A stretch of 59,532 nt of DNA from assembly GCA_016933965.1 (NCBI GenBank), contig JAFGTS010000044.1, positions 1 to 59,532 of the forward strand, read 5' to 3'. The DNA comes from Deltaproteobacteria bacterium. Lineage in GTDB: Bacteria > Desulfobacterota > Syntrophia > Syntrophales > UBA2210. This document shows, piece by piece, positions 1-59,532 of this stretch. How positions within the stretch are numbered: position 1 is the first letter of the stretch; each line of letters begins with the position of its first letter. The notes under the pieces are model-generated. The model searched no databases. It was not told where the DNA came from and saw only the letters and a program-made list of their open reading frames with translations. The position numbers and the translations under genes are program-made.

Positions 1-1
1 A

Positions 2-1759
2 TTGACGGTGACGGACGCTCACGGACTGATTGACAGGGACGACTGCATTGTGAACGTAAGCTGGCTGAACGTACCTCCCACGGCGGACGCGGGAGCGGAT
101 CAGACCGTAGACGAGGGGATTCCGGTGACACTGAACGGGGCGAACTCGACGGACCCCGATGACGGAATTGAGTTCTATCAATGGGTGCAGAAGGGCGGTA
201 TTTTGGTGGTTCTGTCAGATGCAGGGCTTCCGAATCCTACCTTTACGGCACCTGACGTAGGTCCGGGGGGCACGTCGCTGACCTTTGAGCTGACTGTGAC
301 GGATAACGGCGGCCTGAAAGACACCGATACCTGTGTGGTCAACATAAGCTGGCTCAACGAGGCACCCACGGCGGACGCGGGGCCTGATCAGCGAGTCAAT
401 GAAGGTACACTGGTCCGGATTGACGCGACAAACTCCAGCGACCCCGACGACGGCATAACTTCCTGTCGATGGACGCAGACCGGCGGCACTCCTGTTACCC
501 TGTCGGACAGCAGCATAATGAAACCCGTGTTCACAGCGCCTGACGTAGGTCCGGGGGGTGCATCGCTGACCTTTGAATTGACCGTGACGGACGGCGGAGG
601 GTTGCAGGACACCGACGGCTGTGTGGTCAGCGTAAGCTGGTGCAACGAACCGCCCCAGGCGGACGCGGGTGATGATCAGACAGTTAGTGAAGGAACGGAC
701 GTGATGCTCAATGGTTCGCGTTCTATTGATCCCGACGGAAATATAGCAGTCTATCGCTGGAAGCAGACAGGAGGTGTACCGGTGACCCTCTCTGATTCGA
801 ATGCCCCTTCACCGACCTTTATCCCTGCCGATGTGGGGCCTGAGGGTGTTTCCCTGACGTTTGAACTGACCGTTACCGACAGTGAGAGCTTAAGTGATAC
901 CGATACCTGCGTGGTGAACATAACCTGGCTGAATGCTAACCCCGTAGCCCATGCCGGCTCAGACCGGAATGTGGAAGAGGGGACCACCGTTTTCCTCGAT
1001 GGCTCCACGTCGGACGACCCTGACGGTTCCCTGGGATCATATCGCTGGATCATGGTATCCGGACCGGCGGTGACGCTTTCCGATCCGTCGTCACCACGGC
1101 CTACGTTCGTGACGCCGCCCGTGGATGGTATTGATGTCAGACTGGTATTTGAACTGACCGTGACCGATGACGGCGGCCTGCAGGACACCGATGAGGTGAT
1201 CATAAGGGTATACGAGAATGGTATCGGGGGATTTCCCGAAGAGGTGGTAACGACCTTTTCGAAGACCGGTCAGGAGATCGGAATAGACGATATCAGCGGT
1301 GGTTCCTGCGTGGAATTCGAGACAACGGACCTCGCCGACATTCCCGATCAGGTCAACAGGCCGGAAAACCTTCCCTATGGACTTCTCGACCTCGTTATCA
1401 GAACGGAAACGGCCGGCGGCATGGCGGTACTTACCGTCTATCTGCCCGAAACGGCACCTGAAGAATGTTCATGGTTCAAATATGGTAAACGGTCGGGATG
1501 GATCGATTTCGACCGTGATCTGATATCGGGTGGCACCGGTGAAGGAGCGGTGTTCAATGAAACGCGAACAGAAGTCACTCTCTACGTGAAGGATGGCGGC
1601 AAGGGTGACGACGACGGCGTGCAAAACGGTATCATTGTCGATCCTTCCGGTCTCGGCTTTGAATCTCCTTCGTCCGATGTGACGGATGATCCCGATGGTT
1701 CCGGGAACGGCGGCAGCGGTGGTGGAGGCGGCTGTTTTATTTTTATCCTGTCTGAATGA
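2..1759 (+). CDS. PKD-repeat surface protein with choice-of-anchor U domain (5' partial)
   Basis: The open frame enters from the left edge, so the true start and any signal peptide are missing. After a partial first repeat there are four complete PKD/K319L-type beta-sandwich repeats of about 97 residues (roughly 22-118, 120-215, 216-312 and 313-407), each with a conserved P-x-A-x-A-G start, an FELTVTD strand and a DTDxCVV end. Residues about 420-560 match the choice-of-anchor U domain. A Gly/Ser-rich linker follows, ending in GGGGGCFIFILSE. A Gly-rich stretch before a CFI motif is usual at the end of such proteins in this lineage, but the usual CFIATAAYG-like tail is replaced here by a very short one. 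It probably acts outside the cell as an adhesin or surface-layer component. The family assignment is firm; the role is inferred. Confidence 0.85.
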   Translation: MTVTDAHGLIDRDDCIVNVSWLNVPPTADAGADQTVDEGIPVTLNGANSTDPDDGIEFYQWVQKGGILVVLSDAGLPNPTFTAPDVGPGGTSLTFELTVTDNGGLKDTDTCVVNISWLNEAPTADAGPDQRVNEGTLVRIDATNSSDPDDGITSCRWTQTGGTPVTLSDSSIMKPVFTAPDVGPGGASLTFELTVTDGGGLQDTDGCVVSVSWCNEPPQADAGDDQTVSEGTDVMLNGSRSIDPDGNIAVYRWKQTGGVPVTLSDSNAPSPTFIPADVGPEGVSLTFELTVTDSESLSDTDTCVVNITWLNANPVAHAGSDRNVEEGTTVFLDGSTSDDPDGSLGSYRWIMVSGPAVTLSDPSSPRPTFVTPPVDGIDVRLVFELTVTDDGGLQDTDEVIIRVYENGIGGFPEEVVTTFSKTGQEIGIDDISGGSCVEFETTDLADIPDQVNRPENLPYGLLDLVIRTETAGGMAVLTVYLPETAPEECSWFKYGKRSGWIDFDRDLISGGTGEGAVFNETRTEVTLYVKDGGKGDDDGVQNGIIVDPSGLGFESPSSDVTDDPDGSGNGGSGGGGGCFIFILSE

Positions 1760-1791
1760 GTCCGCTGTGTTCCCGGTGGATCGAAGAGGTG

Positions 1792-1977
1792 TCAGTTCCT
1801 TCCCAGATAGACCAGAAAGAGCCCCACCGAAAGTGAGAGAAGACCTAAGATTCTCAGCGTGTTGTCCGGGATTTCCTGGATCTTCAGCAGGTAGTCCTTG
1901 ATCTTTTCCGGAAACGCAAAATAGGGAAGTCCTTCTATTATCAGAACCATCCCGATGACGCAAAGCATGAATTTCAT
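1792..1977 (-). CDS. DUF2065 (YjeT-like) small membrane protein
   Basis: A 61-residue protein starting MKFMLCVIG, with two hydrophobic segments (about 1-20 and 38-58) around a short polar loop containing PEKIKDYL. This is the layout of the DUF2065/YjeT family of inner-membrane proteins of unknown function. The start is chosen because ATG at 1977 overlaps the mazG stop as ATGA, a classic coupled arrangement; a longer upstream start would lie deeper inside mazG. It is probably cotranscribed with mazG. No biochemical role can be given. Confidence 0.75.
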   Translation of the reverse strand: MKFMLCVIGMVLIIEGLPYFAFPEKIKDYLLKIQEIPDNTLRILGLLSLSVGLFLVYLGRN

Positions 1978-2834
1978 GAACCTTCTTTCTCCTTCTTCGC
2001 GCATTCCCAGAGATAATCCATCTCCTCAAGTGAGACATCGGCGGGTGAGAGATCCCGTTTAGCGAGGCGTTTTTCGATATAGGCGAAACGCTCGGTGAAT
2101 TTCCGCACCGAGGCGCGGACGAGGGTGTCGGGGTCTTTGTCGATAAAGCGACAGAGATTTACCAGGGAAAAGAATATGTCGCCCACTTCTTCGGCGATCT
2201 TCTCCTGATCGTTGCTTTTCACGGAGGACCTGAGTTCCTCCAGTTCCTCGCCGACCTTCACGAGTACGTCCTGCATGTTTTCCCAGTCAAAACCGACCTT
2301 TGAGGCCCGCGCCGTGACCTCACGGGCCATGATGAGGGGCGGCAGGGACCGTGGTATTCCCGAGAGGAGCGAGCGTTTCTCTTCCTGTTCCGGCTTTTCG
2401 CCCCGCTTGATCTCCTCCCAGTTTGCCTTGATTTCCGGTATCCCGCTGACCTTGCGGTTCCCGAACACGTGGGGGTGGCGACGGATCATCTTGGCCGTGA
2501 TGTCGTTGATGACGTCATAGATGTCGAATTCGCCCGCTTCCTCGGCGATACCGGCCAGAAAAAGGATCTGAAAAAGGGTATCACCCAGTTCCTCGCGAAG
2601 CCCTCCGGCTGATCCCTCCTCAATGGCGTCCACCACCTCATACACTTCAGCGAGAAGGTATTTCACGACATCCTCTCTCGTCTGCTTCCGGTCCCAGGCG
2701 CATCCCTCCGGCGACCTGAGGGTCTTTATGATCTGTCTGAGCTTTTCGAAAGAATCGGTTCTGTCTCCTGTCACCCGGTGGACCTCCTCATCCGTAATGA
2801 CCGTACCCCAGCTGAAAACGAAATCTTGTAGCAC
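1974..2834 (-). CDS. mazG: Nucleoside triphosphate pyrophosphohydrolase MazG
   Basis: A 286-residue protein with two tandem MazG domains. The first (about 28-140) has the EExxE/ExxD-like metal motif around LLAEVYEVVDAIEEG and LREELGDTLFQ; the second (about 170-260) repeats it at VGEELEELR and KIAEEVGDIFF. MazG hydrolyses NTPs and dNTPs to NMP and pyrophosphate in the cytoplasm, cleaning nucleotide pools and lowering (p)ppGpp in E. coli. Length and two-domain layout are typical. The downstream gene overlaps by four bases. The first about 20 residues look poorly conserved, so translation may begin somewhat downstream. Confidence 0.93.
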   Translation of the reverse strand: MLQDFVFSWGTVITDEEVHRVTGDRTDSFEKLRQIIKTLRSPEGCAWDRKQTREDVVKYLLAEVYEVVDAIEEGSAGGLREELGDTLFQILFLAGIAEEAGEFDIYDVINDITAKMIRRHPHVFGNRKVSGIPEIKANWEEIKRGEKPEQEEKRSLLSGIPRSLPPLIMAREVTARASKVGFDWENMQDVLVKVGEELEELRSSVKSNDQEKIAEEVGDIFFSLVNLCRFIDKDPDTLVRASVRKFTERFAYIEKRLAKRDLSPADVSLEEMDYLWECAKKEKEGS

Positions 2835-2961
2835 GATTGGTTGAGCCTGTCAAAAAACAATGGATCCTTCGAATTTCAAAAAAAGGGCCGCCCCCCGCGG
2901 CTGTATGCTCACGGCGGGACGGCCCGTGGGTCCCTGAGTACCTGAGTGCCTGACAAAACAC

Positions 2962-3050
2962 ACCTCCCCCTTTGGAAAAGGGGGATTGAGGGGGATTTTA
3001 AAATATATAAATCCCTCCCGGCCTCCCTTTACGAAAGGGAGGTGAAAAAC
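2962..3050. repeat. Interspersed double-hairpin element, copy A
   Basis: Two adjacent inverted repeats: CCCCCTTT/AAAAGGGGG near 2966-2984 and CCTCCCTTT/AAAGGGAGG near 3022-3042, joined by GATTGAGGGGGATTTT and ATCCCTCCC. The same arrangement recurs at 36741-36873 and 57051-57173. It lies between mazG and the end of the catabolic operon, where it could also stop transcripts or stabilise RNA. Confidence 0.8.
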
Positions 3051-3060
3051 CTGATCCATG

Positions 3061-3105
3061 ATCCATAATTCTATTCCGTGATCCGTACCCCGTAATCCGT
3101 AATCC
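3061..3105. repeat. Heptamer array (CCGTAAT-type), copy 1
   Basis: Degenerate 7-bp units such as CCGTGAT, CCGTACC, CCGTAAT and CCGTAAT. Read on the minus strand it contains GGATTACGGATTACGGGGTA, which also occurs in the array near 29312-29331. Non-coding, next to the double-hairpin element. Confidence 0.7.
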
Positions 3106-3106
3106 T

Positions 3107-3365
3107 CTAGTCCCTATATTTCTCCTGCAACACGTTTTTCAGCAGTTTGCCACTGGGGTTCCGCGGCAGCGCGTCGATTATGATAACCCTCTTGGGCACC
3201 TTGTACCCCGCAAGTTCTTTCTTGCAGAAAGCGATGACCGCCTCCTTGTTCAGTTCCTGGCCCGGCGCCGGCACACCACCGCACACGGCTCCGGCCACAA
3301 TATAGCCGGCGGAAATCCGCTGGTGATGACGCCATGCTTTTCGATTGCCGGTGCGGGATGGGGGA
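3107..3365 (-). pseudogene. Decayed 3' end of an AMP-dependent acyl-CoA ligase
   Basis: The last frame reads PGQELNKEAVIAFCKKELAG and ends GYKVPKRVIIIDALPRNPSG plus KLLKNVLQEKYRD, a good match to the C-terminal lid domain of acyl-CoA ligases, including the PSGK catalytic lysine motif. Upstream, the expected family text survives in another frame (HPAPAIEK ... LWPEPCAVV, resembling HPAV...WGEAVxAVV), so at least one frameshift is present near 3255-3290. Nothing resembling the large N-terminal adenylation domain remains: the MaoC gene starts immediately upstream. I read it as a deletion remnant of a ligase that once ended this operon. No start codon with a ribosome-binding site is convincing. 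Confidence 0.75.
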
Positions 3366-3392
3366 AACTCACCGATAGTGTGAGATTTCCCC
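3361..3392. repeat. Inverted repeat after the MaoC gene
   Basis: GGGGAAACTCAC and GTGAGATTTCCCC pair across a 7-base loop with one bulge. It follows the stop of the MaoC hydratase on the minus strand and precedes the ligase remnant. There is no T-run after it on the minus strand, so it is more likely an RNA-stabilising hairpin or deletion scar than a standard terminator. Confidence 0.5.
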
Positions 3393-3418
3393 TTTCCGCG
3401 TGAATACGATTATGGAAT

Positions 3419-3823
3419 CTACAGTTCCACGACAGCCGTCGCCATGCTGAGGACGGCGACACTCTCCTGGTTGGTTACTTTCAGATCGAGGGAAACCGTG
3501 TTCCCCTCCACGGCTGTGACGGTTCCCTCCGTTGTGACCGTATCGCCAAGGTGAACGGGTCGCGCGAACCGGCACTTGATCCGTTTGAGAGCGCCCGGAT
3601 CACCGGTCCAGTCGGTAACGGTCTTGGTCATGAAACCGAAGGTGCACAGTCCGTGAAGAATGACACCGCCGAGGCCCACCATCTTGCCGAATTCCGGGTC
3701 GATATGAATAGGATTGAAATCCCCGGAAGCCCCCGCGTAATAAATGGTCCGGTATTTATCCACTTCTTCTGAGGCGGTGAAGACCTCTCCCACCTTGATG
3801 TCCTGTATCTGTTTTTTTGCCAT
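3419..3823 (-). CDS. MaoC-family (R)-specific enoyl-CoA hydratase, catalytic subunit
   Basis: A 134-residue hot-dog-fold protein. The hydratase-2 motif is intact: GASGDFNPIHIDPEFG, with Asp35 and His40 as the expected catalytic pair. It would add water across a trans-2-enoyl-CoA in the cytoplasm. Its partner is very likely the preceding gene, a second MaoC-type protein lacking this Asp/His pair, giving a heteromer like ChsH1-ChsH2 of cholesterol degradation, in which ChsH1 carries the catalytic residues. A GGGGGAAAC ribosome-binding site precedes the start and the gap to the previous gene is 11 bases. The substrate is unknown. Confidence 0.85.
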   Translation of the reverse strand: MAKKQIQDIKVGEVFTASEEVDKYRTIYYAGASGDFNPIHIDPEFGKMVGLGGVILHGLCTFGFMTKTVTDWTGDPGALKRIKCRFARPVHLGDTVTTEGTVTAVEGNTVSLDLKVTNQESVAVLSMATAVVEL

Positions 3824-3834
3824 GGCGTTTCCCC

Positions 3835-4272
3835 CTATTTCCGTATCACGAAGGTGAAGGTGGCTCTGCAGACCATGTTTCCCTTCTGGTTCCGGCTTTC
3901 ACCGACAAGGGTGACCACGTCAAGCTTTTCCTTGTTTTCGATGTTGACGATCTTCCCCTTTGACGTGATGACATCGCCGGGTTTGACCACCTCGAAGAAT
4001 TCGAAATCCTGTTCTCCGTGCACGAGCATGAACAGGTTCAGATTGATCTCGGGATCGAAGAAAAAGGGTTCCGCCAGCATGCCGGCATATACCACCGAAA
4101 AGGTCGGAGGAGCGATGACGCTTCCGTAGGGTGTAGTTTTCCCGAATTCATCGTCCATATAATGCGGATCGGGGTTCTTGATGGCCTTGGCGTATTCTTT
4201 TACTTTTTCCTTGCCGATCTCATAGGTCAGGGGACCGTACTCCTTCCCGATAAACTTAACGTCCACTGCCAT
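3835..4272 (-). CDS. MaoC N-terminal-like (FAS1-type) dehydratase, probable non-catalytic partner
   Basis: A 145-residue hot-dog protein resembling the MaoC_dehydrat_N/FAS1-like dehydratase group. At the position of the usual GDxNPxH motif it reads IKNPDPHYMDDEFG, so the aligned catalytic Asp is Asn33 and the aligned His is Tyr38 (a His lies one residue earlier). This suggests a structural or substrate-binding subunit paired with the catalytic MaoC protein encoded next. The start MAVDVKF at 4272 has a strong GGAGGAAAATCC site; a longer frame beginning at 4290 would overlap the upstream gene and lacks one. Confidence 0.8.
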   Translation of the reverse strand: MAVDVKFIGKEYGPLTYEIGKEKVKEYAKAIKNPDPHYMDDEFGKTTPYGSVIAPPTFSVVYAGMLAEPFFFDPEINLNLFMLVHGEQDFEFFEVVKPGDVITSKGKIVNIENKEKLDVVTLVGESRNQKGNMVCRATFTFVIRK

Positions 4273-4286
4273 GGATTTTCCTCCTC

Positions 4287-5444
4287 TCAAGAAGTGAACT
4301 TGTCCAGTTCGTTTTTCGCGATGAACACCCGCTGCATTTCAGAAGTGCCCTCACAGATTTCTCCGAACTTTGCGTCACGGTACAGGCGCTCCGCTTCACT
4401 ACCCTTGAGGTACCCGTGGCCGGCAAATATCTGCATGGTCCAGTTGGCTATCTTGGATGCGGCCTCGGTGGACAGGAGCTTCGCGCAGGCGCCAATGACA
4501 TCGGCCTCTTCTTCTCCTTTGTTCATCGCCCATGCGGCGCGAAGTGCCAGCATTCTGCCCAGGTCATTGTAGGTGAACATGTCGGCGAGCTTGAATCCCA
4601 CGTCTTGAAAGGAACCGATCTTCCTGCCGAAAGCCTTCCTGTTTTTAGCCTGTGCCGTGGCCTTTTCCATGCAGGCCGTTCCTATCCCGACTGAGAACGC
4701 CGTTATCCCGACGGTTCCCATGGAGAGTATCTTTTTCAGCTGGGCGTGTCCCCGGCCCGGTTCACCGCCGAGAAATTCTGCGGTCCTGCATTCCGAGAGG
4801 GATACCGAGCTGAGCGGAAGTCCCCGGAGGCCCATCGTGTCGATTGTCTCGCCGACGGTCAGCCCCGGCGCGCCTTTTTCGACGATGAAAAAACTCATCC
4901 CCGTCTCGGCGCCCGCCTCGGCTGACGTATAGGCCAGGACCAGAAGGAGATCAGCGATCGGCCCGTTGGCGACGATATCCTTTTCTCCCGTCAGAACCCA
5001 GGTATCACCCCCCTTTTTCGCCGCCGCGGTTATGCCGGATATGTCGGAACCGGCTTCCGATTCGGAATAGGCGACGGCCCCCACCAGATCACCCTTCAAG
5101 AGCCCCGGAAGATACCGTTCCTTTTGCGCGGCCGTACCGAAAAGAGCGATCAGGCCGCCGCAGAGAAAGGTACTCGCCCGGCCACTGAGATACGTAGCCG
5201 GACAGACCTTGGCGATCTCTTCAGCAACGATATAGTTGCTGATCATGTCAATACCGGCATCGTCCACCCCGGCGCCGAGAAAGCCTGCACCGGCAAGTTT
5301 TTTCAGGTTCTCTCTGAGCAGGGTGAAGGCTTTCTCTTTCGGGCCTTCATCAAGTTTCCGGGCCGACGGGGCGATCTCGGTGCTGCAGAAAGCAGCGGCT
5401 TCTAGCTGTAACTTCTTTTGTGCTTCGTTCAATTCATAGTCCAT
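4287..5444 (-). CDS. Acyl-CoA dehydrogenase, subunit with EGT catalytic Glu
   Basis: A 385-residue flavoprotein with the usual order: helical N-terminal domain, middle beta domain (SESEAGSDISGI FAD/substrate motif near 130) and C-terminal helical domain ending ICEGTSEMQR. Glu365 sits where medium-chain acyl-CoA dehydrogenases carry their catalytic base. It would oxidise an acyl-CoA to the 2-enoyl-CoA and pass electrons to ETF. It directly follows another ACAD gene whose equivalent residue is Gly, so the two may form an alpha2beta2 enzyme like the ChsE pairs for steroid side chains. The substrate is unknown. Confidence 0.88.
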   Translation of the reverse strand: MDYELNEAQKKLQLEAAAFCSTEIAPSARKLDEGPKEKAFTLLRENLKKLAGAGFLGAGVDDAGIDMISNYIVAEEIAKVCPATYLSGRASTFLCGGLIALFGTAAQKERYLPGLLKGDLVGAVAYSESEAGSDISGITAAAKKGGDTWVLTGEKDIVANGPIADLLLVLAYTSAEAGAETGMSFFIVEKGAPGLTVGETIDTMGLRGLPLSSVSLSECRTAEFLGGEPGRGHAQLKKILSMGTVGITAFSVGIGTACMEKATAQAKNRKAFGRKIGSFQDVGFKLADMFTYNDLGRMLALRAAWAMNKGEEEADVIGACAKLLSTEAASKIANWTMQIFAGHGYLKGSEAERLYRDAKFGEICEGTSEMQRVFIAKNELDKFTS

Positions 5445-5461
5445 AGCAATACCCCCACATC

Positions 5462-6610
5462 CTACATTAACATGATTCTTGAGACGATCATCCGCATGAT
5501 GTCGGATGTTCCGCCGCCGATTGCACCGAGCCGGGCATCCCGGAAGTTACGCTCCACGGGATATTCGTGCATGAAACCGTAACCGCCGAATATCTGGACG
5601 GCCTGCGAGGCCATTTCGAATCCCATGTCACCGGCATAGACCTTGTTGACCGCCGCCTGGAGCGGGTTGAGCATCTGGCCGTTGTCCTTTGAGGAAGCAA
5701 CGCGGTAAATGGCCAGTTTCGCCGCTTCGACGAAAACCCGCATGTCGGCGATGCGATGCTGTATCGCCTGGAATTCGCGAATGGGCCGGTTGAACTGATA
5801 CCGCTCATTGGCATACCGTGAACAGAGCTCGATCCCGTAAATGGAAGAACCGAGGAAGGGAGAGAGCAGGGTGGAGCGGTCCCATTCGACGCCGCTGAGC
5901 GCGATCATCCAGCCGGCACCTTCACCGCCCAGGACGTTCTCCGCGGGGATCTCGCAGTCTTCGAAAAAGACCTCGGAGGTTGTCGAACACTTGCATCCCA
6001 TCTTGTGGAAAGGCTGGCCCGTCGAAAAACCCGGCGTTCCCTTTTCAACGACGAAGGCGGTGATACCCTTGTGCTTCAACTCCCGGTCGATACTGGCGAA
6101 AACAACGATCACGTCGGCCACGGGGGCATTGGTGATAAACGTTTTCGATCCGTTGAGAACATAGGAGTCACCCTTCCTGGTGGCCGTGGAACGCATCGAT
6201 GCCGCGTCGGAGCCCGCGCCGGGTTCGGTGAGACCCATGCATCCGATCCATTCTCCCGAGGCAAGCTTGGGCACATACTTCTTCTTCTGCTCCTCGGTGC
6301 CGAAGTTGAATATGTTGCAGGCACAGAGATAGGTGTGGGCTCCCCAGGCGAGAAGACTGCCGCCGTCGACACCGGCATGGCCGAGCGCCTCGCCCGCCAG
6401 GCAGCAGGTAACGATGTCCGCGCCGGAGCCGCCCAATTCCTCAGGGAACGGCAGGCCGAGAAGTCCCATATCGGCAAGCTTCTTCCAGATCTCAAAGCTG
6501 AATTCCCCCTTCAGGTCGGCTTCTTCACAGAGCGGAGTGATTTCTTCCTTTCCGTATCGGTATACCGTTTCCCTGAACATTCTTTGCTCGTCGCTGAGCG
6601 TGAAATCCAT
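5462..6610 (-). CDS. Acyl-CoA dehydrogenase, paired subunit lacking the EGT Glu
   Basis: A 382-residue ACAD starting MDFTLSDEQRMF. The middle domain has LTEPGAGSDAASM, and a GGYGFMHEYPVER helix is present. The C-terminal motif reads AIGGGTSDIM, so the medium-chain-type catalytic Glu is replaced by Gly366; on helix G, where isovaleryl-CoA dehydrogenase has LER, it reads WDR. The catalytic base is therefore altered (Asp) or absent. The start at 6610 is chosen for its GAGGAGGATGAT site; the frame continues 11 codons further up, into the previous gene. It lies 17 bases before the catalytic ACAD gene. Confidence 0.87.
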   Translation of the reverse strand: MDFTLSDEQRMFRETVYRYGKEEITPLCEEADLKGEFSFEIWKKLADMGLLGLPFPEELGGSGADIVTCCLAGEALGHAGVDGGSLLAWGAHTYLCACNIFNFGTEEQKKKYVPKLASGEWIGCMGLTEPGAGSDAASMRSTATRKGDSYVLNGSKTFITNAPVADVIVVFASIDRELKHKGITAFVVEKGTPGFSTGQPFHKMGCKCSTTSEVFFEDCEIPAENVLGGEGAGWMIALSGVEWDRSTLLSPFLGSSIYGIELCSRYANERYQFNRPIREFQAIQHRIADMRVFVEAAKLAIYRVASSKDNGQMLNPLQAAVNKVYAGDMGFEMASQAVQIFGGYGFMHEYPVERNFRDARLGAIGGGTSDIMRMIVSRIMLM

Positions 6611-6626
6611 ATCATCCTCCTCACAT

Positions 6627-7097
6627 CTATTGTACCGGTTCAAAGTATTTAATATCCAGAATGTGGCCCTTCCGTTCTTCCTTCCACACGGCCCTGACCT
6701 TCATGCCGTTCTTGACGGTTTTTCTGACAAGGTCCGCGTCACGCAGGTCAAATCCACCGACGAGATGGAGAAAGCTGGAATCAGTGCCGTCGAGCCGTAT
6801 CAGCGCGCCGATGAACGGGGGTTTTGTGGGCATGCCGAAGTACTCGTAATCGGTAAGGACCCACGATACGATGGCCCCTTCCTGTGATACCTCGGTTATG
6901 TCGTCGGTCTCGACAAAGCAGCGGGGACAGAAGGAGCGGGCCGGGACAAGGACCCGGTTGCACCGGGAACATCTCGAGCCGTAGATCTTCTTTTCCACCA
7001 GTCCTTCAAAAAAACGCGTCCATACCGGTCCGTACACGTTCTCGTAGGGTATGGCCACCTCATCTTCCAGAATATACAGGTCTTGTTTTTCTTCCAT
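6627..7097 (-). CDS. DUF35 zinc-ribbon/OB-fold protein (first of a tandem pair)
   Basis: A 156-residue protein with an N-terminal helix, a rubredoxin-like zinc ribbon (Cys43, Cys46, Cys57, Cys60; CSRC...CPRC) and a C-terminal OB fold ending GHILDIKYFEP. DUF35 proteins hold thiolase-superfamily enzymes together and channel CoA intermediates, as in the archaeal acetoacetyl-CoA thiolase/HMG-CoA synthase complex, BbsAB and Ltp2-ChsH2. It is clearly a tandem duplicate of the next gene up and lies between two thiolase-like genes and two ACAD genes, so it probably scaffolds the thiolase-like pair. Confidence 0.88.
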   Translation of the reverse strand: MEEKQDLYILEDEVAIPYENVYGPVWTRFFEGLVEKKIYGSRCSRCNRVLVPARSFCPRCFVETDDITEVSQEGAIVSWVLTDYEYFGMPTKPPFIGALIRLDGTDSSFLHLVGGFDLRDADLVRKTVKNGMKVRAVWKEERKGHILDIKYFEPVQ

Positions 7098-7118
7098 GAT
7101 GTCACCCCTTCCTACCGG

Positions 7119-7583
7119 CTATGACAAAGGCGCGAAATACTTGATATCAAGTATGTGGCCTTTTCTTTCATCGTTCCACACGGCCTCGACCCGTGCGCCT
7201 TTCCGGATCACTGAACCGACCGACTCCGGACTGGTCGTATCGAAGCCGCCGAGCAGATGCAGCAGGTTGCAGTCGGTCCCGTCGAGCTTGATAAGGGCGA
7301 TCACCACGGGAGGCTTTCCCGGCATGCCGAAGAATTCCTTGTCCGAATAGACCCAGGAAACGACCTCACCCTGCTGTGAGACCTCCACCGATGTGTCCAG
7401 GTTTTTCTGGCACTGCGGGCAGGAACTTCGCGCGGGGACGAAGGTCATGTTGCAGGAGGGGCAGGAGGTGCCGTATATCCTGCCTTCCTTGAGCCCGTTG
7501 TAGAACTGCGTGAATGTCCGGCCGGCCGCGTACTTATGGGGAAGCCTGACAACATTGTTAAATGTATCATAATCTCTTTTCAT
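7119..7583 (-). CDS. DUF35 zinc-ribbon/OB-fold protein (second of a tandem pair)
   Basis: A 154-residue DUF35 protein with zinc-ribbon cysteines 41, 44, 55 and 58 (CPSC...CPQC) and an OB fold with the same ERKGHILDIKYF ending as its neighbour. Conserved stretches include EFFGMPGKPP and LIKLDGTDCNLLHLLGGFD. The start has a GGAGGGGCAACG site. The two DUF35 genes suggest one scaffold subunit for each of the two thiolase-like proteins encoded directly upstream, at 7595-9913. Confidence 0.88.
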   Translation of the reverse strand: MKRDYDTFNNVVRLPHKYAAGRTFTQFYNGLKEGRIYGTSCPSCNMTFVPARSSCPQCQKNLDTSVEVSQQGEVVSWVYSDKEFFGMPGKPPVVIALIKLDGTDCNLLHLLGGFDTTSPESVGSVIRKGARVEAVWNDERKGHILDIKYFAPLS

Positions 7584-7594
7584 CGTTGCCCCTC

Positions 7595-8761
7595 CTACTT
7601 TTCTGAGCCGAGAATCATCACGCCGTTGAACTGGTCAACACCGCCCATGGCATGGGCAAGCGCCAATTTCGCTCCCGGTATCTGATGAGCTCCCGCCTGG
7701 TTCGTTACCTGCATCGCTGCTTCCACCACCCTGTTGAGACCGGTGGCGCCGATGGGGTTCGTGCACAGAGTGCCGCCCGACGGGTCGCAGGGCAGTTCCC
7801 CGGTGCGCGAGAAGACGCCGTTCAGGGTAAGGTCACAGGCTTCACCGAAGTCGCAGAATCCGAAGCATTCATAATAGAGGAGCTCCTGGAATGTAAATGG
7901 ATTGTAAACTTCCGCCACGTCGAGTTCTTTTCTCGGGTTCTTTATGCCCGCCATATCATAGGCCTGGCGTGATGCATTGATGGCACACTGCCATATCGCC
8001 TTTTCACTGTCGCCGAACCAGTATTCCTCGCCGCTGTAGCCGACACCCTTGATCCAGGCGGCTTTCTTGCCCAGTTTCCTGACCATGTCCTCCGAGGCAA
8101 AGATGGCGGCGCAGGCGCCGTCCGAGTTGGGACACACGTCCCACAACCGCACCGGATAGGTGATGATCCGTGCATTGTTCACCTCGTCCTCGGTCAGCTT
8201 CTTCTTGATATGGGCATAGGGGTTGTCGAAGGCATCATTGTGGTGATCGATCGACAGCCGCGTCGCCGCCGCCCTTACCTTTTCCTCGGGGATCCCGAAT
8301 TTGACCGACCATTCCTGGGACTGCATCGAAAAGACGCCAGGTGCGCCGGCGATGAAGAACCTCTGGTAAAAAGGCTCCAGAACGGTGGTCATCGTTGCCT
8401 GGGAGTCCCCTTCGTTCATCTTCTCGGAGCCCACCACAAGGACCAGATCGGCCAGGCCCGACGCCACCCAGTAGTACCCGGTGATAGCGAGTGATACCCC
8501 CGTGGAGCCGCAGGTCTCGGTCTTCAGGATCGGTTTACCCACTGAACGGAGCACGTCGGCAAAATAGAAGTGGGTGAGGGCGACGCCCTCCATCATCGAA
8601 GGCATGGTTCCCGAGACGACGCCCTCGATATAATCTGGTGAGATGCCGGTGTTCTCGAATACAGCATCAACGGCCTCCTTCACCAACTCGGGATAGGTAA
8701 CATCGAACCTCCGGCCATGCTTTGTCTGTCCTGATCCTATTATTGCAACTGGTCTTCCCAT
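7595..8761 (-). CDS. Thiolase-like protein (SCP-x/Ltp type) with nucleophile Cys
   Basis: A 388-residue thiolase-fold protein. It is the only one of the five in this window with a candidate nucleophile, Cys84, in KTETCGSTG. The usual His of the HPxGA loop is Asn (SGGTLCTNPIGATG), and the second catalytic Cys near the C-terminus is missing (AMGGVDQFNG). A normal Claisen thiolase would need these residues, so activity may be altered or shared with its partner. It is followed by two DUF35 genes and preceded 9 bases upstream by a divergent thiolase-like gene, which fits a hetero-oligomer. An AGGAGG site precedes the ATG. Confidence 0.85.
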   Translation of the reverse strand: MGRPVAIIGSGQTKHGRRFDVTYPELVKEAVDAVFENTGISPDYIEGVVSGTMPSMMEGVALTHFYFADVLRSVGKPILKTETCGSTGVSLAITGYYWVASGLADLVLVVGSEKMNEGDSQATMTTVLEPFYQRFFIAGAPGVFSMQSQEWSVKFGIPEEKVRAAATRLSIDHHNDAFDNPYAHIKKKLTEDEVNNARIITYPVRLWDVCPNSDGACAAIFASEDMVRKLGKKAAWIKGVGYSGEEYWFGDSEKAIWQCAINASRQAYDMAGIKNPRKELDVAEVYNPFTFQELLYYECFGFCDFGEACDLTLNGVFSRTGELPCDPSGGTLCTNPIGATGLNRVVEAAMQVTNQAGAHQIPGAKLALAHAMGGVDQFNGVMILGSEK

Positions 8762-8770
8762 AATTCCCTC

Positions 8771-9913
8771 CTAACTGCCGATGATCGCAACAGCATGGCA
8801 CTGTCCGGCAAAACCATGCGTTGAATGGGCCATCGCCGTCGTTACATCTCTGTTCAACTGCCGTTCACCCGCTTCTCCCCTGATCTGCAGGAAGCACTCC
8901 GCCAGACGGTACATGCCCCGCGAAACATACGGATTGAGGGCCAGAACGCCACCGGAAGGGTTGACCGGTATATCGCCGTCCGGCCGAGTCGCTCCGCTGT
9001 CGAGGAGCTTCCCTCCCTGGCCGGCGTCGCAGAATCCCAGGTCTTCGTACCAGAGAAGTTCTTGGAACGAATAGGGTTCACAGATCTCAGCAAGGTCGAT
9101 TTCCTTTTTCGGGTTCCTGATCCCCGCCATGCTGTACGCTCTCTTGGCGGCGTTCGGCAGTTCCCCCTTGAGGAGGTCCCTGTCGCCGACATAGAAACGG
9201 TCGATGGAGGAGCCGTAACCCTTCAGCCAGACCGGCTTGGGGGTCAGTTTTTTGGCCAATTCCTCTTTTGCCAGCACCATGGCTATGATGCCTTCCGATT
9301 TCGGCGCGCATTCCATGATTCTCAGCGGGTCCATGACGATCTCCGAGGAGAGGACATCGGTAACATCAAGCTTCTTCTTGATATGCGCGTAAGGATTTTT
9401 CAAGGCGTTCCCGAGATTTTTCACCACGACGCCGGCGCACTGCTCATCCGTGACGCCATAGCGGGCCATATATTCCCGTTTCTGCAGGGCCGCGGCGACC
9501 GTCTCGTTCAGGCCGACCTGGCGCTGGTAGAAGGGGTCGGTGAAGAAGTGGGTCAACATGTCGTTTTCAGGATTTTCGGAACCCTTGCAGATACCCAGGA
9601 CAAGGGCCGTATCGTAACTGCCCGAAAGGATACGCATGACGGCGTAAATGAACGCGAACAGGGATTCTCCGTCCTGCCGCGACCCGTTTTTCAGAAAGGC
9701 CGCGCCCGCATCCCAGTAATAGGAATTTGCGCAGGAAATGCCGCCGTGGAACACGTCCGAAGATGCGCTGATCACCGTTCCCAGTTCATCGCGGGACACG
9801 CCGGCCTTGTCCAGGACTTCCTTGCATACGCGGAATATCTGGTCAAGGAAGTTGTCCCTTGTTTCCGTTCCCGGTGTCATGGCAACCTCAACAATTCCAA
9901 CACGATTTGCCAT
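8771..9913 (-). CDS. Thiolase-like protein without catalytic Cys (type II)
   Basis: A 380-residue thiolase-superfamily protein starting MANRVGIVEV at an ATG with an AGGAGG site. The nucleophile region reads GSRQDGESLF (around 78-86), so no Cys is present; the His loop is LNPYVSRG and the C-terminal motif is THGFAGQCH. It resembles the product of 15686-16828 closely (shared DPFYxR, GDRDL, AxRAYxMAGxxNP and LGFCDxGxGG), and both stand directly before a type I thiolase-like gene. It may be a retro-aldolase like Ltp2 or a structural subunit; beta-ketothiolase activity on its own is unlikely. Confidence 0.82.
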   Translation of the reverse strand: MANRVGIVEVAMTPGTETRDNFLDQIFRVCKEVLDKAGVSRDELGTVISASSDVFHGGISCANSYYWDAGAAFLKNGSRQDGESLFAFIYAVMRILSGSYDTALVLGICKGSENPENDMLTHFFTDPFYQRQVGLNETVAAALQKREYMARYGVTDEQCAGVVVKNLGNALKNPYAHIKKKLDVTDVLSSEIVMDPLRIMECAPKSEGIIAMVLAKEELAKKLTPKPVWLKGYGSSIDRFYVGDRDLLKGELPNAAKRAYSMAGIRNPKKEIDLAEICEPYSFQELLWYEDLGFCDAGQGGKLLDSGATRPDGDIPVNPSGGVLALNPYVSRGMYRLAECFLQIRGEAGERQLNRDVTTAMAHSTHGFAGQCHAVAIIGS

Positions 9914-10075
9914 AATAAACCTCCTTTTTGTTGTCTCTGAAGATGGTGGGATCAGGGAACGATAATCCGGAACCCGGGGGCAACCCTCATGTAAAGAGCG
10001 GTGTGGCCGGAGTGTCTCAAAGAACACTCCGGTACCGTTGAGGCTCGTTCTTTCCCGTTCCCTTTGAATCGCTGC

Positions 10076-11878
10076 TTACGCTTCCGAGGGGTGCATCTTC
10101 TGGATAGCGTCCTTGTGTTTTTCCATGACCACTTTTCGCTTTACCTTGAGCGATGGCGTCAGCTCCCCCGTGTCTTCCGAGAAGGTCTGCTTGACGATGT
10201 GGTAGTACTTTATCGTTTCGTATTGTGCCAAGTGACTGTTTCGTTCGGCAACGCACTTGTCCACAAGGGCTCGGAAATCGTCACGGTCGAGCAGTTCTTC
10301 CGGCTTGGAGAAGCTCAGTCCCTCCTCGGCGGCAAGCCGCCCCGCTTCTTCAAGGTTTATATTGATAAGGGCCACGAGATACTTCATGCGGTCACCGATG
10401 ACGACGAACTGCTCGAAAAGCGGGTTCTGCTTGAAAAGGCCCTCGATGTTCTGGGGAGCGATGTTCTTGCCCCCCGCCGTGATGATAAGGTCTTTCTTGC
10501 GGTCCGTGATCTTCAGGTAGCCGTCCTCGTCAAATTCGCCGATGTCCCCCGATTTCAGCCATCCGTCCTCGGTGAAAGCCTCCTTTGTCTGCTCGGGCAT
10601 TTTCCAGTACCCGCTGATGACGTTGCCTCCCTTTATGAGAATTTCACCATCCTCTGCGATCCTGACCTCGTTGCATGACAGGGGGGTACCCGCAGTGCCG
10701 AACTTGTAGTTGTCGAGCTTGTTCAGCGTCGCCGGCGCGCTGCACTCGGTCATGCCATACCCTTCTATAAGAAAAATACCGGCGGCGTTGAAGAAATCGG
10801 CTATGTCCCTCGCGAGGGGGGCTCCCGAAGCGACCATCCAGCGGGTGCGCCCGCCAAGGGCCTGCCGCAATTTCTCAAAGACCATCTTGTAGGCGATCTT
10901 GTATTTCAGGTTGAGGAGCGGCGGTATCGATTTCTTCTGCTCCATCATTTTGCTGACTTCTGCGCCGACACCGACGGCCCAGTTGAAGACGGCCTGTTTC
11001 CATTTGGGCTGTGTTTTGGCCTGCCCGAGGATCTTCGCATAGACCTTTTCACATACCCGGGGAACGGCCAGCAGGACCGTGGGCTTCTTCGTCTGTATGT
11101 CTTCCACGATCGTGTCGAAGCTTTGCGTATAGTGCGTGTAGATACCAACACACATGGCGAAGAAGTGTCCCGCTACCCGCTGGAACACATGACAGAGTGG
11201 CAGAAAAGCCACCAGGACATCCCGGTCATCGGCCCAGTGCATGCCGTCAAGTGCCTCACAGACGGAAAGAATGTTTCCGTGAGTTATCATGGCCCCTTTC
11301 GGCGGACCCGTGGTACCCGATGTGTAAACAAATGTCGCCAGGTCGTCTCGTTCAACGGCGTCGGTCAGGGTTTCAAAGAGACCTGGCTCCCGGGCGGCGA
11401 GCTCCTTGCCCCGGGCCACCAGTTCGTCAAAGCTCATCAGCAGGTCGGACGACATGTCACAGCCCCGGGGGTCGATGACCACGATCTTTTCCAGGGTCGG
11501 ACAGTCGTCCAGGACATCGAGACCCTTCTGGAGGGCGGTCTTGTCCTCCGCTATGTAGATCTTCGATTCCGAGTTGCTGATGATATAACCCACTTCATGA
11601 GCGGGCAGGGTGACGTAAATGGGGATCGTCACGGCCCCGATGCCGATGATGCCAAGATCGGAAAGGATCCACTCGATCCGGTTCTGGGCCAGGAGAGAGA
11701 CGCGGTCTCCCCTCCTGACACCGAGGCTGTAAAGCCCGAGTCCGACATGGCGGGCGCCGTCGTAATACTCCTGCCAGGAGATACCTTTCCAGACCCCATC
11801 AAGCCGCTTCTCGACGGCGAGGCGTGATCCGTATTTCTTTGCCTGGTCCCGCAATATCTGTGCAAGATTCTTTTCCAT
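10076..11878 (-). CDS. AMP-forming long-chain acyl-CoA synthetase
   Basis: A 600-residue adenylate-forming enzyme of the FadD15/long-chain group. The phosphate loop YTSGTTGPPKG lies at 185-195, the adenine motif is EGYGMTECSA, and the GWLKSGDIGEFDEDGYL and DRKKDLIITAGGKNI motifs complete the core. It converts a free acid, ATP and CoA to acyl-CoA, AMP and pyrophosphate at the start of the pathway. It sits inside the operon between the beta-keto acid cleavage gene and the second thiolase-like pair. Long-chain specificity is inferred from family only; steroid or isoprenoid acids are also activated by such enzymes. Confidence 0.9.
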   Translation of the reverse strand: MEKNLAQILRDQAKKYGSRLAVEKRLDGVWKGISWQEYYDGARHVGLGLYSLGVRRGDRVSLLAQNRIEWILSDLGIIGIGAVTIPIYVTLPAHEVGYIISNSESKIYIAEDKTALQKGLDVLDDCPTLEKIVVIDPRGCDMSSDLLMSFDELVARGKELAAREPGLFETLTDAVERDDLATFVYTSGTTGPPKGAMITHGNILSVCEALDGMHWADDRDVLVAFLPLCHVFQRVAGHFFAMCVGIYTHYTQSFDTIVEDIQTKKPTVLLAVPRVCEKVYAKILGQAKTQPKWKQAVFNWAVGVGAEVSKMMEQKKSIPPLLNLKYKIAYKMVFEKLRQALGGRTRWMVASGAPLARDIADFFNAAGIFLIEGYGMTECSAPATLNKLDNYKFGTAGTPLSCNEVRIAEDGEILIKGGNVISGYWKMPEQTKEAFTEDGWLKSGDIGEFDEDGYLKITDRKKDLIITAGGKNIAPQNIEGLFKQNPLFEQFVVIGDRMKYLVALININLEEAGRLAAEEGLSFSKPEELLDRDDFRALVDKCVAERNSHLAQYETIKYYHIVKQTFSEDTGELTPSLKVKRKVVMEKHKDAIQKMHPSEA

Positions 11879-11932
11879 CTGCAGATCCTTCCTTCCCGGC
11901 TTCAGTGGTCGGGAGACGGTATTCCCGCACAG

Positions 11933-12793
11933 TTATTTCTGTTTAATTCCCATCAATTTCCGTGCTTCGTCCGGTGTGGCCGGTTCACGCCCGAGACAGG
12001 AAGCGATCCTGACGGCCCATTCAACCTGCTCATAGCTTCCCTTCGCCAGATCACCATTCGGCACCCGGATATTATCTTCAAGCCCTACCCGCATGTGTCC
12101 GCCCATGAGGCAGGAGAGAGTGATCGCCGGAAACTGGTCGATACCGACACCGCAGGTGGTGAAGTTTGCGTTTTCAGGAAGCGCGTTCACCATGGCGACG
12201 AAGCATTCGGGCCTGAAACGCTGCCCGCCGGCGACGCCCCAGACGAAGTTGAAATTTATCGGGTCCGAGAAGATCCCCTGCTTCTGGATCAGCAGGGTGT
12301 TGTCGAGACCGCCCAGGTCATAGCATTCGATCTCGGGCTTTACACCGTTCGCTTCCATTGCTTTGCCGAAATCCTGCAGCATGGTGAAGGTGTTTTCAAA
12401 GACATAATCGATCATGATCTGTCCCGTGCCGCGATCAACGATACCGAAGTTCATCGTGTTCGTGTTCAGTGAGGCCATTGCGGGCTTGACGGCGACGATC
12501 TGCTCGATCCTCTGTTCTTTCGTCGCACCCATGCCGACGGCGGAACTCAGATTGACGATGAGATCGGGGCATCGCTCCTTGATCGCGTCATGGGTCGCCT
12601 GGATCCTTTCGATCACGTGCGTCGGCATTCCCTCGTCGCCCCGCGCGTGGACATGAACCATGGCGGCACCCGCCTTATAACAACGTTCCGCCTCGTCGGC
12701 GAATTCCTGAGGCGTATAGGGAACGGCTGGATTCTGGTTCTTGAAGGTTCCGGCGCCCGCCAGGGCGGCACAAATAATAACCTTTTTCGACAT
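11933..12793 (-). CDS. Beta-keto acid cleavage enzyme (BKACE, DUF849)
   Basis: A 286-residue TIM-barrel protein of the DUF849 family. The metal-binding HVHAR motif is at 47-51, with NLSSAVGMG, the SLNTNTMNFG strand and GGHMRVGLEDN near the C-terminus. Characterised BKACEs (founder: 3-keto-5-aminohexanoate cleavage enzyme Kce) take a beta-keto acid and acetyl-CoA to acetoacetate and a new acyl-CoA, using divalent zinc and no thiolase-type Cys. In this operon it offers a second, thiolase-independent way to cut a beta-keto intermediate. It has a strong AAGGAGGG site and follows a DUF35 gene. Confidence 0.88.
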   Translation of the reverse strand: MSKKVIICAALAGAGTFKNQNPAVPYTPQEFADEAERCYKAGAAMVHVHARGDEGMPTHVIERIQATHDAIKERCPDLIVNLSSAVGMGATKEQRIEQIVAVKPAMASLNTNTMNFGIVDRGTGQIMIDYVFENTFTMLQDFGKAMEANGVKPEIECYDLGGLDNTLLIQKQGIFSDPINFNFVWGVAGGQRFRPECFVAMVNALPENANFTTCGVGIDQFPAITLSCLMGGHMRVGLEDNIRVPNGDLAKGSYEQVEWAVRIASCLGREPATPDEARKLMGIKQK

Positions 12794-12839
12794 GACAACT
12801 ACCCTCCTTGTTTCGGTTTGTTTCTATGCTCAATTCCCC

Positions 12840-13304
12840 TTACAGGGGTTCAAAATGATCAAGGTCCAGAATTGTGTTCGTCGTTTCCTGCGCATACACG
12901 GCCTTTACCCGCATGCCGACCTTCACGTCCTCCACATCGATACCCTCCACGATGTGAGCGAAGGGCGTATCGGCGCCGTCCACCTTGATAAGCGCGAGAA
13001 TATAGGGTGCGCGCCGCGGAAGATGCTTGTCGTTGTAGTAGACGATCGTGTAGTTGGTGATGACGCCCTCATCGGAGAGCTCCACCCAGTTCTCGTCTAT
13101 CTTGGAGAAGCATCTCTCACAGTATTCACGGGGCGGAATAAAAACCTTGTTGCACTTATCACATTTGACCCCGAGGATCTTGTGATCATCCCGGAGGGAG
13201 ATGATGAACTTTGTTCCGACCCTCCCGGCGAAGTACTGGTTGGGCAAGGCCATCTTCCCCGTAAACACTCTGCAGTCTTTCGTTATTTCTTTGATTACGG
13301 CCAT
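12840..13304 (-). CDS. DUF35 zinc-ribbon/OB-fold protein
   Basis: A 154-residue DUF35 protein starting MAVIKEITKD at 13304 (AAGGAGGAC site; a longer frame would run into the upstream gene). The zinc ribbon is CDKC...CERC and the OB fold ends TILDLDHFEPL. The stretch DGADTPFAHIVEGIDVEDV is typical of the family. It is the fourth gene of the block 12840-16828, in the same position that a DUF35 gene holds in the block 6627-9913. Probably a scaffold partner of the two thiolase-like proteins encoded upstream. Confidence 0.87.
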   Translation of the reverse strand: MAVIKEITKDCRVFTGKMALPNQYFAGRVGTKFIISLRDDHKILGVKCDKCNKVFIPPREYCERCFSKIDENWVELSDEGVITNYTIVYYNDKHLPRRAPYILALIKVDGADTPFAHIVEGIDVEDVKVGMRVKAVYAQETTNTILDLDHFEPL

Positions 13305-13317
13305 TGGTAGTCCTCCT

Positions 13318-14475
13318 TCAGTCGGCGATCTCAAAGTAGAGGAGATCCTTGTACGTTCCCGTTCGCTTTTCCGCCCACACCGGACGGACCTTCATACCCG
13401 GTTTTATCCGGTCGATGTCCCGTGGATTCAGATCATGGGCGAAACTCTCGTCCCGTGATCCTCCATCAAAGACCATGAACAGGGCCGTATAGGGGGTTTT
13501 CCGAATCTTTCCGGTCAGCGGATCGGGACTGGCATAGTACACAACGTCTATAAGGGTGACCGTAGCCTCCGGGCCAACCTCGACGAATTCCGTGGCCCGC
13601 ACCCGGCACTGCGCGCAGATCTCCCGGGGCGGAACCATCAATTTTCCGCAATTGGGACATTTGGACGCGATGAACTTCTTTTCCTTCAATCCCGAGAACC
13701 ACTTGCCAACGATGGGTCCCGTGGCGTATCGCTGATCGATCGACGGGATGCATTTCAGGGAGATAAGTTCTTCACCCTTTTCCTCCGCCGCGCCCTCAGC
13801 TTGAAACTTGGAGAAGAATTTCGCCGTCGCGCCGGCGGCCCCGATATCGCCGTCGATCTTCACCTGGCCCGAAGTGAATGCCGTCGCCCCGTCGAGCTTT
13901 CCCGTATTGAGATCGACGAAGACCTGGGCGTCCATTTTCATGGTGACGATACAGTCGCCGTCAAGCTCGTTCTTGACGGAGCAGGCGCCCTCCTTGACGA
14001 TCACCGTCCACTGACCGCCACCCTCGCCAGCGAGATCGTAACCGATCTTCATGTCAGCGCCTTCGGCCTTGTCGGGACGGAACCGCTCGGGCATGCTTTC
14101 AATGATACTGCTTGCCCGCACGATGGGCGTAAAGGGACGGAAGGCCTTCGGCAGGACCGCGATGAGAACGGTCAGATCCCCGTCGACGGAAATGTTTCCT
14201 GACGAAAGGGCCTCACCGGCGTCTATTTTCCCCAGGGTAACACCCACGAAAGTTTCCGCCTTGGCGTTGAGGATAGCCGTGCAGCCTGAAACTTCAGCGT
14301 CCAGTTTTTCAACGGTGAGGGCCCCCTTCTTTATCGTGACCTTCCAGTGTCCGCCGCCTTCTCCCGAAACATTGTATCCGATGGTGACATCCACATCCTG
14401 TGTTCCCTCCGGAAGAAAGCGAACCTCCATGGTATTGAATATATCTTCTACTCTTGAACCAAAGTATTCAGCCAT
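13318..14475 (-). CDS. Fusion protein: SCP2-SCP2-DUF35
   Basis: A 385-residue protein starting MAEYFGSRVEDIF (ATG at 14475 with a GGAGG site). Residues about 1-112 and 115-230 are two sterol-carrier-protein-2-like domains with the same core (VDVTIGYNVSGEGGGHWKV and ADMKIGYDLAGEGGGQWTV, then ALSSGNISVDGDL and AFTSGQVKIDGDI). Residues about 240-385 form a DUF35 domain with a CPNC...CAQC zinc ribbon and an OB fold ending DLLYFEIAD. SCP2 domains bind hydrophobic acyl-CoAs, so this looks like a substrate carrier built into a thiolase scaffold. It immediately follows two thiolase-like genes. Confidence 0.85.
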   Translation of the reverse strand: MAEYFGSRVEDIFNTMEVRFLPEGTQDVDVTIGYNVSGEGGGHWKVTIKKGALTVEKLDAEVSGCTAILNAKAETFVGVTLGKIDAGEALSSGNISVDGDLTVLIAVLPKAFRPFTPIVRASSIIESMPERFRPDKAEGADMKIGYDLAGEGGGQWTVIVKEGACSVKNELDGDCIVTMKMDAQVFVDLNTGKLDGATAFTSGQVKIDGDIGAAGATAKFFSKFQAEGAAEEKGEELISLKCIPSIDQRYATGPIVGKWFSGLKEKKFIASKCPNCGKLMVPPREICAQCRVRATEFVEVGPEATVTLIDVVYYASPDPLTGKIRKTPYTALFMVFDGGSRDESFAHDLNPRDIDRIKPGMKVRPVWAEKRTGTYKDLLYFEIAD

Positions 14476-14485
14476 TGCCAACCTC

Positions 14486-15673
14486 CTACCAGTTTAAGTC
14501 TTTCTCGAGCATCATGAGAACGGTCCATAAGGTTCCACCGAAGCCCGAGGCGAGGGCGTGCCGGACCTCCTTCTTGATCTGCTGGGGACCCGCGTCGCCG
14601 CGGATCTGCAGTGCCGCTTCAGCCGGGCGGAGCATTGCAGTCGCCCCGATGGGGTTGCTTGCGATAACACCGCCCGAGGGATTGACAGGGAGCTTGCCGT
14701 CCAGGTCGAATTCACCTTCCTCCAGCATTCTCAAATGTTCGTCATCGTCCAGAAGCAGAAATTCCCGCAGCCAGTCAAGGCCCCACCACGCGGAGGGGTC
14801 GTACATTTCAAAGACGTCGAAATACTCGACGGGATTTTTGATGCCGTTGCGCTCGAAAAGCTTCCGGGCGGCATAGTGATGGGTCATTTCCGGCATGTCG
14901 ATACCGAAATTATTGAAGGTTTCTTCCCGGTGAACGGTGATGTGGTCCCGGACCCACACGGGGTTTTTGCTGAACTTCTTGGCCTTTTTCTCGGCAGCGA
15001 AGATCATCACGCAGGCGCCGTCGCTCTGTGAGCACATGTGGATCAGACGGAGCTCACCCACCAGCTGGGGAGACGTGTTCATCAGTTCCTCAAGCTGATC
15101 GTATTCGAGGCCGAAACGCCGATGAGCACGGGGGTTGAGACAGGCGTGCTTGTCCATCAGGATCCGGTACTTCATGGCCGCTCTTCGTGCCCTGTCTTCG
15201 CCGAATTCATCTATCATCATCGTGGCCGTCGTGGCCGTCAGGGCGCCGGTCTGCAAATGGCGGAACCAGAGGGGGTCGGCCATATTGGTGATGCCGCCCG
15301 TGGTATGCCCTTCCTGAAGTTTTTCGAGTCCGATGGCCATGACCACGTCATACATGCCCGATGCCACGAGATTGTCGGCGGCGCAGACGAGGGTGGCACC
15401 GGTGGTGCCGCCCGTGGTGATCCTGAACTGATCCTTTCCGAATGCACCGGAGCCCAGCGCGTGCCACATGTCAGGCTGGTGGACCATCTCGAAGAGTTCC
15501 ATGTTCCCGTGGATGACGCAATCAATGTCATCCAGCGTGATGTTCGCGTCCTCCAGTGCATATCGAACGGCTTCGTTGACCATTTCCACCTGGTTCTGGT
15601 GCTCCTTATGGCTTGAAAATTCGGTCTGGCCGATGCCGATTATCCCCACATTTCTGTTTTTCTTTTTTCCCAT
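14486..15673 (-). CDS. Thiolase-like protein, Cys replaced by Gly (type I)
   Basis: A 395-residue thiolase-fold protein. Where the Cys-bearing neighbour has TCGSTG it reads TTGGTTGA, giving Gly88 in the nucleophile position. The His loop is SGGVIASNPIGATA with Asn in place of His, and the C-terminal catalytic Cys is absent (ASGFGGTLW). Fold landmarks such as DGACVMIFAAEKKA and NPSGGV are intact, so this is not random decay. It follows the type II gene at 15686-16828 and precedes the SCP2-DUF35 fusion. Retro-aldolase or acyl-CoA-binding roles are possible; thiolysis by the classic mechanism is not expected. Confidence 0.83.
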   Translation of the reverse strand: MGKKKNRNVGIIGIGQTEFSSHKEHQNQVEMVNEAVRYALEDANITLDDIDCVIHGNMELFEMVHQPDMWHALGSGAFGKDQFRITTGGTTGATLVCAADNLVASGMYDVVMAIGLEKLQEGHTTGGITNMADPLWFRHLQTGALTATTATMMIDEFGEDRARRAAMKYRILMDKHACLNPRAHRRFGLEYDQLEELMNTSPQLVGELRLIHMCSQSDGACVMIFAAEKKAKKFSKNPVWVRDHITVHREETFNNFGIDMPEMTHHYAARKLFERNGIKNPVEYFDVFEMYDPSAWWGLDWLREFLLLDDDEHLRMLEEGEFDLDGKLPVNPSGGVIASNPIGATAMLRPAEAALQIRGDAGPQQIKKEVRHALASGFGGTLWTVLMMLEKDLNW

Positions 15674-15685
15674 GGTCCTTCCTCC

Positions 15686-16828
15686 TTATTTCTCCAGCAC
15701 GAGGACTGAATGAAATTGACCCGCGCCTCCGGTGATGCTGTGGGCAACGGCCCGCTTCACATCAGCTGCCTGATGTTCGCCCGCCTTACCCTGGAGCTGG
15801 AGCACTGCCTCCGCGGCACGATACAGGCCGCCCGTCATGAGGGGATTTCCGGCCAGCATGCCGCCCGAAAGATTGACGTTGCACTGTGCCGGTCCGTTTT
15901 CGTCGATGAAACCGCCTCCCGTTCCTTCATCACAGAAACCGAGGCCTTCGAGCCACAGGGGCTGCTGGTATGCGTAACAGTCCATGAGTTCCACAAGGTC
16001 CACGTCTTTTCTGGGGTTCTTTACGCCTGCCATGCGGTAGGCACGCGCGGCCGCCTTCTTCAGGGCGAAATTGCCCGTCAGGTCCCGGTCTCCCAGAAAG
16101 TATGAGTCCATGCAGCTGCCGAACCCCGTGAGCCATACGGGATTGTCCGTGAATTCATGGGCCCGCTCCTCAGAGGCGAGCAGAATCGCCACGGCGCCAT
16201 CTGAAACGGGATAGGCATGGAGCGTGCGAATGGGATCACAGAGCATGGGTGAGAACATGACTTCCCCCGGTTCCACCTGTCCCGTCGCGTTCGCCTTTGG
16301 GTTCCGCGCCGCCCACTGTCGTGCCCTGACGACGACCTTTGCCAGCTGTTCTTCGGTCAGGCCTGATTTTTCCATGTATGCCCGTGCCTGAAGTGCCGAG
16401 GTGTTCAGATAGTCAAGGCCCATGGCCCTGCCGTAAAAAGGATCATAGGCGAGATTGGTGCACATGTTCCTGCTCTCGGCCTGGGATTCCTTGCAGTGAC
16501 CGGCGACATACACCAGGTCCTGATGTCCCGAGAGGATTATCGCCATGGCGTACCCCAGGGCGTTGAGCCCGTCCTGGGCCATTTTTTCCTCCTCGCGGTA
16601 GTGCGCACCGACAACATCGGTCATGCCGTTGTCGGATATGGTCCGGGCGTCGAAGACATCGTCCGAGGCGGTGACAATGGTCTGAACGCCGTTTTCTTCA
16701 GAGAAGTTCACGCCTGTCTGTTCCTGAATTTCTTCGAGAACATCAAGGAGCATGCCCTGAAACCGCTTGTACCAGAGATTTGAATCACATTTGTGCTGTG
16801 CGACAGCACAGACGGCAACCCTTTTCAT
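15686..16828 (-). CDS. Thiolase-like protein without catalytic Cys (type II)
   Basis: A 380-residue thiolase-superfamily protein. The nucleophile region reads EKMAQDGLNALGYAM, with no Cys; the His loop is AGNPLMTGG and the last motif is ITGGAGQFH. It is the closest relative in the window of the 8771-9913 product, sharing ASDDVF, DPFYGR, GDRDL, AYRMAGVKNPRKD and LGFCDEGTGG. First thiolase-like gene of the operon, after the PHP gene. Probably the partner of the type I protein encoded 12 bases downstream. Confidence 0.82.
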   Translation of the reverse strand: MKRVAVCAVAQHKCDSNLWYKRFQGMLLDVLEEIQEQTGVNFSEENGVQTIVTASDDVFDARTISDNGMTDVVGAHYREEEKMAQDGLNALGYAMAIILSGHQDLVYVAGHCKESQAESRNMCTNLAYDPFYGRAMGLDYLNTSALQARAYMEKSGLTEEQLAKVVVRARQWAARNPKANATGQVEPGEVMFSPMLCDPIRTLHAYPVSDGAVAILLASEERAHEFTDNPVWLTGFGSCMDSYFLGDRDLTGNFALKKAAARAYRMAGVKNPRKDVDLVELMDCYAYQQPLWLEGLGFCDEGTGGGFIDENGPAQCNVNLSGGMLAGNPLMTGGLYRAAEAVLQLQGKAGEHQAADVKRAVAHSITGGAGQFHSVLVLEK

Positions 16829-16862
16829 CTCGACATCTCTCCTCCTTTACTGTTTTTAACAA

Positions 16863-17444
16863 TCAAGCCAACATTATCGCCCGTGCCTGGCCCCTGGCAT
16901 AGCAATTAATCACATCGCCGGCTTTGATTGTTCTGATGATGGAATCTCTGTCCTTCGGACAGTCAACCTCTATCCATGCCCGCCCGCACCCCAGTGTCGT
17001 GTGCGAGTCATCCGAGGCGACCTTGGGGTAGGGGATGGCATCAATATCATATTCGGGTGTGAGAAAACCGTGGTGGGTGATCTCCACGGCATCGATGGGG
17101 TACTCCTTCGCCACGTCGTTGATGCAGGTGATGGTTTGTTTCATGGTAAAGCCATAGTCTCCCGGGTGATTGAAGGTGTGGAGTATCTCGGTATCTCCTT
17201 CGATGCGGCTGACATGAACATACCCGAAAGGTGTGCCCACGGTCAGTTCGATCCCGAAAAAAACCATAAGCTCCGTCTTCACACTGGTGACGGCATCACG
17301 ATAACTCGGTTTCAAAAGATGGTCATGGTCGGTGAACGCGATGAAATCGAACCCCAGCCTGGCATACGTGTCGGCTGCTTCCTGCGGTGTCAGCCTGCCG
17401 TCGGAGAATGTTGTGTGAATATGAAGCTGACCTTTCAGGCGCAT
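16863..17444 (-). CDS. PHP-domain metal-dependent hydrolase
   Basis: A 193-residue PHP-fold protein. Metal-binding motifs are visible: LHIHTTFSDG (His8, His10), FTDHDH (Asp39-His42), a His at FNHPGD, ITHHGF and SDDSHT near 148. PHP proteins are phosphoesterases or other metal hydrolases in the cytoplasm. The protein is shorter than DNA polymerase-type or histidinol phosphatase PHPs. It lies between the TetR regulator and the first thiolase-like gene on the same strand, so it is probably part of the operon. No clear ribosome-binding site precedes the ATG. The substrate is unknown. Confidence 0.8.
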   Translation of the reverse strand: MRLKGQLHIHTTFSDGRLTPQEAADTYARLGFDFIAFTDHDHLLKPSYRDAVTSVKTELMVFFGIELTVGTPFGYVHVSRIEGDTEILHTFNHPGDYGFTMKQTITCINDVAKEYPIDAVEITHHGFLTPEYDIDAIPYPKVASDDSHTTLGCGRAWIEVDCPKDRDSIIRTIKAGDVINCYARGQARAIMLA

Positions 17445-17487
17445 GATACGCTGCCCCCCTGTGAGTCCGGCCGCTCAGGAACAATAC

Positions 17488-18126
17488 TTATTCGCGGCAC
17501 AGGTCCTTATCGATGGTTCCTCCCGTTTCTCCCGCCGCGGCGGTCATCGCACCGCAGAGAAATATCCGGATGATGGCGTTTATCGTTCGTTCGGCCCGCT
17601 GCCTGTTCAGTTTCTCCTTGCCCAGGACCATCACGGAGATAAAGGCTTCCATGGCTCCGAGGAAAATGTACGTCATGTAATGAGGCGGTACATCCTTCCT
17701 GAGAATGCCCTTCTTCTGGGCGTCCGACATGATCTCATCGCACATGGTAAAGAACTTTCTGAACCGCATCAGTCCCCGTTCCGTGCGGTAGAGGGAACTG
17801 CGGGAAACCTCCGTGATGAAGATGGAAAGCAGGAAAAAACGATTTGAGTAGGTATCAAGGAAAAACCTGATGATGTTCGCCAGTTTCTCCTTCAGTTCCG
17901 CGTCCGATTGCCGCTGGTTCTCGAGCATTTCATAGAGGGTGTTCCACCACTTCTCTACGATGTTGTCGAAAAAGGCCTCCTTGCTTTCAAAGTAATGGTA
18001 CACGAGACCGTATGAAACGCCGGCTTTCTTGGCAATGTCGGCCATGCGGGTGTTGGCATAGCCTTTCTCGCAGAACACTTCGAGAGCCGCATCAATGATC
18101 ATTTCTTGTTTGTCGTTCTTAGCCAT
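17488..18126 (-). CDS. TetR/AcrR-family transcriptional repressor
   Basis: A 212-residue regulator with an N-terminal TetR helix-turn-helix (residues about 8-55; MADIAKKAGVSYGLVYHYFESKEAFF) and a helical C-terminal ligand domain. It stands at the head of the minus-strand catabolic operon and opposite an acyl-CoA dehydrogenase gene. A perfect palindrome, ATTGACATGTCAAT, covers the TTGACA of its own predicted promoter, and near-identical sites lie upstream of the divergent ACAD and of the CoA-transferase genes. Many TetR proteins of this kind are released from DNA by an acyl-CoA; that the ligand here is a pathway CoA ester is inference. No ribosome-binding site is seen before the ATG, which fits a leaderless mRNA. 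Confidence 0.88.
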   Translation of the reverse strand: MAKNDKQEMIIDAALEVFCEKGYANTRMADIAKKAGVSYGLVYHYFESKEAFFDNIVEKWWNTLYEMLENQRQSDAELKEKLANIIRFFLDTYSNRFFLLSIFITEVSRSSLYRTERGLMRFRKFFTMCDEIMSDAQKKGILRKDVPPHYMTYIFLGAMEAFISVMVLGKEKLNRQRAERTINAIIRIFLCGAMTAAAGETGGTIDKDLCRE

Positions 18127-18131
18127 GGGTC

Positions 18132-18155
18132 GTTAGCTATCAGAGACTGATTGAC
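18132..18155 (-). promoter_or_regulatory. Predicted promoter of tetR and the operon
   Basis: On the minus strand TTGACA (18155-18150 region) is followed after 17 bases by TAGCTA, then 7 bases later by the tetR ATG. This would place the transcription start at or next to the start codon, giving a leaderless or near-leaderless message. The palindromic operator covers the -35 box. Confidence 0.5.
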
Positions 18156-18163
18156 ATGTCAAT
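18150..18163. promoter_or_regulatory. TetR-type operator 1 (ATTGACATGTCAAT)
   Basis: A perfect 14-bp palindrome overlapping the -35 region of the tetR promoter. The same half-sites with a 2-bp centre recur at 18306-18319 and 30014-30027. Binding here would explain autorepression. Confidence 0.65.
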
Positions 18164-18305
18164 TCATTTTTTCCCCTTCATGCATTTTTATGAACCGGTT
18201 TTTATATATCAAGTAATATCAATATAATATGCAGAAGAAAAAGGGCGGAGCGGTTCCGCGTTCATGCCTTGTCGGGATGGAAAAACAGGGCAGGGGCTTT
18301 TATTG

Positions 18306-18319
18306 ATTGACAAGTCAAT
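18306..18319. promoter_or_regulatory. TetR-type operator 2 with overlapping promoter
   Basis: ATTGACAAGTCAAT. Its TTGACA (18307-18312) is followed after 17-18 bases by GTATAT/TATATA (18330-18336), a plausible promoter for the plus-strand ACAD gene at 18416. The extended context TATTGATTGACAAGTCAATT is identical to operator 3. Confidence 0.65.
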
Positions 18320-18415
18320 TTACAGTGACGTATATAGACGTCCGGTGATACGTGAACCAGGAGGAAATTTCCGGCCCCCCAGTGGCCCGGTATCAAAAAA
18401 GGAAGGAGTGATACG

Positions 18416-19552
18416 ATGGATTTCAAGTTTTCCGATGAACAGCAGATGTTGAGAGATACGGTCCGCAAGTTCGCCGAAAGGGAGATCGCGCCGCTTGTCG
18501 AGGAGATGGACCACGAGGAAACGTTCAAGGAGGAACTCTGGGAAAAGGCGAAGCCTCTCGGTTTTCTGGGCATGGGTGTTCCACCGGAACTGGGCGGTTA
18601 CCTGACGGATTATCTGTCGTTCGGTCTCATGGGAGAGGAACTGGGAAAGGTCGATGCCGGCGTCGCCACCGCCTTTGGTGCTCACGGTCTTCTCTGTGCC
18701 AACAATATCGCCCGGAACGGGACAAAGGAACAGATTGAAAAGTACTGCCCGCCGCTGGCCCGGGGTGAGCGGCGCGGATGTATGGGGTTGACCGAGCCCG
18801 GTGCGGGGTCGGATGCCGTTTCGCTGAAGACGACGGCACGGAAAGAGGGGAACGAGTATATCCTGAACGGTACCAAGACCTTCATTTCCAACGCGCCCAT
18901 CGCTGACACGGCACTCATCTATGCCCAGGGACCTGGCGGCCTGTGCACGTTCATCGTTGAAAAGGAATTCCCCGGATACTCCGTGGGAAAGAAACTTTCG
19001 AAGCTTGGTCTTCGCTCGTCACCGACGGGCGAGATCATTCTCGAGGACTGCCGCGTCCCGGAAGAAAACCTGGTCGGCGGCGTCGAAGGAAAAGGTCTGC
19101 GCCAGATGTTTTCCGGTCTTGATGTGGAACGGTTCATGTGGAGCTGTCTTGCCATCGGTATCGCACAGGCGGCTTTTGATGCCGCGCTCAAGTATTCCAG
19201 GGAGCGTGAGCAGTTCGGCCAGCCCATATTCAATTTTCAGATGATACAGGACAAACTGGCGACGATGTTGGTGGAACTTGAGGCCGCCCGCCTTCTGACA
19301 TACAAGGGTTTGACCTGCTGGGACGAGGGAAATTTCAAGGAAGCCCGGTCGCTGGCGGCACAGGCGAAATTCTATGCCTGTGAGATGTCGGTGCGGGTAA
19401 CGGGCGAGGCTGTTCATATCTTCGGCGGGTACGGGTACATGAAGGAATATCCCGTTGAGCGGTACATGCGCGATGCCAAAGTCTTTCCCATCGGGGCGGG
19501 GACCACGGAAGTGCAGAAGCTCATCATAGGCCACTACCTCAGAGGAATGTAG
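18416..19552 (+). CDS. Acyl-CoA dehydrogenase
   Basis: A 378-residue ACAD starting MDFKFSDEQQML with an AGGAAGGAG site. The middle domain has LTEPGAGSDAVSLKTTA, and the C-terminal domain has GGYGYMKEYPVERYMRDAK. The catalytic base is of the isovaleryl-CoA/long-chain type: Glu in GLDVERFMW on helix G, with Ala at the medium-chain position (IGAGTTEVQ). Monocistronic: it is divergent from tetR, downstream of operator 2 and followed at once by a strong terminator. It probably acts on a pathway intermediate under TetR control; electrons go to ETF. Confidence 0.9.
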   Translation: MDFKFSDEQQMLRDTVRKFAEREIAPLVEEMDHEETFKEELWEKAKPLGFLGMGVPPELGGYLTDYLSFGLMGEELGKVDAGVATAFGAHGLLCANNIARNGTKEQIEKYCPPLARGERRGCMGLTEPGAGSDAVSLKTTARKEGNEYILNGTKTFISNAPIADTALIYAQGPGGLCTFIVEKEFPGYSVGKKLSKLGLRSSPTGEIILEDCRVPEENLVGGVEGKGLRQMFSGLDVERFMWSCLAIGIAQAAFDAALKYSREREQFGQPIFNFQMIQDKLATMLVELEAARLLTYKGLTCWDEGNFKEARSLAAQAKFYACEMSVRVTGEAVHIFGGYGYMKEYPVERYMRDAKVFPIGAGTTEVQKLIIGHYLRGM

Positions 19553-19560
19553 CCGGCGCA

Positions 19561-19600
19561 AAAAGGCCGGAGGGTGTGATCACCCTCCGGCCTTTTCTTT
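19561..19600. terminator. Bidirectional intrinsic terminator
   Basis: A perfect 16-bp stem (AAAAGGCCGGAGGGTG and its complement) around loop TGAT, with T-rich flanks on both strands. It lies between the convergent ACAD gene (ends 19552) and acyl-CoA ligase gene (ends 19615), serving both. Confidence 0.93.
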
Positions 19601-19614
19601 TCTTGCCGCCTCGG

Positions 19615-21399
19615 TTATTTCGCAGCTTCCTCATCCTTCAGGATTCTGCGGAGGATCTTGCCCACGGCACTCTTCGGCAGGGCATCACGGAACTCTATGA
19701 CACGGGGCACCTTGAACGTTGCCAGTCGCTGCTTGCAGAAATCGATCAATTCCTGTTCACTCACCTTTCCTTTCGATTCCCCTTTCAGGACCACGAAGGC
19801 CTTTACCGTTTCCCCCCGGTACTCGTGGGGGATCCCGATGACAGCCGCCTCTGCCACATGAGGGTTCTGATACAGGGTGTTTTCCACTTCGACCGGCGCC
19901 AGGTTGTAACCGGATGCGACGATCAGGTCCTTTTCCCGGTCCACAAAGTGGATGAAGTCCTCCTCATCAATAAAACCCCGATCGCCGGTATGGAGCCAAC
20001 CGTCACTGCCGAAGGTTTCCTTTGTTTCTTCCGGTTTGTTCCAGTAGCCCCTGGCGACCTGGAGGCCGCGGTAGTATATTTCACCCGGTTCGTTCCGGGG
20101 AACCACGGCGCCCTTTTCATCGACGACCTTCATTTCCGAATACACAGGGATCCCGATGGAATCCATCTTTTCTTTTTTGCCGGGGATCGAAATGCAGCCG
20201 CCGCTGTTCGTTTCAGTCATGCCCCAGCCGTTGGTGAGATTGATTTCCGTCAGGTCCCGCCACTGGTCCTGTACGGCCACCGGTACGGGGGCGCCGCAGC
20301 CGATGGTGAGGATCAGACTGCTGAGGTCGTGTTTTTTCAGCAGTTCCTGATTTGACATGAGGGCGATGAAGAGCGTCGGCGGCGCGAAGAGAACGGTGAC
20401 ACCGTAGGTCTGGATCACACGGAACGCCTCTTCGAGGTCGAACATGGGAATCGGGATGACCGTGCCGCCCGAATAAAGGGTCGGCAGCGTGTAGAGGAAG
20501 TAACCGGCCGTGTGAAACATGGGCATGATGGAATAATTAATGAGCCGCTCCGTGAAAAAATGTGCCGCGTGCAGGTGATTTATGGCATTGAAGACCATGT
20601 TGAAGTGGGTTTCGATCACCCCCTTGGAACGGCCAGTAGTCCCTGCCGTGTAAAGAAGCAGGGCGGTGTCCTCTTTCGGCTTGCAGGGGACCGGTTCGTC
20701 GAATGGTTCATATTTGTCCAGGGTTCCAAAGAGGTCCAGGGTCCCTTCGACGGGCGCTTTCGGTATATCCCAGAGGAACTTCACGGCACCGGGCACAACG
20801 GCGTTCTCGGCGGCGAAATCCTTGATGTCCGTGACGATAACCTCTTTGAGGATCCCTTCATCGTGAAGATTCTTGATCTTCGAGTAGAGGAGATTCAGTA
20901 CCAGAAGTACCTTTGCGCCTGAATCGGTTACCTGGTAACGGACCTCATCCTCCTGGTACATCACGTTTATGGGTGTGTGAACGGCGCCGATCTTGAGGGC
21001 GCCGAAAAAGGCCACCCAATGCTGGAGAGAATTGGGCAGCATGGCCGCAACCACATCCCCTTTCCCGATTCCCAGGTCCTTCAAGAGGGCCGCGTATTTT
21101 CCGATGAGGACATCGAGGTCCCGGTAACTGATCGCCCGGTCAAAGAAAATGACGGCGGTCTCATCGGGATGTTTCCGTACGGTCTCCCGGAAAAGTTCAT
21201 AGAGAGAGATGTCCGGCAGGGGAGGCAAGTCTTCCCAGTACCAGGTGGGATGGGCAATAACGTAGGAATCCCTCGGCGCGAAACGCTTCCCTTCCTCGAT
21301 CCACTCCTTCGGGTAGCCGATCCGGTCATAGAGACGGTGGAACTCATCGTCATAGAAATCAGCGCCCTTGATGAATCTCGGTTCCATTACCTGTGCCAT
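19615..21399 (-). CDS. AMP-dependent acyl-CoA ligase
   Basis: A 594-residue acyl-CoA ligase. Core motifs are YTAGTTGRSKG (250-260), NGWGMTETNSGG, DGWLHTGDRGFIDEEDF and REKDLIVASGYNLAPVEVE, with the C-terminal catalytic lysine in LPKSAVGKILRR. It activates a carboxylic acid to its CoA ester via an acyl-adenylate. The N-terminal extension of about 60 residues, with IAHPTWYWEDLPPLPDISLY, is somewhat long. A strong AAAGGAGGG site precedes the ATG. It appears to be transcribed alone, ending at the shared terminator. The remnant at 3107-3365 is another ligase, not a piece of this gene. Confidence 0.9.
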   Translation of the reverse strand: MAQVMEPRFIKGADFYDDEFHRLYDRIGYPKEWIEEGKRFAPRDSYVIAHPTWYWEDLPPLPDISLYELFRETVRKHPDETAVIFFDRAISYRDLDVLIGKYAALLKDLGIGKGDVVAAMLPNSLQHWVAFFGALKIGAVHTPINVMYQEDEVRYQVTDSGAKVLLVLNLLYSKIKNLHDEGILKEVIVTDIKDFAAENAVVPGAVKFLWDIPKAPVEGTLDLFGTLDKYEPFDEPVPCKPKEDTALLLYTAGTTGRSKGVIETHFNMVFNAINHLHAAHFFTERLINYSIMPMFHTAGYFLYTLPTLYSGGTVIPIPMFDLEEAFRVIQTYGVTVLFAPPTLFIALMSNQELLKKHDLSSLILTIGCGAPVPVAVQDQWRDLTEINLTNGWGMTETNSGGCISIPGKKEKMDSIGIPVYSEMKVVDEKGAVVPRNEPGEIYYRGLQVARGYWNKPEETKETFGSDGWLHTGDRGFIDEEDFIHFVDREKDLIVASGYNLAPVEVENTLYQNPHVAEAAVIGIPHEYRGETVKAFVVLKGESKGKVSEQELIDFCKQRLATFKVPRVIEFRDALPKSAVGKILRRILKDEEAAK

Positions 21400-21927
21400 G
21401 ATTATTCCCTCCTTTATCGTATTTTCGGGTTCTTCTCCCGTTGAGTTGCAGAAAAGGGTTCGGGGGTTCGAGGTTTCAAGGATTGTATTGTTACTTTCAT
21501 TATGGTGCTCCTATCCACGCATGATCAGCATGATCTATAAGAAGACATTCACATTCTTGCATATTCCCGGTTTTTCACTTGAACCCTTGGCCCCTTGAAC
21601 CCCGAAAAATGTGCTGTGCATGACGGCTTCGTAAACGGCCTGATGGTGCAGCGCGCGAAGTTCGAGGAATGGAATGAATTCTCACATCCGTTGCAATGAC
21701 GAAGGACGAATCTGGGCGCTGCATGTGGGCTGTATTACAAAGTTGTCAGTATGCATGCCCGTCAGTCATGGGCGGCGTGACAGTACAGTACAACAGGAGG
21801 CGGTTTTTTTCAAAATTTTCCGCGGGCCCCGGGGAAAATCACAACCCTGCCGCAGATACGGCCAAACGGGGGAAGCGGGGGTGACGACAGCACCCCCGCT
21901 TCCCGGTTCCGTGGCAATTGATCCCTC
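21400..21927. other. Intergenic region with no gene, word repeats and a hairpin
   Basis: About 530 bases without a supportable gene. It holds the upstream region of the ligase gene, inverted TTGAACC-type words (GGTTCGGGGGTTCGAGG near 21458-21473; CTTGAACCCTTGGCCCCTTG near 21578-21597) and, near its right end, the strong hairpin listed separately. Short open frames here have no ribosome-binding site or recognisable content. Confidence 0.6.
21870..21904 (-). terminator. Probable terminator hairpin after the DUF35 gene
   Basis: A 14-bp perfect stem, GGGAAGCGGGGGTG with its complement, around a 7-base loop. It lies 24 bases past the stop of the DUF35 gene at 21928-22518. No T-run follows on the minus strand, so it is either factor-assisted or an RNA-protecting hairpin. 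Confidence 0.55.
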
Positions 21928-22518
21928 TTAGAAACTGAATCCTTCCGGCAGGTCTTTTGCCTTCGTTCCCCGGGGAACCCAGGAAAGATCCAGAATGGTG
22001 CTGGTGGGATTGAGCGTTCTGAATATCGGTACCACCCGCATCCCGATTTCGGGATCACCGATCGAAAGATAGCTCATCAGTATCGTGGACACTCCCTTGA
22101 ATTCAACGTTGATGAATTTGATCGGTTTATCAAGGAAGCTGAACGCGCCCGATCGTTCGCAGACCATGAAGGTATGAACGGTCGCCGTCTTTTTGGCGAG
22201 GTCCGTCATGTCGATGACGGTGCACCGTTCGAGGCAGTCCATACAGTGGATCCTGAAAGGCTGGTAGATGGTTCCTTTCGCTTCGCACTTCGGATTGTCG
22301 CAGCGGGTCGCCATCAACTTTCCCTTGCCGAGGGACTCGAAGAATATCGACTCACCGCCGTAGGCGTGGATGTAAGTCATGTCGCGGGGGTTCGTCACAC
22401 CCATCAGCTTCCATCCATCGTCGGCGTTGCGGATCGGCTGATTCGGCGTCAAGTGATGAAAGTTCCCCCTGATCTTATATTGATTGTTTTTAACATATAC
22501 CTGTCCGAACATACTCAT
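21928..22518 (-). CDS. DUF35 zinc-ribbon/OB-fold protein, long form
   Basis: A 196-residue DUF35-type protein, longer at the N-terminus than the others here. Zinc-ribbon cysteines are in RCDNPKCEAKG and HCMDCLERC, a wider first knuckle (CxxxxC) than the usual CxxC. The OB-fold part includes TATVHTFMVCERSG and FINVEFKGVSTILMSYL, ending LDLSWVPRG. It is encoded 16 bases after a Cys-less thiolase-like gene, so the two most likely form a complex. An AAAGGAGGAG site precedes the ATG. Confidence 0.82.
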   Translation of the reverse strand: MSMFGQVYVKNNQYKIRGNFHHLTPNQPIRNADDGWKLMGVTNPRDMTYIHAYGGESIFFESLGKGKLMATRCDNPKCEAKGTIYQPFRIHCMDCLERCTVIDMTDLAKKTATVHTFMVCERSGAFSFLDKPIKFINVEFKGVSTILMSYLSIGDPEIGMRVVPIFRTLNPTSTILDLSWVPRGTKAKDLPEGFSF

Positions 22519-22534
22519 AACCCTGCTCCTCCTT

Positions 22535-23971
22535 TCAGGCGTCTTCTTTCAGAAGATGGTCGGGGTCCATCAGGATGGTTGCCGTCACGTGAGAGCCGAC
22601 CCCGGCGTGACTGATCGCCAGGGCACGTTTGGCGCCTTTCACCTGGAGATTGGTCCAGTCGGCCGGTTTCTCCCGGTCGAAATTCTTCCATATCTTTTTG
22701 TCACCGTGTATTTCCCCCCAGCGGTTCCAGAGGTGTGTCGCTATTTCAAAGGTCTGCATGATCCCTGTCGCACCCACGGCGTGCATGCAGCCGATCAGAC
22801 CGCCCGAAAGGTTCGAGGGAAGCCTTCCCGGTTTGCCCGTGTGCGGGTTCGTGTGATAACAGTCGCCCGATTCGACGAATTTTCTTCCCTCGCCGTAGGG
22901 TCTCAGTCCGATATCCTCATAGGTCTGGACGTCGCTGATCGTGAAGGCATCGTGGAGTTCGATCACGTCAAGATCTTCCATGGGATCGACGATGCCGGTC
23001 ATACGGTACCCGTACCAGGCAGCCATGCGGGCCGCAAGGAATCCCGTGAATCCGGGATACCGTTCTCCTCCCGGGAACCGTTTGCCGAGGTCTTTGTACT
23101 GCCTGGCCGTTTCATTGGGAAGGAGCGGGATATCCATGTCCCGTCTGTCGGCCGGGCGCAGGGTGTGCGAACCCGCCGTCACCCAGATCCTGAGAGGCTT
23201 GTTCTTTGTGCCCTTTGTGAGTTCCAGTGCGGTCTTTTCGTCGCAGATGATGGCACAGGCGGCGCCGACACTCATGAGGCAGCAATCAAGCGCCCTGAGA
23301 GGGTAGGCGACTACAGGGGACTTGAGGACGTCGTCAACGGTGATCTTCAAGGGGCCCTGCGCGTAAGGGTTGAACCGTGCGTAACCGCGGTGCTTGACGG
23401 CTATCTCCGCAAGCGTTTTTCGGAAGGAGGCCTGCTCTTTACCAAAGACCTTCCAGTATTTCTGGGCCATGACCGCGTAGTAGCCCGTATAGATGTGACC
23501 GAGCGGGCTTTCCCAATCCTTGTCGGCGGCGCAGGAAATGAGGAAGTTCCCTTCATCGGTGGGGACCTCGTCCATGCGTTCCCATCCCATTGCCAGTGTA
23601 CAATCCGAGTATCCCGAGGCAACGGCCTTCATCGCTTCCCACATGGTCGATCCGCCGGTGGCTCCCCCGGTCTTGACGCCGATGTTCCCCAGGGGGTCCA
23701 GTCCGAGCCGGTCGTGAATGACGGCCTCGCCGAGCAGCTGGTCCCCGAAGTGATCAGCGAAGTGCCCGTAGTAACAGGTGTGAATGTACCGTTTTAACTC
23801 GGCCGGCGTTTTGTTGATCAGTTCCGCTGCCTGAGTCAGGGCATCGATACAGAGCTCTTCCGTCCGCTTGTCGGGGAGCGCCCGATCAAACTTCGACTGT
23901 CCCGCCGTGACCAGATAGACGGGTCGCGCAAGCTTTGGAACCTTCAGCTGGCGTTCACTGAATGTAATCAT
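22535..23971 (-). CDS. Thiolase-like protein, Cys replaced by Gly, long form
   Basis: A 478-residue thiolase-superfamily protein, about 90 residues longer than its four relatives. The nucleophile region reads VKTGGATGGSTM, so Gly102 replaces Cys, similar to TTGGTTGA in the 14486-15673 product. Unlike the others it keeps a His in the HxxGATG loop (MHAVGATG). The terminal Cys motif is absent (HAGVGSHVTA). Encoded with a DUF35 gene and behind an XRE-cupin regulator. Related to acetyl-CoA acetyltransferase/lipid-transfer thiolases; reaction unknown, possibly a retro-aldol or decondensation step. Confidence 0.83.
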   Translation of the reverse strand: MITFSERQLKVPKLARPVYLVTAGQSKFDRALPDKRTEELCIDALTQAAELINKTPAELKRYIHTCYYGHFADHFGDQLLGEAVIHDRLGLDPLGNIGVKTGGATGGSTMWEAMKAVASGYSDCTLAMGWERMDEVPTDEGNFLISCAADKDWESPLGHIYTGYYAVMAQKYWKVFGKEQASFRKTLAEIAVKHRGYARFNPYAQGPLKITVDDVLKSPVVAYPLRALDCCLMSVGAACAIICDEKTALELTKGTKNKPLRIWVTAGSHTLRPADRRDMDIPLLPNETARQYKDLGKRFPGGERYPGFTGFLAARMAAWYGYRMTGIVDPMEDLDVIELHDAFTISDVQTYEDIGLRPYGEGRKFVESGDCYHTNPHTGKPGRLPSNLSGGLIGCMHAVGATGIMQTFEIATHLWNRWGEIHGDKKIWKNFDREKPADWTNLQVKGAKRALAISHAGVGSHVTATILMDPDHLLKEDA

Positions 23972-24022
23972 TCGTCCACTCCTTTCTCTTTGTCCTTTCC
24001 TTTTGTTATGGCAATCCCCTTC

Positions 24023-24565
24023 TCAGAGAGTTCCCACCCACAAAACAATTGCAAGATCCCCCGACCTGTTGGAGATGACCTCGCGCTGCTGGATCGACCA
24101 GTAGTGAACGGAATCACCTTCGAACAGGACATAGGTTTCCCCCCCGTGAAAAAGTTCGACGGAGCCCTTCAGCACGCAGAGGACTTCCTGGGTGTTCTTC
24201 ACGTTTTTCCGGGCCGGTATGCTTCTGCCCGGCTCGATGGCGATCACGGAGCTGTCGATAACTTTCCGGTCCTGCGGGGAAAAGAAACGCCGCGTCATGA
24301 ATCCCGACGCGGGGAATTCGACCTCTTCCCAATCCGTCTGCCGGATGATGACGAGCCGCTGTTTTTTTTCCGCTTCCTTCAGGACCTCGCCGGCCTCGAT
24401 GCCGATGGCGTTGCAGATGTTCACCAGCGTATCCACCGACGGTGAGCTGACATCGTTTTCAACCTGGGATAGAAAACCCTCTGAAATGCCGGCTTTCTCG
24501 GCAACGGCCCGGAGGGTCAACTTGAGGGCTTTTCGTTTCTCGCGAAGTATGGATCCTAAATTCAT
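24023..24565 (-). CDS. XRE-family regulator with cupin sensor domain
   Basis: A 180-residue protein with an N-terminal XRE helix-turn-helix (about 8-60; LRAVAEKAGISEGFLSQVEN) and a C-terminal cupin_2 barrel (about 105-178; ending GDLAIVLWVGTL). This layout belongs to the PuuR/SutR-like regulators, where the cupin binds a small molecule. It is encoded 51 bases before the thiolase-like/DUF35 pair on the same strand and divergently from an ACAD gene, so it probably controls both sides. The ligand is unknown. Confidence 0.88.
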   Translation of the reverse strand: MNLGSILREKRKALKLTLRAVAEKAGISEGFLSQVENDVSSPSVDTLVNICNAIGIEAGEVLKEAEKKQRLVIIRQTDWEEVEFPASGFMTRRFFSPQDRKVIDSSVIAIEPGRSIPARKNVKNTQEVLCVLKGSVELFHGGETYVLFEGDSVHYWSIQQREVISNRSGDLAIVLWVGTL

Positions 24566-24633
24566 AGTAATATCATATGGATAAAAGGGTTAATGTTTTG
24601 TATTTGTAAATCTATATCATTACTTAATATTTG

Positions 24634-24687
24634 TTGTCAATTAATTATTGACAAATCAGTCAATATTTGATTGATATATGAGTCAAT
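24634..24687. promoter_or_regulatory. Cluster of inverted repeats in the XRE/ACAD divergent region
   Basis: Three overlapping palindromes: TTGTCAAT-N5-ATTGACAA (24634-24654, perfect), ATTGAC-N6-GTCAAT (24647-24664, perfect) and ATTGAT-N6-GTCAAT (24670-24687, one mismatch); the last two are 23 bp apart. The half-sites equal those of the TetR operators but the spacing is 6 instead of 2. They may be operators for the XRE-cupin protein or a variant TetR-family site. Confidence 0.5.
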
Positions 24688-24854
24688 CCTTAAAAAGAAG
24701 GTATGCCGGGTGTTGAAGAACCGGCGGTGTCGGTTTCCGGCCCTTGATGTTTCCAGGAGATACCCGGGAAGGGAGTGTCCGGGCCGCGAACGCTGAAGGA
24801 TTGCGAAGATACGGGGGAGGTTTCGCCCATTCAAAATCAAAAAAGGAGTGAGCC

Positions 24855-26021
24855 ATGGTGGAATTGAACAGTGAAGAACTCATGCTGGCCGAAACAATGT
24901 ACAAGTGGGCCGTGAACGAGATCGCGCCGATCCAGGAGGAGATCGATGAGGAAGATCGCCTTCCCGATGGTTTTTTCAAGAAGCTCGGAGATCTGGGGAT
25001 GCTGGGGATCACCATCGACGAGAAATACGGCGGCTCCGGACAGGGTATCCTGATGCAGACCCTCGCCGTGGAACAGTTGAGCCGTATTTCACCGGCTCTG
25101 GGTATGACCTACGGTGCCCATTCGAACCTCTGTGCCAATAATATTCACAAGAACGGCAATGAGGCGCAGAAGTCGAAATACCTTCCTCCCATGTGCACGG
25201 GAGAACGGGTAGGGGCCCTGTGTCTCACGGAGCCCAATGCCGGTTCCGACGCCCTGGGGGGAATGCGGACCGTGGCCATGAAGGATGACGGTTCCTACCG
25301 CATGAACGGAACAAAGATGTTCATTACGAACGGGAACATCGCCGGGACGCTGCTGGTGTATGCGAAGACCGCCCCCGAGCTGGGGGCCCACGGTATCAGC
25401 GCCTTCATCGTTGATGCCGATACGCCCGGTGTTTCCGTATCGAGAAAGCTTAAGAAGTGCGGCATGCGCGGGTCACCCACCTGCGAACTCGTCTTCGAGG
25501 ATGTGCCGGTTCCCGCCGAAAATCTTCTCCTTGCGGAAAATCAGGGTGTCGCCGTGGTCACTTCCGGCCTTGCCTATGAACGAATCGTGCTTTCCGGCGG
25601 TTCCCTGGGCATGGCGGAACAGGCCCTGCAGTATTCCGTACAATATGCGAAAGAAAGGGAACAGTTCGGAAGGCCCATAAAGGATTTCGAGATGATCCAG
25701 CAGAAGATCGCCGACATGTATTGTCTTGTGGAGGCCTCCCGGGGGCTGGTGTACCGGGCGGCCCGGTTTGCCGACGGCCCTGAGGGTAAACGCGGCGGCA
25801 AGGGAACGGAACTGGACAAACTGGCGGCGGCGGCGATCCTTTTCGCCGCGGAATCGGCTACGAAGGTGGCCTGTGAAGGAATTCAGATCCACGGCGGGTA
25901 TGGATACTGTCTTGAGTATCCGATCCAGAAGCTCTGGCGGGACGCGAAGCTGTACGAGATAGGCGCGGGAACATCCGAGATCAGGAGGATCATCATCGCC
26001 CGCGAGCTCTTCCGTGACTGA
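24855..26021 (+). CDS. Isovaleryl-CoA dehydrogenase-like acyl-CoA dehydrogenase
   Basis: A 388-residue ACAD starting MVELNSEELMLAETMY with an AAAAGGAGTGAG site. The FAD motif is LTEPNAGSDALGGM. The catalytic base is Glu in GLAYERIVLSGG on helix G, and the C-terminal motif WRDAKLYEIGAGTSEIRR is that of isovaleryl-CoA dehydrogenase, where Ala stands at the medium-chain Glu position. It would desaturate a branched short acyl-CoA and reduce ETF. It is divergent from the XRE-cupin/thiolase/DUF35 unit and shares its regulatory region. Leucine catabolism is the classic role, but no methylcrotonyl-CoA carboxylase genes are nearby. Confidence 0.88.
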   Translation: MVELNSEELMLAETMYKWAVNEIAPIQEEIDEEDRLPDGFFKKLGDLGMLGITIDEKYGGSGQGILMQTLAVEQLSRISPALGMTYGAHSNLCANNIHKNGNEAQKSKYLPPMCTGERVGALCLTEPNAGSDALGGMRTVAMKDDGSYRMNGTKMFITNGNIAGTLLVYAKTAPELGAHGISAFIVDADTPGVSVSRKLKKCGMRGSPTCELVFEDVPVPAENLLLAENQGVAVVTSGLAYERIVLSGGSLGMAEQALQYSVQYAKEREQFGRPIKDFEMIQQKIADMYCLVEASRGLVYRAARFADGPEGKRGGKGTELDKLAAAAILFAAESATKVACEGIQIHGGYGYCLEYPIQKLWRDAKLYEIGAGTSEIRRIIIARELFRD

Positions 26022-26054
26022 CGCGGGATGCCATGCTTCCCATGAATGACACGA

Positions 26055-26089
26055 CAAAGGTCCCGCCGGCTCAGCGAGCGGGGCCTTTT
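26055..26089 (+). terminator. Intrinsic terminator after ACAD gene
   Basis: Stem AAGGTCCCGC with GCGGGGCCTT (one G-T pair) around an 11-base loop, followed by TTTTCTC. It lies 34 bases past the ACAD stop. Confidence 0.8.
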
Positions 26090-26191
26090 CTCATATCCGG
26101 TGGTGGCGGCGTGGTCTTTTCCGGGGAAAAGGGAAGGACCGCGGTCGTTCTGAAAGAAACCGATCCCCGGTGAGGCTTCCGACAGGGGATA

Positions 26192-27499
26192 TCATTTCAC
26201 CTGGTAGATGTCACGGTCCCTGTCCTGGAAGTAGACATGGTCGTATGTCCCCCGGTCGATAGACTCAAAGAACTGTTCTCCCTTTTTCCTGCAGGCGGGA
26301 CAGCTCTGTCCGGGTATGATGACGGCGAACACGCGGTTGCCCGTGCTTGCCCGGGAGTCTATCGTCAACAGACCGCCGCAGTCTTCGCAGATACGGATGG
26401 TTTCGATCTGGTCTTCTTCGATGTTGTCGGTATCGTAATAGATGCCGCGCCGGCGACGCAGGTAGCCGGCCCCTTCGGTGATCTCCGCCTTCTTTGTTCC
26501 ACGGTCCTTCCAGAGCTGATATATCTCTTTCACTTCCTGCTCGATATAGCGTGTTATCTGCGGTGACTGCCGGATGGCTTCCGGGTCGTAATCGGGCTCC
26601 ATCACGGAGCTGTAGTCGATACCCGCCATTGCGAGGATGATCCCGGCGTTCACGTAGGGAAGGGCGCTTTCGATCGAGTATCCCCCTTCGAGCACCGCGA
26701 TATGGGGGGACAGCTTCTCGTTCAGGATCGCGTATCCCTGGGCGGTGAAGTTCATGTTTGTGATCGGATCCGTGTAGTGGTTGTCCTGGCCTGCCGAGTT
26801 GATGATGAGATCGGGCTTGTAATCGTCGAGGATCGGAAGGATCAGATTATCGAGGGTATAGAGAAATCCCTCCTGCGACGTATGGGGCGGCAGGGGGATG
26901 TTGATCGTATAACCGAGTGCGTTGGGACCGCCGAACTCTTCGATGAATCCCGATCCGGGATAGAGCGTACGCCCGTCCTGGTGAATTGAAATATAGAGCG
27001 TGTCCGGATCGTGCCAGTAGATATCCTGCGTGCCGTCACCGTGGTGGCAGTCGGTATCGACGACGGCGACCCGCCGGTGGCCGTATTTTTTCCGGATGTG
27101 CTCGATCATGATAGCTTCAATATTGATGTTGCAGAACCCGCGGGCCCCGTGGACGATCCTCATGGCATGGTGTCCCGGTGGGCGGACCAGGGCGAAAGCA
27201 TTATCCACCTTTCCCTGCATGACCACATCGGCGGCGGTGATGGCGCCGCCGGCCGATATGAGATGTGACTCGGTGATGACGCTTTGTGCGTCGGGAACAC
27301 AGACGTGGATCCGGTTGATGTCCTCAATGGTGGCGAGGCCCGGCTTGAACTCCGTGATATTATCAAAATCGAGAAGACCTTCCTCGAAGACCTGGTCCTG
27401 CGTGTAAAGCAGTCGCTCTTCCCGTTCCGGGTGCGTGGGTGATATGGCCCAGTCAAAGGCGGGGAAAAATATCAATCCTGTTTTCCGTGTTCCCTTCAT
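26192..27499 (-). CDS. HDAC-superfamily deacetylase with C-terminal zinc ribbon
   Basis: A 435-residue protein. Residues 1 to about 310 form an arginase/HDAC-fold deacetylase domain with RPPGHHA (His110, His111), the zinc motif DTDCHHGDG (Asp150, His152), the third ligand Asp239 in AGQDNH, and Tyr274 in LEGGYS, so all catalytic residues are present. A C-terminal extension of about 110 residues includes a ribbon with CEDCGG and CPAC. Such enzymes remove acetyl or other acyl groups from lysines, polyamines or small amides. It overlaps the upstream hydantoinase-like gene by ATGA, so they are translationally coupled. The real substrate is unknown; acyl-lysine or an N-acyl metabolite are candidates. 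Confidence 0.88.
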   Translation of the reverse strand: MKGTRKTGLIFFPAFDWAISPTHPEREERLLYTQDQVFEEGLLDFDNITEFKPGLATIEDINRIHVCVPDAQSVITESHLISAGGAITAADVVMQGKVDNAFALVRPPGHHAMRIVHGARGFCNINIEAIMIEHIRKKYGHRRVAVVDTDCHHGDGTQDIYWHDPDTLYISIHQDGRTLYPGSGFIEEFGGPNALGYTINIPLPPHTSQEGFLYTLDNLILPILDDYKPDLIINSAGQDNHYTDPITNMNFTAQGYAILNEKLSPHIAVLEGGYSIESALPYVNAGIILAMAGIDYSSVMEPDYDPEAIRQSPQITRYIEQEVKEIYQLWKDRGTKKAEITEGAGYLRRRRGIYYDTDNIEEDQIETIRICEDCGGLLTIDSRASTGNRVFAVIIPGQSCPACRKKGEQFFESIDRGTYDHVYFQDRDRDIYQVK

Positions 27500-29169
27500 G
27501 CTTCTGTCCCTTTCCTGAGACCGGCTATCAGGCCCGGCTTGACCTGTCCCTTTATGCGGATGTTCTTGCCGGCGGTGAAATAGCCGCGTACCATGTTGAA
27601 CGACTGATCTTCCGTGATCTCGATCTCGATCTCGTCCTTCCGGGCCCCCATGGAGATCGCGCGTTTTTCGAGGTGCTCTCTGCAGACCTCACGGGCCTTC
27701 TCCCGGTCAAAGCCGGAATCAATGCGGATCTGGATACCTTCTTCCACGATGGTGAGAACTCCCTGTTCCGTATCAGCCAGGATGGTCAATTCGGTTGTTG
27801 TTCGCGCCAGGGCGGCGCCGATGGCGTTGGCCACCTCGGCGTGTTCCGGAATTTCGGACCTGCACCTGAGCAGTTCTCCGAGACGGGGCGCCATTGCCTC
27901 CGCCGGACCGCCCACGACATAGAGGGCGGTCGGTTCGATCGTTTTCCCCTCGAGCAGTTCATGTACGGTGTAGACGGGCTCGTTGTTGATCTCCCGGATC
28001 ATCGCCTGTACCGCGGCGGTGATTTTTTCGCAGGCACTGTCGTATATCGCCTGTGCCGTTTCGACCATGGAAAGTCCGGTCTTATGTGATATTCCGTCTA
28101 TCGCGGCGACGGCCTTCTCCCGGTCCCCTATTTCGGCGAGATTGAGGACGATCATGGCATCCGTCGGTGTTGCCGCCGGACCGCCGAAGGCGGCTGCCGG
28201 GCCGGCCCGCTCCGGGCCGATGATGATCGTTCCATCCTCGCAGCGGACCCTGCTGTCCCCGCCGATACCGATCGACCTGGTCCGAAGCCCCCTGATCAGG
28301 GTCTTGTGTCCCTCGATGGTCACCCCAAGCGGTTCCAGAAGCGGGACCCCCCCGGCGAAAATGGCGATGTCCGTCGTGGTTCCCCCGATATCGAGGGCGA
28401 TGGCGTCCTCCCCGCATTCCGTGAGGCTCAGAATACCCATGATACTGGCGGCCGGTCCGGAAAGGATGGTCTGCACGGGGCATTTGACGGATTGTGCGAT
28501 CTCGAAGGTGCCCCCGTCGGCCTTCAGGATATAAATGGGATAACCGCCGTCGAATCTGGAAACGAAGCGGTTGATGTTGTTGACGAAAGAATTGTAAATG
28601 TCCCATACGGCCGCGTTCAGATAGGTCGTGGCGATCCGTCGCGGAAAGTTCAGGTTTCCCGACATGCGGTGGCCGAGGGATACATGCCGGAACCGATCCG
28701 CTGTCCGGTCGGCGATATTCGTCTCTATACCGGGATTGCGCGTGGAGAATTTACCGACGATCCCGAGATGGTCTATGCCGGCGTCCTTGATGAGGGACAC
28801 AACGCGGTCAATCTCTTCGTCCCGCACGGGCGACACGATGATACCCCGATGATTGGCATATCCGGACACGATGTGCGTATGATCATTTATCCTGAGAAAA
28901 TCAGGAGAAATGCCGGGTCCGGCCGCCACGATCATGCCGACGGGGCTGACCGTTCCCTGGACGATGGCATTGGTTGACATGGTCGTACTGAGCACGACCC
29001 TCTCGAGGACGTCCGGTCCAAGGTCACTGAATATTTCCTCCGTGACCGCCAGAAGTGAATCGAGAAGTTGCTCATGATTCGTGGGGACCTTCGCTTTCTT
29101 CCTGACGATGAGACCATCGAGAAGAACAGCGTCCGTGTGTGTGCCGCCGACGTCGATGCCGAGAATCAT
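27496..29169 (-). CDS. Hydantoinase/oxoprolinase-family ATPase (HyuA-like)
   Basis: A 557-residue ASKHA-fold protein. The N-terminal motif GIDVGGTHTD (4-13) and the second phosphate motif ALDIGGTTTDIAIF (about 275) match the hydantoinase A/oxoprolinase family, in which ATP drives opening of a lactam or hydantoin ring or carboxylation of ketones (acetone carboxylase beta). It is shorter than the usual 680-720 residue HyuA and no HyuB gene is adjacent. It overlaps a deacetylase gene by four bases. Together they could deacylate and open an N-containing ring, but this is speculative. Confidence 0.82.
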   Translation of the reverse strand: MILGIDVGGTHTDAVLLDGLIVRKKAKVPTNHEQLLDSLLAVTEEIFSDLGPDVLERVVLSTTMSTNAIVQGTVSPVGMIVAAGPGISPDFLRINDHTHIVSGYANHRGIIVSPVRDEEIDRVVSLIKDAGIDHLGIVGKFSTRNPGIETNIADRTADRFRHVSLGHRMSGNLNFPRRIATTYLNAAVWDIYNSFVNNINRFVSRFDGGYPIYILKADGGTFEIAQSVKCPVQTILSGPAASIMGILSLTECGEDAIALDIGGTTTDIAIFAGGVPLLEPLGVTIEGHKTLIRGLRTRSIGIGGDSRVRCEDGTIIIGPERAGPAAAFGGPAATPTDAMIVLNLAEIGDREKAVAAIDGISHKTGLSMVETAQAIYDSACEKITAAVQAMIREINNEPVYTVHELLEGKTIEPTALYVVGGPAEAMAPRLGELLRCRSEIPEHAEVANAIGAALARTTTELTILADTEQGVLTIVEEGIQIRIDSGFDREKAREVCREHLEKRAISMGARKDEIEIEITEDQSFNMVRGYFTAGKNIRIKGQVKPGLIAGLRKGTEA

Positions 29170-29297
29170 AGGCTTTCCTTGACGATGTATTTGGAATGAT
29201 TAGGTCGGTGAGTATCACATGAATAGCATGGCAGTCAAATACTGTTTGGGGGATGAGGCGTGAGGCGTGACGTGAGAAATACAGTCGTACAGCTTTG

Positions 29298-29366
29298 GGA
29301 TTACGGATTACGGATTACGGATTACGGGGTACGGATTATGGATTATGAATCTCGATTCCCGAATCC
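29298..29366. repeat. Heptamer array (GGATTAC-type), copy 2
   Basis: Four GGATTAC units, then GGGGTAC, two GGATTAT units and degraded GAATCTC/GATTCCC/GAATCCT units. It ends about 80 bases before the HNH nuclease gene. The word GGATTATGAATC (29340-29351) recurs inverted at 30290-30301 on the other side of that gene. Confidence 0.75.
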
Positions 29367-29447
29367 TGAACACAGAGGCGTCGAAATTGATTGATGAAAT
29401 GCGGTCATTATTGTATTTTTTCATAAAGTCCGGCAGGGAGGGCAGTC

Positions 29448-29912
29448 ATGGCGAAGATCACCTTCAGCAAGAGGGGCGGGCAGATACGGACCGTGGTAAA
29501 GAAAGACCGGGCAGCCGCGACTGGTGCTTCGCCGGAGGAGGTGGTGCGCCGGATAAAGGAAGAGTCGAAAAGACCCCATGAAGAGGAATACCGCCGGCGT
29601 TCCCTGGAAATTCACGGACTCGTCTGTGCCCGGTGCGGCAGGGAGTTCGATCATACCAACCGGCATCTCCTGACGGTCCATCACCGGGACGGCAACCACG
29701 ACAACAACCCCCCCGACGGGAGCAACTGGGAAAATCTCTGCGTGTACTGTCATGATGACGCCCACAGCAGGGAGGTCCTGGGAGACTATCTCGGCGGGAA
29801 TAGCAGTGACCGGGAATCCGTCGTGGTCTACTCGAAAGGGGAAGGTTCGACCCCCTCCGGCCTGGGGAGCCTCGGTGACAGGATCAGGGATGCAATGAAA
29901 AAGAAAAAGTAG
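29448..29912 (+). CDS. Small HNH endonuclease (YajD-like)
   Basis: A 154-residue protein with an HNH/zinc core at 60-106: Cys60 and Cys63 (CARC), HHRDGNHDNN with His78 and His79, Asn95, Cys98 and Cys101 (CVYC) and His106. The order resembles E. coli YajD, a DNA nuclease of unclear role. The N-terminal 45 residues are basic and probably bind nucleic acid; the C-terminal 40 are low-complexity. The start has an AGGGAGG site. The gene is isolated and is flanked by inverted heptamer arrays, which hints at a mobile or selfish origin. Confidence 0.83.
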   Translation: MAKITFSKRGGQIRTVVKKDRAAATGASPEEVVRRIKEESKRPHEEEYRRRSLEIHGLVCARCGREFDHTNRHLLTVHHRDGNHDNNPPDGSNWENLCVYCHDDAHSREVLGDYLGGNSSDRESVVVYSKGEGSTPSGLGSLGDRIRDAMKKKK

Positions 29913-30013
29913 GGATACCCCTCCGGTTCTCATTACGTCCGTCAACCTCGAACCACCCGTAGCATATTAATATCAAAGACATTCCATTTTATCATTCTCC
30001 GGGACAAATATTG

Positions 30014-30041
30014 ATTGACAAGTCAATTTTTTTTTTATAAT
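30014..30041 (+). promoter_or_regulatory. TetR-type operator 3 and TATAAT promoter
   Basis: ATTGACAAGTCAAT at 30014-30027, in the same 20-bp context as operator 2. TTGACA (30015-30020) is followed 15 bases later by a perfect TATAAT (30036-30041); the spacing is short for sigma-70, but TTGATT at 30011 gives 19. It reads toward the CoA-transferase genes. Confidence 0.6.
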
Positions 30042-30260
30042 TTCCGGGTGCCGATGGAAAATACCTGCGGTGCCGTGTACCACGGGATTTTTCTCCCCGT
30101 GGCGACGGTGCCTGTCGGCTGTGTCTGGTCGTTGAAAAAGGAACATATCCATTGGATAGGGGTGGTTTTTCCGGGTATTCAGAGAAGCTGTGGTTACCCA
30201 TGAACGGCTCGTTGTCCGGAGATACATCCCGTTTGGAGCGGCCGTTGAAACGTTCCTGCG

Positions 30261-30331
30261 GGGATCGTGATTCGGGGATCGTGATTCGGGATTCATAATC
30301 CGTAATCCGTAATCCGTAATCCCCTAATCCG
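30261..30331. repeat. Heptamer array, copy 3 (inverted relative to copy 2)
   Basis: Units GGATCGT, GATTCGG, GGATCGT, GATTCGG, GATTCAT, then AATCCGT three times and AATCCCC. In reverse complement it matches copy 2, including GGATTATGAATC, so copies 2 and 3 face each other around the HNH gene. Confidence 0.75.
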
Positions 30332-30458
30332 AAATTTATAGGATTTTCATGCCCCACATCCATGAAAAACGTTTCCGGTTCGGAGCAAAGGGGAAAGGAC
30401 AACCATCCGGGAATTCTTTGCCGCGCAGGCGGGATACAGACAGAAGGAGGAGAAAGCG

Positions 30459-31448
30459 GTGGATATCGTAGATCAAGGGGTAGGAAGGCTCTTTACGGAC
30501 CCTGATGCCGATAAGGCGCGGGAGTTCTTCAGGCAGAAATCGAGAAAGCAGGAAAAGAAGTTGATGACCGTCAAGGAGGCGGTTGAAAAATTCGTTCATG
30601 ACGGAGATTACCTTGCGATCGGAGGATTCGGCGCGAACAGGATCCCCACAGCGGTTTGTCATGAAATTGTCAGGCAGGGCAGAAAGAACATGGCCTTTGC
30701 CGGGCATACGTCGACCCATGATTTTCAGATACTCTCGGCGGGCAAGGTCTTCAACAAGCTCGACATCGCTTACATAATCGGTCTCGAGGCACGCGGGCTG
30801 TCGCCCAATGCCAGAAAGTACATGGAAAGCGGTGAGGTCGAGGTCACCGAGTGGACGAACTACTGCATGTCGGCGCGGATCAAGGCGGCGGCGATGGGCG
30901 TATCGTTTGTTCCGATCAGAAACATCATGGGAACGGATACGTTCAAGTACAGCGGTGCGAAGAAGATAGTATGTCCCTATACCGGGCAGTATTACGTGCT
31001 CATGCCGGCTCTCTATCCCGATGTTTCGGCAATTCATGTCCATGAGGCGGATATTTACGGGAACTGCCGGATCAGGGGTATCACCATATCGGACCTTGAT
31101 CTCGCGCGGGCGACGAAGCGGCTTATCATTACCGCCGAACGGATAATCCCACCCGATGAGATCAGAAAGGATCCGACGCAGACGGTCATTCCCTTCTATC
31201 TGGTCGATGCCGTCTGTGAGGTGCCCTACGGCAGCTACCCCGGCAACATGCCCTATGAGTATTTTTCGGATGAGGAACATCTGCGGGAATGGATGAAGGT
31301 GGAACGGGAACCGGAGACATTTCAGGAATTCCTCGACAAGAACATCTATTCGTGCCGGGATCATTTCGAGTACATCCGGCAAAACGGCGGCATGGAAAAG
31401 ATGTGGCAACTGAGACACAAAGAATTAATGATCCTCAATAATCACTAA
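30459..31448 (+). CDS. CoA-transferase alpha subunit, glutaconate (GctA)/IpdA type
   Basis: A 329-residue protein with a GTG start, supported by AGGAGG eight bases upstream. From about residue 37 it follows GctA of Acidaminococcus throughout: MTVKEAVEKFVHDGDYLAIG, VDVAIIH-like VSAIHVHEADIYGNCRI, and ITAERIIPPDEIRKDPTQTVIP near 225-245. The N-terminal 36 residues are extra. The partner beta subunit is encoded 17 bases later. The enzyme class moves CoA between acids; the related IpdAB of cholesterol degradation is instead a C-C ring hydrolase. Which of the two applies here cannot be settled by eye. Confidence 0.87.
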   Translation: MDIVDQGVGRLFTDPDADKAREFFRQKSRKQEKKLMTVKEAVEKFVHDGDYLAIGGFGANRIPTAVCHEIVRQGRKNMAFAGHTSTHDFQILSAGKVFNKLDIAYIIGLEARGLSPNARKYMESGEVEVTEWTNYCMSARIKAAAMGVSFVPIRNIMGTDTFKYSGAKKIVCPYTGQYYVLMPALYPDVSAIHVHEADIYGNCRIRGITISDLDLARATKRLIITAERIIPPDEIRKDPTQTVIPFYLVDAVCEVPYGSYPGNMPYEYFSDEEHLREWMKVEREPETFQEFLDKNIYSCRDHFEYIRQNGGMEKMWQLRHKELMILNNH

Positions 31449-31465
31449 GGGAAGGGGGCGATACC

Positions 31466-32236
31466 ATGGCCGATTACAATACAATGGAACTGATGATATG
31501 CGTTGCAGCGAGGGAACTGGAGGACGGTGCGTCCGTCGGGGTCGGCACCGGCGCTCCCTGCGCGGCGGCGATGCTTGCTCAGAAAACCCGTTCACCGAAC
31601 CTGCTGATCATGTTCGAGGCAGGCGGGGTGGCTCCCATACTTCCCGAGATGCCCATATCCGTGGGCGATTCCCGGACATTCTGGCGGGCGGTAATGGCAA
31701 GCGGCATGTGCGAGATCATGGAGACATGCTGCCGGGGGATGGTGGATTACACCTTTCTGGGCGGAGCCCAGATCGACATGTATGGAAATCTGAATTCGAC
31801 GCGCATCGGCGGCGAGCACCAGAAACCGAAGATCAGACTGCCGGGAAGCGGTGGTGCCAACGACTTCGCCTCGCTCTGCTGGAGAATGATGGTCATCACC
31901 CCTCAGGACAACAGGCGGTTCGTCGAAAAAACGGATTATATCACTACGCCGGGCTGGCTCGAAGGAGGAGATTCCCGCTCGAAATCGGGTCTCCCACTGG
32001 GGGCCGGTCCCTACAAGATCATCACAAATATGGCGGTGCTCGATTTTGAACCGGAATCCAAGAGGATGCGGATCATTTCCGTGAACCCGGGGTATTCGGA
32101 AAAGGACGTTCAGGACAATTGCGGGTTTGAACTGCTGCGGGCCTCAAAGATCGTGGAAACCCACCCGCCCACGGATAAGGAACTGAAGGTCCTCAGAGAG
32201 GAAGTGGATCCCTACCGGTATATTATCGGCCGGTGA
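31466..32236 (+). CDS. CoA-transferase beta subunit, glutaconate (GctB)/IpdB type
   Basis: A 256-residue protein similar to GctB over its length: SVGVGTGAPCAAAMLAQK, LLIMFEAGGVAP, GGAQIDMYGNLNSTRIG, RLPGSGGANDFAS and DYITTPGWLEGG. Glu51, in MFEAGG, aligns with the active-site Glu54 of GctB that forms the glutamyl-CoA intermediate, so transferase chemistry is possible. The two subunits form an operon ending in a strong terminator. An operator shared with the TetR-headed catabolic cluster lies upstream of the pair, tying it to the same pathway. Confidence 0.88.
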   Translation: MADYNTMELMICVAARELEDGASVGVGTGAPCAAAMLAQKTRSPNLLIMFEAGGVAPILPEMPISVGDSRTFWRAVMASGMCEIMETCCRGMVDYTFLGGAQIDMYGNLNSTRIGGEHQKPKIRLPGSGGANDFASLCWRMMVITPQDNRRFVEKTDYITTPGWLEGGDSRSKSGLPLGAGPYKIITNMAVLDFEPESKRMRIISVNPGYSEKDVQDNCGFELLRASKIVETHPPTDKELKVLREEVDPYRYIIGR

Positions 32237-32268
32237 TGGAATCCTGGAGTTCGGAAGGAATCCGAAAA

Positions 32269-32301
32269 GAGGCCATGGCTCTCAGCCATGGCCTCTTTTT
32301 A
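32269..32301 (+). terminator. Intrinsic terminator after the CoA-transferase genes
   Basis: A perfect 12-bp stem, GAGGCCATGGCT with AGCCATGGCCTC, and a 3-base loop CTC, followed by TTTTTATT. It lies 32 bases past the beta-subunit stop and may also serve the convergent small gene ending at 32377. Confidence 0.92.
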
Positions 32302-32376
32302 TTCGTTCATCTTTAATGCGGGGTTTTTCCGGGCGTGTCGGAGAGACCTCTCACCGCCCATGGACGGCTCTCTCTA

Positions 32377-32658
32377 TCAGAGGCACAATATTTCGTCCAG
32401 CGTCAGGTCTTCCACCCGCACGGGATCGATACCCTTGATATGGGCGGCGAGTTCCCTGGCCGACATCTCCGGTACGGTCCTGACGATGCGGTAGTTGTGG
32501 TCCTGAAGCCAGTTCATGAACTGCCAGCCGAGACATTCCTTACAGTGGACACTCTTTTTGTGAATATAGGCATCGCCTTCGAGACCTTCGAGTTCCTTGT
32601 GCCTGGGACACGCGATGTCAACACAGAACTGTCCCGAAACGTATTTTTTCTCTTTCAT
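32377..32658 (-). CDS. Small Cys-containing protein of unknown function
   Basis: A 93-residue protein not recognised as a known family. Four cysteines in two groups (FCVDIACPRH near 12-19 and VHCKEC near 38-42) could bind zinc or a cluster; the rest is acidic with LTLDEILCL at the end. ATG at 32658 is chosen for the GGAGTCTGATTG site, and it begins four bases past the stop of the upstream gene. It is the last gene of the nadE run. Confidence 0.65.
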   Translation of the reverse strand: MKEKKYVSGQFCVDIACPRHKELEGLEGDAYIHKKSVHCKECLGWQFMNWLQDHNYRIVRTVPEMSARELAAHIKGIDPVRVEDLTLDEILCL

Positions 32659-32661
32659 CAA

Positions 32662-32874
32662 TCAGACTCCTTTCTTTCCTCTCAATATATCAAAGCTGCT
32701 GTTCTGGTAATCCATTTTGTCTCCAACCGAGCTTCCACAGATGGGACAAACATAATCATATTTATCGCCGTCGGCAAGGACCAGCAACAGTCGTTTCCTT
32801 ACCGGGACGGCCCTTTTGCAGGTGGCACAGTACAGTTCGGTGGCCTCGAATTCATCGAACGAGTCCCGTTTCAT
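32662..32874 (-). CDS. Small zinc-ribbon protein
   Basis: A 70-residue protein with two CxxC knuckles, LYCATCKRAV and YVCPICGSS, about 24 residues apart: a zinc-ribbon layout. The start overlaps the nadE stop as ATGA, so translation is coupled. The function is unknown; regulatory or structural roles are possible. Confidence 0.68.
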   Translation of the reverse strand: MKRDSFDEFEATELYCATCKRAVPVRKRLLLVLADGDKYDYVCPICGSSVGDKMDYQNSSFDILRGKKGV

Positions 32875-34937
32875 AGGTCAGCGTCTTTCTCCGGTATTAT
32901 GTCAGCACTGTCCAGCCAGACGGTTGCCTCGCTGTCGCTCGGTGCCCGGTAATCGCCCCGGGGCGAAAGGGAGCCGCCGGACCCGATCTTCGGGGCGTTG
33001 GGAATACAGGAACGTTTGAACTGGCTCGTTTTGAAAAAACGATAGAGGTAAACCTTCAGCCATTTTTTTATTTCACCGATGGTATATTCATTCCTCGCGC
33101 CCTCCGGAACGTCGGGCCATTGTCCGGCTTTCCTGTCTTTCCATGTATTGTAAGCGATGAATGCTATCTTGGCGGGCCCGTATCCGTAGCGGGTTATATA
33201 GAAATTGTTGAAATCCTGCAGTTCATAAGGCCCGATAGTTTCTTCGGTTTTCTGCGCCGGTATATCATTATTTTCTCCGGGAATCAATTCCGGGCTGATC
33301 TCCGTTCCAATAATGTCCGACAGGACCTGTTCCGTTTCCCCGTCGAACTGATGCGAGTCGATGACCCACCGGATGACGTGCCGTATCAGGGTCTTGGGAA
33401 CGCTCGCGTTCACGCTGTAATGGGACATGTGATCGCCGACGCCGTATGTGCTCCACCCGAGCGCCAGTTCGCTCAGGTCGCCCGTTCCGACAACGATCGC
33501 GTCCCGCAGGTTCGCGATGCGGAACAGATGGGAGGTGCGTTCGCCGGCCTGGACGTTCTCGAACGTGATATCATAGGTCTTCTCACCCTGGGCATAGGGG
33601 TGCCCGATATCCTTGAACATCTGCATACAGCTCGGCCTGATATCAAGCTCGTTCGCCTCGACCGAGAGGGCCTTCATGAGGCTCAGGGCATTCCGGTATG
33701 TCCGCTCTGACGTTGCGAATCCCGGCATGGTATAGGCCTTGATGTTCGACCGGGGAAGGCCGAGCAGGTCCATGGTGCGGGCCGTCACGATAAGCGCGTG
33801 GGTGGAGTCGAGGCCTCCCGATACGCCGATGACCACATTTTCAATGCCTGATGAGTCAAGTCGCTTCGCCAGTCCCTGAACCTGGATATTGTATATCTCG
33901 AAGCACCGGAGGTCCCTCTTTTCCCGTTCCGCTGGAATATAGGGAAATCGCGAATATTCGCGGTCAAGCAGGACCCTTTCTTCGGGGATGTCGGCGCTGA
34001 AGGTTACCGTGCGAAACGGCGCCGAATCACTCCGGCATGCCCGCGCGTTCTGACTGAAACAGGTCATGCGCATTCTGTCCTGGGCGAGCCGATCCACGTC
34101 TATATCTCCGAAAATTATCTGCGGCTTCCGTAAAAAGCGCTCCGATTCGGCCAGCAGGGTGCCGTTTTCGTATATCATGGCGTGTCCGTCCCAGGCGAGG
34201 TCCGTCGTCGACTCGCCGTAGCCGGCCGCCGTGTACAGGTATGCCGATATCAGGCGCGCCGACTGGCTTGCAACGAGGGCATGCCGGTATTCCGATTTTC
34301 CCACCACGATGTTCGATGCCGAGAGATTGGCTATCACCGTGGCCCCCGTCAGTGCCGCCCTGCTCGACGGGGCGATCGGTACCCAGAGGTCTTCGCATAT
34401 TTCAACGAAGAACCTGCAATGTCTGATGTTGTCGATATCGAAGATAAGATCCGCACCGAAAGGAATACCGGACTGATCACACAGACGGACATGCCGTGAC
34501 AGGGCGTCTTCGGCCGGGCTGAACTGCCTGCCTTCATAAAACTCCCGGTAGTTGGGAAGATAGGATTTGACCGCAACTCCGAGAATGGCTCCCCGGTACA
34601 TGACAATGCCGCAATTGAAGAGAAGTTCGTCGACTTGAAGAGGGGCCCCGACGATGATGATCAGGGGAAGGTTCGCCGTTGCCTCCAAAACCTGTTTGAG
34701 GGCGTTCTGGACGCCCTCAAGAAGAGCTTCCTGGTGAAAGAGGTCCTCATTGGAATAGGAAGAGATGCCCAGTTCAGGGAATACGGCTAACAGGGCCTTG
34801 TTCCCGGCTGCCTTCCGGGCGAGGTCGATCGTGCTTTTCGCGTTGAACTGGGGGTCCGAGACGCGCACCTCCGGCGAACAGAGGGCGACCCTGATGAAGC
34901 CGTGATGGTATAGATTGAAGAACTCTCTCTCATTCAT
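32871..34937 (-). CDS. nadE: Glutamine-dependent NAD(+) synthetase
   Basis: A 688-residue two-domain enzyme. The N-terminal nitrilase-like glutaminase domain shows the full triad: Glu55 (FPELGISSY), Lys124 (AVKSYLPNY) and Cys181 (EICEDLW). The C-terminal synthetase domain starts about 345 and has the ATP-pyrophosphatase loop SGGLDS at 373-378. It makes NAD+ from deamido-NAD+, ATP and glutamine. The length matches the large bacterial type (as in Mycobacterium) rather than the short ammonia-dependent one. Two tiny Cys-rich genes follow with coupled starts. Confidence 0.95.
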
Positions 34938-34957
34938 GAACCGCTTTTTGTTTCCTC

Positions 34958-35561
34958 TCAGGTTGCAGTCTTAAGGGCCGACGCCTGCTCATGAACAGCC
35001 ACGGCCGCTTCCCCCGCTTCTCTCATGGTTCTTCCCAGGGAAAGAAATCCGTGGTTTTTCATTATGATAAACCAGTGGTCGCTTAATATTTCCATTACGC
35101 TCGACACCAGTTCCACGGACCCGAAGGGTTCCTCCCGGCATGTTTCCGGTATTGAAAGCGCATGCGCCGCCTCGAGTATGCGCCTTGAATGTCCATGAAA
35201 GATGGCATGAACGTCTTTTCTCCGGCGGTAGATCTCATGGTGCAGCATGCTTTCCGACGAAGGGTTTCTGGTTCCTCCGGCCGTAATGATTCCCTTTTCG
35301 AGGTCACAGTCATGAACAAGAACAAAGGAATCATCGGTGAGGCAATCCTTCAGCCCCAGCTCGGATGCCGTTATTATGAATGAATTATCATGCTTATGCA
35401 ACCGGAAACTGAGATTTCCCAGGGAGCTGCCCCGGTACAGGGGTGTCAGTTCCAGTCGGTGGAAGGCGCGGCACCATTTCCTGAGTTCGTCTGTTCTGTC
35501 ATCGGCGGGAACACTGTTCCCCTTCCATGTGACGGTAAATCCTATTCTCATGCTGTTCGGC

Positions 35562-35569
<8 letters not shown>
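34958..35569 (-). CDS. Class II aldolase/adducin-family protein
   Basis: About 203 residues, starting MYEPNSMRIGF. The class II aldolase fold is indicated by SSLGNLSFRLH, TAGGTRNPSSESMLHHEIYR, the metal-binding HGHSRR and MKNHGFLSLG, so the three zinc-type histidines are present. Family members include fuculose-phosphate aldolase and ribulose-phosphate epimerase. The start is uncertain: ATG at 35569 overlaps the thioredoxin gene by 8 bases, and ATG at 35551 would also be possible; neither has a strong ribosome-binding site. Substrate unknown. Confidence 0.78.
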
Positions 35570-36005
<436 letters not shown>

Positions 36006-36028
36006 GCCGGGTCTTACCTTTTCTATTT

Positions 36029-36514
36029 CTAATATCCTGCTTCCACTATCACGGGGTCCAGGATCCTCACCACTTCAGCCGGCGGCATCTCGACCAGCAG
36101 GCCCCGCCTGCCTCCGTTGATATAGATACGCTCAAGCTCAAGAATGCTTCTTTCCATATAAAGCGGTAAAGGCTTCCTCGTTCCGAAAGGGGATGTCCCG
36201 CCGACCTGATATCCCGTATGTCTCTGGACCTCTTCGGGAGTGCAGGGCCGAACCGTCTTTGCCCCCCGCAGGCGGGCCATTGTCTTTGCCGACACTTCCT
36301 TGTCGCCGTTCATGAGAACAATGAAGGGGTCCCCGTTTTCGTCCTCCATGACGATGGTCTTCACGGCAAGGTGCTCGCCTATGTTCAGTTCCCTTGAAGC
36401 AACTTTCGTGCCGCCCCGGTCCTCATATCGGTAAAAATGGGGAACGAAATCAACCTTTTCCTTTTTCAGCATCCGGATCGCCGGTGTGCCGGTAACCTTT
36501 TCCTTTGCCGCCAT
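36029..36514 (-). CDS. ybaK: YbaK/EbsC-type aminoacyl-tRNA deacylase
   Basis: A 161-residue protein of the YbaK/ProX editing superfamily: TPAIRMLKKEKVDF, KTIVMEDENGDPFIVLMNGD, the conserved GYQVGGTSPFGTRKPLP loop and NGGRRGLLVEM. YbaK hydrolyses Cys-tRNA(Pro) and related mischarged tRNAs. ATG at 36514 is chosen because the sequence conserved in the family begins there; the frame upstream is open but unlike the family. First gene of a run through trxC and nadE. Confidence 0.88.
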   Translation of the reverse strand: MAAKEKVTGTPAIRMLKKEKVDFVPHFYRYEDRGGTKVASRELNIGEHLAVKTIVMEDENGDPFIVLMNGDKEVSAKTMARLRGAKTVRPCTPEEVQRHTGYQVGGTSPFGTRKPLPLYMERSILELERIYINGGRRGLLVEMPPAEVVRILDPVIVEAGY

Positions 36515-36670
36515 GAAGCAGCCCTTCTCATCCTGTAATCGCGCGTAATCTATCACAGAGTCGAAAAGGTCTCAAGTGGATGTCGTGCATAATGACACTG
36601 CCCTGTATGCATGTTTTATTATAGTTGCTCATAATCCCTTTTTTACTGAGCCCGAAACGTTACAGTCAGT

Positions 36671-36703
36671 GGCAAAGGGGCAAAGCGACAGAGCGACAAA
36701 GTG
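36671..36703. repeat. Short 8-bp tandem array (GCGACAAA-type)
   Basis: Four to five units: GTGGCAAA, GGGGCAAA, GCGACAGA, GCGACAAA, GTGAACAT. The same unit forms the long array at 56893-57018, and both arrays sit just before a copy of the double-hairpin element. Confidence 0.7.
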
Positions 36704-36740
36704 AACATCATGAAACGTGTGATATCAAGTGTTCCTTCAG

Positions 36741-36873
36741 TTCCCCCTTTAGCAAAGGGGGATCAAGGGGGATTTTACATACGAAAATCCCTCCCGACCT
36801 CCCTTTACAAAGGGAGGAGAAAAACTTTTGAACCCCATAAAACCGTTTCAATGGCCGCTTCAAAAGGGATTTG
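36741..36873. repeat. Interspersed double-hairpin element, copy B
   Basis: CCCCCTTT-AGC-AAAGGGGG and CCTCCCTTT-AC-AAAGGGAGG, joined by GATCAAGGGGGATTTTACAT, then a tail with TTGAACCCCAT and CCGTTTCAATGGCCGCTT. The tail is shared with copy C at 57051-57173 but not with copy A. Confidence 0.85.
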
Positions 36874-36931
36874 CGCAGGCGGAGAAACATCGAATATTTT
36901 GTCTCATCATGATGGGAATAGGAATATTGGA

Positions 36932-36960
36932 TTGACAACCCGTTGTAACAAGGGGCATAT
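36932..36960 (+). promoter_or_regulatory. Candidate sigma-70 promoter for the secreted-protein gene
   Basis: TTGACA (36932-36937), a 17-base spacer and GCATAT (36955-36960), about 60 bases before the ATG at 37022. Confidence 0.4.
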
Positions 36961-37021
36961 GAGTGGTATAGTCCTGCTGAACGAGAAGACAAAAAATATA
37001 GGGACGGTAAACGGCGGAGAC

Positions 37022-37513
37022 ATGAGGGATTCGGATCGCATGAAGATCATCGCGTTTGCGGCAGTGTTCGGGATCTGCATGGGACTGTTTCCATTGGATG
37101 GTCCGGTATCATATGCCGAAGATAATCTGCCGCAGGCCGTCGTTGAAACCATCGAGCGGGAGGCGATGCGTTCCTACCCCTCTTCCGATGACGACCGGCA
37201 AGCCTATATCGATCGCCAGAAACGGGATTTTCATGCATTGTCCTCATATTCGCCCGATGGTGTCGATCCGGCAGTGATAGAGGAGATCAAGATCTCGGCC
37301 GCCGCGGCCTTTCCCCACAATTTCAGTGCCCGGAAGTTCTTTGTCGAAGCGCAGATCCGGGACTACCTTTTTGTCAGGGATTATTGGAATCCCGGTGTCC
37401 AGCCCGAGGTGATTTCACGGGTCAGGGATGAAGCTTTTTTGGAATTTCCCGAAGATTACAGCGCTCAGAAGCTGATTCTGGAAAAAAGGATCAGTGAGCT
37501 CATCGGTGACTGA
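37022..37513 (+). CDS. Secreted protein with three short internal repeats
   Basis: A 163-residue protein, family not recognised. ATG at 37022 has a GGCGGAG site; ATG at 37040 would begin exactly at the signal peptide (MKIIAFAAVFGICMG...), with cleavage likely after VSYA. The mature part has three repeats of about 38 residues built on a hydrophobic/charged helix, an FP or YP turn and an S/D-A-x-K helix (compare AAAFPHNFSARKFF and AFLEFPEDYSAQKLI). Periplasmic or extracellular by inference. It is followed by TPR and HEAT lipoprotein genes on the same strand. Confidence 0.72.
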   Translation: MRDSDRMKIIAFAAVFGICMGLFPLDGPVSYAEDNLPQAVVETIEREAMRSYPSSDDDRQAYIDRQKRDFHALSSYSPDGVDPAVIEEIKISAAAAFPHNFSARKFFVEAQIRDYLFVRDYWNPGVQPEVISRVRDEAFLEFPEDYSAQKLILEKRISELIGD

Positions 37514-37593
37514 TCATGAATAGGAGGGGCAGCTTTTTTCAGGTTGATTTTCACTGCCTTTTGATTTAGATATATGTTTCAAAGGTGATATTA

Positions 37594-38364
37594 ATGAGGA
37601 AAGCAGCCTTCATCCTTGCAGTCGCCGGTATTTTTCTTTTCCTGGCCTCCTGCCAGTTCTTCCATGAATCGAAACTTCCGGAAACCATGGGAGTCAGTCT
37701 GGTGAGCGCCGATGATTACAATAATCAGGGAATTGCCTGGCGTTGCCTGGGGGAACTGGATCAGGCCATCGAATGCTACGACCGGGCTCTTGAACTGGAC
37801 CCGGATCATGCCATCGCATACAATAATCGCGGTGTCGCCTGGCGGCTGAAGGGTGATTTCCAGCAGGCCGTCAAGGACTACAGCAAGGCGTTGGAAATAG
37901 ATCCGCTTCTCGCGGCCGCATACAATAACCGGGGTGTCATTTACGGCATGGAAGGAAATCTCGGACAGGCCATAGGTCATTACAACAAAGCCCTTTCCAT
38001 CGATATCTTCTGTGCCGATTACTATAACAACCGAGGGGTTGCCAGGGAAATGAAGGGTGACCTGGACGTGGCCATCGATAATTACGAAAAGGCCATCGAG
38101 ATAGATTCCGAGCATGCCGTCGCCTTTAACAACCTCGGTGTGGCCATGCGGGTCAGGGGCGATATCGACCAGGCCATAGATAATTACAACCGGGCCCTTG
38201 AGTTGAACCCCGCCTTCGCGGACGCCTATTACAACCGCGGTATCGCCTGGAAAATGAAGGGAGACATCCGCCAGGCCGTATCGGATATGAAGAAGGCCCT
38301 CAGCCTGAATCCCAAGAACAAGAAATACCAGATTTTCCTCGCCTATCTTGAATCACGCCTGTAG
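37594..38364 (+). CDS. TPR-repeat lipoprotein
   Basis: A 256-residue protein starting MRKAAFILAVAG (ATG at 37594 with an AAAGGTGAT site). The signal peptide ends in the lipobox LASC, giving a lipidated Cys. Six or so tetratricopeptide repeats of 34 residues follow, each with the Y-N-N-x-G/A-x-A pattern and ALELDP-type ends. TPR proteins make protein-protein contacts; this one is likely anchored to the inner or outer membrane. Partner unknown. Confidence 0.88.
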   Translation: MRKAAFILAVAGIFLFLASCQFFHESKLPETMGVSLVSADDYNNQGIAWRCLGELDQAIECYDRALELDPDHAIAYNNRGVAWRLKGDFQQAVKDYSKALEIDPLLAAAYNNRGVIYGMEGNLGQAIGHYNKALSIDIFCADYYNNRGVAREMKGDLDVAIDNYEKAIEIDSEHAVAFNNLGVAMRVRGDIDQAIDNYNRALELNPAFADAYYNRGIAWKMKGDIRQAVSDMKKALSLNPKNKKYQIFLAYLESRL

Positions 38365-38508
38365 TATTAAAAAATATCGGCCCACGATGCACGGAAGGGA
38401 AAGCGCTCATCTTGTGCTTTGCCGGAATGTATGGCAGAAACGTTCCGATCGCCACTGCAGGGAGGAGGCATATGCAGCCTCCGGGTGGGTGACGGAGGAA
38501 GGGTGACC

Positions 38509-41130
38509 ATGATCAAAAAAACGCATAGTTCTTCTGCTGCGGCAGCCCTGCTCCTGCTGCTCGGCATCCTGTTCGCCGCCTGCCAGGGTGATCCCTTCGC
38601 CGGCGTGAAAGCCGACAATCCGGTACAGTGGGGGGAAGCGGTGAAAAAAATGGTTGCCGCCGGCGACCCGCGGGTCATACCCTATCTTGAAGAGGGTTTG
38701 AAGAACGGCAACCGCTATGTTCGAAAGACCGCCGCCTGGGGGCTTGGCAGAATGAAGGACACCGCGGCCGTCGAGAGCCTCACGGCGGCGCTTGACGATG
38801 AATTCTGGGAAGTGCGCAAGGCGGCCGTTGTCGCCCTGGGCGACATAGGTGACGACCGTGGCATTGTTCCTCTTATTACTGTCCTTGGCGACGCCGACTG
38901 TGATGTACGGTATTCCGCCATGCGGGCCTTGGAAAAGACCGGTGCGGCCACGGAGGACGCCCTCCTTGCGGCACTGCGTTCGAATAACGGGACGATTAGG
39001 GAAGGCGCGGCGAAAACCCTCCAGGAGCGGGGGTGGCGGCCGGGAACCGTCGAGGAAGAAGTATGGTTCTCCCTTGCCCTGAAACAATGGGAGCCGGTCA
39101 AGGCCGGCGGGGATGCGGGACTTCCGGTCCTCGTCGACTATCTGGCCTATGATGATATTTCCTCTCAGGTAATGGTACCCCTGTTCCGTGCCGTCGGTCC
39201 GGCCGCGGTCCGGTCCCTGGAGCTATCCCTGGGTGATGACGACAGTACCGTTCGTGCCCGGTCAGCGGAGATCCTCGATGCCCTCGGCTGGAAACCCTCG
39301 ACCGTCGAAATGCGTATCAGCTATGCCGTCGCGCGGGGCCGGTGGGATGACTTACGGAACATGAAGGGGGATATCCTGACGCCGCTTTTGAAGGTGCTTC
39401 GGGACGGTGACGCCGGCATCAGGCGCCAGGCCGCCGAGGTCCTGTCCGACCTGCACTGGAAGCCGCAAAACGACCGTGAAAGGATAGATCATCTCATTGC
39501 GAAAGGTGATTGGGAGGCGGTATCGGCAGAGGGGAAAGGGGCCGCGGGGCGGCTGGTGGATCTTCTCAATGACCGGGATCCGTCCGTCAGGAGCGCTGCG
39601 GCATTGTCGCTCGGCTCCATCGGCGACGGCGACGCACTCCCCGCGCTGATGGAAGCCCTTGCCGATAGGGACTGCACCGTGCGGCAGGCAGCCGTGGAGG
39701 CGCTCGGTCTCCTGGCCGATCCGCGGGCGGTGCCTGCGTTGATCGGAGCAATGAAAGACCGCTCCTGTGATGTCCGGGAAAAGTCGGCGCCGGCATTCGC
39801 GCGCATCGGTGAGCACGCTGTTGAACCCCTGATCGCCGTCCTGGAGGAGAACAATCGCTATCTGAATGAGGGTGTTCTCGATTCCCTGGGGCAGATCGGT
39901 GATCCGCGGGCGGTAGAGCCGGTGATCGGCACACTGGGAGATACTGACAAAAAAATAAGAATATCCGCCGCCCGTGCCCTGGGTGAGATCAGGGATCGAC
40001 AGGCAGTGGTCCCCCTTGTCGAAGCGCTGCATGATGTGGAGCAGGATGTCCGGGAGAGTGCGGCAAAGGCCCTTGGTGAGATCGGTGATGCGGCGGCCCT
40101 GGACCCCTTGACGGAGCTCCTGCGCGATACGGACAACAACCGGTTTGTCAGGGAAAACGCCGTTGAGGCGCTTGGTAACATACATGGACCGGAAACAATA
40201 CCCATACTCGTGGAAGCTTTGGGGGACCGGAATGGTTTTGTCCGGGCGAAAGCGGCCGGTGTCATGGGTGGAATAACCGACGCCCGGGTGGAAGAGGCAC
40301 TGATCGCAGCCCTCGCCGATGAGGTCTACGCGGTGCAGGCGGCCGCGGCGGAGTCCCTCGCATCGTTGGGGTGGCAGCCATCGTCGGAAACAGAGAAAGC
40401 CCACTATCTTCTGGGCATGAAGAAATGGGAGGAACTGGCGAAGATCGGTTCACCAGCAGCCGTGCCCCTGCTGGCGGCCATGAAGGATCCGGATTCAGAG
40501 GTCAAGACGGAGGCGTCCGGGGCCCTTGTTTCCATCGGGGGTGATGCGGTGGAGATCTTGATGAATGAGATCGCGGACGGCAGATCGCCGATCCGGGCCG
40601 ATGTGGCCGAGATTCTGGGCGATATCAGCGACAGCCGGTCCGTGGAGGTGCTCATAACCGCCCTGAACGACGATGATTCGGGAGTACGAAAAAACGCCGC
40701 TGTGGCCCTCGGCAGGATCGGTGACGCCAGGGCGGTGCAGCCGTTGATAGGTCACCTGCGTGACTGGTGGGCCGGCGAGGAAGCCGCCGCGGCTCTCGAG
40801 AAGCTGAACTGGAAACCGCAGCATGAGGCCGATCGGATCCACTGGCTGGTTGCGAAGAGAAACTTTGATGAGTTGAAAAGCAGGTGGAACATGACGAAAG
40901 CGGTCCTTTTCGCGGACCTCGAATCGGGGGATTTCAATGCGGCGGAGAACGCGCTCACGGCGCTCCTGAAAATGGATATGACTGACGATATTATCCCCGA
41001 GCTGATCGACAGGATACAGCGGGCGGGGAACGGTGCAATGGCGGAGGCGTTTTTGAACTCACCGGAACCGAAGCTTGTCGCGGCAGCCCGCCAGTGGGCG
41101 GCCCGGCACGGATATTCCGTAAAGAAGTAG
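38509..41130 (+). CDS. Large HEAT-repeat lipoprotein
   Basis: An 873-residue protein starting MIKKTHSSSAAAALL (ATG at 38509; GGAGGAAGGG site). The lipobox is LFAAC. The mature part is almost wholly HEAT/PBS-lyase-type repeats of about 31 residues (pattern DPRAVxPLIxALxDxDxxVRxxAAxALGxIG). Five times the array is broken by an insert of about 25 residues with a W-x-P start and a Trp or Phe near the end (GWRPGTVEEE, GWKPSTVEMR, HWKPQNDRER, GWQPSSETEK, NWKPQHEADR). Probably a scaffold in the periplasm; no enzyme motif is seen. Confidence 0.87.
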   Translation: MIKKTHSSSAAAALLLLLGILFAACQGDPFAGVKADNPVQWGEAVKKMVAAGDPRVIPYLEEGLKNGNRYVRKTAAWGLGRMKDTAAVESLTAALDDEFWEVRKAAVVALGDIGDDRGIVPLITVLGDADCDVRYSAMRALEKTGAATEDALLAALRSNNGTIREGAAKTLQERGWRPGTVEEEVWFSLALKQWEPVKAGGDAGLPVLVDYLAYDDISSQVMVPLFRAVGPAAVRSLELSLGDDDSTVRARSAEILDALGWKPSTVEMRISYAVARGRWDDLRNMKGDILTPLLKVLRDGDAGIRRQAAEVLSDLHWKPQNDRERIDHLIAKGDWEAVSAEGKGAAGRLVDLLNDRDPSVRSAAALSLGSIGDGDALPALMEALADRDCTVRQAAVEALGLLADPRAVPALIGAMKDRSCDVREKSAPAFARIGEHAVEPLIAVLEENNRYLNEGVLDSLGQIGDPRAVEPVIGTLGDTDKKIRISAARALGEIRDRQAVVPLVEALHDVEQDVRESAAKALGEIGDAAALDPLTELLRDTDNNRFVRENAVEALGNIHGPETIPILVEALGDRNGFVRAKAAGVMGGITDARVEEALIAALADEVYAVQAAAAESLASLGWQPSSETEKAHYLLGMKKWEELAKIGSPAAVPLLAAMKDPDSEVKTEASGALVSIGGDAVEILMNEIADGRSPIRADVAEILGDISDSRSVEVLITALNDDDSGVRKNAAVALGRIGDARAVQPLIGHLRDWWAGEEAAAALEKLNWKPQHEADRIHWLVAKRNFDELKSRWNMTKAVLFADLESGDFNAAENALTALLKMDMTDDIIPELIDRIQRAGNGAMAEAFLNSPEPKLVAAARQWAARHGYSVKK

Positions 41131-41188
41131 CAGGCTTCCCTATACACTTATTTGAAAAAGGGTGAAATCACGAAACGAGCGGGACCAT

Positions 41189-42046
41189 TCATGACCCGAT
41201 GCCACCAAAGAAATCCCTGATTATCTCCGCGATACCGGCAGGTTGTTCCATGGGTATCAGGTGACCCGCACCGGGGATCAGCCGGTGGGTTCCCCTGGGG
41301 AACAGAGATGCCGCCCCGGGAAGATCAATGTAACTCCTGTTTTCACTTTCTTCACCTTCCAGGACGAGGGTGGGGCATGAGACCCGTGAGAGCAGCGGCC
41401 ACGGATCATACTGCATGCCGCCCATGAAGAGCGCCGCTTCGCGCTGGGGTGAGCAGAGAAGCTGCAATCCCCCCGTTTCACCCGGTGTCATGCCGAATCG
41501 AATGTACAGTTCGAGCATTTCCGTGTCCCAGTTTCTGAAGAGCGGTTTCGTCCTCAGGTACTCAAGGGCTTCCGTGCCGTCATTCCAGTGGTTGCGCCGT
41601 TTGATCGATTTCGACGCCAGGGGGTGATCTTCGACCCCGATACCGATACGGTAAAAGTCCTGCGGCAGGAAGATCGGCTCGATCAGGATCATTCCGCGGG
41701 CATTGAGGTCAAAATGGGCATCGGCGATCGTGAGCACCGTGGCCCCCATGGAATGACCCACCAGAAAAGGGGATGCGATCCCCTTCTCACGACAGAAAGC
41801 GGACATGTCGCGGGCAAGGGTCATCCAGTTCAGGCCGCCCTCTCTGGGGTCGGTGACGCGGTGGTCGCAGAAGTAAGGGGCAAGGATACGGTATTGCGGG
41901 GAGAGCCGCCGCGCGACCGGGTGCCAGAGCCAGGGGAGAAATCCCGTGGCATGGAGTAAAATGATCGTTTCCCCCTCGCCGTCATACTGGAGGTAGGAAA
42001 GATCGACATCACCGATATTCTGCGTCAGCGTGAGCGGTTCGCTCAT
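41189..42046 (-). CDS. Alpha/beta hydrolase
   Basis: A 285-residue alpha/beta-hydrolase with an oxyanion HATGF motif (32-36), the nucleophile elbow GHSMG (Ser99) and a C-terminal catalytic His262 in GAGHLIP. A strong CAGGAGGTACC site precedes the ATG. It could hydrolyse an ester, thioester or C-C bond; nothing narrows the substrate. It is divergent from nothing and convergent with the HEAT lipoprotein gene. Confidence 0.85.
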   Translation of the reverse strand: MSEPLTLTQNIGDVDLSYLQYDGEGETIILLHATGFLPWLWHPVARRLSPQYRILAPYFCDHRVTDPREGGLNWMTLARDMSAFCREKGIASPFLVGHSMGATVLTIADAHFDLNARGMILIEPIFLPQDFYRIGIGVEDHPLASKSIKRRNHWNDGTEALEYLRTKPLFRNWDTEMLELYIRFGMTPGETGGLQLLCSPQREAALFMGGMQYDPWPLLSRVSCPTLVLEGEESENRSYIDLPGAASLFPRGTHRLIPGAGHLIPMEQPAGIAEIIRDFFGGIGS

Positions 42047-42085
42047 GGCACGGTACCTCCTGAATCGGCTGATCGCCCCATGGAA

Positions 42086-42553
42086 CTACCGGTCCGGGCG
42101 GTCAGTCCTTTTGTCTGTGAATTTTGAAATCAGCCTTTTGACATAAGGGTTGTTCCAGAACCCCCGTGTTGAAACGATCAGTTTGCAGACATGCAGCATC
42201 GCCGGGTCTCTCATGAGGGCCTCTATCAATACCCGGTGACTTTTTACAAAACCGTCGAACTGGAGCTCCGTGCGCTGTTCGAAGCCGAAGGGGATGCCGC
42301 TGAACCGTTCCAGTTCCTCCGGCGTCATGCCGAGCCCGCCCAGCATCTTCAGAAGGTACTCACCGGTGATGTTCCGCGTTCCCTGGGAGAACTCGCTGAA
42401 CCGTTGCGGAGACAGCCCGGAAGCCTTCATGAACCGTCCCTTGCTCATTTTCAGGATGCCGGCGCGCTTCCAGAGAAAGTCAAAATAATCGTTGAATTCC
42501 GTTTCTTTCTTTCGGGCTGCCATGGGTGGAAGCATAACATCATTTCTCATCAT
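42086..42553 (-). CDS. XRE-like helix-turn-helix protein
   Basis: A 155-residue protein whose residues about 25-80 resemble an XRE-type DNA-binding domain (GRFMKASGLSPQRFSEFSQG, then LLKMLGGLGMTPEELERFSG). The C-terminal half is not recognised. Several in-frame ATGs (42553, 42550, 42535, 42523) are possible and none has a good ribosome-binding site. It is read divergently from the histidine kinase gene, so it might regulate it; this is only positional. Confidence 0.65.
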   Translation of the reverse strand: MMRNDVMLPPMAARKKETEFNDYFDFLWKRAGILKMSKGRFMKASGLSPQRFSEFSQGTRNITGEYLLKMLGGLGMTPEELERFSGIPFGFEQRTELQFDGFVKSHRVLIEALMRDPAMLHVCKLIVSTRGFWNNPYVKRLISKFTDKRTDRPDR

Positions 42554-42752
42554 GTCAATATAAAACCGGGCCTTCGCAGATGGAAATCCGGCGGGAAGCG
42601 AAGAGGGACAACTGCCGGTGACCCTATCCCCGGCGAACCCCGCAAAGATAGCATTGACAGGAAAGGACGATGTTTTTTATTGATTTAATGTGGATTTTGA
42701 TTGTACTCCAACCATAAGAGACCCTTTGAGAAAAGATGTCGGAAGGAAGGGA

Positions 42753-45584
42753 ATGAGCCTTCGACTGAAGACAACCATCATCATTATAATTGCTACTGCG
42801 GTCCTGCTCGGTCTGCTCTGGGGTGTTTCCTCGATCATTGTCGGCAGGGGTTTCGGCCGGGTGGAAGAAGCGGATATGCGTCATTCCCTGGAGGTTCTCC
42901 TCAGTGCTTTGAACAACGAGATACAGAACATTACCGCTGCCAATGCCGACTATGCCTTCTGGGACGACACCTGTGAGTTCATCGAGACCGGCAGCGAAAC
43001 CTATATGACAGTCAATTTCACGGAAGATACCTTCACCGATTTTCGTCTCAACTTTGTTCTTTTTGTCGACCTGTCGGGGTGGGTCGTCTACGCACGGGGA
43101 TTCGATCTGAAGGCCGGCAGGGAACGGCCGGTACCACGGTCCCTGACGAAGGCAGCCCATATTCAGCGGTTCCTCATCGGGGAGGCTGAGATCGACCGGT
43201 GCCTCAGTGGCATCGTTACCCTCCCGGAGGGGAATGTCCTGATTTCATCCTGTCCCATCATCAACAGCCGCAAGGAAGGACCGGTGAGGGGGGCTCTCAT
43301 CATGGGGCGGTATCTCGATGAGCTTGAAGTATATCGCCTCTCGGGCATGCTCCATCTTCCGGTGACCCTGTTCCCCTTCCGTGACGGGGTGATGCCTCCT
43401 GAGGTTGCTCATGTCTATGCCGAAGGTGGGGGAAAGGACGGGTTTGCGGTACAACCCATTGATGAGCGGACGATCGCGGGATACGCGATCGTGAATGACA
43501 TGGACGGAAAACCGGCGCTGGCGCTGCGCGCTGAAAAACCGCGGGCCATCCATCTCCAAAGCCAAAAAACTCTCAGATATTTCGTCATTATTCTTGTTAT
43601 TGCCGCGGCCGTCTTCGCGTCGATCATCTTTCAGCTCCTGGAGATATCCGTTCTCTCACGGCTCAGACGGATCCAAAAGAAAGTGCAGGTAATCGGTTCG
43701 ACCCGGCAATTTTCCGAAAGGCTCTCTGAGCCGGGAAGGGATGAACTGGCGAGCCTGTCGGCCGATATCGATTACATGATTGAAAATATTGAGAAAGAAC
43801 AGAAACTACGCCAAGAGAGCGAGGAGCGGTATCGTCTTCACTTCCTGCATTCCTCCGACGTCTTTTATACCCTGTCACCGGATTTCGTCGTACAGGATGT
43901 ATCGGGAAGTGTGGAGAGGATCATGGGGTACAAGCCGGAGGAGATGATAGGCAGGAACTTTCTGGAGTTGAACATTCTGGCCCCCGAGTCCCTCGACCGG
44001 GCGGTTGCAGATACCGGAAAGGTGCTTGCCGGTGGAACGGTAAAGGCCTCGGTCTACAGGTTCATTACCAGGGACGGACAGGAACGATTCGGAGAGGTCT
44101 CGGGCATCCCCGTATATCGGGACGGACGGGTGACGGCAATCGTATCGGTGGGTCGCGACATAACCGAGCGCAGGCTGGTGGAAGAAGCGCTTCAGGAGAG
44201 TGAGGAGCGGTTCAGGGCCATAGCGGTGACCGCACGGGATGCCATCATCATGATGGATGGAGAAGGTGCGATCACGTACTGGAACCCGGCGGCTGAATCG
44301 GTCTTCGGCTATGGGAACAGCGAGGCCCTCGGCAGCGATCTTCATACCCTGCTTGCCCCGGAACGATATCAAGCGGCATACAGAGAGGGGGTCAGAAAAT
44401 TCCGGTATACCGGGTCCGGTGATGCCGTGGGCAAAACGCTTGAACTTGAGGCAGTCAGAAAGGACGGGACGGAAATACTGGTGGAACTGTCTCTCTCATC
44501 GATACAGATGAAGGGCGATTGGTACGCCGTGGGAATTGTGCGGGACATAACGGAACGCAAAGAAACGGAGGAACTCCTGCGGTTGAGCAAGGAGCGCTAT
44601 CAGAACCTCGTTGAGAATATCAATGACATCGTGTACACGATCGATGAAGGAGGGGTCATCACCTACGTCAGCCCATCGGTGGAAACGATCACCGATTACA
44701 CCGTTTCGGACCTCGTCGGTACAAATTTCATCGACCTTGTACACCAGGACGACCTTCCCCTGGTCATGACCAGGTTTAGGGAAATCATCAACGGAGATAT
44801 AGGGCCTGCCGAATATCGTATGATCATGAAATCGGGAACAGCGAGGTGGGTGAGGACATCGAGCCGCCCCATCATGGCTGACGGTTTTTTCGCCGGAATG
44901 ACGGGACTCCTGGTGGACGTGGATGATCGGAAGGATGCGGAGCTTGAGTTACAGTCGCAACGGGAACACCTTGAACTTATCAACAAGATCCTCCGGCATG
45001 ACCTGATCAACGACCTGACGATCATAAAAAGCGCTCTGAACCTGTACCAGGAGACGGGGGAAGCGGAGCTCCTGGAAGAGTCGACCAAGCACGTGGACAA
45101 AAGTGTTGGCCTCATCCGGACCATGAAGGAATTTGAATCCTTCATCGCCGCCCACAGTGAGCTGAAGATCTATAACATCGGGGAACTGCTCCTGTCATTG
45201 TCGAAAAACTACCCGTCGCTGGCTGTAACCGTCGAGGGGAGCGGGCGTGTCCTCGCCGATGAATCGCTGAGCTCAGTTATCGACAATATCCTGCGCAATG
45301 CCGTTATTCATGGAAAGACGGACCGTGTTTCCGTCACGATAGAAACGGAAGAACAGTTCTGTGTCGTCAGGATCGCCGATTACGGGAAGGGGATCCCCGC
45401 CGATGTCAGGGATAAGGTTTTCGATGAGGGATTCATGTTCGGCGAAACGGGACAAACGGGATTGGGGCTGCACATTGTGAAGCGGGCCATGGATAATTAC
45501 GGGGGGACCGTCCACGTGGAGGAAAATACCCCGCAGGGTGCCGTTTTCGTCCTTCGGTTCAGGTCGATCGCAGGTTCACGATGA
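42753..45584 (+). CDS. CHASE4/HAMP/triple-PAS sensor histidine kinase
   Basis: A 943-residue membrane kinase; ATG at 42753 has a GGAAGGAAGG site. Order: TM helix (about 5-28), periplasmic CHASE4-type sensor with the ADYAFWDDTCEF motif, second TM (about 277-300), HAMP, three PAS domains (each ending VGRDITER-like), then an H-box LRHDLIND near 750 and a GHKL ATPase domain with NILRNAVIHG, DYGKGIP and TGLGLHIVK. The H-box is the form common in archaeal and some deltaproteobacterial kinases. No response regulator gene is adjacent, so the partner is encoded elsewhere. Confidence 0.9.
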   Translation: MSLRLKTTIIIIIATAVLLGLLWGVSSIIVGRGFGRVEEADMRHSLEVLLSALNNEIQNITAANADYAFWDDTCEFIETGSETYMTVNFTEDTFTDFRLNFVLFVDLSGWVVYARGFDLKAGRERPVPRSLTKAAHIQRFLIGEAEIDRCLSGIVTLPEGNVLISSCPIINSRKEGPVRGALIMGRYLDELEVYRLSGMLHLPVTLFPFRDGVMPPEVAHVYAEGGGKDGFAVQPIDERTIAGYAIVNDMDGKPALALRAEKPRAIHLQSQKTLRYFVIILVIAAAVFASIIFQLLEISVLSRLRRIQKKVQVIGSTRQFSERLSEPGRDELASLSADIDYMIENIEKEQKLRQESEERYRLHFLHSSDVFYTLSPDFVVQDVSGSVERIMGYKPEEMIGRNFLELNILAPESLDRAVADTGKVLAGGTVKASVYRFITRDGQERFGEVSGIPVYRDGRVTAIVSVGRDITERRLVEEALQESEERFRAIAVTARDAIIMMDGEGAITYWNPAAESVFGYGNSEALGSDLHTLLAPERYQAAYREGVRKFRYTGSGDAVGKTLELEAVRKDGTEILVELSLSSIQMKGDWYAVGIVRDITERKETEELLRLSKERYQNLVENINDIVYTIDEGGVITYVSPSVETITDYTVSDLVGTNFIDLVHQDDLPLVMTRFREIINGDIGPAEYRMIMKSGTARWVRTSSRPIMADGFFAGMTGLLVDVDDRKDAELELQSQREHLELINKILRHDLINDLTIIKSALNLYQETGEAELLEESTKHVDKSVGLIRTMKEFESFIAAHSELKIYNIGELLLSLSKNYPSLAVTVEGSGRVLADESLSSVIDNILRNAVIHGKTDRVSVTIETEEQFCVVRIADYGKGIPADVRDKVFDEGFMFGETGQTGLGLHIVKRAMDNYGGTVHVEENTPQGAVFVLRFRSIAGSR

Positions 45585-45613
45585 CCGTGTCCGTGTCCGT
45601 GTGAGAGTGTTCC

Positions 45614-46657
45614 TTACCGACCCTGCTCCATCCATTTTTTCATGCGGGGAAGTTCTTCCTGTTCCCACGCCGCGGAGCGCCGCCGCTCCAGGAACAGCGC
45701 AAAGAGTTTCTCCATCGTGTCAACCATTCTCTCGATGGCGGACGTCCGGTAAAGCAGTTTTGCCTCCCTTTCTTCCTCTTCTTCATCGAAATCGGAAAGG
45801 ATGTTCAACGATTGATAGAGAAAACGGTCCGCCTTGATGGTGCACTCCATCCGGTCCGTTCCGATGCCCAGGCCGAGGCGTGCTTCCCTGATCTTCTTCG
45901 CCCGCCTGAGCGCCGTCTTTCCTTCACTGAGGTCCGCGTGCAGCCCCTGGCAGACGACCGTTTCGGTATATTCTCCCTCACCTGATTCGAAGACCACCCT
46001 GCGGGAGAAAACGACCTCTATGTCGCCGAGCCCGGGGACCAGCATGGTGCCGTTCCTCTCCTCGCTCTTGAACCAGAGCCAGGTCAGGAACTCGCGGCCC
46101 GGCAGGGGCGGAATATCTTCTTCACCTGTCCAGGGAAGGGCGGGGACCAGTTTCAGGGAAAAGGAGCGGTCGAAGTACTTTTCGAAATCTTCCATGACCG
46201 ACGGTGCCGTCGTGCCGATAATGAGCCACCCCTTCGCCGGGCACCAGATGACGTCATGGAACGAGGGGATCGCGGGAACCTTCTCGAGCAGCCTCTGGCG
46301 GACCTGCTCCTTTATGTCTTTCCGTTCCGAACGGGAGAGGCGCCGCCGGCCTGTTTCCTCAGCCCGGGCCTTTTCGGCTTCCAGTATCCTGAGCCGGAGC
46401 AGCGCGGGCGGTATGGTCCGCCGGTCGATGCGCAGGGAAAAAACAAGGCATTCACCCAGATGATAGCTGGCGTATTCAAAATTCCGATCAAGGACATTTT
46501 CAAGACCCGTCCAGCCCAGGGATTTTTCACGAACGACCGAGGAGTTATCGAAGGCGTATTTTTTCAGTTCCCTGTCGAAAAAGGCGGAAAAATCCTGCGG
46601 TAGATCACCCGCCACGTGATATCGTGAGAAGGTTATCGTCCCTTTTATCAACCCCAT
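45614..46657 (-). CDS. RdgC-family recombination-associated protein
   Basis: A 347-residue protein with RdgC-family features: an N-terminal FDRELKKYAF region, GECLVFSLRIDRRTIPPALL, the charged helix EAEKARAEETGRRRLSRSER, and FHDVIWCPAKGWLIIGT. RdgC of E. coli forms a DNA-encircling ring that restrains RecA. The similarity is moderate, so function here is by family. It is convergent with the kinase gene; a GGAGAAGAAG site precedes the ATG. Confidence 0.75.
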   Translation of the reverse strand: MGLIKGTITFSRYHVAGDLPQDFSAFFDRELKKYAFDNSSVVREKSLGWTGLENVLDRNFEYASYHLGECLVFSLRIDRRTIPPALLRLRILEAEKARAEETGRRRLSRSERKDIKEQVRQRLLEKVPAIPSFHDVIWCPAKGWLIIGTTAPSVMEDFEKYFDRSFSLKLVPALPWTGEEDIPPLPGREFLTWLWFKSEERNGTMLVPGLGDIEVVFSRRVVFESGEGEYTETVVCQGLHADLSEGKTALRRAKKIREARLGLGIGTDRMECTIKADRFLYQSLNILSDFDEEEEEREAKLLYRTSAIERMVDTMEKLFALFLERRRSAAWEQEELPRMKKWMEQGR

Positions 46658-46745
46658 GCTTCTTCTCCGTTGCGATTTTTTCTCCGGTAAAGGAAGGAAC
46701 CCTACTTCGGGCGGCGTTCCCTGTCAAGTCGAATCGGGTCCGTGA

Positions 46746-47894
46746 TCATGTTATGAGGGGATTCAGGATCGAGCGCATCAGGGGGACCTGCAGTTCGATC
46801 GCCCCTTCGGGACACACTTCCTGGCAGCAGTAACAGCGAATGCAACAGGAGTAATCGTGATGGGGCGGTTTTGAGCAGTCCCCATCGAACCACAGGAGGG
46901 CTTTCGGCACGGCGGGGCACATCTCGACGCAGAGGCCGCAGCGGATACATTTCCTTTTTACGATGACCGGCTTCGGCACCAGGGCATTGCTGAGGAATCG
47001 TGTCATACCCCCCTTACGGTACGGCCTGATCGGAGAGCGGTCAACGTCGAAGTCCGAACGCACCAGTGAGGAGATATCATCACCGAGCAGGTCGATTTCC
47101 TCTTCCTGAAAGGTGCCGAGGCCGAAATGCCCGCCGTACAGGATGGCGGGGACGAGCCGGAAATTGAGGTCGACAAGCCTGCATGCCGTTGCGTCGAGCG
47201 CCACCGGGTCGGAGGAAAGGAGGATCACGCCCAGTCGCTTCGGTGTCCCGCTGCCCGGTCCGTTGCCTTCCATTGCGTCGATCCCGTCCATGATGAACAG
47301 GCGAGGGTTCACGAACCGGGCCACATCGACAAGCATTTTTGCGAAGTCCATCGCATCGGACAACTTCACGTGATATTCGCCCTTCAGGATTCCCGGAATG
47401 CAGCCGAACTGGTTCTTGACGGCGCCGGTGATCTTCTGAAACCCGTGGGTCTTGAACTTGGGGAGACTGATGATCCCGTCGCTCTCAAGAACGCCGCGGG
47501 CGACAGTGAACGTGCGGTTCTGTTTTCCCTCGGGGAAAGAGACCTCGACCCCGGTCCTGAAATCGGCGATACCGATAGCGAGGTCCCGGGCGACGGCTGC
47601 CAGACCCGCTCTGCGGGCGGCGTTCCTGAAACCGCCGATGGCCGGTGAATCACCATAGCTGACAACAGCCCCCGCTTCGAGCGCCGATTCGGCGACGGCC
47701 CTGAAGACGGCGGGATGGGTGGTCACGCATTTTTCAGGGGGGGATGCCGAAAGAAGGTTCGGTTTCAGAAGGACCTTTTCCGTTTTATCGATGAAATTCT
47801 CCATTCCGCCCAGCAGGGAAAGCCCCCGCGAAACGGCCGCTTTTACCGTCCCGGGTTCATAACTGTCGCAGGCAATGATCGCCACTGTCGCCAT
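46746..47894 (-). CDS. DUF362 protein fused to a 2[4Fe-4S] ferredoxin domain
   Basis: A 382-residue protein. Residues 1 to about 290 are a DUF362 domain (KVLLKPNLLSASPPEKCVTT, GDSPAIGGF, SLPKFKTHGFQKITGAVKN, GIDAMEGNGPGSG). Residues about 310-370 carry two ferredoxin cluster motifs, CIRCGLCVEMCP and CCIRCYCCQEVCP. An electron-transfer role in the cytoplasm is likely, but no DUF362 reaction is established with confidence. It is divergent from the nadK gene. Confidence 0.85.
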   Translation of the reverse strand: MATVAIIACDSYEPGTVKAAVSRGLSLLGGMENFIDKTEKVLLKPNLLSASPPEKCVTTHPAVFRAVAESALEAGAVVSYGDSPAIGGFRNAARRAGLAAVARDLAIGIADFRTGVEVSFPEGKQNRTFTVARGVLESDGIISLPKFKTHGFQKITGAVKNQFGCIPGILKGEYHVKLSDAMDFAKMLVDVARFVNPRLFIMDGIDAMEGNGPGSGTPKRLGVILLSSDPVALDATACRLVDLNFRLVPAILYGGHFGLGTFQEEEIDLLGDDISSLVRSDFDVDRSPIRPYRKGGMTRFLSNALVPKPVIVKRKCIRCGLCVEMCPAVPKALLWFDGDCSKPPHHDYSCCIRCYCCQEVCPEGAIELQVPLMRSILNPLIT

Positions 47895-48157
47895 CGGAAA
47901 CCTTCCCTCGCCGGCTGTTTTTGACGCATTTCACACATTGTGAGTACTTTTGTCCCGTTTGTCAATCGAATCGGTCCGGCAGGACGTTGTCGGGTACGGC
48001 CTTCCTGAAGAAGGGAACATCTTTCGCCGATAGACAGTGTTTTCTTTTTGTGATAGGTATTGACGACTTCGTAAGCATTATACGGTTCAGCGACGGTCGT
48101 ACCGGCTGCCATGACCTGCCGAGGGATGGGTGCCGGCGGCGGGAGATGGAGATAATA

Positions 48158-49006
48158 ATGGGGATCCGGAAGATCGGAATTATCGCGAACAGTGAGAAGG
48201 AAAATGCCGTTCATCAGTCGGAACGCCTCCGGGACTGGCTTGTCGAAAGGGGGGTGCAGGTGTTTCTCGACGAGGAAACGGCAGGCATGCTGGACCTCAA
48301 AGGGGGCATCCCGCGGGACCGCCTGGCGTCTCTCACGGACATGATCATCGTTTTCGGGGGTGACGGAACGCTTCTGCGGGCGGCTCGCTCGATCAGAAAA
48401 TCCCAGGTCCCGCTGGTGGGGATCAATCTCGGCGGTTTCGGGTTCATGACCGTCATCAACCTGGGTGACATGTTCAATGCCATGGAGATGATCCTCAAAG
48501 GTGACTATCAGACATCCCGGCGGATGATGCTGGAAGCATCCGTAGACGGCGTGGAACACTCGGCCCTCAATGATATCGTCATCACCCGGGGAAGCCTCTC
48601 GCGCATGGTCGTCCTGGAAACGTTCATTGATGGAAAGTACCTGACCACTTACAAGGCGGACGGTCTGATCATCTCGACCCCCACGGGCTCGACGGCGTAC
48701 TCCCTGTCGGCGGGAGGCCCCATCGTCAAACCGGAACACTACTCGATCATCATAACGCCCATATGCCCGCATACGCTGACGAACCGGCCGATCATGCTTC
48801 CTCCCGAGGTGACGATGACCGTCGTTGTCATGACACCGGAGCGGGGGGTATCCGTAACCCTTGACGGACAGGACCTCTTCGAACTGAGATCGGGCGACCG
48901 TGTCATGATACGGAAATCGCCCTATGACATACACCTTGTCGATTCACCGTTGCACGATTACTGGGAGATACTGCGAACAAAACTCGGGTGGGGCGGGTTG
49001 CCGTAA
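48158..49006 (+). CDS. nadK: NAD kinase
   Basis: A 282-residue enzyme starting MGIRKIGIIANSEKE; ATG at 48158 with GGAG upstream matches the family start, although ATG at 48146 is also open. The catalytic GGDGT motif is at 67-71 (VFGGDGTLLRAAR), and the NAD-binding TPTGSTAYSLSAGGP follows. It phosphorylates NAD+ to NADP+. It is immediately followed by recN, a linkage seen in many bacteria. Confidence 0.94.
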   Translation: MGIRKIGIIANSEKENAVHQSERLRDWLVERGVQVFLDEETAGMLDLKGGIPRDRLASLTDMIIVFGGDGTLLRAARSIRKSQVPLVGINLGGFGFMTVINLGDMFNAMEMILKGDYQTSRRMMLEASVDGVEHSALNDIVITRGSLSRMVVLETFIDGKYLTTYKADGLIISTPTGSTAYSLSAGGPIVKPEHYSIIITPICPHTLTNRPIMLPPEVTMTVVVMTPERGVSVTLDGQDLFELRSGDRVMIRKSPYDIHLVDSPLHDYWEILRTKLGWGGLP

Positions 49007-49010
49007 CATC

Positions 49011-50762
49011 ATGCTGCGAGAGCTTACCATCAGGCATTTTGCCATCATCGATGAGCTGAGGTCATCCTTCACGGAGGGGCTCAACATCATCTCCGGTGAG
49101 ACGGGGGCCGGGAAATCCATCATCATCGGAGCCGTCAGCCTGTTGCTGGGGGATCGGGCATCGAGCGATCTTATCCGTTCCTCTGAAGATTCGGCAGAAG
49201 TGGAAGCCCTTTTTGATGTAGAGAACGGAACGGTGAAGGAAACGCTGCAGTCCATGGATCTGCCCGTCGAGAATGAACTCCTGCTGAGACGGGTGATCTC
49301 CCGTTCCGGCAAGAACAGGATATATATCAACGGAAGGCCGGCGACGGTGAACATGCTGTCCGTTGTGAGCGAATTCCTGGTCAACATCTGCGGGCAGCAC
49401 GAGCACCAGGTCCTCATAGATGCCGCAAGCCACATCGATATCCTCGATGAATTCGGCGACCTGATGCCGCCCAGATCGAGCTATGCCCTGCTGTTTCGGG
49501 AATATCAGGCGCTGAAAAAACGCCTCGGCGAGCTTACGGCCCTGAATGCCGAAAAGAAGTCCCGCGAAGAACTCCTGCGGTTTCAGTTCCAGGAAATAGA
49601 GGCGGCGGGATTGACGCCCGGTGAGGATACCCTTCTGCGGGATGAAAAAAAGGTCCTTGCCAACGCGAAACGCCTCGAAGAACTGGCCGGCGAGGCCTTT
49701 GATATTCTGTATGCATCGGAGGGCGCGGTCCTGGAGCGTCTCGACCGGGTGTCGGCCGCCCTCGGTGAAGTGAGATCGATAGACGGAAGCTTTCCACTTT
49801 CGGTCGAAGACATGGAATCGACACGGTACTCCCTCGAGGACGCGGCGCTGACGATCCGCGACTATCTGAAACGTGTTGTCTCCGACCCGGGCCGTCTTGA
49901 AGTCATTGACGAGCGGCTCGAATCCATCGGAAGGATGAAGCGGAAATACGGCGTGACCATTGAGGCGATCTTTGAAAAGAAAGGGACCCTCGAGCGGGAG
50001 CTTCGGAACATGGCATCGCTGGAGGAAGAGCTGATGTCACTTGCTTCGGAGATCTCCTCAATGGAAAAGATGCTCGTGACGAAGGCGGAGGAACTTTCTC
50101 TTCAGAGAAGAGCGGCGGCAAAGGTCCTTACGGAAGCCGTAGAAAAGGAGATCCGCTCCATGAAAATGGAGAACGCCGTCTTCGAGGTGCTGTTCCGGCC
50201 GGCAGCTGATGAGGCCGGCGGTCCCGTCCTCCATGAAAAGGGGACGGACGATATCGAGTTCTATCTCACCACCAACCCGGGAGAATCCATGAAGCCCCTG
50301 AACCGTATCGCCTCGGGCGGCGAGCTCTCCCGCATCGTCCTGGCCATGAAAAAGGTTCTCGCCGGAACGGCATCGGTGGGGACCGTCGTCTTTGACGAAG
50401 TGGACAGCGGTATCGGCGGCGCGGCGGCTGAAGTGGTCGGTGAAAAGTTGAAGGACGTGTCGCATCATCATCAGGTCATTTGCATAACGCACCTGCCGCA
50501 GATTGCCTGCTTCGGCGATTCACATTTCCGGGTTTCAAAGGAGGTGCACGGGGGCAGGACGCAGACACGGATGGATCGTCTCCGTGGGGATGAACGGATC
50601 GAAGAGATAACGCGGATGCTCGGTGGTGTCGAGATCACCGAGAAGACCAGGGCCCATGCGGTGGAGATGCTCAGGAACGCGGGGAAAAGATCGCGAACGG
50701 CGACCCCCGCCGCAAAGGGCCGGCGTGAACATGAAGTCCCGGGTGACGGGGCGCAGAGGTGA
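49011..50762 (+). CDS. recN: DNA repair ATPase RecN
   Basis: A 583-residue SMC-like ATPase starting MLRELTIRHFAIIDEL. The Walker A loop GETGAGKS is at 29-36, long coiled-coil segments occupy about 150-360, and the ABC signature LNRIASGGELSRI and Walker B VVFDEVDSGIGG follow, with the FGDSHFRVSK and ARMLGG-like RMLGGVEIT end typical of RecN. It acts in double-strand break repair. The gene begins 4 bases after nadK. The last 25 residues are a basic extension. Confidence 0.94.
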   Translation: MLRELTIRHFAIIDELRSSFTEGLNIISGETGAGKSIIIGAVSLLLGDRASSDLIRSSEDSAEVEALFDVENGTVKETLQSMDLPVENELLLRRVISRSGKNRIYINGRPATVNMLSVVSEFLVNICGQHEHQVLIDAASHIDILDEFGDLMPPRSSYALLFREYQALKKRLGELTALNAEKKSREELLRFQFQEIEAAGLTPGEDTLLRDEKKVLANAKRLEELAGEAFDILYASEGAVLERLDRVSAALGEVRSIDGSFPLSVEDMESTRYSLEDAALTIRDYLKRVVSDPGRLEVIDERLESIGRMKRKYGVTIEAIFEKKGTLERELRNMASLEEELMSLASEISSMEKMLVTKAEELSLQRRAAAKVLTEAVEKEIRSMKMENAVFEVLFRPAADEAGGPVLHEKGTDDIEFYLTTNPGESMKPLNRIASGGELSRIVLAMKKVLAGTASVGTVVFDEVDSGIGGAAAEVVGEKLKDVSHHHQVICITHLPQIACFGDSHFRVSKEVHGGRTQTRMDRLRGDERIEEITRMLGGVEITEKTRAHAVEMLRNAGKRSRTATPAAKGRREHEVPGDGAQR

Positions 50763-50778
50763 AGAAAAGGGACGGCGA

Positions 50779-51237
50779 ATGCTTCGAAAAGCAAAGGTCA
50801 GTGACGCAAAGATCATACATCGCCTGATCAACGAATCGGCGCAGAAGGGGGAGATGCTTCCCCGGTCCCTGATGGACATCTACAGCAGCCTCCGGGATTT
50901 TTTCGTGTTCGTTGATGAAAAAGATGATGTCCTTGCCGGCCTCTGCGCCATGCACATTTTCTGGGAGAACCTCGCCGAGGTCCGTTCTCTCTACGTGAGG
51001 GACGAATACCGGAAGAGAGGCATCGGCAGGGCCCTCGTGGAGGCCTGCGTCTCCGAGGCGATCACTCTCGACCTGATGCGCATTTTCACCCTGACCTACC
51101 AGACGGCGTTCTTCAGCACTCTTGATTTTAAGATCATCGACCGGGCGACGCTCCCCGAGAAGATATGGTCCGACTGCTTCAAGTGCCCCAAATATCCCGA
51201 TTACTGCGACGAAGTGGCAATGATACTGGAATTGTGA
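50779..51237 (+). CDS. GNAT acetyltransferase, probable N-acetylglutamate synthase type
   Basis: A 152-residue GNAT protein starting MLRKAKVSDAKIIHRLINE; an AAAGGGA site lies upstream. Core strands include LAGLCAMHIFWENLAEVRSLYV and the acetyl-CoA loop RKRGIGRALV, followed by a C-terminal SDCFKCPKYPDYCDEVAM with three cysteines. Short stand-alone ArgA-like acetyltransferases of deltaproteobacteria end in a similar way, so arginine biosynthesis is possible; no other arg gene is nearby. It begins 17 bases past recN. Confidence 0.8.
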   Translation: MLRKAKVSDAKIIHRLINESAQKGEMLPRSLMDIYSSLRDFFVFVDEKDDVLAGLCAMHIFWENLAEVRSLYVRDEYRKRGIGRALVEACVSEAITLDLMRIFTLTYQTAFFSTLDFKIIDRATLPEKIWSDCFKCPKYPDYCDEVAMILEL

Positions 51238-51251
51238 GGTGAGACGACGAC

Positions 51252-52490
51252 GTGCGGAGACGAACGGGGATACACGGTGTTTCAGGATGGTGGAAAACAG
51301 CGCTGTTGCTGGTCTTCGTTCTCGTTGCCGTCACGGGCTGCGAAATCCCCCCGGAAAAACCGCCGCTCGAGGTCCCGCCCGCCGTTCCCTCCCTGATCCG
51401 GGTCGAGCCCGGTGAAGACCTTGTTTTCGATGATGACCTTGATCCCGGTTCCCTCGAACTGGCGGTCCTGAGAAGTCTTGACTATTACCAGCGGCTTCCC
51501 GACGATCGGCTGTTTTTTTTCGGCGGGATCCCCTATACCGTGCAGGAGCTGAAGGAATCCCTCAGGGACTTTCTCACGATCGTAAAAACCAGTTCCACAC
51601 CGGCAGAGCGAAGCCGGAAACTGCGCAACACCTTTGATCTATACCGGTCCGCAGCGGGAACGGCCGGGGACGCGGTCCTCTTCACCGGGTATTATGCCCC
51701 CGTCCTTGAAGGATCGCTCACGCAGACCCCCGTATTTGCCTATCCCATTTACCGGACCCCCGATGATCACATCGTGATACATCTGGGGCGGTTCGATGAA
51801 AAACATGCAGGGGAACGGCTTATCGCGAGGCTCGATGGGAACGAGGCGGTTCCCTACTATACGCGCGGAGAGATCGATATCGAACAGTGCCTCCGCGGGC
51901 GCGGCCTCGAACTGGTGTGGCTCGCCGACCCGGTCGATGTCTTTTTCCTGCATATTCAGGGGTCGGGCCTGGTCAATCTTCCCGACGGCCGCCGGCTGAC
52001 GGTCAGCTATGCCCAGTCCAACGGTCATCCCTATCGGAGCGTGGGAAGGCTCCTGATGGAGAGGGAAGGACTCACGCCGGCTCAGGTTTCAATGCGGGGG
52101 ATCAAGGAATACCTTCGGGAGCGCCCCGATGAAATGCTCCGGATCCTGGCCCACAACGAAAGTTATGTCTTCTTCCGGATCGTCGAAGAGGGACCCATTG
52201 GCTGTCTCGATGTTCCCGTGACCCCGGGACGAACGATAGCGACGGACCCGGCATATTTTCCCCAGGGAGCCCTTGCCTTCATCAGATTGAAAAAGCCGAC
52301 CGTAGACAACGACGGAAATATCGTGGACTGGGTATTCTTCAGCAGATTCGCTCTGAACCAGGATGCAGGCGGCGCCATCAAGGGACCCCGGCGCGTTGAC
52401 CTTTACTGCGGTGACGATGCCTATGCCGAGATCATGGCGGGGCATCTCAGGCAGGAGGGCGAGCTGTATTTCCTGGTGAGAAAAAAGTAA
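51252..52490 (+). CDS. mltA: Membrane-bound lytic murein transglycosylase A, lipoprotein
   Basis: A 412-residue protein with a GTG start and GAGGTGAG site. The signal peptide ends in lipobox VTGC (Cys30). The MltA domain shows FTGYYAPVLEGS, YYTRGEIDIEQ, FFLHIQGSGLVNLPDG and the 3D domain with DPAYFPQGALAFI and NQDAGGAIKGPRRVDLYCG, including the catalytic-type Asp. It cuts peptidoglycan glycan strands with 1,6-anhydro-MurNAc formation. Last gene of the nadK-recN-GNAT-mltA run. Confidence 0.93.
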   Translation: MRRRTGIHGVSGWWKTALLLVFVLVAVTGCEIPPEKPPLEVPPAVPSLIRVEPGEDLVFDDDLDPGSLELAVLRSLDYYQRLPDDRLFFFGGIPYTVQELKESLRDFLTIVKTSSTPAERSRKLRNTFDLYRSAAGTAGDAVLFTGYYAPVLEGSLTQTPVFAYPIYRTPDDHIVIHLGRFDEKHAGERLIARLDGNEAVPYYTRGEIDIEQCLRGRGLELVWLADPVDVFFLHIQGSGLVNLPDGRRLTVSYAQSNGHPYRSVGRLLMEREGLTPAQVSMRGIKEYLRERPDEMLRILAHNESYVFFRIVEEGPIGCLDVPVTPGRTIATDPAYFPQGALAFIRLKKPTVDNDGNIVDWVFFSRFALNQDAGGAIKGPRRVDLYCGDDAYAEIMAGHLRQEGELYFLVRKK

Positions 52491-52805
52491 GTATTAACAG
52501 ATTATTGTCTTTCGCTGCCGGCGGGGAATGCCGCACAATGAACACTACAGAAGAAAAAATAACCAAAACCTGCGCCAATACTATATTTTTGCTTGATTGT
52601 TATTTTTCTTTGTGTTAGAAATCCAAGCAACACGGAATGTTAAGGGACATTGAAAAAAGAGGGGGAGATTCATAAGCAGCGTGCGTACGTGGTACCATGA
52701 AATGCAAACCATTCTATGACGGAATGGTACATGCGGCCTCGGAGCAGGGAGGAGGTTTCATTTCGGGTACTGCCAAATACAATTCCATAAAAGGAGGACG
52801 GGAGT
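52491..52805. other. Intergenic region upstream of HU gene
   Basis: About 315 bases without a gene. AT-rich in its middle (52550-52620), with one promoter-like pair, TTGATT (52593-52598) and TTAGAA (52615-52620), 16 bases apart. The long leader of the HU gene, about 180 nt, shows no recognised riboswitch. Confidence 0.5.
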
Positions 52806-53075
52806 ATGACAAAGGCCGAATTAGTAGCAGCAATGGCAAAAGATGCAGGTGTAACCAAGGCACAGGCTGCGAAGCTGTTGGACTCTTATGTTACCAATGT
52901 GGCTAAAGAGCTCAAGAAAAACGGCAAGCTTGGTCTGGTTGGTTTCGGGACCTTCTCCGTGGCGAAGAGGAAGGCGCGGACGGGAAGGAATCCTCAGACC
53001 GGCGCCAAAATAAAGATTCCGGCCAAAAAAGTTGTCAAGTTCAAAGCTGGAAAGGCGCTTGCGGCAAAAGTCTGA
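52806..53075 (+). CDS. HU-family DNA-binding protein
   Basis: An 89-residue histone-like protein starting MTKAELVAAMAKDAG, with a strong AAAGGAGGACGG site. The signature GFGTFSVAKRKARTGRNPQTG lies at residues about 47-67, where the DNA-wrapping arms begin, followed by PAKKVVKFKAGKAL. It bends and compacts DNA as a homodimer. Stand-alone gene with its own terminator. Confidence 0.95.
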   Translation: MTKAELVAAMAKDAGVTKAQAAKLLDSYVTNVAKELKKNGKLGLVGFGTFSVAKRKARTGRNPQTGAKIKIPAKKVVKFKAGKALAAKV

Positions 53076-53096
53076 TTCAGCACGGATCTTCCATGT

Positions 53097-53134
53097 GAGG
53101 CCCCCGGTTTCAGTGAAATCGGGGGCCTTTTTTT
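53097..53134 (+). terminator. Intrinsic terminator after HU gene
   Basis: A long stem, GGCCCCCGGTTTCA with TGAAATCGGGGGCC (one G-T pair), followed by eight Ts. It begins about 20 bases past the stop. Confidence 0.93.
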
Positions 53135-53189
53135 CGGCTGAGTGCCGGGCCGGAGCACGACGGGATAGAGGGATGCAAGATCAAGGAAA

Positions 53190-53218
53190 TTGACAGATTC
53201 CGATCGAATCTGCTATAC
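53190..53218 (+). promoter_or_regulatory. Predicted promoter of trpS with internal inverted repeat
   Basis: TTGACA (53190-53195), a 17-base spacer, and CTATAC (53213-53218). The spacer holds AGATTC-CGATC-GAATCT, an inverted repeat that could be an operator. Confidence 0.6.
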
Positions 53219-53284
53219 ATCCTGACGCACCGAAGCAGCCGTGCCGTCGGCCGGCGCCGGGTGACATAATACACAGAGGTTCGG

Positions 53285-54277
53285 ATGGTGAAGGGTAAAA
53301 GGATTTTGAGCGGCATGAGGCCTACCGGAAGGCTTCATCTGGGCAACCTTCAGGGGGCCCTCAAAAACTGGGTCGATCTGCAGGATGAAGGAGGGTACGA
53401 CTGTTTTTATTTCGTTGCCGACTGGCATGCCCTGACGAGCGATTACAAGAACACGGGCATGATCAGGGACTATACCATAGATATGGTCATAGACTGGCTC
53501 ACCGTCGGTCTTGATCCCACGCGAAGCACCATATTCGTTCAGTCCGCCGTGAAGGAACACGCCGAGCTGTTTCTCATCCTGTCGATGATCACACCCATGC
53601 CCTGGCTCGAGAGGAACCCCACCTACAAGGAAATGAGGGAGGAGCTTCATGACAGGGACCTCTCAACCTTCGGCTTTCTCGGCTATCCCGTTCTGCAGGC
53701 GGCGGACATTATCATGTACAAAGCGTACGGTGTGCCCGTGGGCGTCGATCAGTTGCCCCATGTTGAATTGACCCGTGAGATCGCCCGGCGATTCAACTTC
53801 TTCTATGGAGAGGTCTTTCCCATACCTGAACCGCTCCTTACGGAGGTGCCGAAACTTCTCGGGATCGACGGGAGAAAAATGAGCAAGTCTTACGAAAACG
53901 CCATATATCTCAGGGACCGCGGTGATGAACTGAGGCAAAAGATACTTTCCATGTTCACCGATCCACAGCGGCAGAAGAAGAACGACCCCGGCAGACCGGA
54001 GGTATGCAATGTCTTCGCCTTTCACAATATCTACACGGACCGGGAGGAAGTACAGGAGATCGAAGCGGATTGCAGGAGCGCCCGTATCGGCTGCGTCGAA
54101 TGTAAACAGCGGCTTGCCGGCCGTATTGAAAAAGAAATGGCGGGGATTCATGAACGGCAGGACTATTATCTCGCCCATATCGATGAGGTACGGGAGATCA
54201 TCACGGCGGGGAATGAGGCCTCCGGCAGGATCGCCCGGTCCACCATGGAGGAAGTGCGGGAAGCCGTCAGGATCTGA
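53285..54277 (+). CDS. trpS: Tryptophanyl-tRNA synthetase
   Basis: A 330-residue class I synthetase. The HIGH-type motif is HLGN (18-21) in SGMRPTGRLHLGNLQGAL, and the KMSKS motif is present near 197. Other family marks are FVADWHALTSDY and GVDQLPHVELTREIARRFN. It charges tRNA(Trp). Length is normal. Preceded by a clear promoter and followed by scpA about 80 bases on. Confidence 0.96.
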   Translation: MVKGKRILSGMRPTGRLHLGNLQGALKNWVDLQDEGGYDCFYFVADWHALTSDYKNTGMIRDYTIDMVIDWLTVGLDPTRSTIFVQSAVKEHAELFLILSMITPMPWLERNPTYKEMREELHDRDLSTFGFLGYPVLQAADIIMYKAYGVPVGVDQLPHVELTREIARRFNFFYGEVFPIPEPLLTEVPKLLGIDGRKMSKSYENAIYLRDRGDELRQKILSMFTDPQRQKKNDPGRPEVCNVFAFHNIYTDREEVQEIEADCRSARIGCVECKQRLAGRIEKEMAGIHERQDYYLAHIDEVREIITAGNEASGRIARSTMEEVREAVRI

Positions 54278-54359
54278 AGACGGCGCGGCGGCAGTTCAGA
54301 GGGACCGGACCCTGAAGGCAAAGGGCCTGGATCGTTGAGAAGCATCACCGGTAACAGAC

Positions 54360-55076
54360 ATGACCTATGAGATTAAACTGGACGTATTCGAAGGTCCGCT
54401 GGATCTCCTTCTGTACCTCATCAAGAAGAACGAGATAGACATCTACGACATTCCCATCGCGCTCATTACGGAACAGTACCTTGAATACATAGAGGCAATG
54501 AAATCGCTCAATCTCGACCTGGCGGGGGAATACCTGCTGATCGCCTCGACGCTCATTCACATCAAGTCGAGGATGCTGCTCCCCGTCGATGAGGAAGGGG
54601 ATGAGGAGGACCAGGAGGACCCGCGCAGCGAGCTGGTGCGGCAACTCCTCGAATATCAGGCCTTCAAGGAGGCGGCCCTGAATCTTGAGCGGCTGACGCT
54701 TTTGGGACGGGATGTCTTTGACAGGGAAGCCGGTCCGGACGAAGAGACCGACGACGGGGATATGCCCATACGGGAGATCGGGATCCTGGAGCTTGTGGCG
54801 ACCTTCCGCCAGCTCATCGCGTCCGTAAAGGATTTTGAATCGATGGCGATCGACGTCGAAAAAGTATCGCTCACGGAACGGATCGCGCAGATCATGGATG
54901 AACTCCAGCGCAAAAAAGAGATGACCTTTGTGGAACTGCTCGGTGAAATGGCGAACCGTACGCGGGTCATCTATACGTTTCTGGCGATCCTTGAACTTAT
55001 GAAGCTCCGCCTGGTGCGGACCTATCAGGCCGTGCCGTACGGCCCGATTCGCATCTGTCTCGCGGTGGGTGAATAA
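54360..55076 (+). CDS. scpA: Segregation and condensation protein A
   Basis: A 238-residue kleisin of the bacterial SMC complex. The N-terminal TYEIKLDVFEGPLDLLLYLI is the ScpA hallmark, with AGEYLLIASTLIHIKSRMLLP following and a C-terminal winged-helix part. It bridges SMC heads during chromosome segregation. Its stop is directly followed by the scpB start. Confidence 0.95.
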   Translation: MTYEIKLDVFEGPLDLLLYLIKKNEIDIYDIPIALITEQYLEYIEAMKSLNLDLAGEYLLIASTLIHIKSRMLLPVDEEGDEEDQEDPRSELVRQLLEYQAFKEAALNLERLTLLGRDVFDREAGPDEETDDGDMPIREIGILELVATFRQLIASVKDFESMAIDVEKVSLTERIAQIMDELQRKKEMTFVELLGEMANRTRVIYTFLAILELMKLRLVRTYQAVPYGPIRICLAVGE

Positions 55077-55601
55077 ATGAACCAGATCAAGGCGATAATA
55101 GAGTCCCTCATTTTTGTATCCGAAATGCCGCTCACGGTGGAAAAGCTGCTCGAGGTGATGGGGAACGAGGTGAGCCGTGAAGACATTACCACGGCCCTCG
55201 ATGACCTGGTGAGAGAGTACGCCGGGAGACAGGGGGGGGTTGTGCTGCGAAAGGTAGCCGGCGGGTATCACTTCAGAACGGCGGAAGAATGCGCTTCCTG
55301 GGTCAAAAAACTGAAAGCCGCCAGAGCGACGAGCCTTTCCCGTGCCGCCCTGGAGACGCTGGCGGTGATCGCTTACCGCCAGCCCGTCCTGCGGTCGGAC
55401 ATAGAGAAGATCCGCGGCGTCGATGCCAGTGGCGCTCTGAAAGGTCTTCTGGAAAAGAACCTGATACGGATCGTCGGGAGAAAGGACGTACCCGGCCGGC
55501 CCATCATGTACGGTACGAGCAGAAGGTTTCTCGAAGTGTTCAGCCTGAACGACCTTTCCGAGCTCCCCACCATGAAGGACCTGGAAGAACTTGAGGAATA
55601 G
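55077..55601 (+). CDS. scpB: Segregation and condensation protein B
   Basis: A 174-residue protein with two winged-helix domains: IIESLIFVSEMPLTVEKLL at the start and SRAALETLAVIAYRQPVLRS in the second. The motif IRGVDASGALKGLLEKNLI is typical. It binds ScpA and SMC. Coupled to scpA with no gap. Confidence 0.95.
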   Translation: MNQIKAIIESLIFVSEMPLTVEKLLEVMGNEVSREDITTALDDLVREYAGRQGGVVLRKVAGGYHFRTAEECASWVKKLKAARATSLSRAALETLAVIAYRQPVLRSDIEKIRGVDASGALKGLLEKNLIRIVGRKDVPGRPIMYGTSRRFLEVFSLNDLSELPTMKDLEELEE

Positions 55602-55608
55602 AAACCCA

Positions 55609-56352
55609 ATGGGAGAGCGCCTCCAGAAAATCATCTCCCGCGCGGGGATCGCATCGCGCCGTGAAGCGGAAAAGATGATCCGCGAGGGACGTATCAGCGT
55701 CAATAATGTCATCGTGACGGAACTGGGCAGCAAGGCCGACATCAGGTCCGATGAGGTACGGGTGGACGGCAGGCTCATAGCGGCGGGAACACCCGACCTG
55801 TATATCCTGCTGAACAAGCCGAGAGGGTATGTAACGACCATGAGAGACCCCGAAGGACGGCCCATCGTGACGGACCTCGTCAGGGATATTTCTGAACGGC
55901 TCTTTCCCGTCGGCAGGCTCGATTATGACTCGGAAGGTTTTTTGCTGCTCACCAACGACGGTGAGTTCTCGTACCGGATCCAGCATCCGAAATTTGAAAT
56001 TTCCAAAACCTACCTCGTCAAGGTGAAAGGCGCCGTCACCGGTGATGCCATCGGCCGCGTCAGTGCGGGGCTCTGGATCGACGGAGGCCTCTTCAAGCCG
56101 TCCGCTGTCGGGATCGAAAAGAAGAACCGGAAGAGCTGCTGGCTGAGGATCGAAATATCCGAGGGGAGGCACCGGATCATCAGAAGGGTTTTCGAATCGA
56201 TGGGTCTGCCCGTCGTGCGTCTCATCCGGACCGCTGTCGGCGGGCTGGAGCTGGGGCACCTCAAACCCGGAGAATACCGCCATCTGAGTGAAAAAGAGGT
56301 CAAGCGGCTGCTCGATCGGGGCAATATCGGAGATAGACGAAAAATATCTTGA
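55609..56352 (+). CDS. rluB: 23S rRNA pseudouridine synthase, RluB/RsuA type
   Basis: A 247-residue enzyme with an N-terminal S4 RNA-binding domain (1-60; LQKIISRAGIASRREAEKMI) and a catalytic domain with GRLDYDSEGFLLLTNDG, in which Asp105 is the nucleophile. The RluB/E/F/RsuA subfamily modifies single uridines in rRNA; exact target is inferred from the common scpA-scpB-rluB order. ATG at 55609 has a TTGAGGAA site. Confidence 0.9.
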   Translation: MGERLQKIISRAGIASRREAEKMIREGRISVNNVIVTELGSKADIRSDEVRVDGRLIAAGTPDLYILLNKPRGYVTTMRDPEGRPIVTDLVRDISERLFPVGRLDYDSEGFLLLTNDGEFSYRIQHPKFEISKTYLVKVKGAVTGDAIGRVSAGLWIDGGLFKPSAVGIEKKNRKSCWLRIEISEGRHRIIRRVFESMGLPVVRLIRTAVGGLELGHLKPGEYRHLSEKEVKRLLDRGNIGDRRKIS

Positions 56353-56468
56353 CTTTAGTAATAAAATAAACAATATGTAAACCCATTAGTCTTTTTGAGC
56401 GAAAAGAACAGTCATCGTGTTGATGGTGAACCGTATAATTTTGACCAGTCTCAAAAGAAGGGGGTTTT

Positions 56469-56750
56469 ATGAACAAATCTGATTTGATCGATGCTCTCAG
56501 CAAAAAAGAGGATTTGACGGAACGCCAGGCAACGGAGGTCGTCAATCTTATTTTTAAGGGTTTCAGCGATGAGCTCAAAAAAGGCGGAAGGATCGAGATC
56601 AGGGGATTCGGGAGCTTTGTCGTGAGAAACTATGGCGCCTATGCGGGGAGAAACCCGAAAACGGGAGGAACAATTCAGGTGACCCCCAAGAAACTGCCGT
56701 TTTTCAAAGTGGGGAAAGAACTGAAGGAACGGGTAAATTCCGGAAAGTAG
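56469..56750 (+). CDS. ihfB: Integration host factor beta-like protein
   Basis: A 93-residue member of the HU/IHF family. It starts MNKSDLIDALSKKEDLTERQ and contains RIEIRGFGSFVVRNYGAYA with the proline-arm region GRNPKTGGTIQV, and FFKVGKELKERVN at the end. The RIEIRGFGSF and GKELKERV motifs are closer to IHF-beta than to HU. A GAAGGGGG site precedes it. It would bend specific DNA sites with an IHF-alpha subunit encoded elsewhere. Confidence 0.87.
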   Translation: MNKSDLIDALSKKEDLTERQATEVVNLIFKGFSDELKKGGRIEIRGFGSFVVRNYGAYAGRNPKTGGTIQVTPKKLPFFKVGKELKERVNSGK

Positions 56751-56828
56751 TCTTGGGTTCAGTACAGCCGCCGCGGGAGGCCGTTACCGGTCATGCATGA
56801 GGCGGCGGAAAGTGTGTCATGATCTATC

Positions 56829-56851
56829 AAAGGGGAGAAATCCCCTTTTTT
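56829..56851 (+). terminator. Intrinsic terminator after ihfB-like gene
   Basis: A short stem, AAAGGGG with CCCCTTT, loop AGAAAT, followed by a T-run, about 80 bases past the stop. Confidence 0.75.
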
Positions 56852-56892
56852 ATTGTTCTCTTAACGGGTCGGGTCCCTTCTTCCGGTGATTA

Positions 56893-57018
56893 CAGTGACA
56901 AGGCGACAAAGTGACAAAGCGACAAGGCGACAAAGTGACAAAGCGACAAAGCGACAAAGCGACAAAGCGACAAAGTGACAAAGCGACAAAGCGACAGAGT
57001 GACAGAGTGACAGAGTGA
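56893..57018. repeat. Long 8-bp tandem array (GCGACAAA/GTGACAAA)
   Basis: About fifteen consecutive 8-bp units, mostly GCGACAAA, GTGACAAA and GCGACAAG, drifting to GTGACAGA at the right end. No spacers, so not a CRISPR. A shorter relative lies at 36671-36703. Confidence 0.88.
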
Positions 57019-57050
57019 AAAGCCACCTTTGATAAAATGCCGCACCGAAA

Positions 57051-57173
57051 GCCCCCCTTTGATAAAGGGGGGTTGGGGGGATTTTACATACAAAAATCCC
57101 TCCCGGTCTCCCTTTGCAAAGGGAGGAGAAAAATTCTTGAACCCCATCCGTTTCAATGGCCGCTTTAAAAGGG
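57051..57173. repeat. Interspersed double-hairpin element, copy C
   Basis: CCCCCCTTT-GAT-AAAGGGGGG and CTCCCTTTGCAAAGGGAG hairpins with the joining words GGGGGGATTTTACATACAAA, then the tail TTGAACCCCATCCGTTTCAA and TGGCCGCTTTAAAAGGGAT. Closest to copy B. Confidence 0.85.
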
Positions 57174-57330
57174 ATGCACATCCGGGTACCCTTTCATTTT
57201 GATGATTTCTCCGTGCCCATATGAACGGGCGGCTCACTTTTTACTCGACAGCCAATGGGAGAGCATTTACAATACAGCCTCAGGTCCCGGCGGCTGTTGT
57301 GGATATGCCGTTGGTACAGCGGAGTTGCTC

Positions 57331-59532
57331 ATGAATTATGAAAGGATGAAAAAAACAGAGCTGGTCGCGGAACTGAAAAGGCTTCGGAACGCCGGGGCGG
57401 GTCCGCCGACGTCCGCTGCTGGGGTCGACAGTGACCGGAAGGAGCTCTACAGTAATTTCTTCGAAGAATCACGGGATGCCATCATCATCGCCGGCAGGAA
57501 CGGCAAATTCATTGATTTCAATCAATCCGCGCTGGACCTCTTCGGCTATACCCGGGAAGAGATGATGAAGATGAGCGTCCGGGACTTTTACATACATCCC
57601 TCCGATCGCGCGAGGTTTCTCAAAGAGATAGAAAAGGACGGGGCGGTTACGGATTTCAACGTCGAGCTGCGGAACAGGGACGGCAGGCCAATGGATTGCC
57701 TGGTCAATATGACCGTCAAGAAATCGGCTGAAGGCGTGATACTGGGTTATCAGGGTATCATCCGGGATATCACGGAGCAGAAGCAGGCGGAAAAGCTCTA
57801 CAATGTTTTTGCCAACAGCTCACAGACCGGTGTCTACATCATACAGGACGGAACATTCAAATTCGCCAACCCCCATGTACTGAGTTATTCGCGCTATCAC
57901 AAAATGGAGGACCTGCTCAAGGTCGATCCTCTCAGCATGGTGCATCCCGATGACCGGGACCGGGTGAGAGAGAACGCCGTCAGCATGCTCAAGGGTGAGA
58001 AGAAAACCCCCTATGAATACCGCCTGATCACGAAGGACGGGACAACGAGGTGGATACTTGAAACGGTGACCTCCATGGAATATTACGGCAGGTGTGCCGC
58101 GATGGGAAGTTCCATGGACATTACGGCGACCCGTATCGCACAGGAGAAGCTCGACGAAATGAAGCAACTTGAATCGTCGATCCTGGCCGCCATACCCCAT
58201 GCCGTTATCGGACTTGAGAACAGGCGCATCATATTCGCCAACGACGCGGTGGAAAAGGTCTTCGGCTGGAAACCTTCCGAACTGATCGGAAAGCTGACGC
58301 GGACCTTCTACCGGAGCGATGAGGATTTTGAAGAAATAGCGCGGCGCGTGTACCCGGTCCTTGAAGAACAGAGCACCTGTTCGGAAGAATTTCCCTGCCG
58401 CCGCAAGGACGGCACGGACATCGTCTGTCGGATCAATACCTCCAAGGTCGGTGATATCCTCCGGGAAAAACGGATCGTCGTCGTCTACGAGGACATCACC
58501 GAGCGCAAGCACGCGGAAGAGGCCCTTCGGGAAAGTGAGGAAAAGTACTCCGCCGTCGTCGAACAGGCCATGGACGGCGTGGTCATCATACAGGACGATG
58601 TCTATAAATTCGCCAACAAGGCCATGGCCGTCATGTCGGGATATGCCGTGAGGGAACTGGTGGGGAAACATTATCTCGACATCTTCGTGCCGTCCTGTCG
58701 TGACAAATTTTCAAAAGTATACCGGATGCACATGGCGGGAAAGAAGGTCCTGCCCGTACATGAGGCGAAACTCCTCTGCCGGGACGGTTCACAGAAAGAC
58801 ATAGAGATCGCCCTGGGGATCATCAAGCTGAACGAGAACCCGGCCGACATGTGGTACGTGAGGGACATAACGGCCCGCAAACGGGCCCAGGAAGAGCTGA
58901 AGAAAAGTTTTGAAAAACTTCAGAAACGGATGGAAGAAACGGTCAGCGCCCTGGCCTCGATCACGGAGAAGCGGGACCCGTACACGGCCGGTCACCAGCA
59001 GCGGGTTGCCCAGTTGGCCTGTGCCATCGCAAGGGAGATGGACCTTCCCGAGGCACAGATAGAAGGGATAATGGTCGCTGCCACGCTCCACGACATAGGC
59101 AAGATATACGAACCTTCGGAGATACTCAGTAAACCCGGCATCCTGACGGAGATCGAGTTCCTGATGATGAAGGTTCATCCCCAGATCGGGTACGACATCC
59201 TGAAAAATATCGATTTTCCATGGCCCGTCGCGCAGATCGTCCTGCAGCATCATGAGAAACTCGACGGCTCGGGATACCCGAAGGGAATTTCCGGAGATGA
59301 CATCCTCCTTGAGGCGCGGATCATCGCCGTGGCCGACGTCGTGGAGGCCATGGCATCTCACCGTCCCTACCGGTCGGCACTTGGGATCGACGCGGCGCTG
59401 GAGGAGATATCGGAACAACGGGGAACGTTCTATGACCCCGCTGTTGTTGACGCCTGCCTCAAACTTTTCCGGAAAAGGAATTTTGAATTTGATTTTACCC
59501 CGCCTTCCGAAGCGCGCCGGCTTCAGAAACAG
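57331..59532 (+). CDS. Four-PAS HD-GYP response protein, probable c-di-GMP phosphodiesterase (3' partial)
   Basis: An open frame of 734 codons running off the right edge; no stop is seen, but the domain content appears complete. After a short coiled start (MNYERMKKTELVAELKRL) there are four PAS domains, each ending in a DITE/DITA-type motif (about 45-150, 155-270, 285-390 and 400-515). Residues about 540-715 form an HD-GYP domain with TAGHQQRVAQLA, the metal pair in LHDIGKI, and HHEKLDGSGYPKG. HD-GYP proteins cut cyclic di-GMP. No TM segment is present, so it is probably a cytoplasmic sensor. The ATG at 57331 has GGAG eleven bases upstream. Confidence 0.88.
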   Translation, partial: MNYERMKKTELVAELKRLRNAGAGPPTSAAGVDSDRKELYSNFFEESRDAIIIAGRNGKFIDFNQSALDLFGYTREEMMKMSVRDFYIHPSDRARFLKEIEKDGAVTDFNVELRNRDGRPMDCLVNMTVKKSAEGVILGYQGIIRDITEQKQAEKLYNVFANSSQTGVYIIQDGTFKFANPHVLSYSRYHKMEDLLKVDPLSMVHPDDRDRVRENAVSMLKGEKKTPYEYRLITKDGTTRWILETVTSMEYYGRCAAMGSSMDITATRIAQEKLDEMKQLESSILAAIPHAVIGLENRRIIFANDAVEKVFGWKPSELIGKLTRTFYRSDEDFEEIARRVYPVLEEQSTCSEEFPCRRKDGTDIVCRINTSKVGDILREKRIVVVYEDITERKHAEEALRESEEKYSAVVEQAMDGVVIIQDDVYKFANKAMAVMSGYAVRELVGKHYLDIFVPSCRDKFSKVYRMHMAGKKVLPVHEAKLLCRDGSQKDIEIALGIIKLNENPADMWYVRDITARKRAQEELKKSFEKLQKRMEETVSALASITEKRDPYTAGHQQRVAQLACAIAREMDLPEAQIEGIMVAATLHDIGKIYEPSEILSKPGILTEIEFLMMKVHPQIGYDILKNIDFPWPVAQIVLQHHEKLDGSGYPKGISGDDILLEARIIAVADVVEAMASHRPYRSALGIDAALEEISEQRGTFYDPAVVDACLKLFRKRNFEFDFTPPSEARRLQKQ

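Follow-up and report, generated by a model that had tools for sequence, protein, structure and literature searches.

The window, a stretch of 59,532 nucleotides from a deltaproteobacterial genome, contains an apparent operon of 14 genes on the minus strand, extending from 16828 to 3419. Its intergenic gaps are at most 54 bases, except for 159 bases upstream of the gene for ThlC. A TetR regulator with a YsiA/FadR-like C-terminal domain (17488..18126, minus strand) is encoded upstream. The final four genes, in order of transcription, encode two acyl-CoA dehydrogenase (ACAD) paralogues, ACAD1 (5462..6610) and ACAD2 (4287..5444), a MaoC-fold protein (3835..4272) and a MaoC enoyl-CoA hydratase (3419..3823), with gaps of 11 to 17 bases inside this block. 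This order had been given in an initial annotation of the sequence, and is confirmed, as are the residues Gly366, Glu365, Asn33/Tyr38 and Asp35/His40 listed there for the four proteins. The annotation also placed a DUF35-bound aldolase after the four genes. DUF35-partnered aldolase-like proteins are indeed encoded in the same operon as both pairs, but their genes precede that of ACAD1.

ACAD1, which is recognized by Pfam, is the putative catalytic subunit. It has Gly366 (within GGGTSD) at the position of Glu376 in MCAD. In enzymes of the isovaleryl-CoA dehydrogenase (IVD)/LCAD type, the base is located on helix G, and Gly is normal at the usual Glu position (PMC11153573, PMC11659651). ACAD1 has Asp244 at the position of IVD Glu254, and an acidic residue is invariant wherever this position is readable in the orthologue alignment. 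The position is right for an IVD-type base, but IVD enzymes have Glu there (with Gly or Ala at 376) and ACAD1 has Asp, a replacement for which no precedent was found. Because of this invariant acidic residue, the idea that Gly366 makes ACAD1 inactive was rejected, and Gly at the EGT position should not be equated with a dead dehydrogenase. Both sides of the FAD motif are complete in ACAD1; WDR is kept in every alignable orthologue, and GGGTS is invariant except in one truncated sequence (L027). The best match in the PDB is isovaleryl-CoA dehydrogenase 4o5m (335 bits).

ACAD2, a divergent paralogue according to its alignment and a motif table of relatives, retains Glu365 (EGTSE) and the ADP-side FAD motifs, but the flavin-side aromatic residue and Thr are gone (KDIVAN versus KxFITN). 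In its predicted model, the flavin loop (residues 133-137) is the sole stretch with pLDDT below 50. Among relatives, ACAD2 decay comes in three grades: intact proteins, proteins whose flavin contacts are lost, and proteins of a sister clade in which Glu is replaced by Tyr or Cys. Across the same relatives, identity is 60-91% for ACAD1 and 40-66% for ACAD2, whose divergence is 1.5 times that of ACAD1. Judged from these alignments, ACAD2, not ACAD1, is the fast-evolving, degenerating partner. The initial annotation had proposed one degenerate subunit in each pair; this stands for the hydratase, where it is the Asn33/Tyr38 member, but ACAD1 was the wrong choice for the dehydrogenase. ACAD2 may still be active itself by virtue of Glu365.

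Wherever a contig end does not interrupt the locus (32 related loci), the ACAD1 gene has the ACAD2 gene as its immediate neighbor. The two genes stay together in the order, in the wider phylum and in Spirochaetia, so the arrangement is not due to chance. The trees of the two proteins contain the same three groups, with a distance correlation of 0.91, although shared descent could also produce mirrored trees. Pairing and residues together suggest that ACAD1 and ACAD2 probably form a heteromer. The best structural relatives of both are isovaleryl-, butyryl- and short-chain ACADs, and the ChsE chains (4x28, 6wy8) are absent from the best 60 structure matches of either protein. No ChsE chain is among the best 50 matches of the ACAD2 model by VIA-align, which by itself excludes nothing. 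In the ChsE type, one subunit keeps the flavin side and the catalytic Glu and the other keeps the ADP side (PMC11153573). Such complementary half-sites are absent from the window pair, in which ACAD2 has lost flavin contacts only, so the match to FadE28/FadE29 that had been suggested is not supported. True ChsE-type pairs, with complementary FAD half-sites, do occur at two other loci of the same genome (L160 and L161). The ACAD-alpha protein of L161 has ChsE4 (4x28_A) as its best structure match (2.9e-65), and its cluster, which is paralogous to that of the window, also encodes ThlC and ThlD proteins 64-67% identical to those in the window.

The hydratase pair shows a split of the catalytic dyad in the style of ChsH1-ChsH2. 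The catalytic partner has Asp35/His40, which are invariant in 13 aligned sequences, and matches PF01575 (96 bits); the inert partner has Asn33/Tyr38 instead. Nevertheless, sequence and fold place the pair nearer to HadA/HadB than to ChsH1/ChsH2, contrary to the initial assignment. A PDB sequence search with the inert protein finds HadA/HadC and not ChsH2 at E values up to 1, and its fold has a Z score of 15.6 to HadA versus 13.2 to 4w78. The catalytic protein matches HadB at 3.7e-17 versus ChsH1 at 1.6e-8. NCBIfam scores are 76.8 bits for HadA (cut-off 180) and 75.9 bits for HadB (cut-off 203), so on sequence the pair is HadA/HadB-like without belonging to the curated families. The HadA-like protein has 145 amino acids and no DUF35 fusion, the DUF35 genes being separate. 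The two proteins probably work as a heteromer, as their residues suggest.

The operon encodes two pairs of thiolase-like proteins that lack the nucleophilic Cys, each with DUF35 partners. The first pair consists of ThlA (15686..16828), a degenerate partner, and ThlB (14486..15673), an aldolase-like subunit in which Cys is replaced by Gly89 and Tyr291 is present. These are followed by an SCP2-SCP2-DUF35 fusion protein (13318..14481) and DUF35 protein b (12840..13334). The second pair consists of ThlC (8771..9913), a degenerate partner with no Cys and, in this clade, no Tyr, and ThlD (7595..8761), with Gly85 in place of Cys and Tyr286 at the position of His in the HDCF motif. DUF35 protein d (7119..7583) and DUF35 protein c (6627..7097; zf-ChsH2 plus OB) follow; the former matches 3irb at 2.6e-13 and the DUF35 domain of ChsH2 (6ok1_B) at only 0.015. 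In all intact ThlB and ThlD sequences the nucleophilic Cys is absent and the HDCF His is Tyr. Both replacements, Gly for Cys and Tyr for His, fall at positions that define the Ltp2/Sal aldolases (PMC12329534). In each pair, one protein therefore has the Tyr of these retro-aldolases. The second catalytic acid of those enzymes is Tyr344 in Ltp2 and Cys304 in Sal. After Tyr-Asp/Asn, ThlB and ThlD have Pro, where Sal has this Cys and Ltp2 has His. The adjacency of DUF35 and thiolase-like genes is conserved in relatives.

Between the two thiolase-like sets are genes for a beta-keto acid cleavage enzyme (BKACE; 11933..12793; PF05853, 309 bits) and an AMP-forming acyl-CoA synthetase resembling FadD11/FadD15 (10076..11878). 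The BKACE protein scores 272.7 bits against NCBIfam KCE, below the curated cut-off of 382; in three relatives (L051, L055 and L062) a homologue of DUF35 protein b is fused to its N terminus. Elsewhere in the window, on the plus strand, are genes for GctA-like (30453..31448) and GctB-like (31466..32236) CoA-transferase subunits, which are 64% and 73% identical to those of L054. The GctA orthologue is within the operon in L054, L173 and L174. An IpdAB identity for this transferase was dropped, as the GctB subunit of glutaconate CoA-transferase (1poi_B, 1.6e-47) is the better match. The window operon has no gene for a 3-hydroxyacyl-CoA dehydrogenase, carboxylase, AtuA, ketoreductase or carrier protein, and an Rfam search of the window gave no match.

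Genes of related loci were predicted with a codon-usage caller, which fails on L049 and L060. The ACAD pair heads operons encoding CT, BC, BCCP, ECH and AtuA in L171, L172 and L044, and is beside CT-BC-BCCP-ECH genes in L050. In other relatives it heads a set of the window type, with HadA/HadB, aldolase and BKACE genes, while type-iii operons (L046, L047 and L179) are without the HadA/HadB pair. A contig search of other genomes found true relatives only in three metagenome-assembled genomes (L060-L062), one from Deltaproteobacteria and two from Spirochaetia/Spirochaetes, the remaining matches being generic ACADs. No relative was found in the viral contigs searched.

The genome has about 45 ACAD matches. 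Searches of it revealed no match to P450, to COX1-type oxidase or to dsrA, the last of which led us to reject sulfate reduction. PF09459 (EB_dh), representing the gamma subunit of C25-dehydrogenase-type enzymes, also has no match in the genome, among the few steroid markers tested.

Several characterized systems share parts of this arrangement. Like the igr operon (ChsE1-ChsE2/ChsH1-ChsH2/Ltp2), the window operon encodes together an ACAD pair, a hydratase pair with an inert member (His to Tyr) and a DUF35-partnered, Cys-less thiolase-fold aldolase. In contrast to igr, its ACADs rank near IVD/BCD, its DUF35 proteins are free-standing, its aldolase genes are paired and upstream of the ACAD genes, and BKACE and SCP2-DUF35 genes are additional. 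The Ltp2, Sal and Ltp3/Ltp4 proteins share with ThlB and ThlD the fold, the missing Cys, the Tyr and the DUF35 partners, but the window proteins differ in their Pro and in forming two-subunit thiolase-like pairs. Mycobacterial HadA/HadB, an (R)-3-hydroxyacyl-ACP dehydratase, also comprises inert and catalytic hot-dog proteins encoded by adjacent genes, and is the best match of the window hydratase in both sequence and fold; the window pair, however, is in a catabolic CoA operon. The Atu/Liu pathway shares the IVD-type base position and, in the three relatives with AtuA, the same ACAD pair at the dehydrogenase position, whereas the window has HadA/HadB-like and aldolase-like proteins instead of carboxylase and AtuA. 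Finally, the thn operon for anaerobic naphthalene degradation is likewise an anaerobic answer to a tertiary 3-hydroxyacyl-CoA and has a heteromeric MaoC hydratase (ThnHI), but it uses an AtuA-like lyase (ThnQS) and a homotetrameric dehydrogenase, ThnO.

These observations point, with a probability of roughly 0.52, to a catabolic operon under TetR control with which an anaerobe degrades a beta-branched acyl-CoA. The sequence itself shows which genes are present, how they are paired, and which residues and partners are conserved; from this we infer the following reaction steps. The acyl-CoA synthetase would make the CoA thioester, and the ACAD1-ACAD2 complex would introduce a 2,3-double bond, with Asp244 of ACAD1 as the base and ACAD2 shaping the pocket or the assembly. 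The HadA/HadB-like heteromer would then hydrate this bond, HadB contributing Asp/His and HadA the acyl pocket, to yield a non-oxidizable 3-hydroxyacyl-CoA with a tertiary C3. Retro-aldol cleavage by ThlC/ThlD-DUF35 and ThlA/ThlB-DUF35/SCP2 complexes might release acetyl-CoA (or propionyl-CoA) and a ketone or keto acid. As guesses from their families, BKACE could turn a beta-keto acid plus acetyl-CoA into acetoacetate and a new acyl-CoA, and free acids could be re-activated by the GctAB-like transferase. An earlier version in which BKACE acts on the AtuA product was dropped because the described products of AtuA are acetate and a 3-ketoacyl-CoA (PMC4847356).

Isoprenoid or other beta-methyl-branched acids are the likely substrate class, since relatives have this ACAD pair in the dehydrogenase slot of operons that encode AtuA and a biotin-dependent carboxylase; this is an assignment by guilt by association only. 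It agrees with the initial expectation of a branched or bulky acyl-CoA. A beta-methyl group is an obstacle to beta-oxidation, which is why the Atu pathway exists (PMC4847356); in the anaerobic route, carboxylation would be replaced by hydration and retro-aldol cleavage. The full version of this proposal, a carboxylase-free anaerobic bypass composed of direct HadA/HadB hydration of a 3-methyl-enoyl-CoA to a tertiary alcohol, a two-subunit Cys-less aldolase with DUF35 and a new paired-dehydrogenase family with a helix-G Asp base, is put forward tentatively and is less likely than not to hold.

An alicyclic substrate would give the operon a similar chemistry, since dehydrogenation beside a ring carbon also leads to a tertiary alcohol that needs a lyase. 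The operon would then act on a reduced ring acid, opening or trimming it, as happens when polycyclic aromatic hydrocarbons are degraded anaerobically. The naphthalene route indeed proceeds through an ACAD and hydration to a tertiary alcohol before a lyase acts (PMC11659651, PMC12016498), and the many ACAD matches of the genome also count in its favor. However, the naphthalene lyase is not thiolase-fold, ThnO has Glu in the usual place, the window has no aryl-CoA reductase genes, and the AtuA/carboxylase partners in relatives fit methyl branches better, making this reading unlikely. Ordinary fatty-acid beta-oxidation by redundant paralogues, each subunit working alone, is less probable again. 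Although ACAD1 has every residue that a self-sufficient homotetramer needs, and ACAD2 retains both Glu365 and its ADP-side motifs, this reading is difficult to reconcile with the universal adjacency at testable loci, the lost flavin contacts, the Tyr/Cys substitutions of the sister clade, and Cys-less thiolases in an operon with no 3-hydroxyacyl-CoA dehydrogenase.

The initial annotation favored an oxygen-independent relative of the igr pathway. The pairing logic and the lack of P450 and COX1 matches in the genome agree with this, but a relation to ChsE/ChsH proteins is not supported. Its steroid link, namely oxygen-independent side-chain degradation, draws on the common gene order with DUF35 aldolase-like genes, on the SCP2 domains, and on L161, which unites window-like ThlC/ThlD with a ChsE4-like subunit. 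Because the window ACADs are not ChsE-like, the hydratases are HadA/HadB-like, and neither an EB_dh-type subunit nor P450 was found in the genome, we regard it as very improbable. A synthetic direction, in which aldol or Claisen additions build a branched lipid or polyketide-like product, seems the least probable of all. HadA/HadB proteins (HadAB of mycolate FAS-II) and thiolase-fold/DUF35 enzymes (PhlABC, which is matched here) are known in synthesis, but the synthetase, the two ACADs and a TetR regulator resembling FadR/YsiA indicate catabolism, and the operon has neither a ketoreductase nor a carrier protein.

If the degradation of beta-branched acyl-CoA is correct, oxygen-independent bacteria degrade beta-blocked branched acids without the ATP cost of carboxylation. 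The ACAD pair would also represent a graded case of heteromeric ACAD evolution, apparently apart from the ChsE enzymes of cholesterol degradation, in which ACAD1 is fixed while ACAD2 decays. The Cys-less thiolase/DUF35 pairs, whose present annotation is only as thiolase-domain proteins, form a testable set. The Atu operon of this same genome (L166) has a single, different ACAD. The gene between the window operon and the TetR gene, which encodes a PHP-domain protein (16863..17444, minus strand), is kept in synteny among relatives.

The four genes that the initial annotation likened to fadE28-fadE29-chsH2-chsH1 are real, with positions, order and named residues as described there, and are part of a larger conserved system. 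They are ACAD1 (6610-5462) and ACAD2 (5444-4287), which encode paired acyl-CoA dehydrogenases, and the MaoC-fold hydratase genes HadA-like (4272-3835; Asn33/Tyr38) and HadB-like (3823-3419; Asp35/His40). These are the final four of a 14-gene minus-strand unit (16828 to 3419), in which the aldolase-like and DUF35 genes stand before the ACADs: ThlA, ThlB, SCP2-SCP2-DUF35, DUF35b, BKACE (beta-keto acid cleavage enzyme), acyl-CoA synthetase, ThlC, ThlD, DUF35d, DUF35c, ACAD1, ACAD2, HadA-like, HadB-like. No intergenic gap exceeds 54 bases, apart from one of 159 ahead of ThlC. PHP-domain and TetR genes lie upstream; the PHP-domain protein (16863-17444, between TetR and ThlA) is conserved in loci L042, L046, L047, L177 and L179. 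A single protein (13318-14481), conserved beside ThlB, fuses two SCP2 domains to a DUF35 zinc ribbon. A thiolase-domain protein at 22535-23971 scores 698.6 bits against NCBIfam PRK06365 (cut-off 695), a family described only as thiolase domain-containing.

Searching with ACAD1 against 149 relatives gave 34 loci, two of them ended by contig ends, and ACAD2 directly follows ACAD1 in 32 of the other 32. Both proteins fall into the same three groups, with a distance correlation of 0.91, part of which could come from shared descent alone. Other families of the phylum carry the pair as well, as do two Spirochaetia/Spirochaetes MAGs (L061, L062).

The initial annotation took ACAD1 as the degenerate subunit, but the motifs reverse this assignment. 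IVD and LCAD use a helix-G Glu as base, and Gly or Ala occupies the usual Glu position (PMC11153573; PMC11659651). In ACAD1 the helix-G residue is Asp244, and WDR, GGGTS and complete FAD motifs are found in every orthologue alignable there (the shortened L027 is unreadable). ACAD2 has Gly243 on helix G and Glu365 at the usual base position, and its flavin-side motif is KDIVAN, as against KxFITN. ACAD2 takes one of three forms among the relatives. It is intact in L026-L036; in the window and its nearest relatives the flavin contacts are gone while Glu remains; and in L017-L025, L034 and L179 Tyr or Cys replaces Glu. ACAD2 has also diverged 1.5 times as much as ACAD1. On these grounds together, ACAD1 is likely the catalytic subunit and ACAD2 a drifting partner. 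The Glu-less ACAD2 genes (AYGTSE/ACGTSE) adjoin BKACE and ThlA/ThlB operons that lack the HadA/HadB pair.

The comparison with FadE28/29 and ChsH1/H2 holds as an analogy of logic, but not as membership. ChsE enzymes place flavin binding and the base in one subunit and the ADP part in the other (PMC11153573), whereas ACAD1 keeps both FAD halves, and ChsE structures are absent from the best 60 solved relatives of ACAD1 and likewise of ACAD2; a ChsE-type identity is thus rejected. The inert MaoC partner matches HadA/HadC and not ChsH2 in sequence searches, and its structure model gives Z 15.6 to HadA versus 13.2 to 4w78. For the catalytic subunit, HadB is a better match than ChsH1, although neither subunit reaches the curated HadA/HadB cut-offs. 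In the Had enzymes, HadB is catalytic and its partners HadA and HadC hold the acyl chain (PMC11321319), a division that would be a reasonable model for this pair.

An exact complementary FAD half-site split does occur in two other ACAD pairs of the genome. L161 (4525-14787, contig C22) is a paralogous cluster, BKACE-ThlC-ThlD-DUF35-DUF35-ACS-ACAD-alpha-ACAD-beta-ACS, whose ThlC and ThlD are 64-67% identical to those of the window. Its ACAD-alpha clearly best matches ChsE4 (4x28_A, 2.9e-65) and Tcur3483 (6wy8), and ACAD-beta is the complementary half. L160 (5968-10562, contig C31) has an igr-like order of thiolase-like, DUF35, MaoC, ACAD-alpha, ACAD-beta and TetR genes. Because of the split, the ChsE4-like subunit and this gene order, igr-like logic in an anaerobe fits L160 and L161 better than the window operon. 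Upstream of the L160 cluster are a phytoene-desaturase-like protein and an HpaB/AbfD-like flavoprotein, which scores 194 bits against TIGR02309 (cut-off 480). Four further clusters of this 2.85-Mb genome (L162, L163, L164 and L165, on contigs C43, C34, C47 and C32) follow the same theme, joining ACAD and either MaoC or HadA/HadB to thiolase-like genes, in most cases with DUF35 too; L163 additionally has BKACE, and L164 retains the canonical thiolase residues (HDCF, GHP).

ThlB and ThlD have Gly in place of the nucleophile Cys, and their HDCF and GHP motifs carry Tyr and Asn, respectively, instead of His; in ThlA and ThlC the segment with the Cys has been lost. The same Tyr is the base in Ltp2 and Sal (PMC12329534), although ThlB and ThlD have Pro where Sal has Cys304. 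A 3-hydroxyacyl-CoA dehydrogenase gene is absent from the operon, as retro-aldol cleavage would predict. DUF35 is fused to the BKACE N-terminus at L051:15842-17269, L055:17315-18742 and L062:3761-5200, which suggests that BKACE is part of the thiolase-like/DUF35 complex.

In L171, L172 and L044, this ACAD pair comes first in an operon whose other genes encode carboxyltransferase, biotin carboxylase, biotin carrier, enoyl-CoA hydratase and AtuA, and in L050 a carboxylase set and BKACE adjoin it. L173 and L174, from the family of L171 and L172, carry the pair in a window-type operon that includes GctAB-like CoA transferase genes, with window orthologues at 30453-32236. Since the pair is shared by both operon types and the Atu pathway copes with a beta-methyl group (PMC4847356), the predicted common factor is a beta-branched acyl-CoA. 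The genome's own Atu operon is separate and has a single, different ACAD. The genome has no match for P450, haem-copper oxidase subunit I, dsrA or EB_dh, and has about 45 ACAD hits in its 2.85 Mb; a life by fermentation or syntrophy would fit. Among named relatives, a Deltaproteobacteria MAG (L060) is nearest. The likeliest function predicted from these sequences is anaerobic degradation of beta-branched acids, in which the ACAD pair, then the HadA/B-like hydratase, then retro-aldolase-like complexes would act on a beta-branched acyl-CoA. The Atu operon itself (L166:4892-13192, contig C14) is a complete carboxylase-hydratase-AtuA-ACAD-TetR set.

Follow-up and report, generated by a model that had tools for sequence, protein, structure and literature searches.

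Two candidate heteromeric thiolase-fold aldol-lyases encoded by a single operon of a Syntrophales bacterium

An operon in the window, the 59,532-nucleotide stretch of deltaproteobacterial DNA analyzed here, holds two distinct versions of an ancient two-subunit enzyme kit that probably cleaves C-C bonds in fatty-acid-like molecules of bulky or branched structure. On balance, we lean toward a model in which it specifies two different heteromeric thiolase-fold acyl-CoA aldol-lyases, each made of a TI and a TII subunit with DUF35 staples, that were recruited modularly, would act on branched or bulky acyl-CoA, and would be coupled to a beta-keto acid cleavage enzyme (BKACE). What we read from sequence is the gene composition, the phylogeny, linkage conservation, residue patterns and gene fusions; from these we infer the reaction steps. 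Two C-C cleaving hetero-oligomers serving one pathway, as the sequence-only reading had suggested, remain the best interpretation of the predicted proteins.

Open reading frames and Pfam matches agree that one operon carries two four-gene blocks (TII, TI, DUF35, DUF35) at 16828-12840 and 9913-6627, with the BKACE and an acyl-CoA ligase between them, as first described; all eight block ORFs lie on the minus strand at the positions originally given (Table 1). The operon runs from the TetR gene at 18126 to the MaoC-like gene ending at 3419, and its junctions overlap or span less than 60 bp. The sole exception is a 162-bp gap before TII-2, where relatives have two CoA-transferase genes; this pair lies inside the operon in relatives and is displaced to 30459-32236 here. 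All four thiolase-like block proteins match Thiolase_C_1 (PF22691). Each of the four DUF35 proteins matches zf-ChsH2, three of them also match OB_ChsH2_C, and 13318-14481 contains two SCP2 stretches. The window also has a fifth thiolase-like gene (22535-23971) and a fifth DUF35-like protein (21928-22518) with CxxxxC and CxxC motifs and no Pfam match. Three further TII-TI-DUF35 blocks are present elsewhere in the genome, for a total of five TI/TII blocks.

Table 1. Genes of the operon and the displaced CoA-transferase pair.
Feature	Position	Strand	Basis or remark
TetR-family regulator, first gene of operon	17488..18126	-	Pfam TetR_N; position same in most relatives
PHP-domain protein, constant first gene of block-1 cassette	16863..17444	-	Pfam PHP
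TII-1, thiolase-like; probable non-catalytic partner	15686..16828	-	Lacks thiolase Cys/His
TI-1, thiolase-like; probable catalytic retro-aldolase	14486..15673	-	EMYDPS Tyr, Asn for His, Gly for Cys
SCP2-SCP2-DUF35 fusion; probable lipid/acyl-CoA carrier, DUF35-tethered to complex	13318..14481	-	Pfam
DUF35-1b	12840..13334	-	Pfam; Type C relatives have its orthologue joined to BKACE
BKACE, beta-keto acid cleavage enzyme	11933..12793	-	Pfam PF05853, 309 bits (above cut-off)
Acyl-CoA ligase, AMP-forming, FadD11-like	10076..11878	-	Pfam AMP-ligase
TII-2, thiolase-like partner subunit	8771..9913	-
TI-2, thiolase-like subunit	7595..8761	-	Cys84, Tyr286, Asn335
DUF35-2a	7119..7583	-
DUF35-2b	6627..7097	-
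Acyl-CoA dehydrogenase subunit a	5462..6643	-	Lacks catalytic Glu
Acyl-CoA dehydrogenase subunit b	4287..5444	-	Has Glu
MaoC-like hydratase subunit a (HadA-like)	3835..4290	-	Lacks catalytic Asp
MaoC-like hydratase subunit b	3419..3823	-	DxNPxH present
CoA-transferase subunit A, glutaconate-CoA-transferase-like	30459..31448	+
CoA-transferase subunit B	31466..32236	+	Glu position kept (FEAGG)

TI and TII are ancient sister subunits, each a clade of its own, and the trees of the two sister clades mirror each other (Mantel r 0.96 over 86 blocks, reached by 0 of 999 permutations). Each block holds the same two paralogues in the same order, as had been noticed, with TII pairing with TII and TI with TI in diverged form. 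The motifs DPFYxR, GDRDL, AYxMAGxxNP and LGFCDxGxGG reported for both TII proteins are indeed there; they also occur in most of 89 homologues and are therefore family features rather than chance. TII proteins lack the thiolase Cys, and most also lack the aldolase-position Tyr. All 88 TI proteins have a Tyr at the HDCF/YDxF position, where thiolases carry His; DUF35-partnered aldolases also use a Tyr at this site, and it is essential in both Ltp2 (Tyr294) and Sal (Tyr302) (PMC12329534). An Asn replaces the thiolase His, present in solved thiolases, in 88 of 88 TI, and Pro stands where Sal has its catalytic acid Cys304 (YDC) in 87, such that Sal's second catalytic residue is absent from TI. The nucleophilic Cys is gone from TI-1 and both TII and is retained in TI-2. 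Across the family it is found in 57 of the 88 TI, all of the block-2 lineage, and Gly takes its place in the block-1 and C34 lineages. The Cys at the nucleophile position of TI-2 would fit an acyl-enzyme route. A canonical SCP2-thiolase was considered and rejected, given the uniform Asn for His, the missing C-terminal Cys, and the restriction of the first Cys to the block-2 lineage. TI is probably the catalytic subunit and TII a degenerate partner, and homology and fusions lead us to predict a TI-TII-DUF35 complex. For TI-2 and TII-2, modeled as single chains, several of the closest solved folds have DUF35 partners: 6esq, BbsB, PhlC, Sal and Ltp2.

The statement that no described system has this composition was too strong. 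In actinobacteria, the degradation of sterol side chains involves Ltp3-Ltp4, a heteromeric aldol-lyase reported to cleave C24-C25 after hydration and to leave behind a carboxylate in need of reactivation (PMC6678751). Ltp3-Ltp4 is the closest known kind, likewise having two different adjacent thiolase-like subunits plus DUF35. Actinobacterial DUF35-PRK07937-PRK08313 blocks belong to the TI and TII clades, into which the Streptomyces and Nonomuraea pairs fall, and the Streptomyces pair exceeds both NCBIfam cut-offs; the Haloterrigena proteins are too divergent for placement in the tree. Members of PRK08313/PRK07937 include Mtb Ltp3/Ltp4. The window proteins score far under these cut-offs (TI-2, 343 versus 514 bits for PRK08313; TII-1, 161 versus 419 bits for PRK07937). 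The window also differs in having two blocks in one operon, the SCP2-SCP2 fusion, BKACE and CoA-transferase partners, and an anaerobe-type lineage.

The steroid aldolases Ltp2-ChsH2(DUF35) and Sal-Shy(DUF35) have the thiolase fold, a DUF35 partner, the YDxF/Y Tyr and, like TI-1, Gly for Cys, and are clustered with a heteromeric dehydrogenase and a heteromeric hydratase. However, they use one aldolase subunit rather than two, Sal Cys304 is Pro in TI, and TI-2 retains the thiolase Cys. The igr operon, or C3 side-chain cluster (ChsE1-ChsE2, ChsH1-ChsH2, Ltp2), similarly unites a heteromeric dehydrogenase, a heteromeric MaoC hydratase, DUF35 and an aldolase, whereas the window has separate DUF35 genes, two aldolase blocks, and additionally the ligase, BKACE and CoA-transferase. 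BbsAB benzoylsuccinyl-CoA thiolase is an anaerobic, DUF35-partnered thiolase fold among the best structural matches, but has a single thiolase subunit, and scores of the window proteins fall well short of the BbsA/BbsB cut-offs. In PhlABC and the archaeal thiolase/HMG-CoA synthase/DUF35 complex, a catalytic and a partner condensing-fold subunit are joined by DUF35, and one partner of PhlABC is inert. Their partner subunit is HMG-CoA-synthase-like, whereas both window subunits are SCP2-thiolase-like.

The resemblance to PhlC raises a somewhat unlikely alternative in which the blocks perform different chemistries: block 2 would be an acyl-cysteine enzyme (a thiolase or PhlC-like C-acyltransferase) using Cys84 as nucleophile and Tyr286, as PhlC uses Cys88 and Tyr298, and the Gly-bearing block 1 would be a retro-aldolase. 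PhlC, the sole catalytic subunit of PhlABC, requires Cys88 (PMC6392133), and this Cys has a counterpart only in the block-2 lineage; the Tyr-to-His/Asn spacing is 49 residues in both PhlC and TI-2. However, TI-2 has Asn335 in the position of PhlC His347 and no second thiolase Cys. Furthermore, Type C operons have a Gly-type TI in the second slot, among orthologous ligase, CoA-transferase, dehydrogenase and hydratase genes, suggesting that the Cys is dispensable for this step.

Conserved gene neighborhoods separate the two blocks. PHP, SCP2-DUF35 and BKACE genes accompany block 1 only. The PHP gene is upstream of TII-1 in every intact relative read (54-73% identity), the full-length SCP2-SCP2-DUF35 protein is encoded by 27 of 155 genomes from this class, and block 1 is always accompanied by BKACE in relatives. 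These constant neighbors, and the retention of both blocks in one operon across genera, make it unlikely that the blocks are redundant isozymes performing the same step with differing chain-length preference, even though the genome has five TI/TII blocks and the second slot is exchangeable.

Three of the four genomic BKACE copies adjoin TI/TII blocks (chance about 5e-5 under random placement), and a BKACE is nearby in 51 of 106 scored blocks, leaving about half without one. Three BKACE families are linked to TI/TII blocks, and BKACE and TII trees are weakly correlated (r 0.36); thus, BKACE probably joined these blocks on more than one occasion. DUF35-BKACE fusions occur at six Type C loci and also in families elsewhere in the phylum; one natural example is L149:8268-9695. 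Such a fusion of a block-1 part to a second cutting enzyme suggests an undescribed multi-enzyme assembly and a general docking role for DUF35. The CoA-transferase pair adjoins BKACE at two loci that lack TI/TII blocks (L165 and L168). An IpdAB-like hydrolase was rejected as its identity, since the pair matches glutaconate CoA-transferase best and retains the Glu position. The block 1-BKACE linkage, the DUF35-BKACE fusion and the CoA-transferase pair as system members are new; among the papers listed by a literature search, none treated DUF35 together with BKACE/DUF849.

The remaining genes fit a degradative route. Catalytic Glu is absent (Gly/Asp) from acyl-CoA dehydrogenase subunit a and present in subunit b in five of five orthologues each, and all five adjacent pairs fit the subunit pattern of a steroid-type heteromeric (alpha2beta2) acyl-CoA dehydrogenase. 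Hydratase subunit b carries the catalytic DxNPxH in five of five orthologues. By these residue patterns, dehydrogenase and hydratase are predicted heteromers in which a single subunit is competent, resembling those of steroid side-chain clusters (PMC8399759; PMC6678751). No gene of the operon points to a particular substrate. In the inferred route, a bulky or branched acid would be activated by the ligase and converted by the dehydrogenase and hydratase to a beta-hydroxyacyl-CoA, which TI might cleave by a retro-aldol reaction, using its invariant Tyr as base, to a short acyl-CoA plus either a beta-keto acid or a ketone. Of the two blocks, one would act on an earlier intermediate and the other on a later one. 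If the product is a beta-keto acid, BKACE, docked on the block-1 complex via DUF35-1b, could react it with acetyl-CoA, yielding acetoacetate together with a shortened acyl-CoA; free acid would be reactivated by the CoA-transferase. The SCP2-SCP2-DUF35 protein might hand over the lipophilic substrate. A carboxylase making an HMG-type substrate was considered and rejected, because the operon contains none and none flanks the blocks that were examined; seven carboxyltransferase-domain matches are on other contigs.

The HMG-CoA synthase/thiolase/DUF35 complex of archaea runs in the condensing direction, and 6esq, its thiolase, is the top structural neighbor of TI-2. Together with the reversibility of thiolase-type reactions, this leaves a small chance that the operon is biosynthetic, with complexes that condense (aldol or Claisen) toward, for example, a branched lipid. 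However, the ligase, two acyl-CoA dehydrogenases, hydratase, BKACE, CoA-transferase and TetR are typical of degradation, and the operon has no reductase.

DUF35-partnered thiolase-fold aldol cleavage is known mostly from steroid degraders. The two-subunit version appears to be widespread, as a module, in archaea and in anaerobic bacteria from several phyla. Genomes often carry multiple copies, and its partners BKACE, CoA-transferase and SCP2 had never been linked to it before. The DUF35-BKACE fusion predicts directly how a free carboxylate, once released by such an aldolase, is reactivated, and the model would assign a function to many proteins annotated merely as 'thiolase domain-containing protein'. 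More tentatively, we see a possible undescribed anaerobic multi-enzyme assembly whose DUF35 proteins would be adaptors attaching different enzymes to a two-subunit aldol-lyase core, with SCP2-SCP2-DUF35 bringing the lipid and DUF35-BKACE re-thioesterifying the beta-keto acid with acetyl-CoA. If true, branched or quaternary carbons could be cleaved without ATP or oxygen, and the activation step missing in the Ltp3-Ltp4 pathway would be supplied.

The block duplication followed by specialization that was originally proposed, read as a recent event within the operon, is very improbable: gene-by-gene paralogy and the common TII-TI-DUF35-DUF35 order speak for it, but the thiolase-like proteins of the two blocks are not each other's closest relatives, and the TI and TII trees alike put them, at starred support, in separate deep lineages. 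They are 39% and 33% identical versus 63% and 67% between block 2 and its closest block in the genome, on another contig, and Type B operons hold block 1 alone. The second slot is occupied by a different lineage in six sister operons whose surrounding genes are orthologous. These separate lineages and exchanged second blocks therefore argue that the side-by-side blocks are the outcome of modular recruitment rather than duplication on the spot. Both have nearer relatives in other genomes, other phyla included, and block 2 groups with archaea and Chloroflexota.

The block genes, each block being a TII-TI-DUF35(-DUF35) set with two thiolase-like subunit families (TI and TII), are placed as in the sequence-only reading, and every gene that it named was located with the expected domains. 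The transcription unit is longer than had been described. In order, it carries TetR, PHP, TII-1, TI-1, SCP2-SCP2-DUF35, DUF35, BKACE (beta-keto acid cleavage enzyme), acyl-CoA ligase, TII-2, TI-2, two DUF35 genes, two acyl-CoA dehydrogenases and two MaoC hydratase subunits. Junctions overlap or are shorter than 60 bp; the one exception is a 162-bp gap separating ligase and TII-2. The window lies at the beginning of contig C44, and the genome measures 2.85 Mb.

Locations and composition of features in the window, its genome (C, contig) and relatives (L, locus)
Feature	Location	Strand	Composition
Operon	18126-3419	-	
PHP-domain protein	16863-17444	-	small; constant in block-1 cassette
Block 1	16828-12840	-	
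Block 2	9913-6627	-	
Additional thiolase-like gene and the protein gene after it	21928-23971	-	thiolase-like gene of PRK06365 type with HDAF motif; next protein has 196 residues, CxxxxC and CxxC motifs, no Pfam match
Histone-deacetylase-like protein and stand-alone hydantoinase A-type protein	26192-29169	-	neighbouring genes
CoA-transferase pair	30459-32236	+	displaced, about 14 kb from operon
Orthologous CoA-transferase pair inside operon of relatives	L035, L037, L038, L040, L089, L149-L151		
C34 block	C34		BKACE-DUF35-TII-TI-DUF35
C22 block	C22		BKACE-TII-TI-DUF35-DUF35
C43 block	C43		dehydrogenase-MaoC-TII-TI-DUF35
Other thiolase-DUF35 or thiolase-MaoC pairs (several)	C31, C32, C16, C13, C47		
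Type A (window's type), after cassette			ligase, CoA-transferase pair, block 2, dehydrogenases, hydratases
Type B, after cassette			dehydrogenases directly; no second block within stretch read
Type C, after cassette			ligase, CoA-transferase pair, second block of C34 lineage, TetR, dehydrogenases, hydratases
Natural DUF35-BKACE fusion	L149:8268-9695		equivalents in L150-L154, L161
Cupriavidus necator megaplasmid block	L157:7995-11441		TII-TI-DUF35-DUF35

Duplication within the operon followed by specialisation had been proposed for the two blocks, but they fall in different deep lineages in both the TI and TII halves of the tree. They share 39% (TII) and 33% (TI) identity, and block 2 is nearer the C22 block (63% and 67%). 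The trees were built by a fast maximum-likelihood method with SH-aLRT as the sole support measure; deep forks are partly open, but the branches relied on are starred. Because TI and TII form separate clades with mirrored internal order in a joint tree, and their distances track each other (r 0.96, 86 blocks, 0/999 permutations), the two subunits have moved together ever since an ancient duplication.

The cassette PHP-TII-TI-SCP2x2DUF35-DUF35-BKACE recurs in relatives, with full-length SCP2x2-DUF35 in 27 of 155 genomes of the class, and is followed by varying genes (Types A to C). Type C genes are mostly orthologous to those of the window (BKACE 76-77%, TI-1 68-70%, dehydrogenase a 62-69%, CoA-transferase 63-65% and 73%). 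Their second block, in contrast, shares only about 42% and 38% identity. The second slot has thus been occupied by two different lineages across sister operons. Duplication on the spot is thereby ruled out, and a second TI/TII enzyme is probably required by the pathway.

The set is a module rather than a one-off. Three more blocks lie on other contigs of the same genome, which has 13 DUF35 matches in total. Scanning 84,980 species genomes gave 80 loci, nearly all with TII then TI plus DUF35, in Deltaproteobacteria, Syntrophaceae, Dehalococcoidia, Bacillota, Actinomycetota and the archaea Methanolliviera, Jordarchaeia and Freyarchaeota. Exactly two DUF35 genes lie close by in 62 of 106 scored TI/TII pairs. 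The Cupriavidus block offers a culturable host and a handy laboratory model.

Since the DUF35-PRK07937-PRK08313 blocks of Streptomyces and Nonomuraea fall within the TII and TI clades, this kind of two-subunit enzyme is already known, with thin enzymology. The new elements are an operon with two blocks, the SCP2-SCP2-DUF35 protein, BKACE and CoA-transferase as partners, the fusion of DUF35 to BKACE, and the module's spread among anaerobes.

All 88 TI proteins carry Tyr where solved SCP2-thiolases have the His of HDCF, and Asn at the other thiolase His position. Retro-aldol cleavage by the DUF35-partnered steroid aldolases Ltp2 and Sal requires the corresponding Tyr (PMC12329534). Cys is kept at the nucleophile position in TI of the block-2 lineage (57/88), whereas the block-1 lineage has Gly, as does Sal; unlike Sal, 87 of 88 TI have Pro in place of catalytic Cys304. 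TII lacks the thiolase Cys and rarely has the aldolase-position Tyr (11/89). AlphaFold models (pLDDT 85.5 for TI-2, 86.1 for TII-2) match DUF35-partnered structures well (TI-2 Z: 6esq 52.9, BbsB 49.8, PhlC 48.9, Sal 45.0, Ltp2 45.0), with SCP2- and archaeal thiolases interspersed, and TII-2 has similar matches. The fold does not separate aldolase from thiolase.

Steroid side-chain clusters are marked by an aldolase with paired dehydrogenase and paired hydratase subunits (PMC8399759; PMC6678751). Here, dehydrogenase b retains the catalytic Glu, which is missing from dehydrogenase a at both known positions (5/5 orthologues each); MaoC-b retains DxNPxH, and the catalytic Asp is absent from MaoC-a.

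Three of the four BKACE genes in the genome adjoin TI/TII blocks (chance about 5e-5, assuming random gene placement). Block-linked BKACE proteins come from three sequence clusters, with only weak co-divergence. In six Type C loci, the counterparts of the window's DUF35-1b (the second DUF35 of block 1) and BKACE are a single protein of 474-480 residues, and such fusions occur in further families of the phylum. In relatives, a glutaconate-CoA-transferase-like pair separates the ligase from the second block, and the window orthologues share 72-76% and 80-85% identity with it. In two loci (L165, L168) the same pair adjoins BKACE without TI/TII blocks.

Every step of the following mechanism is a prediction. 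The actinobacterial heteromeric aldol-lyase Ltp3-Ltp4 is described as cutting a hydrated, carboxylated C24 branch, leaving a carboxylate that needs re-thioesterification (PMC6678751). A product of this kind is a beta-keto acid, which BKACE takes as its substrate; the second BKACE substrate is acetyl-CoA, a possible co-product of the cleavage. The operon shows no carboxylase gene, so that any HMG-type intermediate would need a different origin or a carboxylase encoded at another place in the genome. The DUF35-BKACE fusion fits a BKACE that acts on the aldolase product, since in Ltp2-ChsH2, Sal-Shy and PhlABC it is the thiolase-fold subunit to which DUF35 binds. By the same docking reasoning, SCP2-SCP2-DUF35 would carry the lipid substrate. 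Outside the operon, the 196-residue protein after the PRK06365-type gene is perhaps a divergent DUF35.
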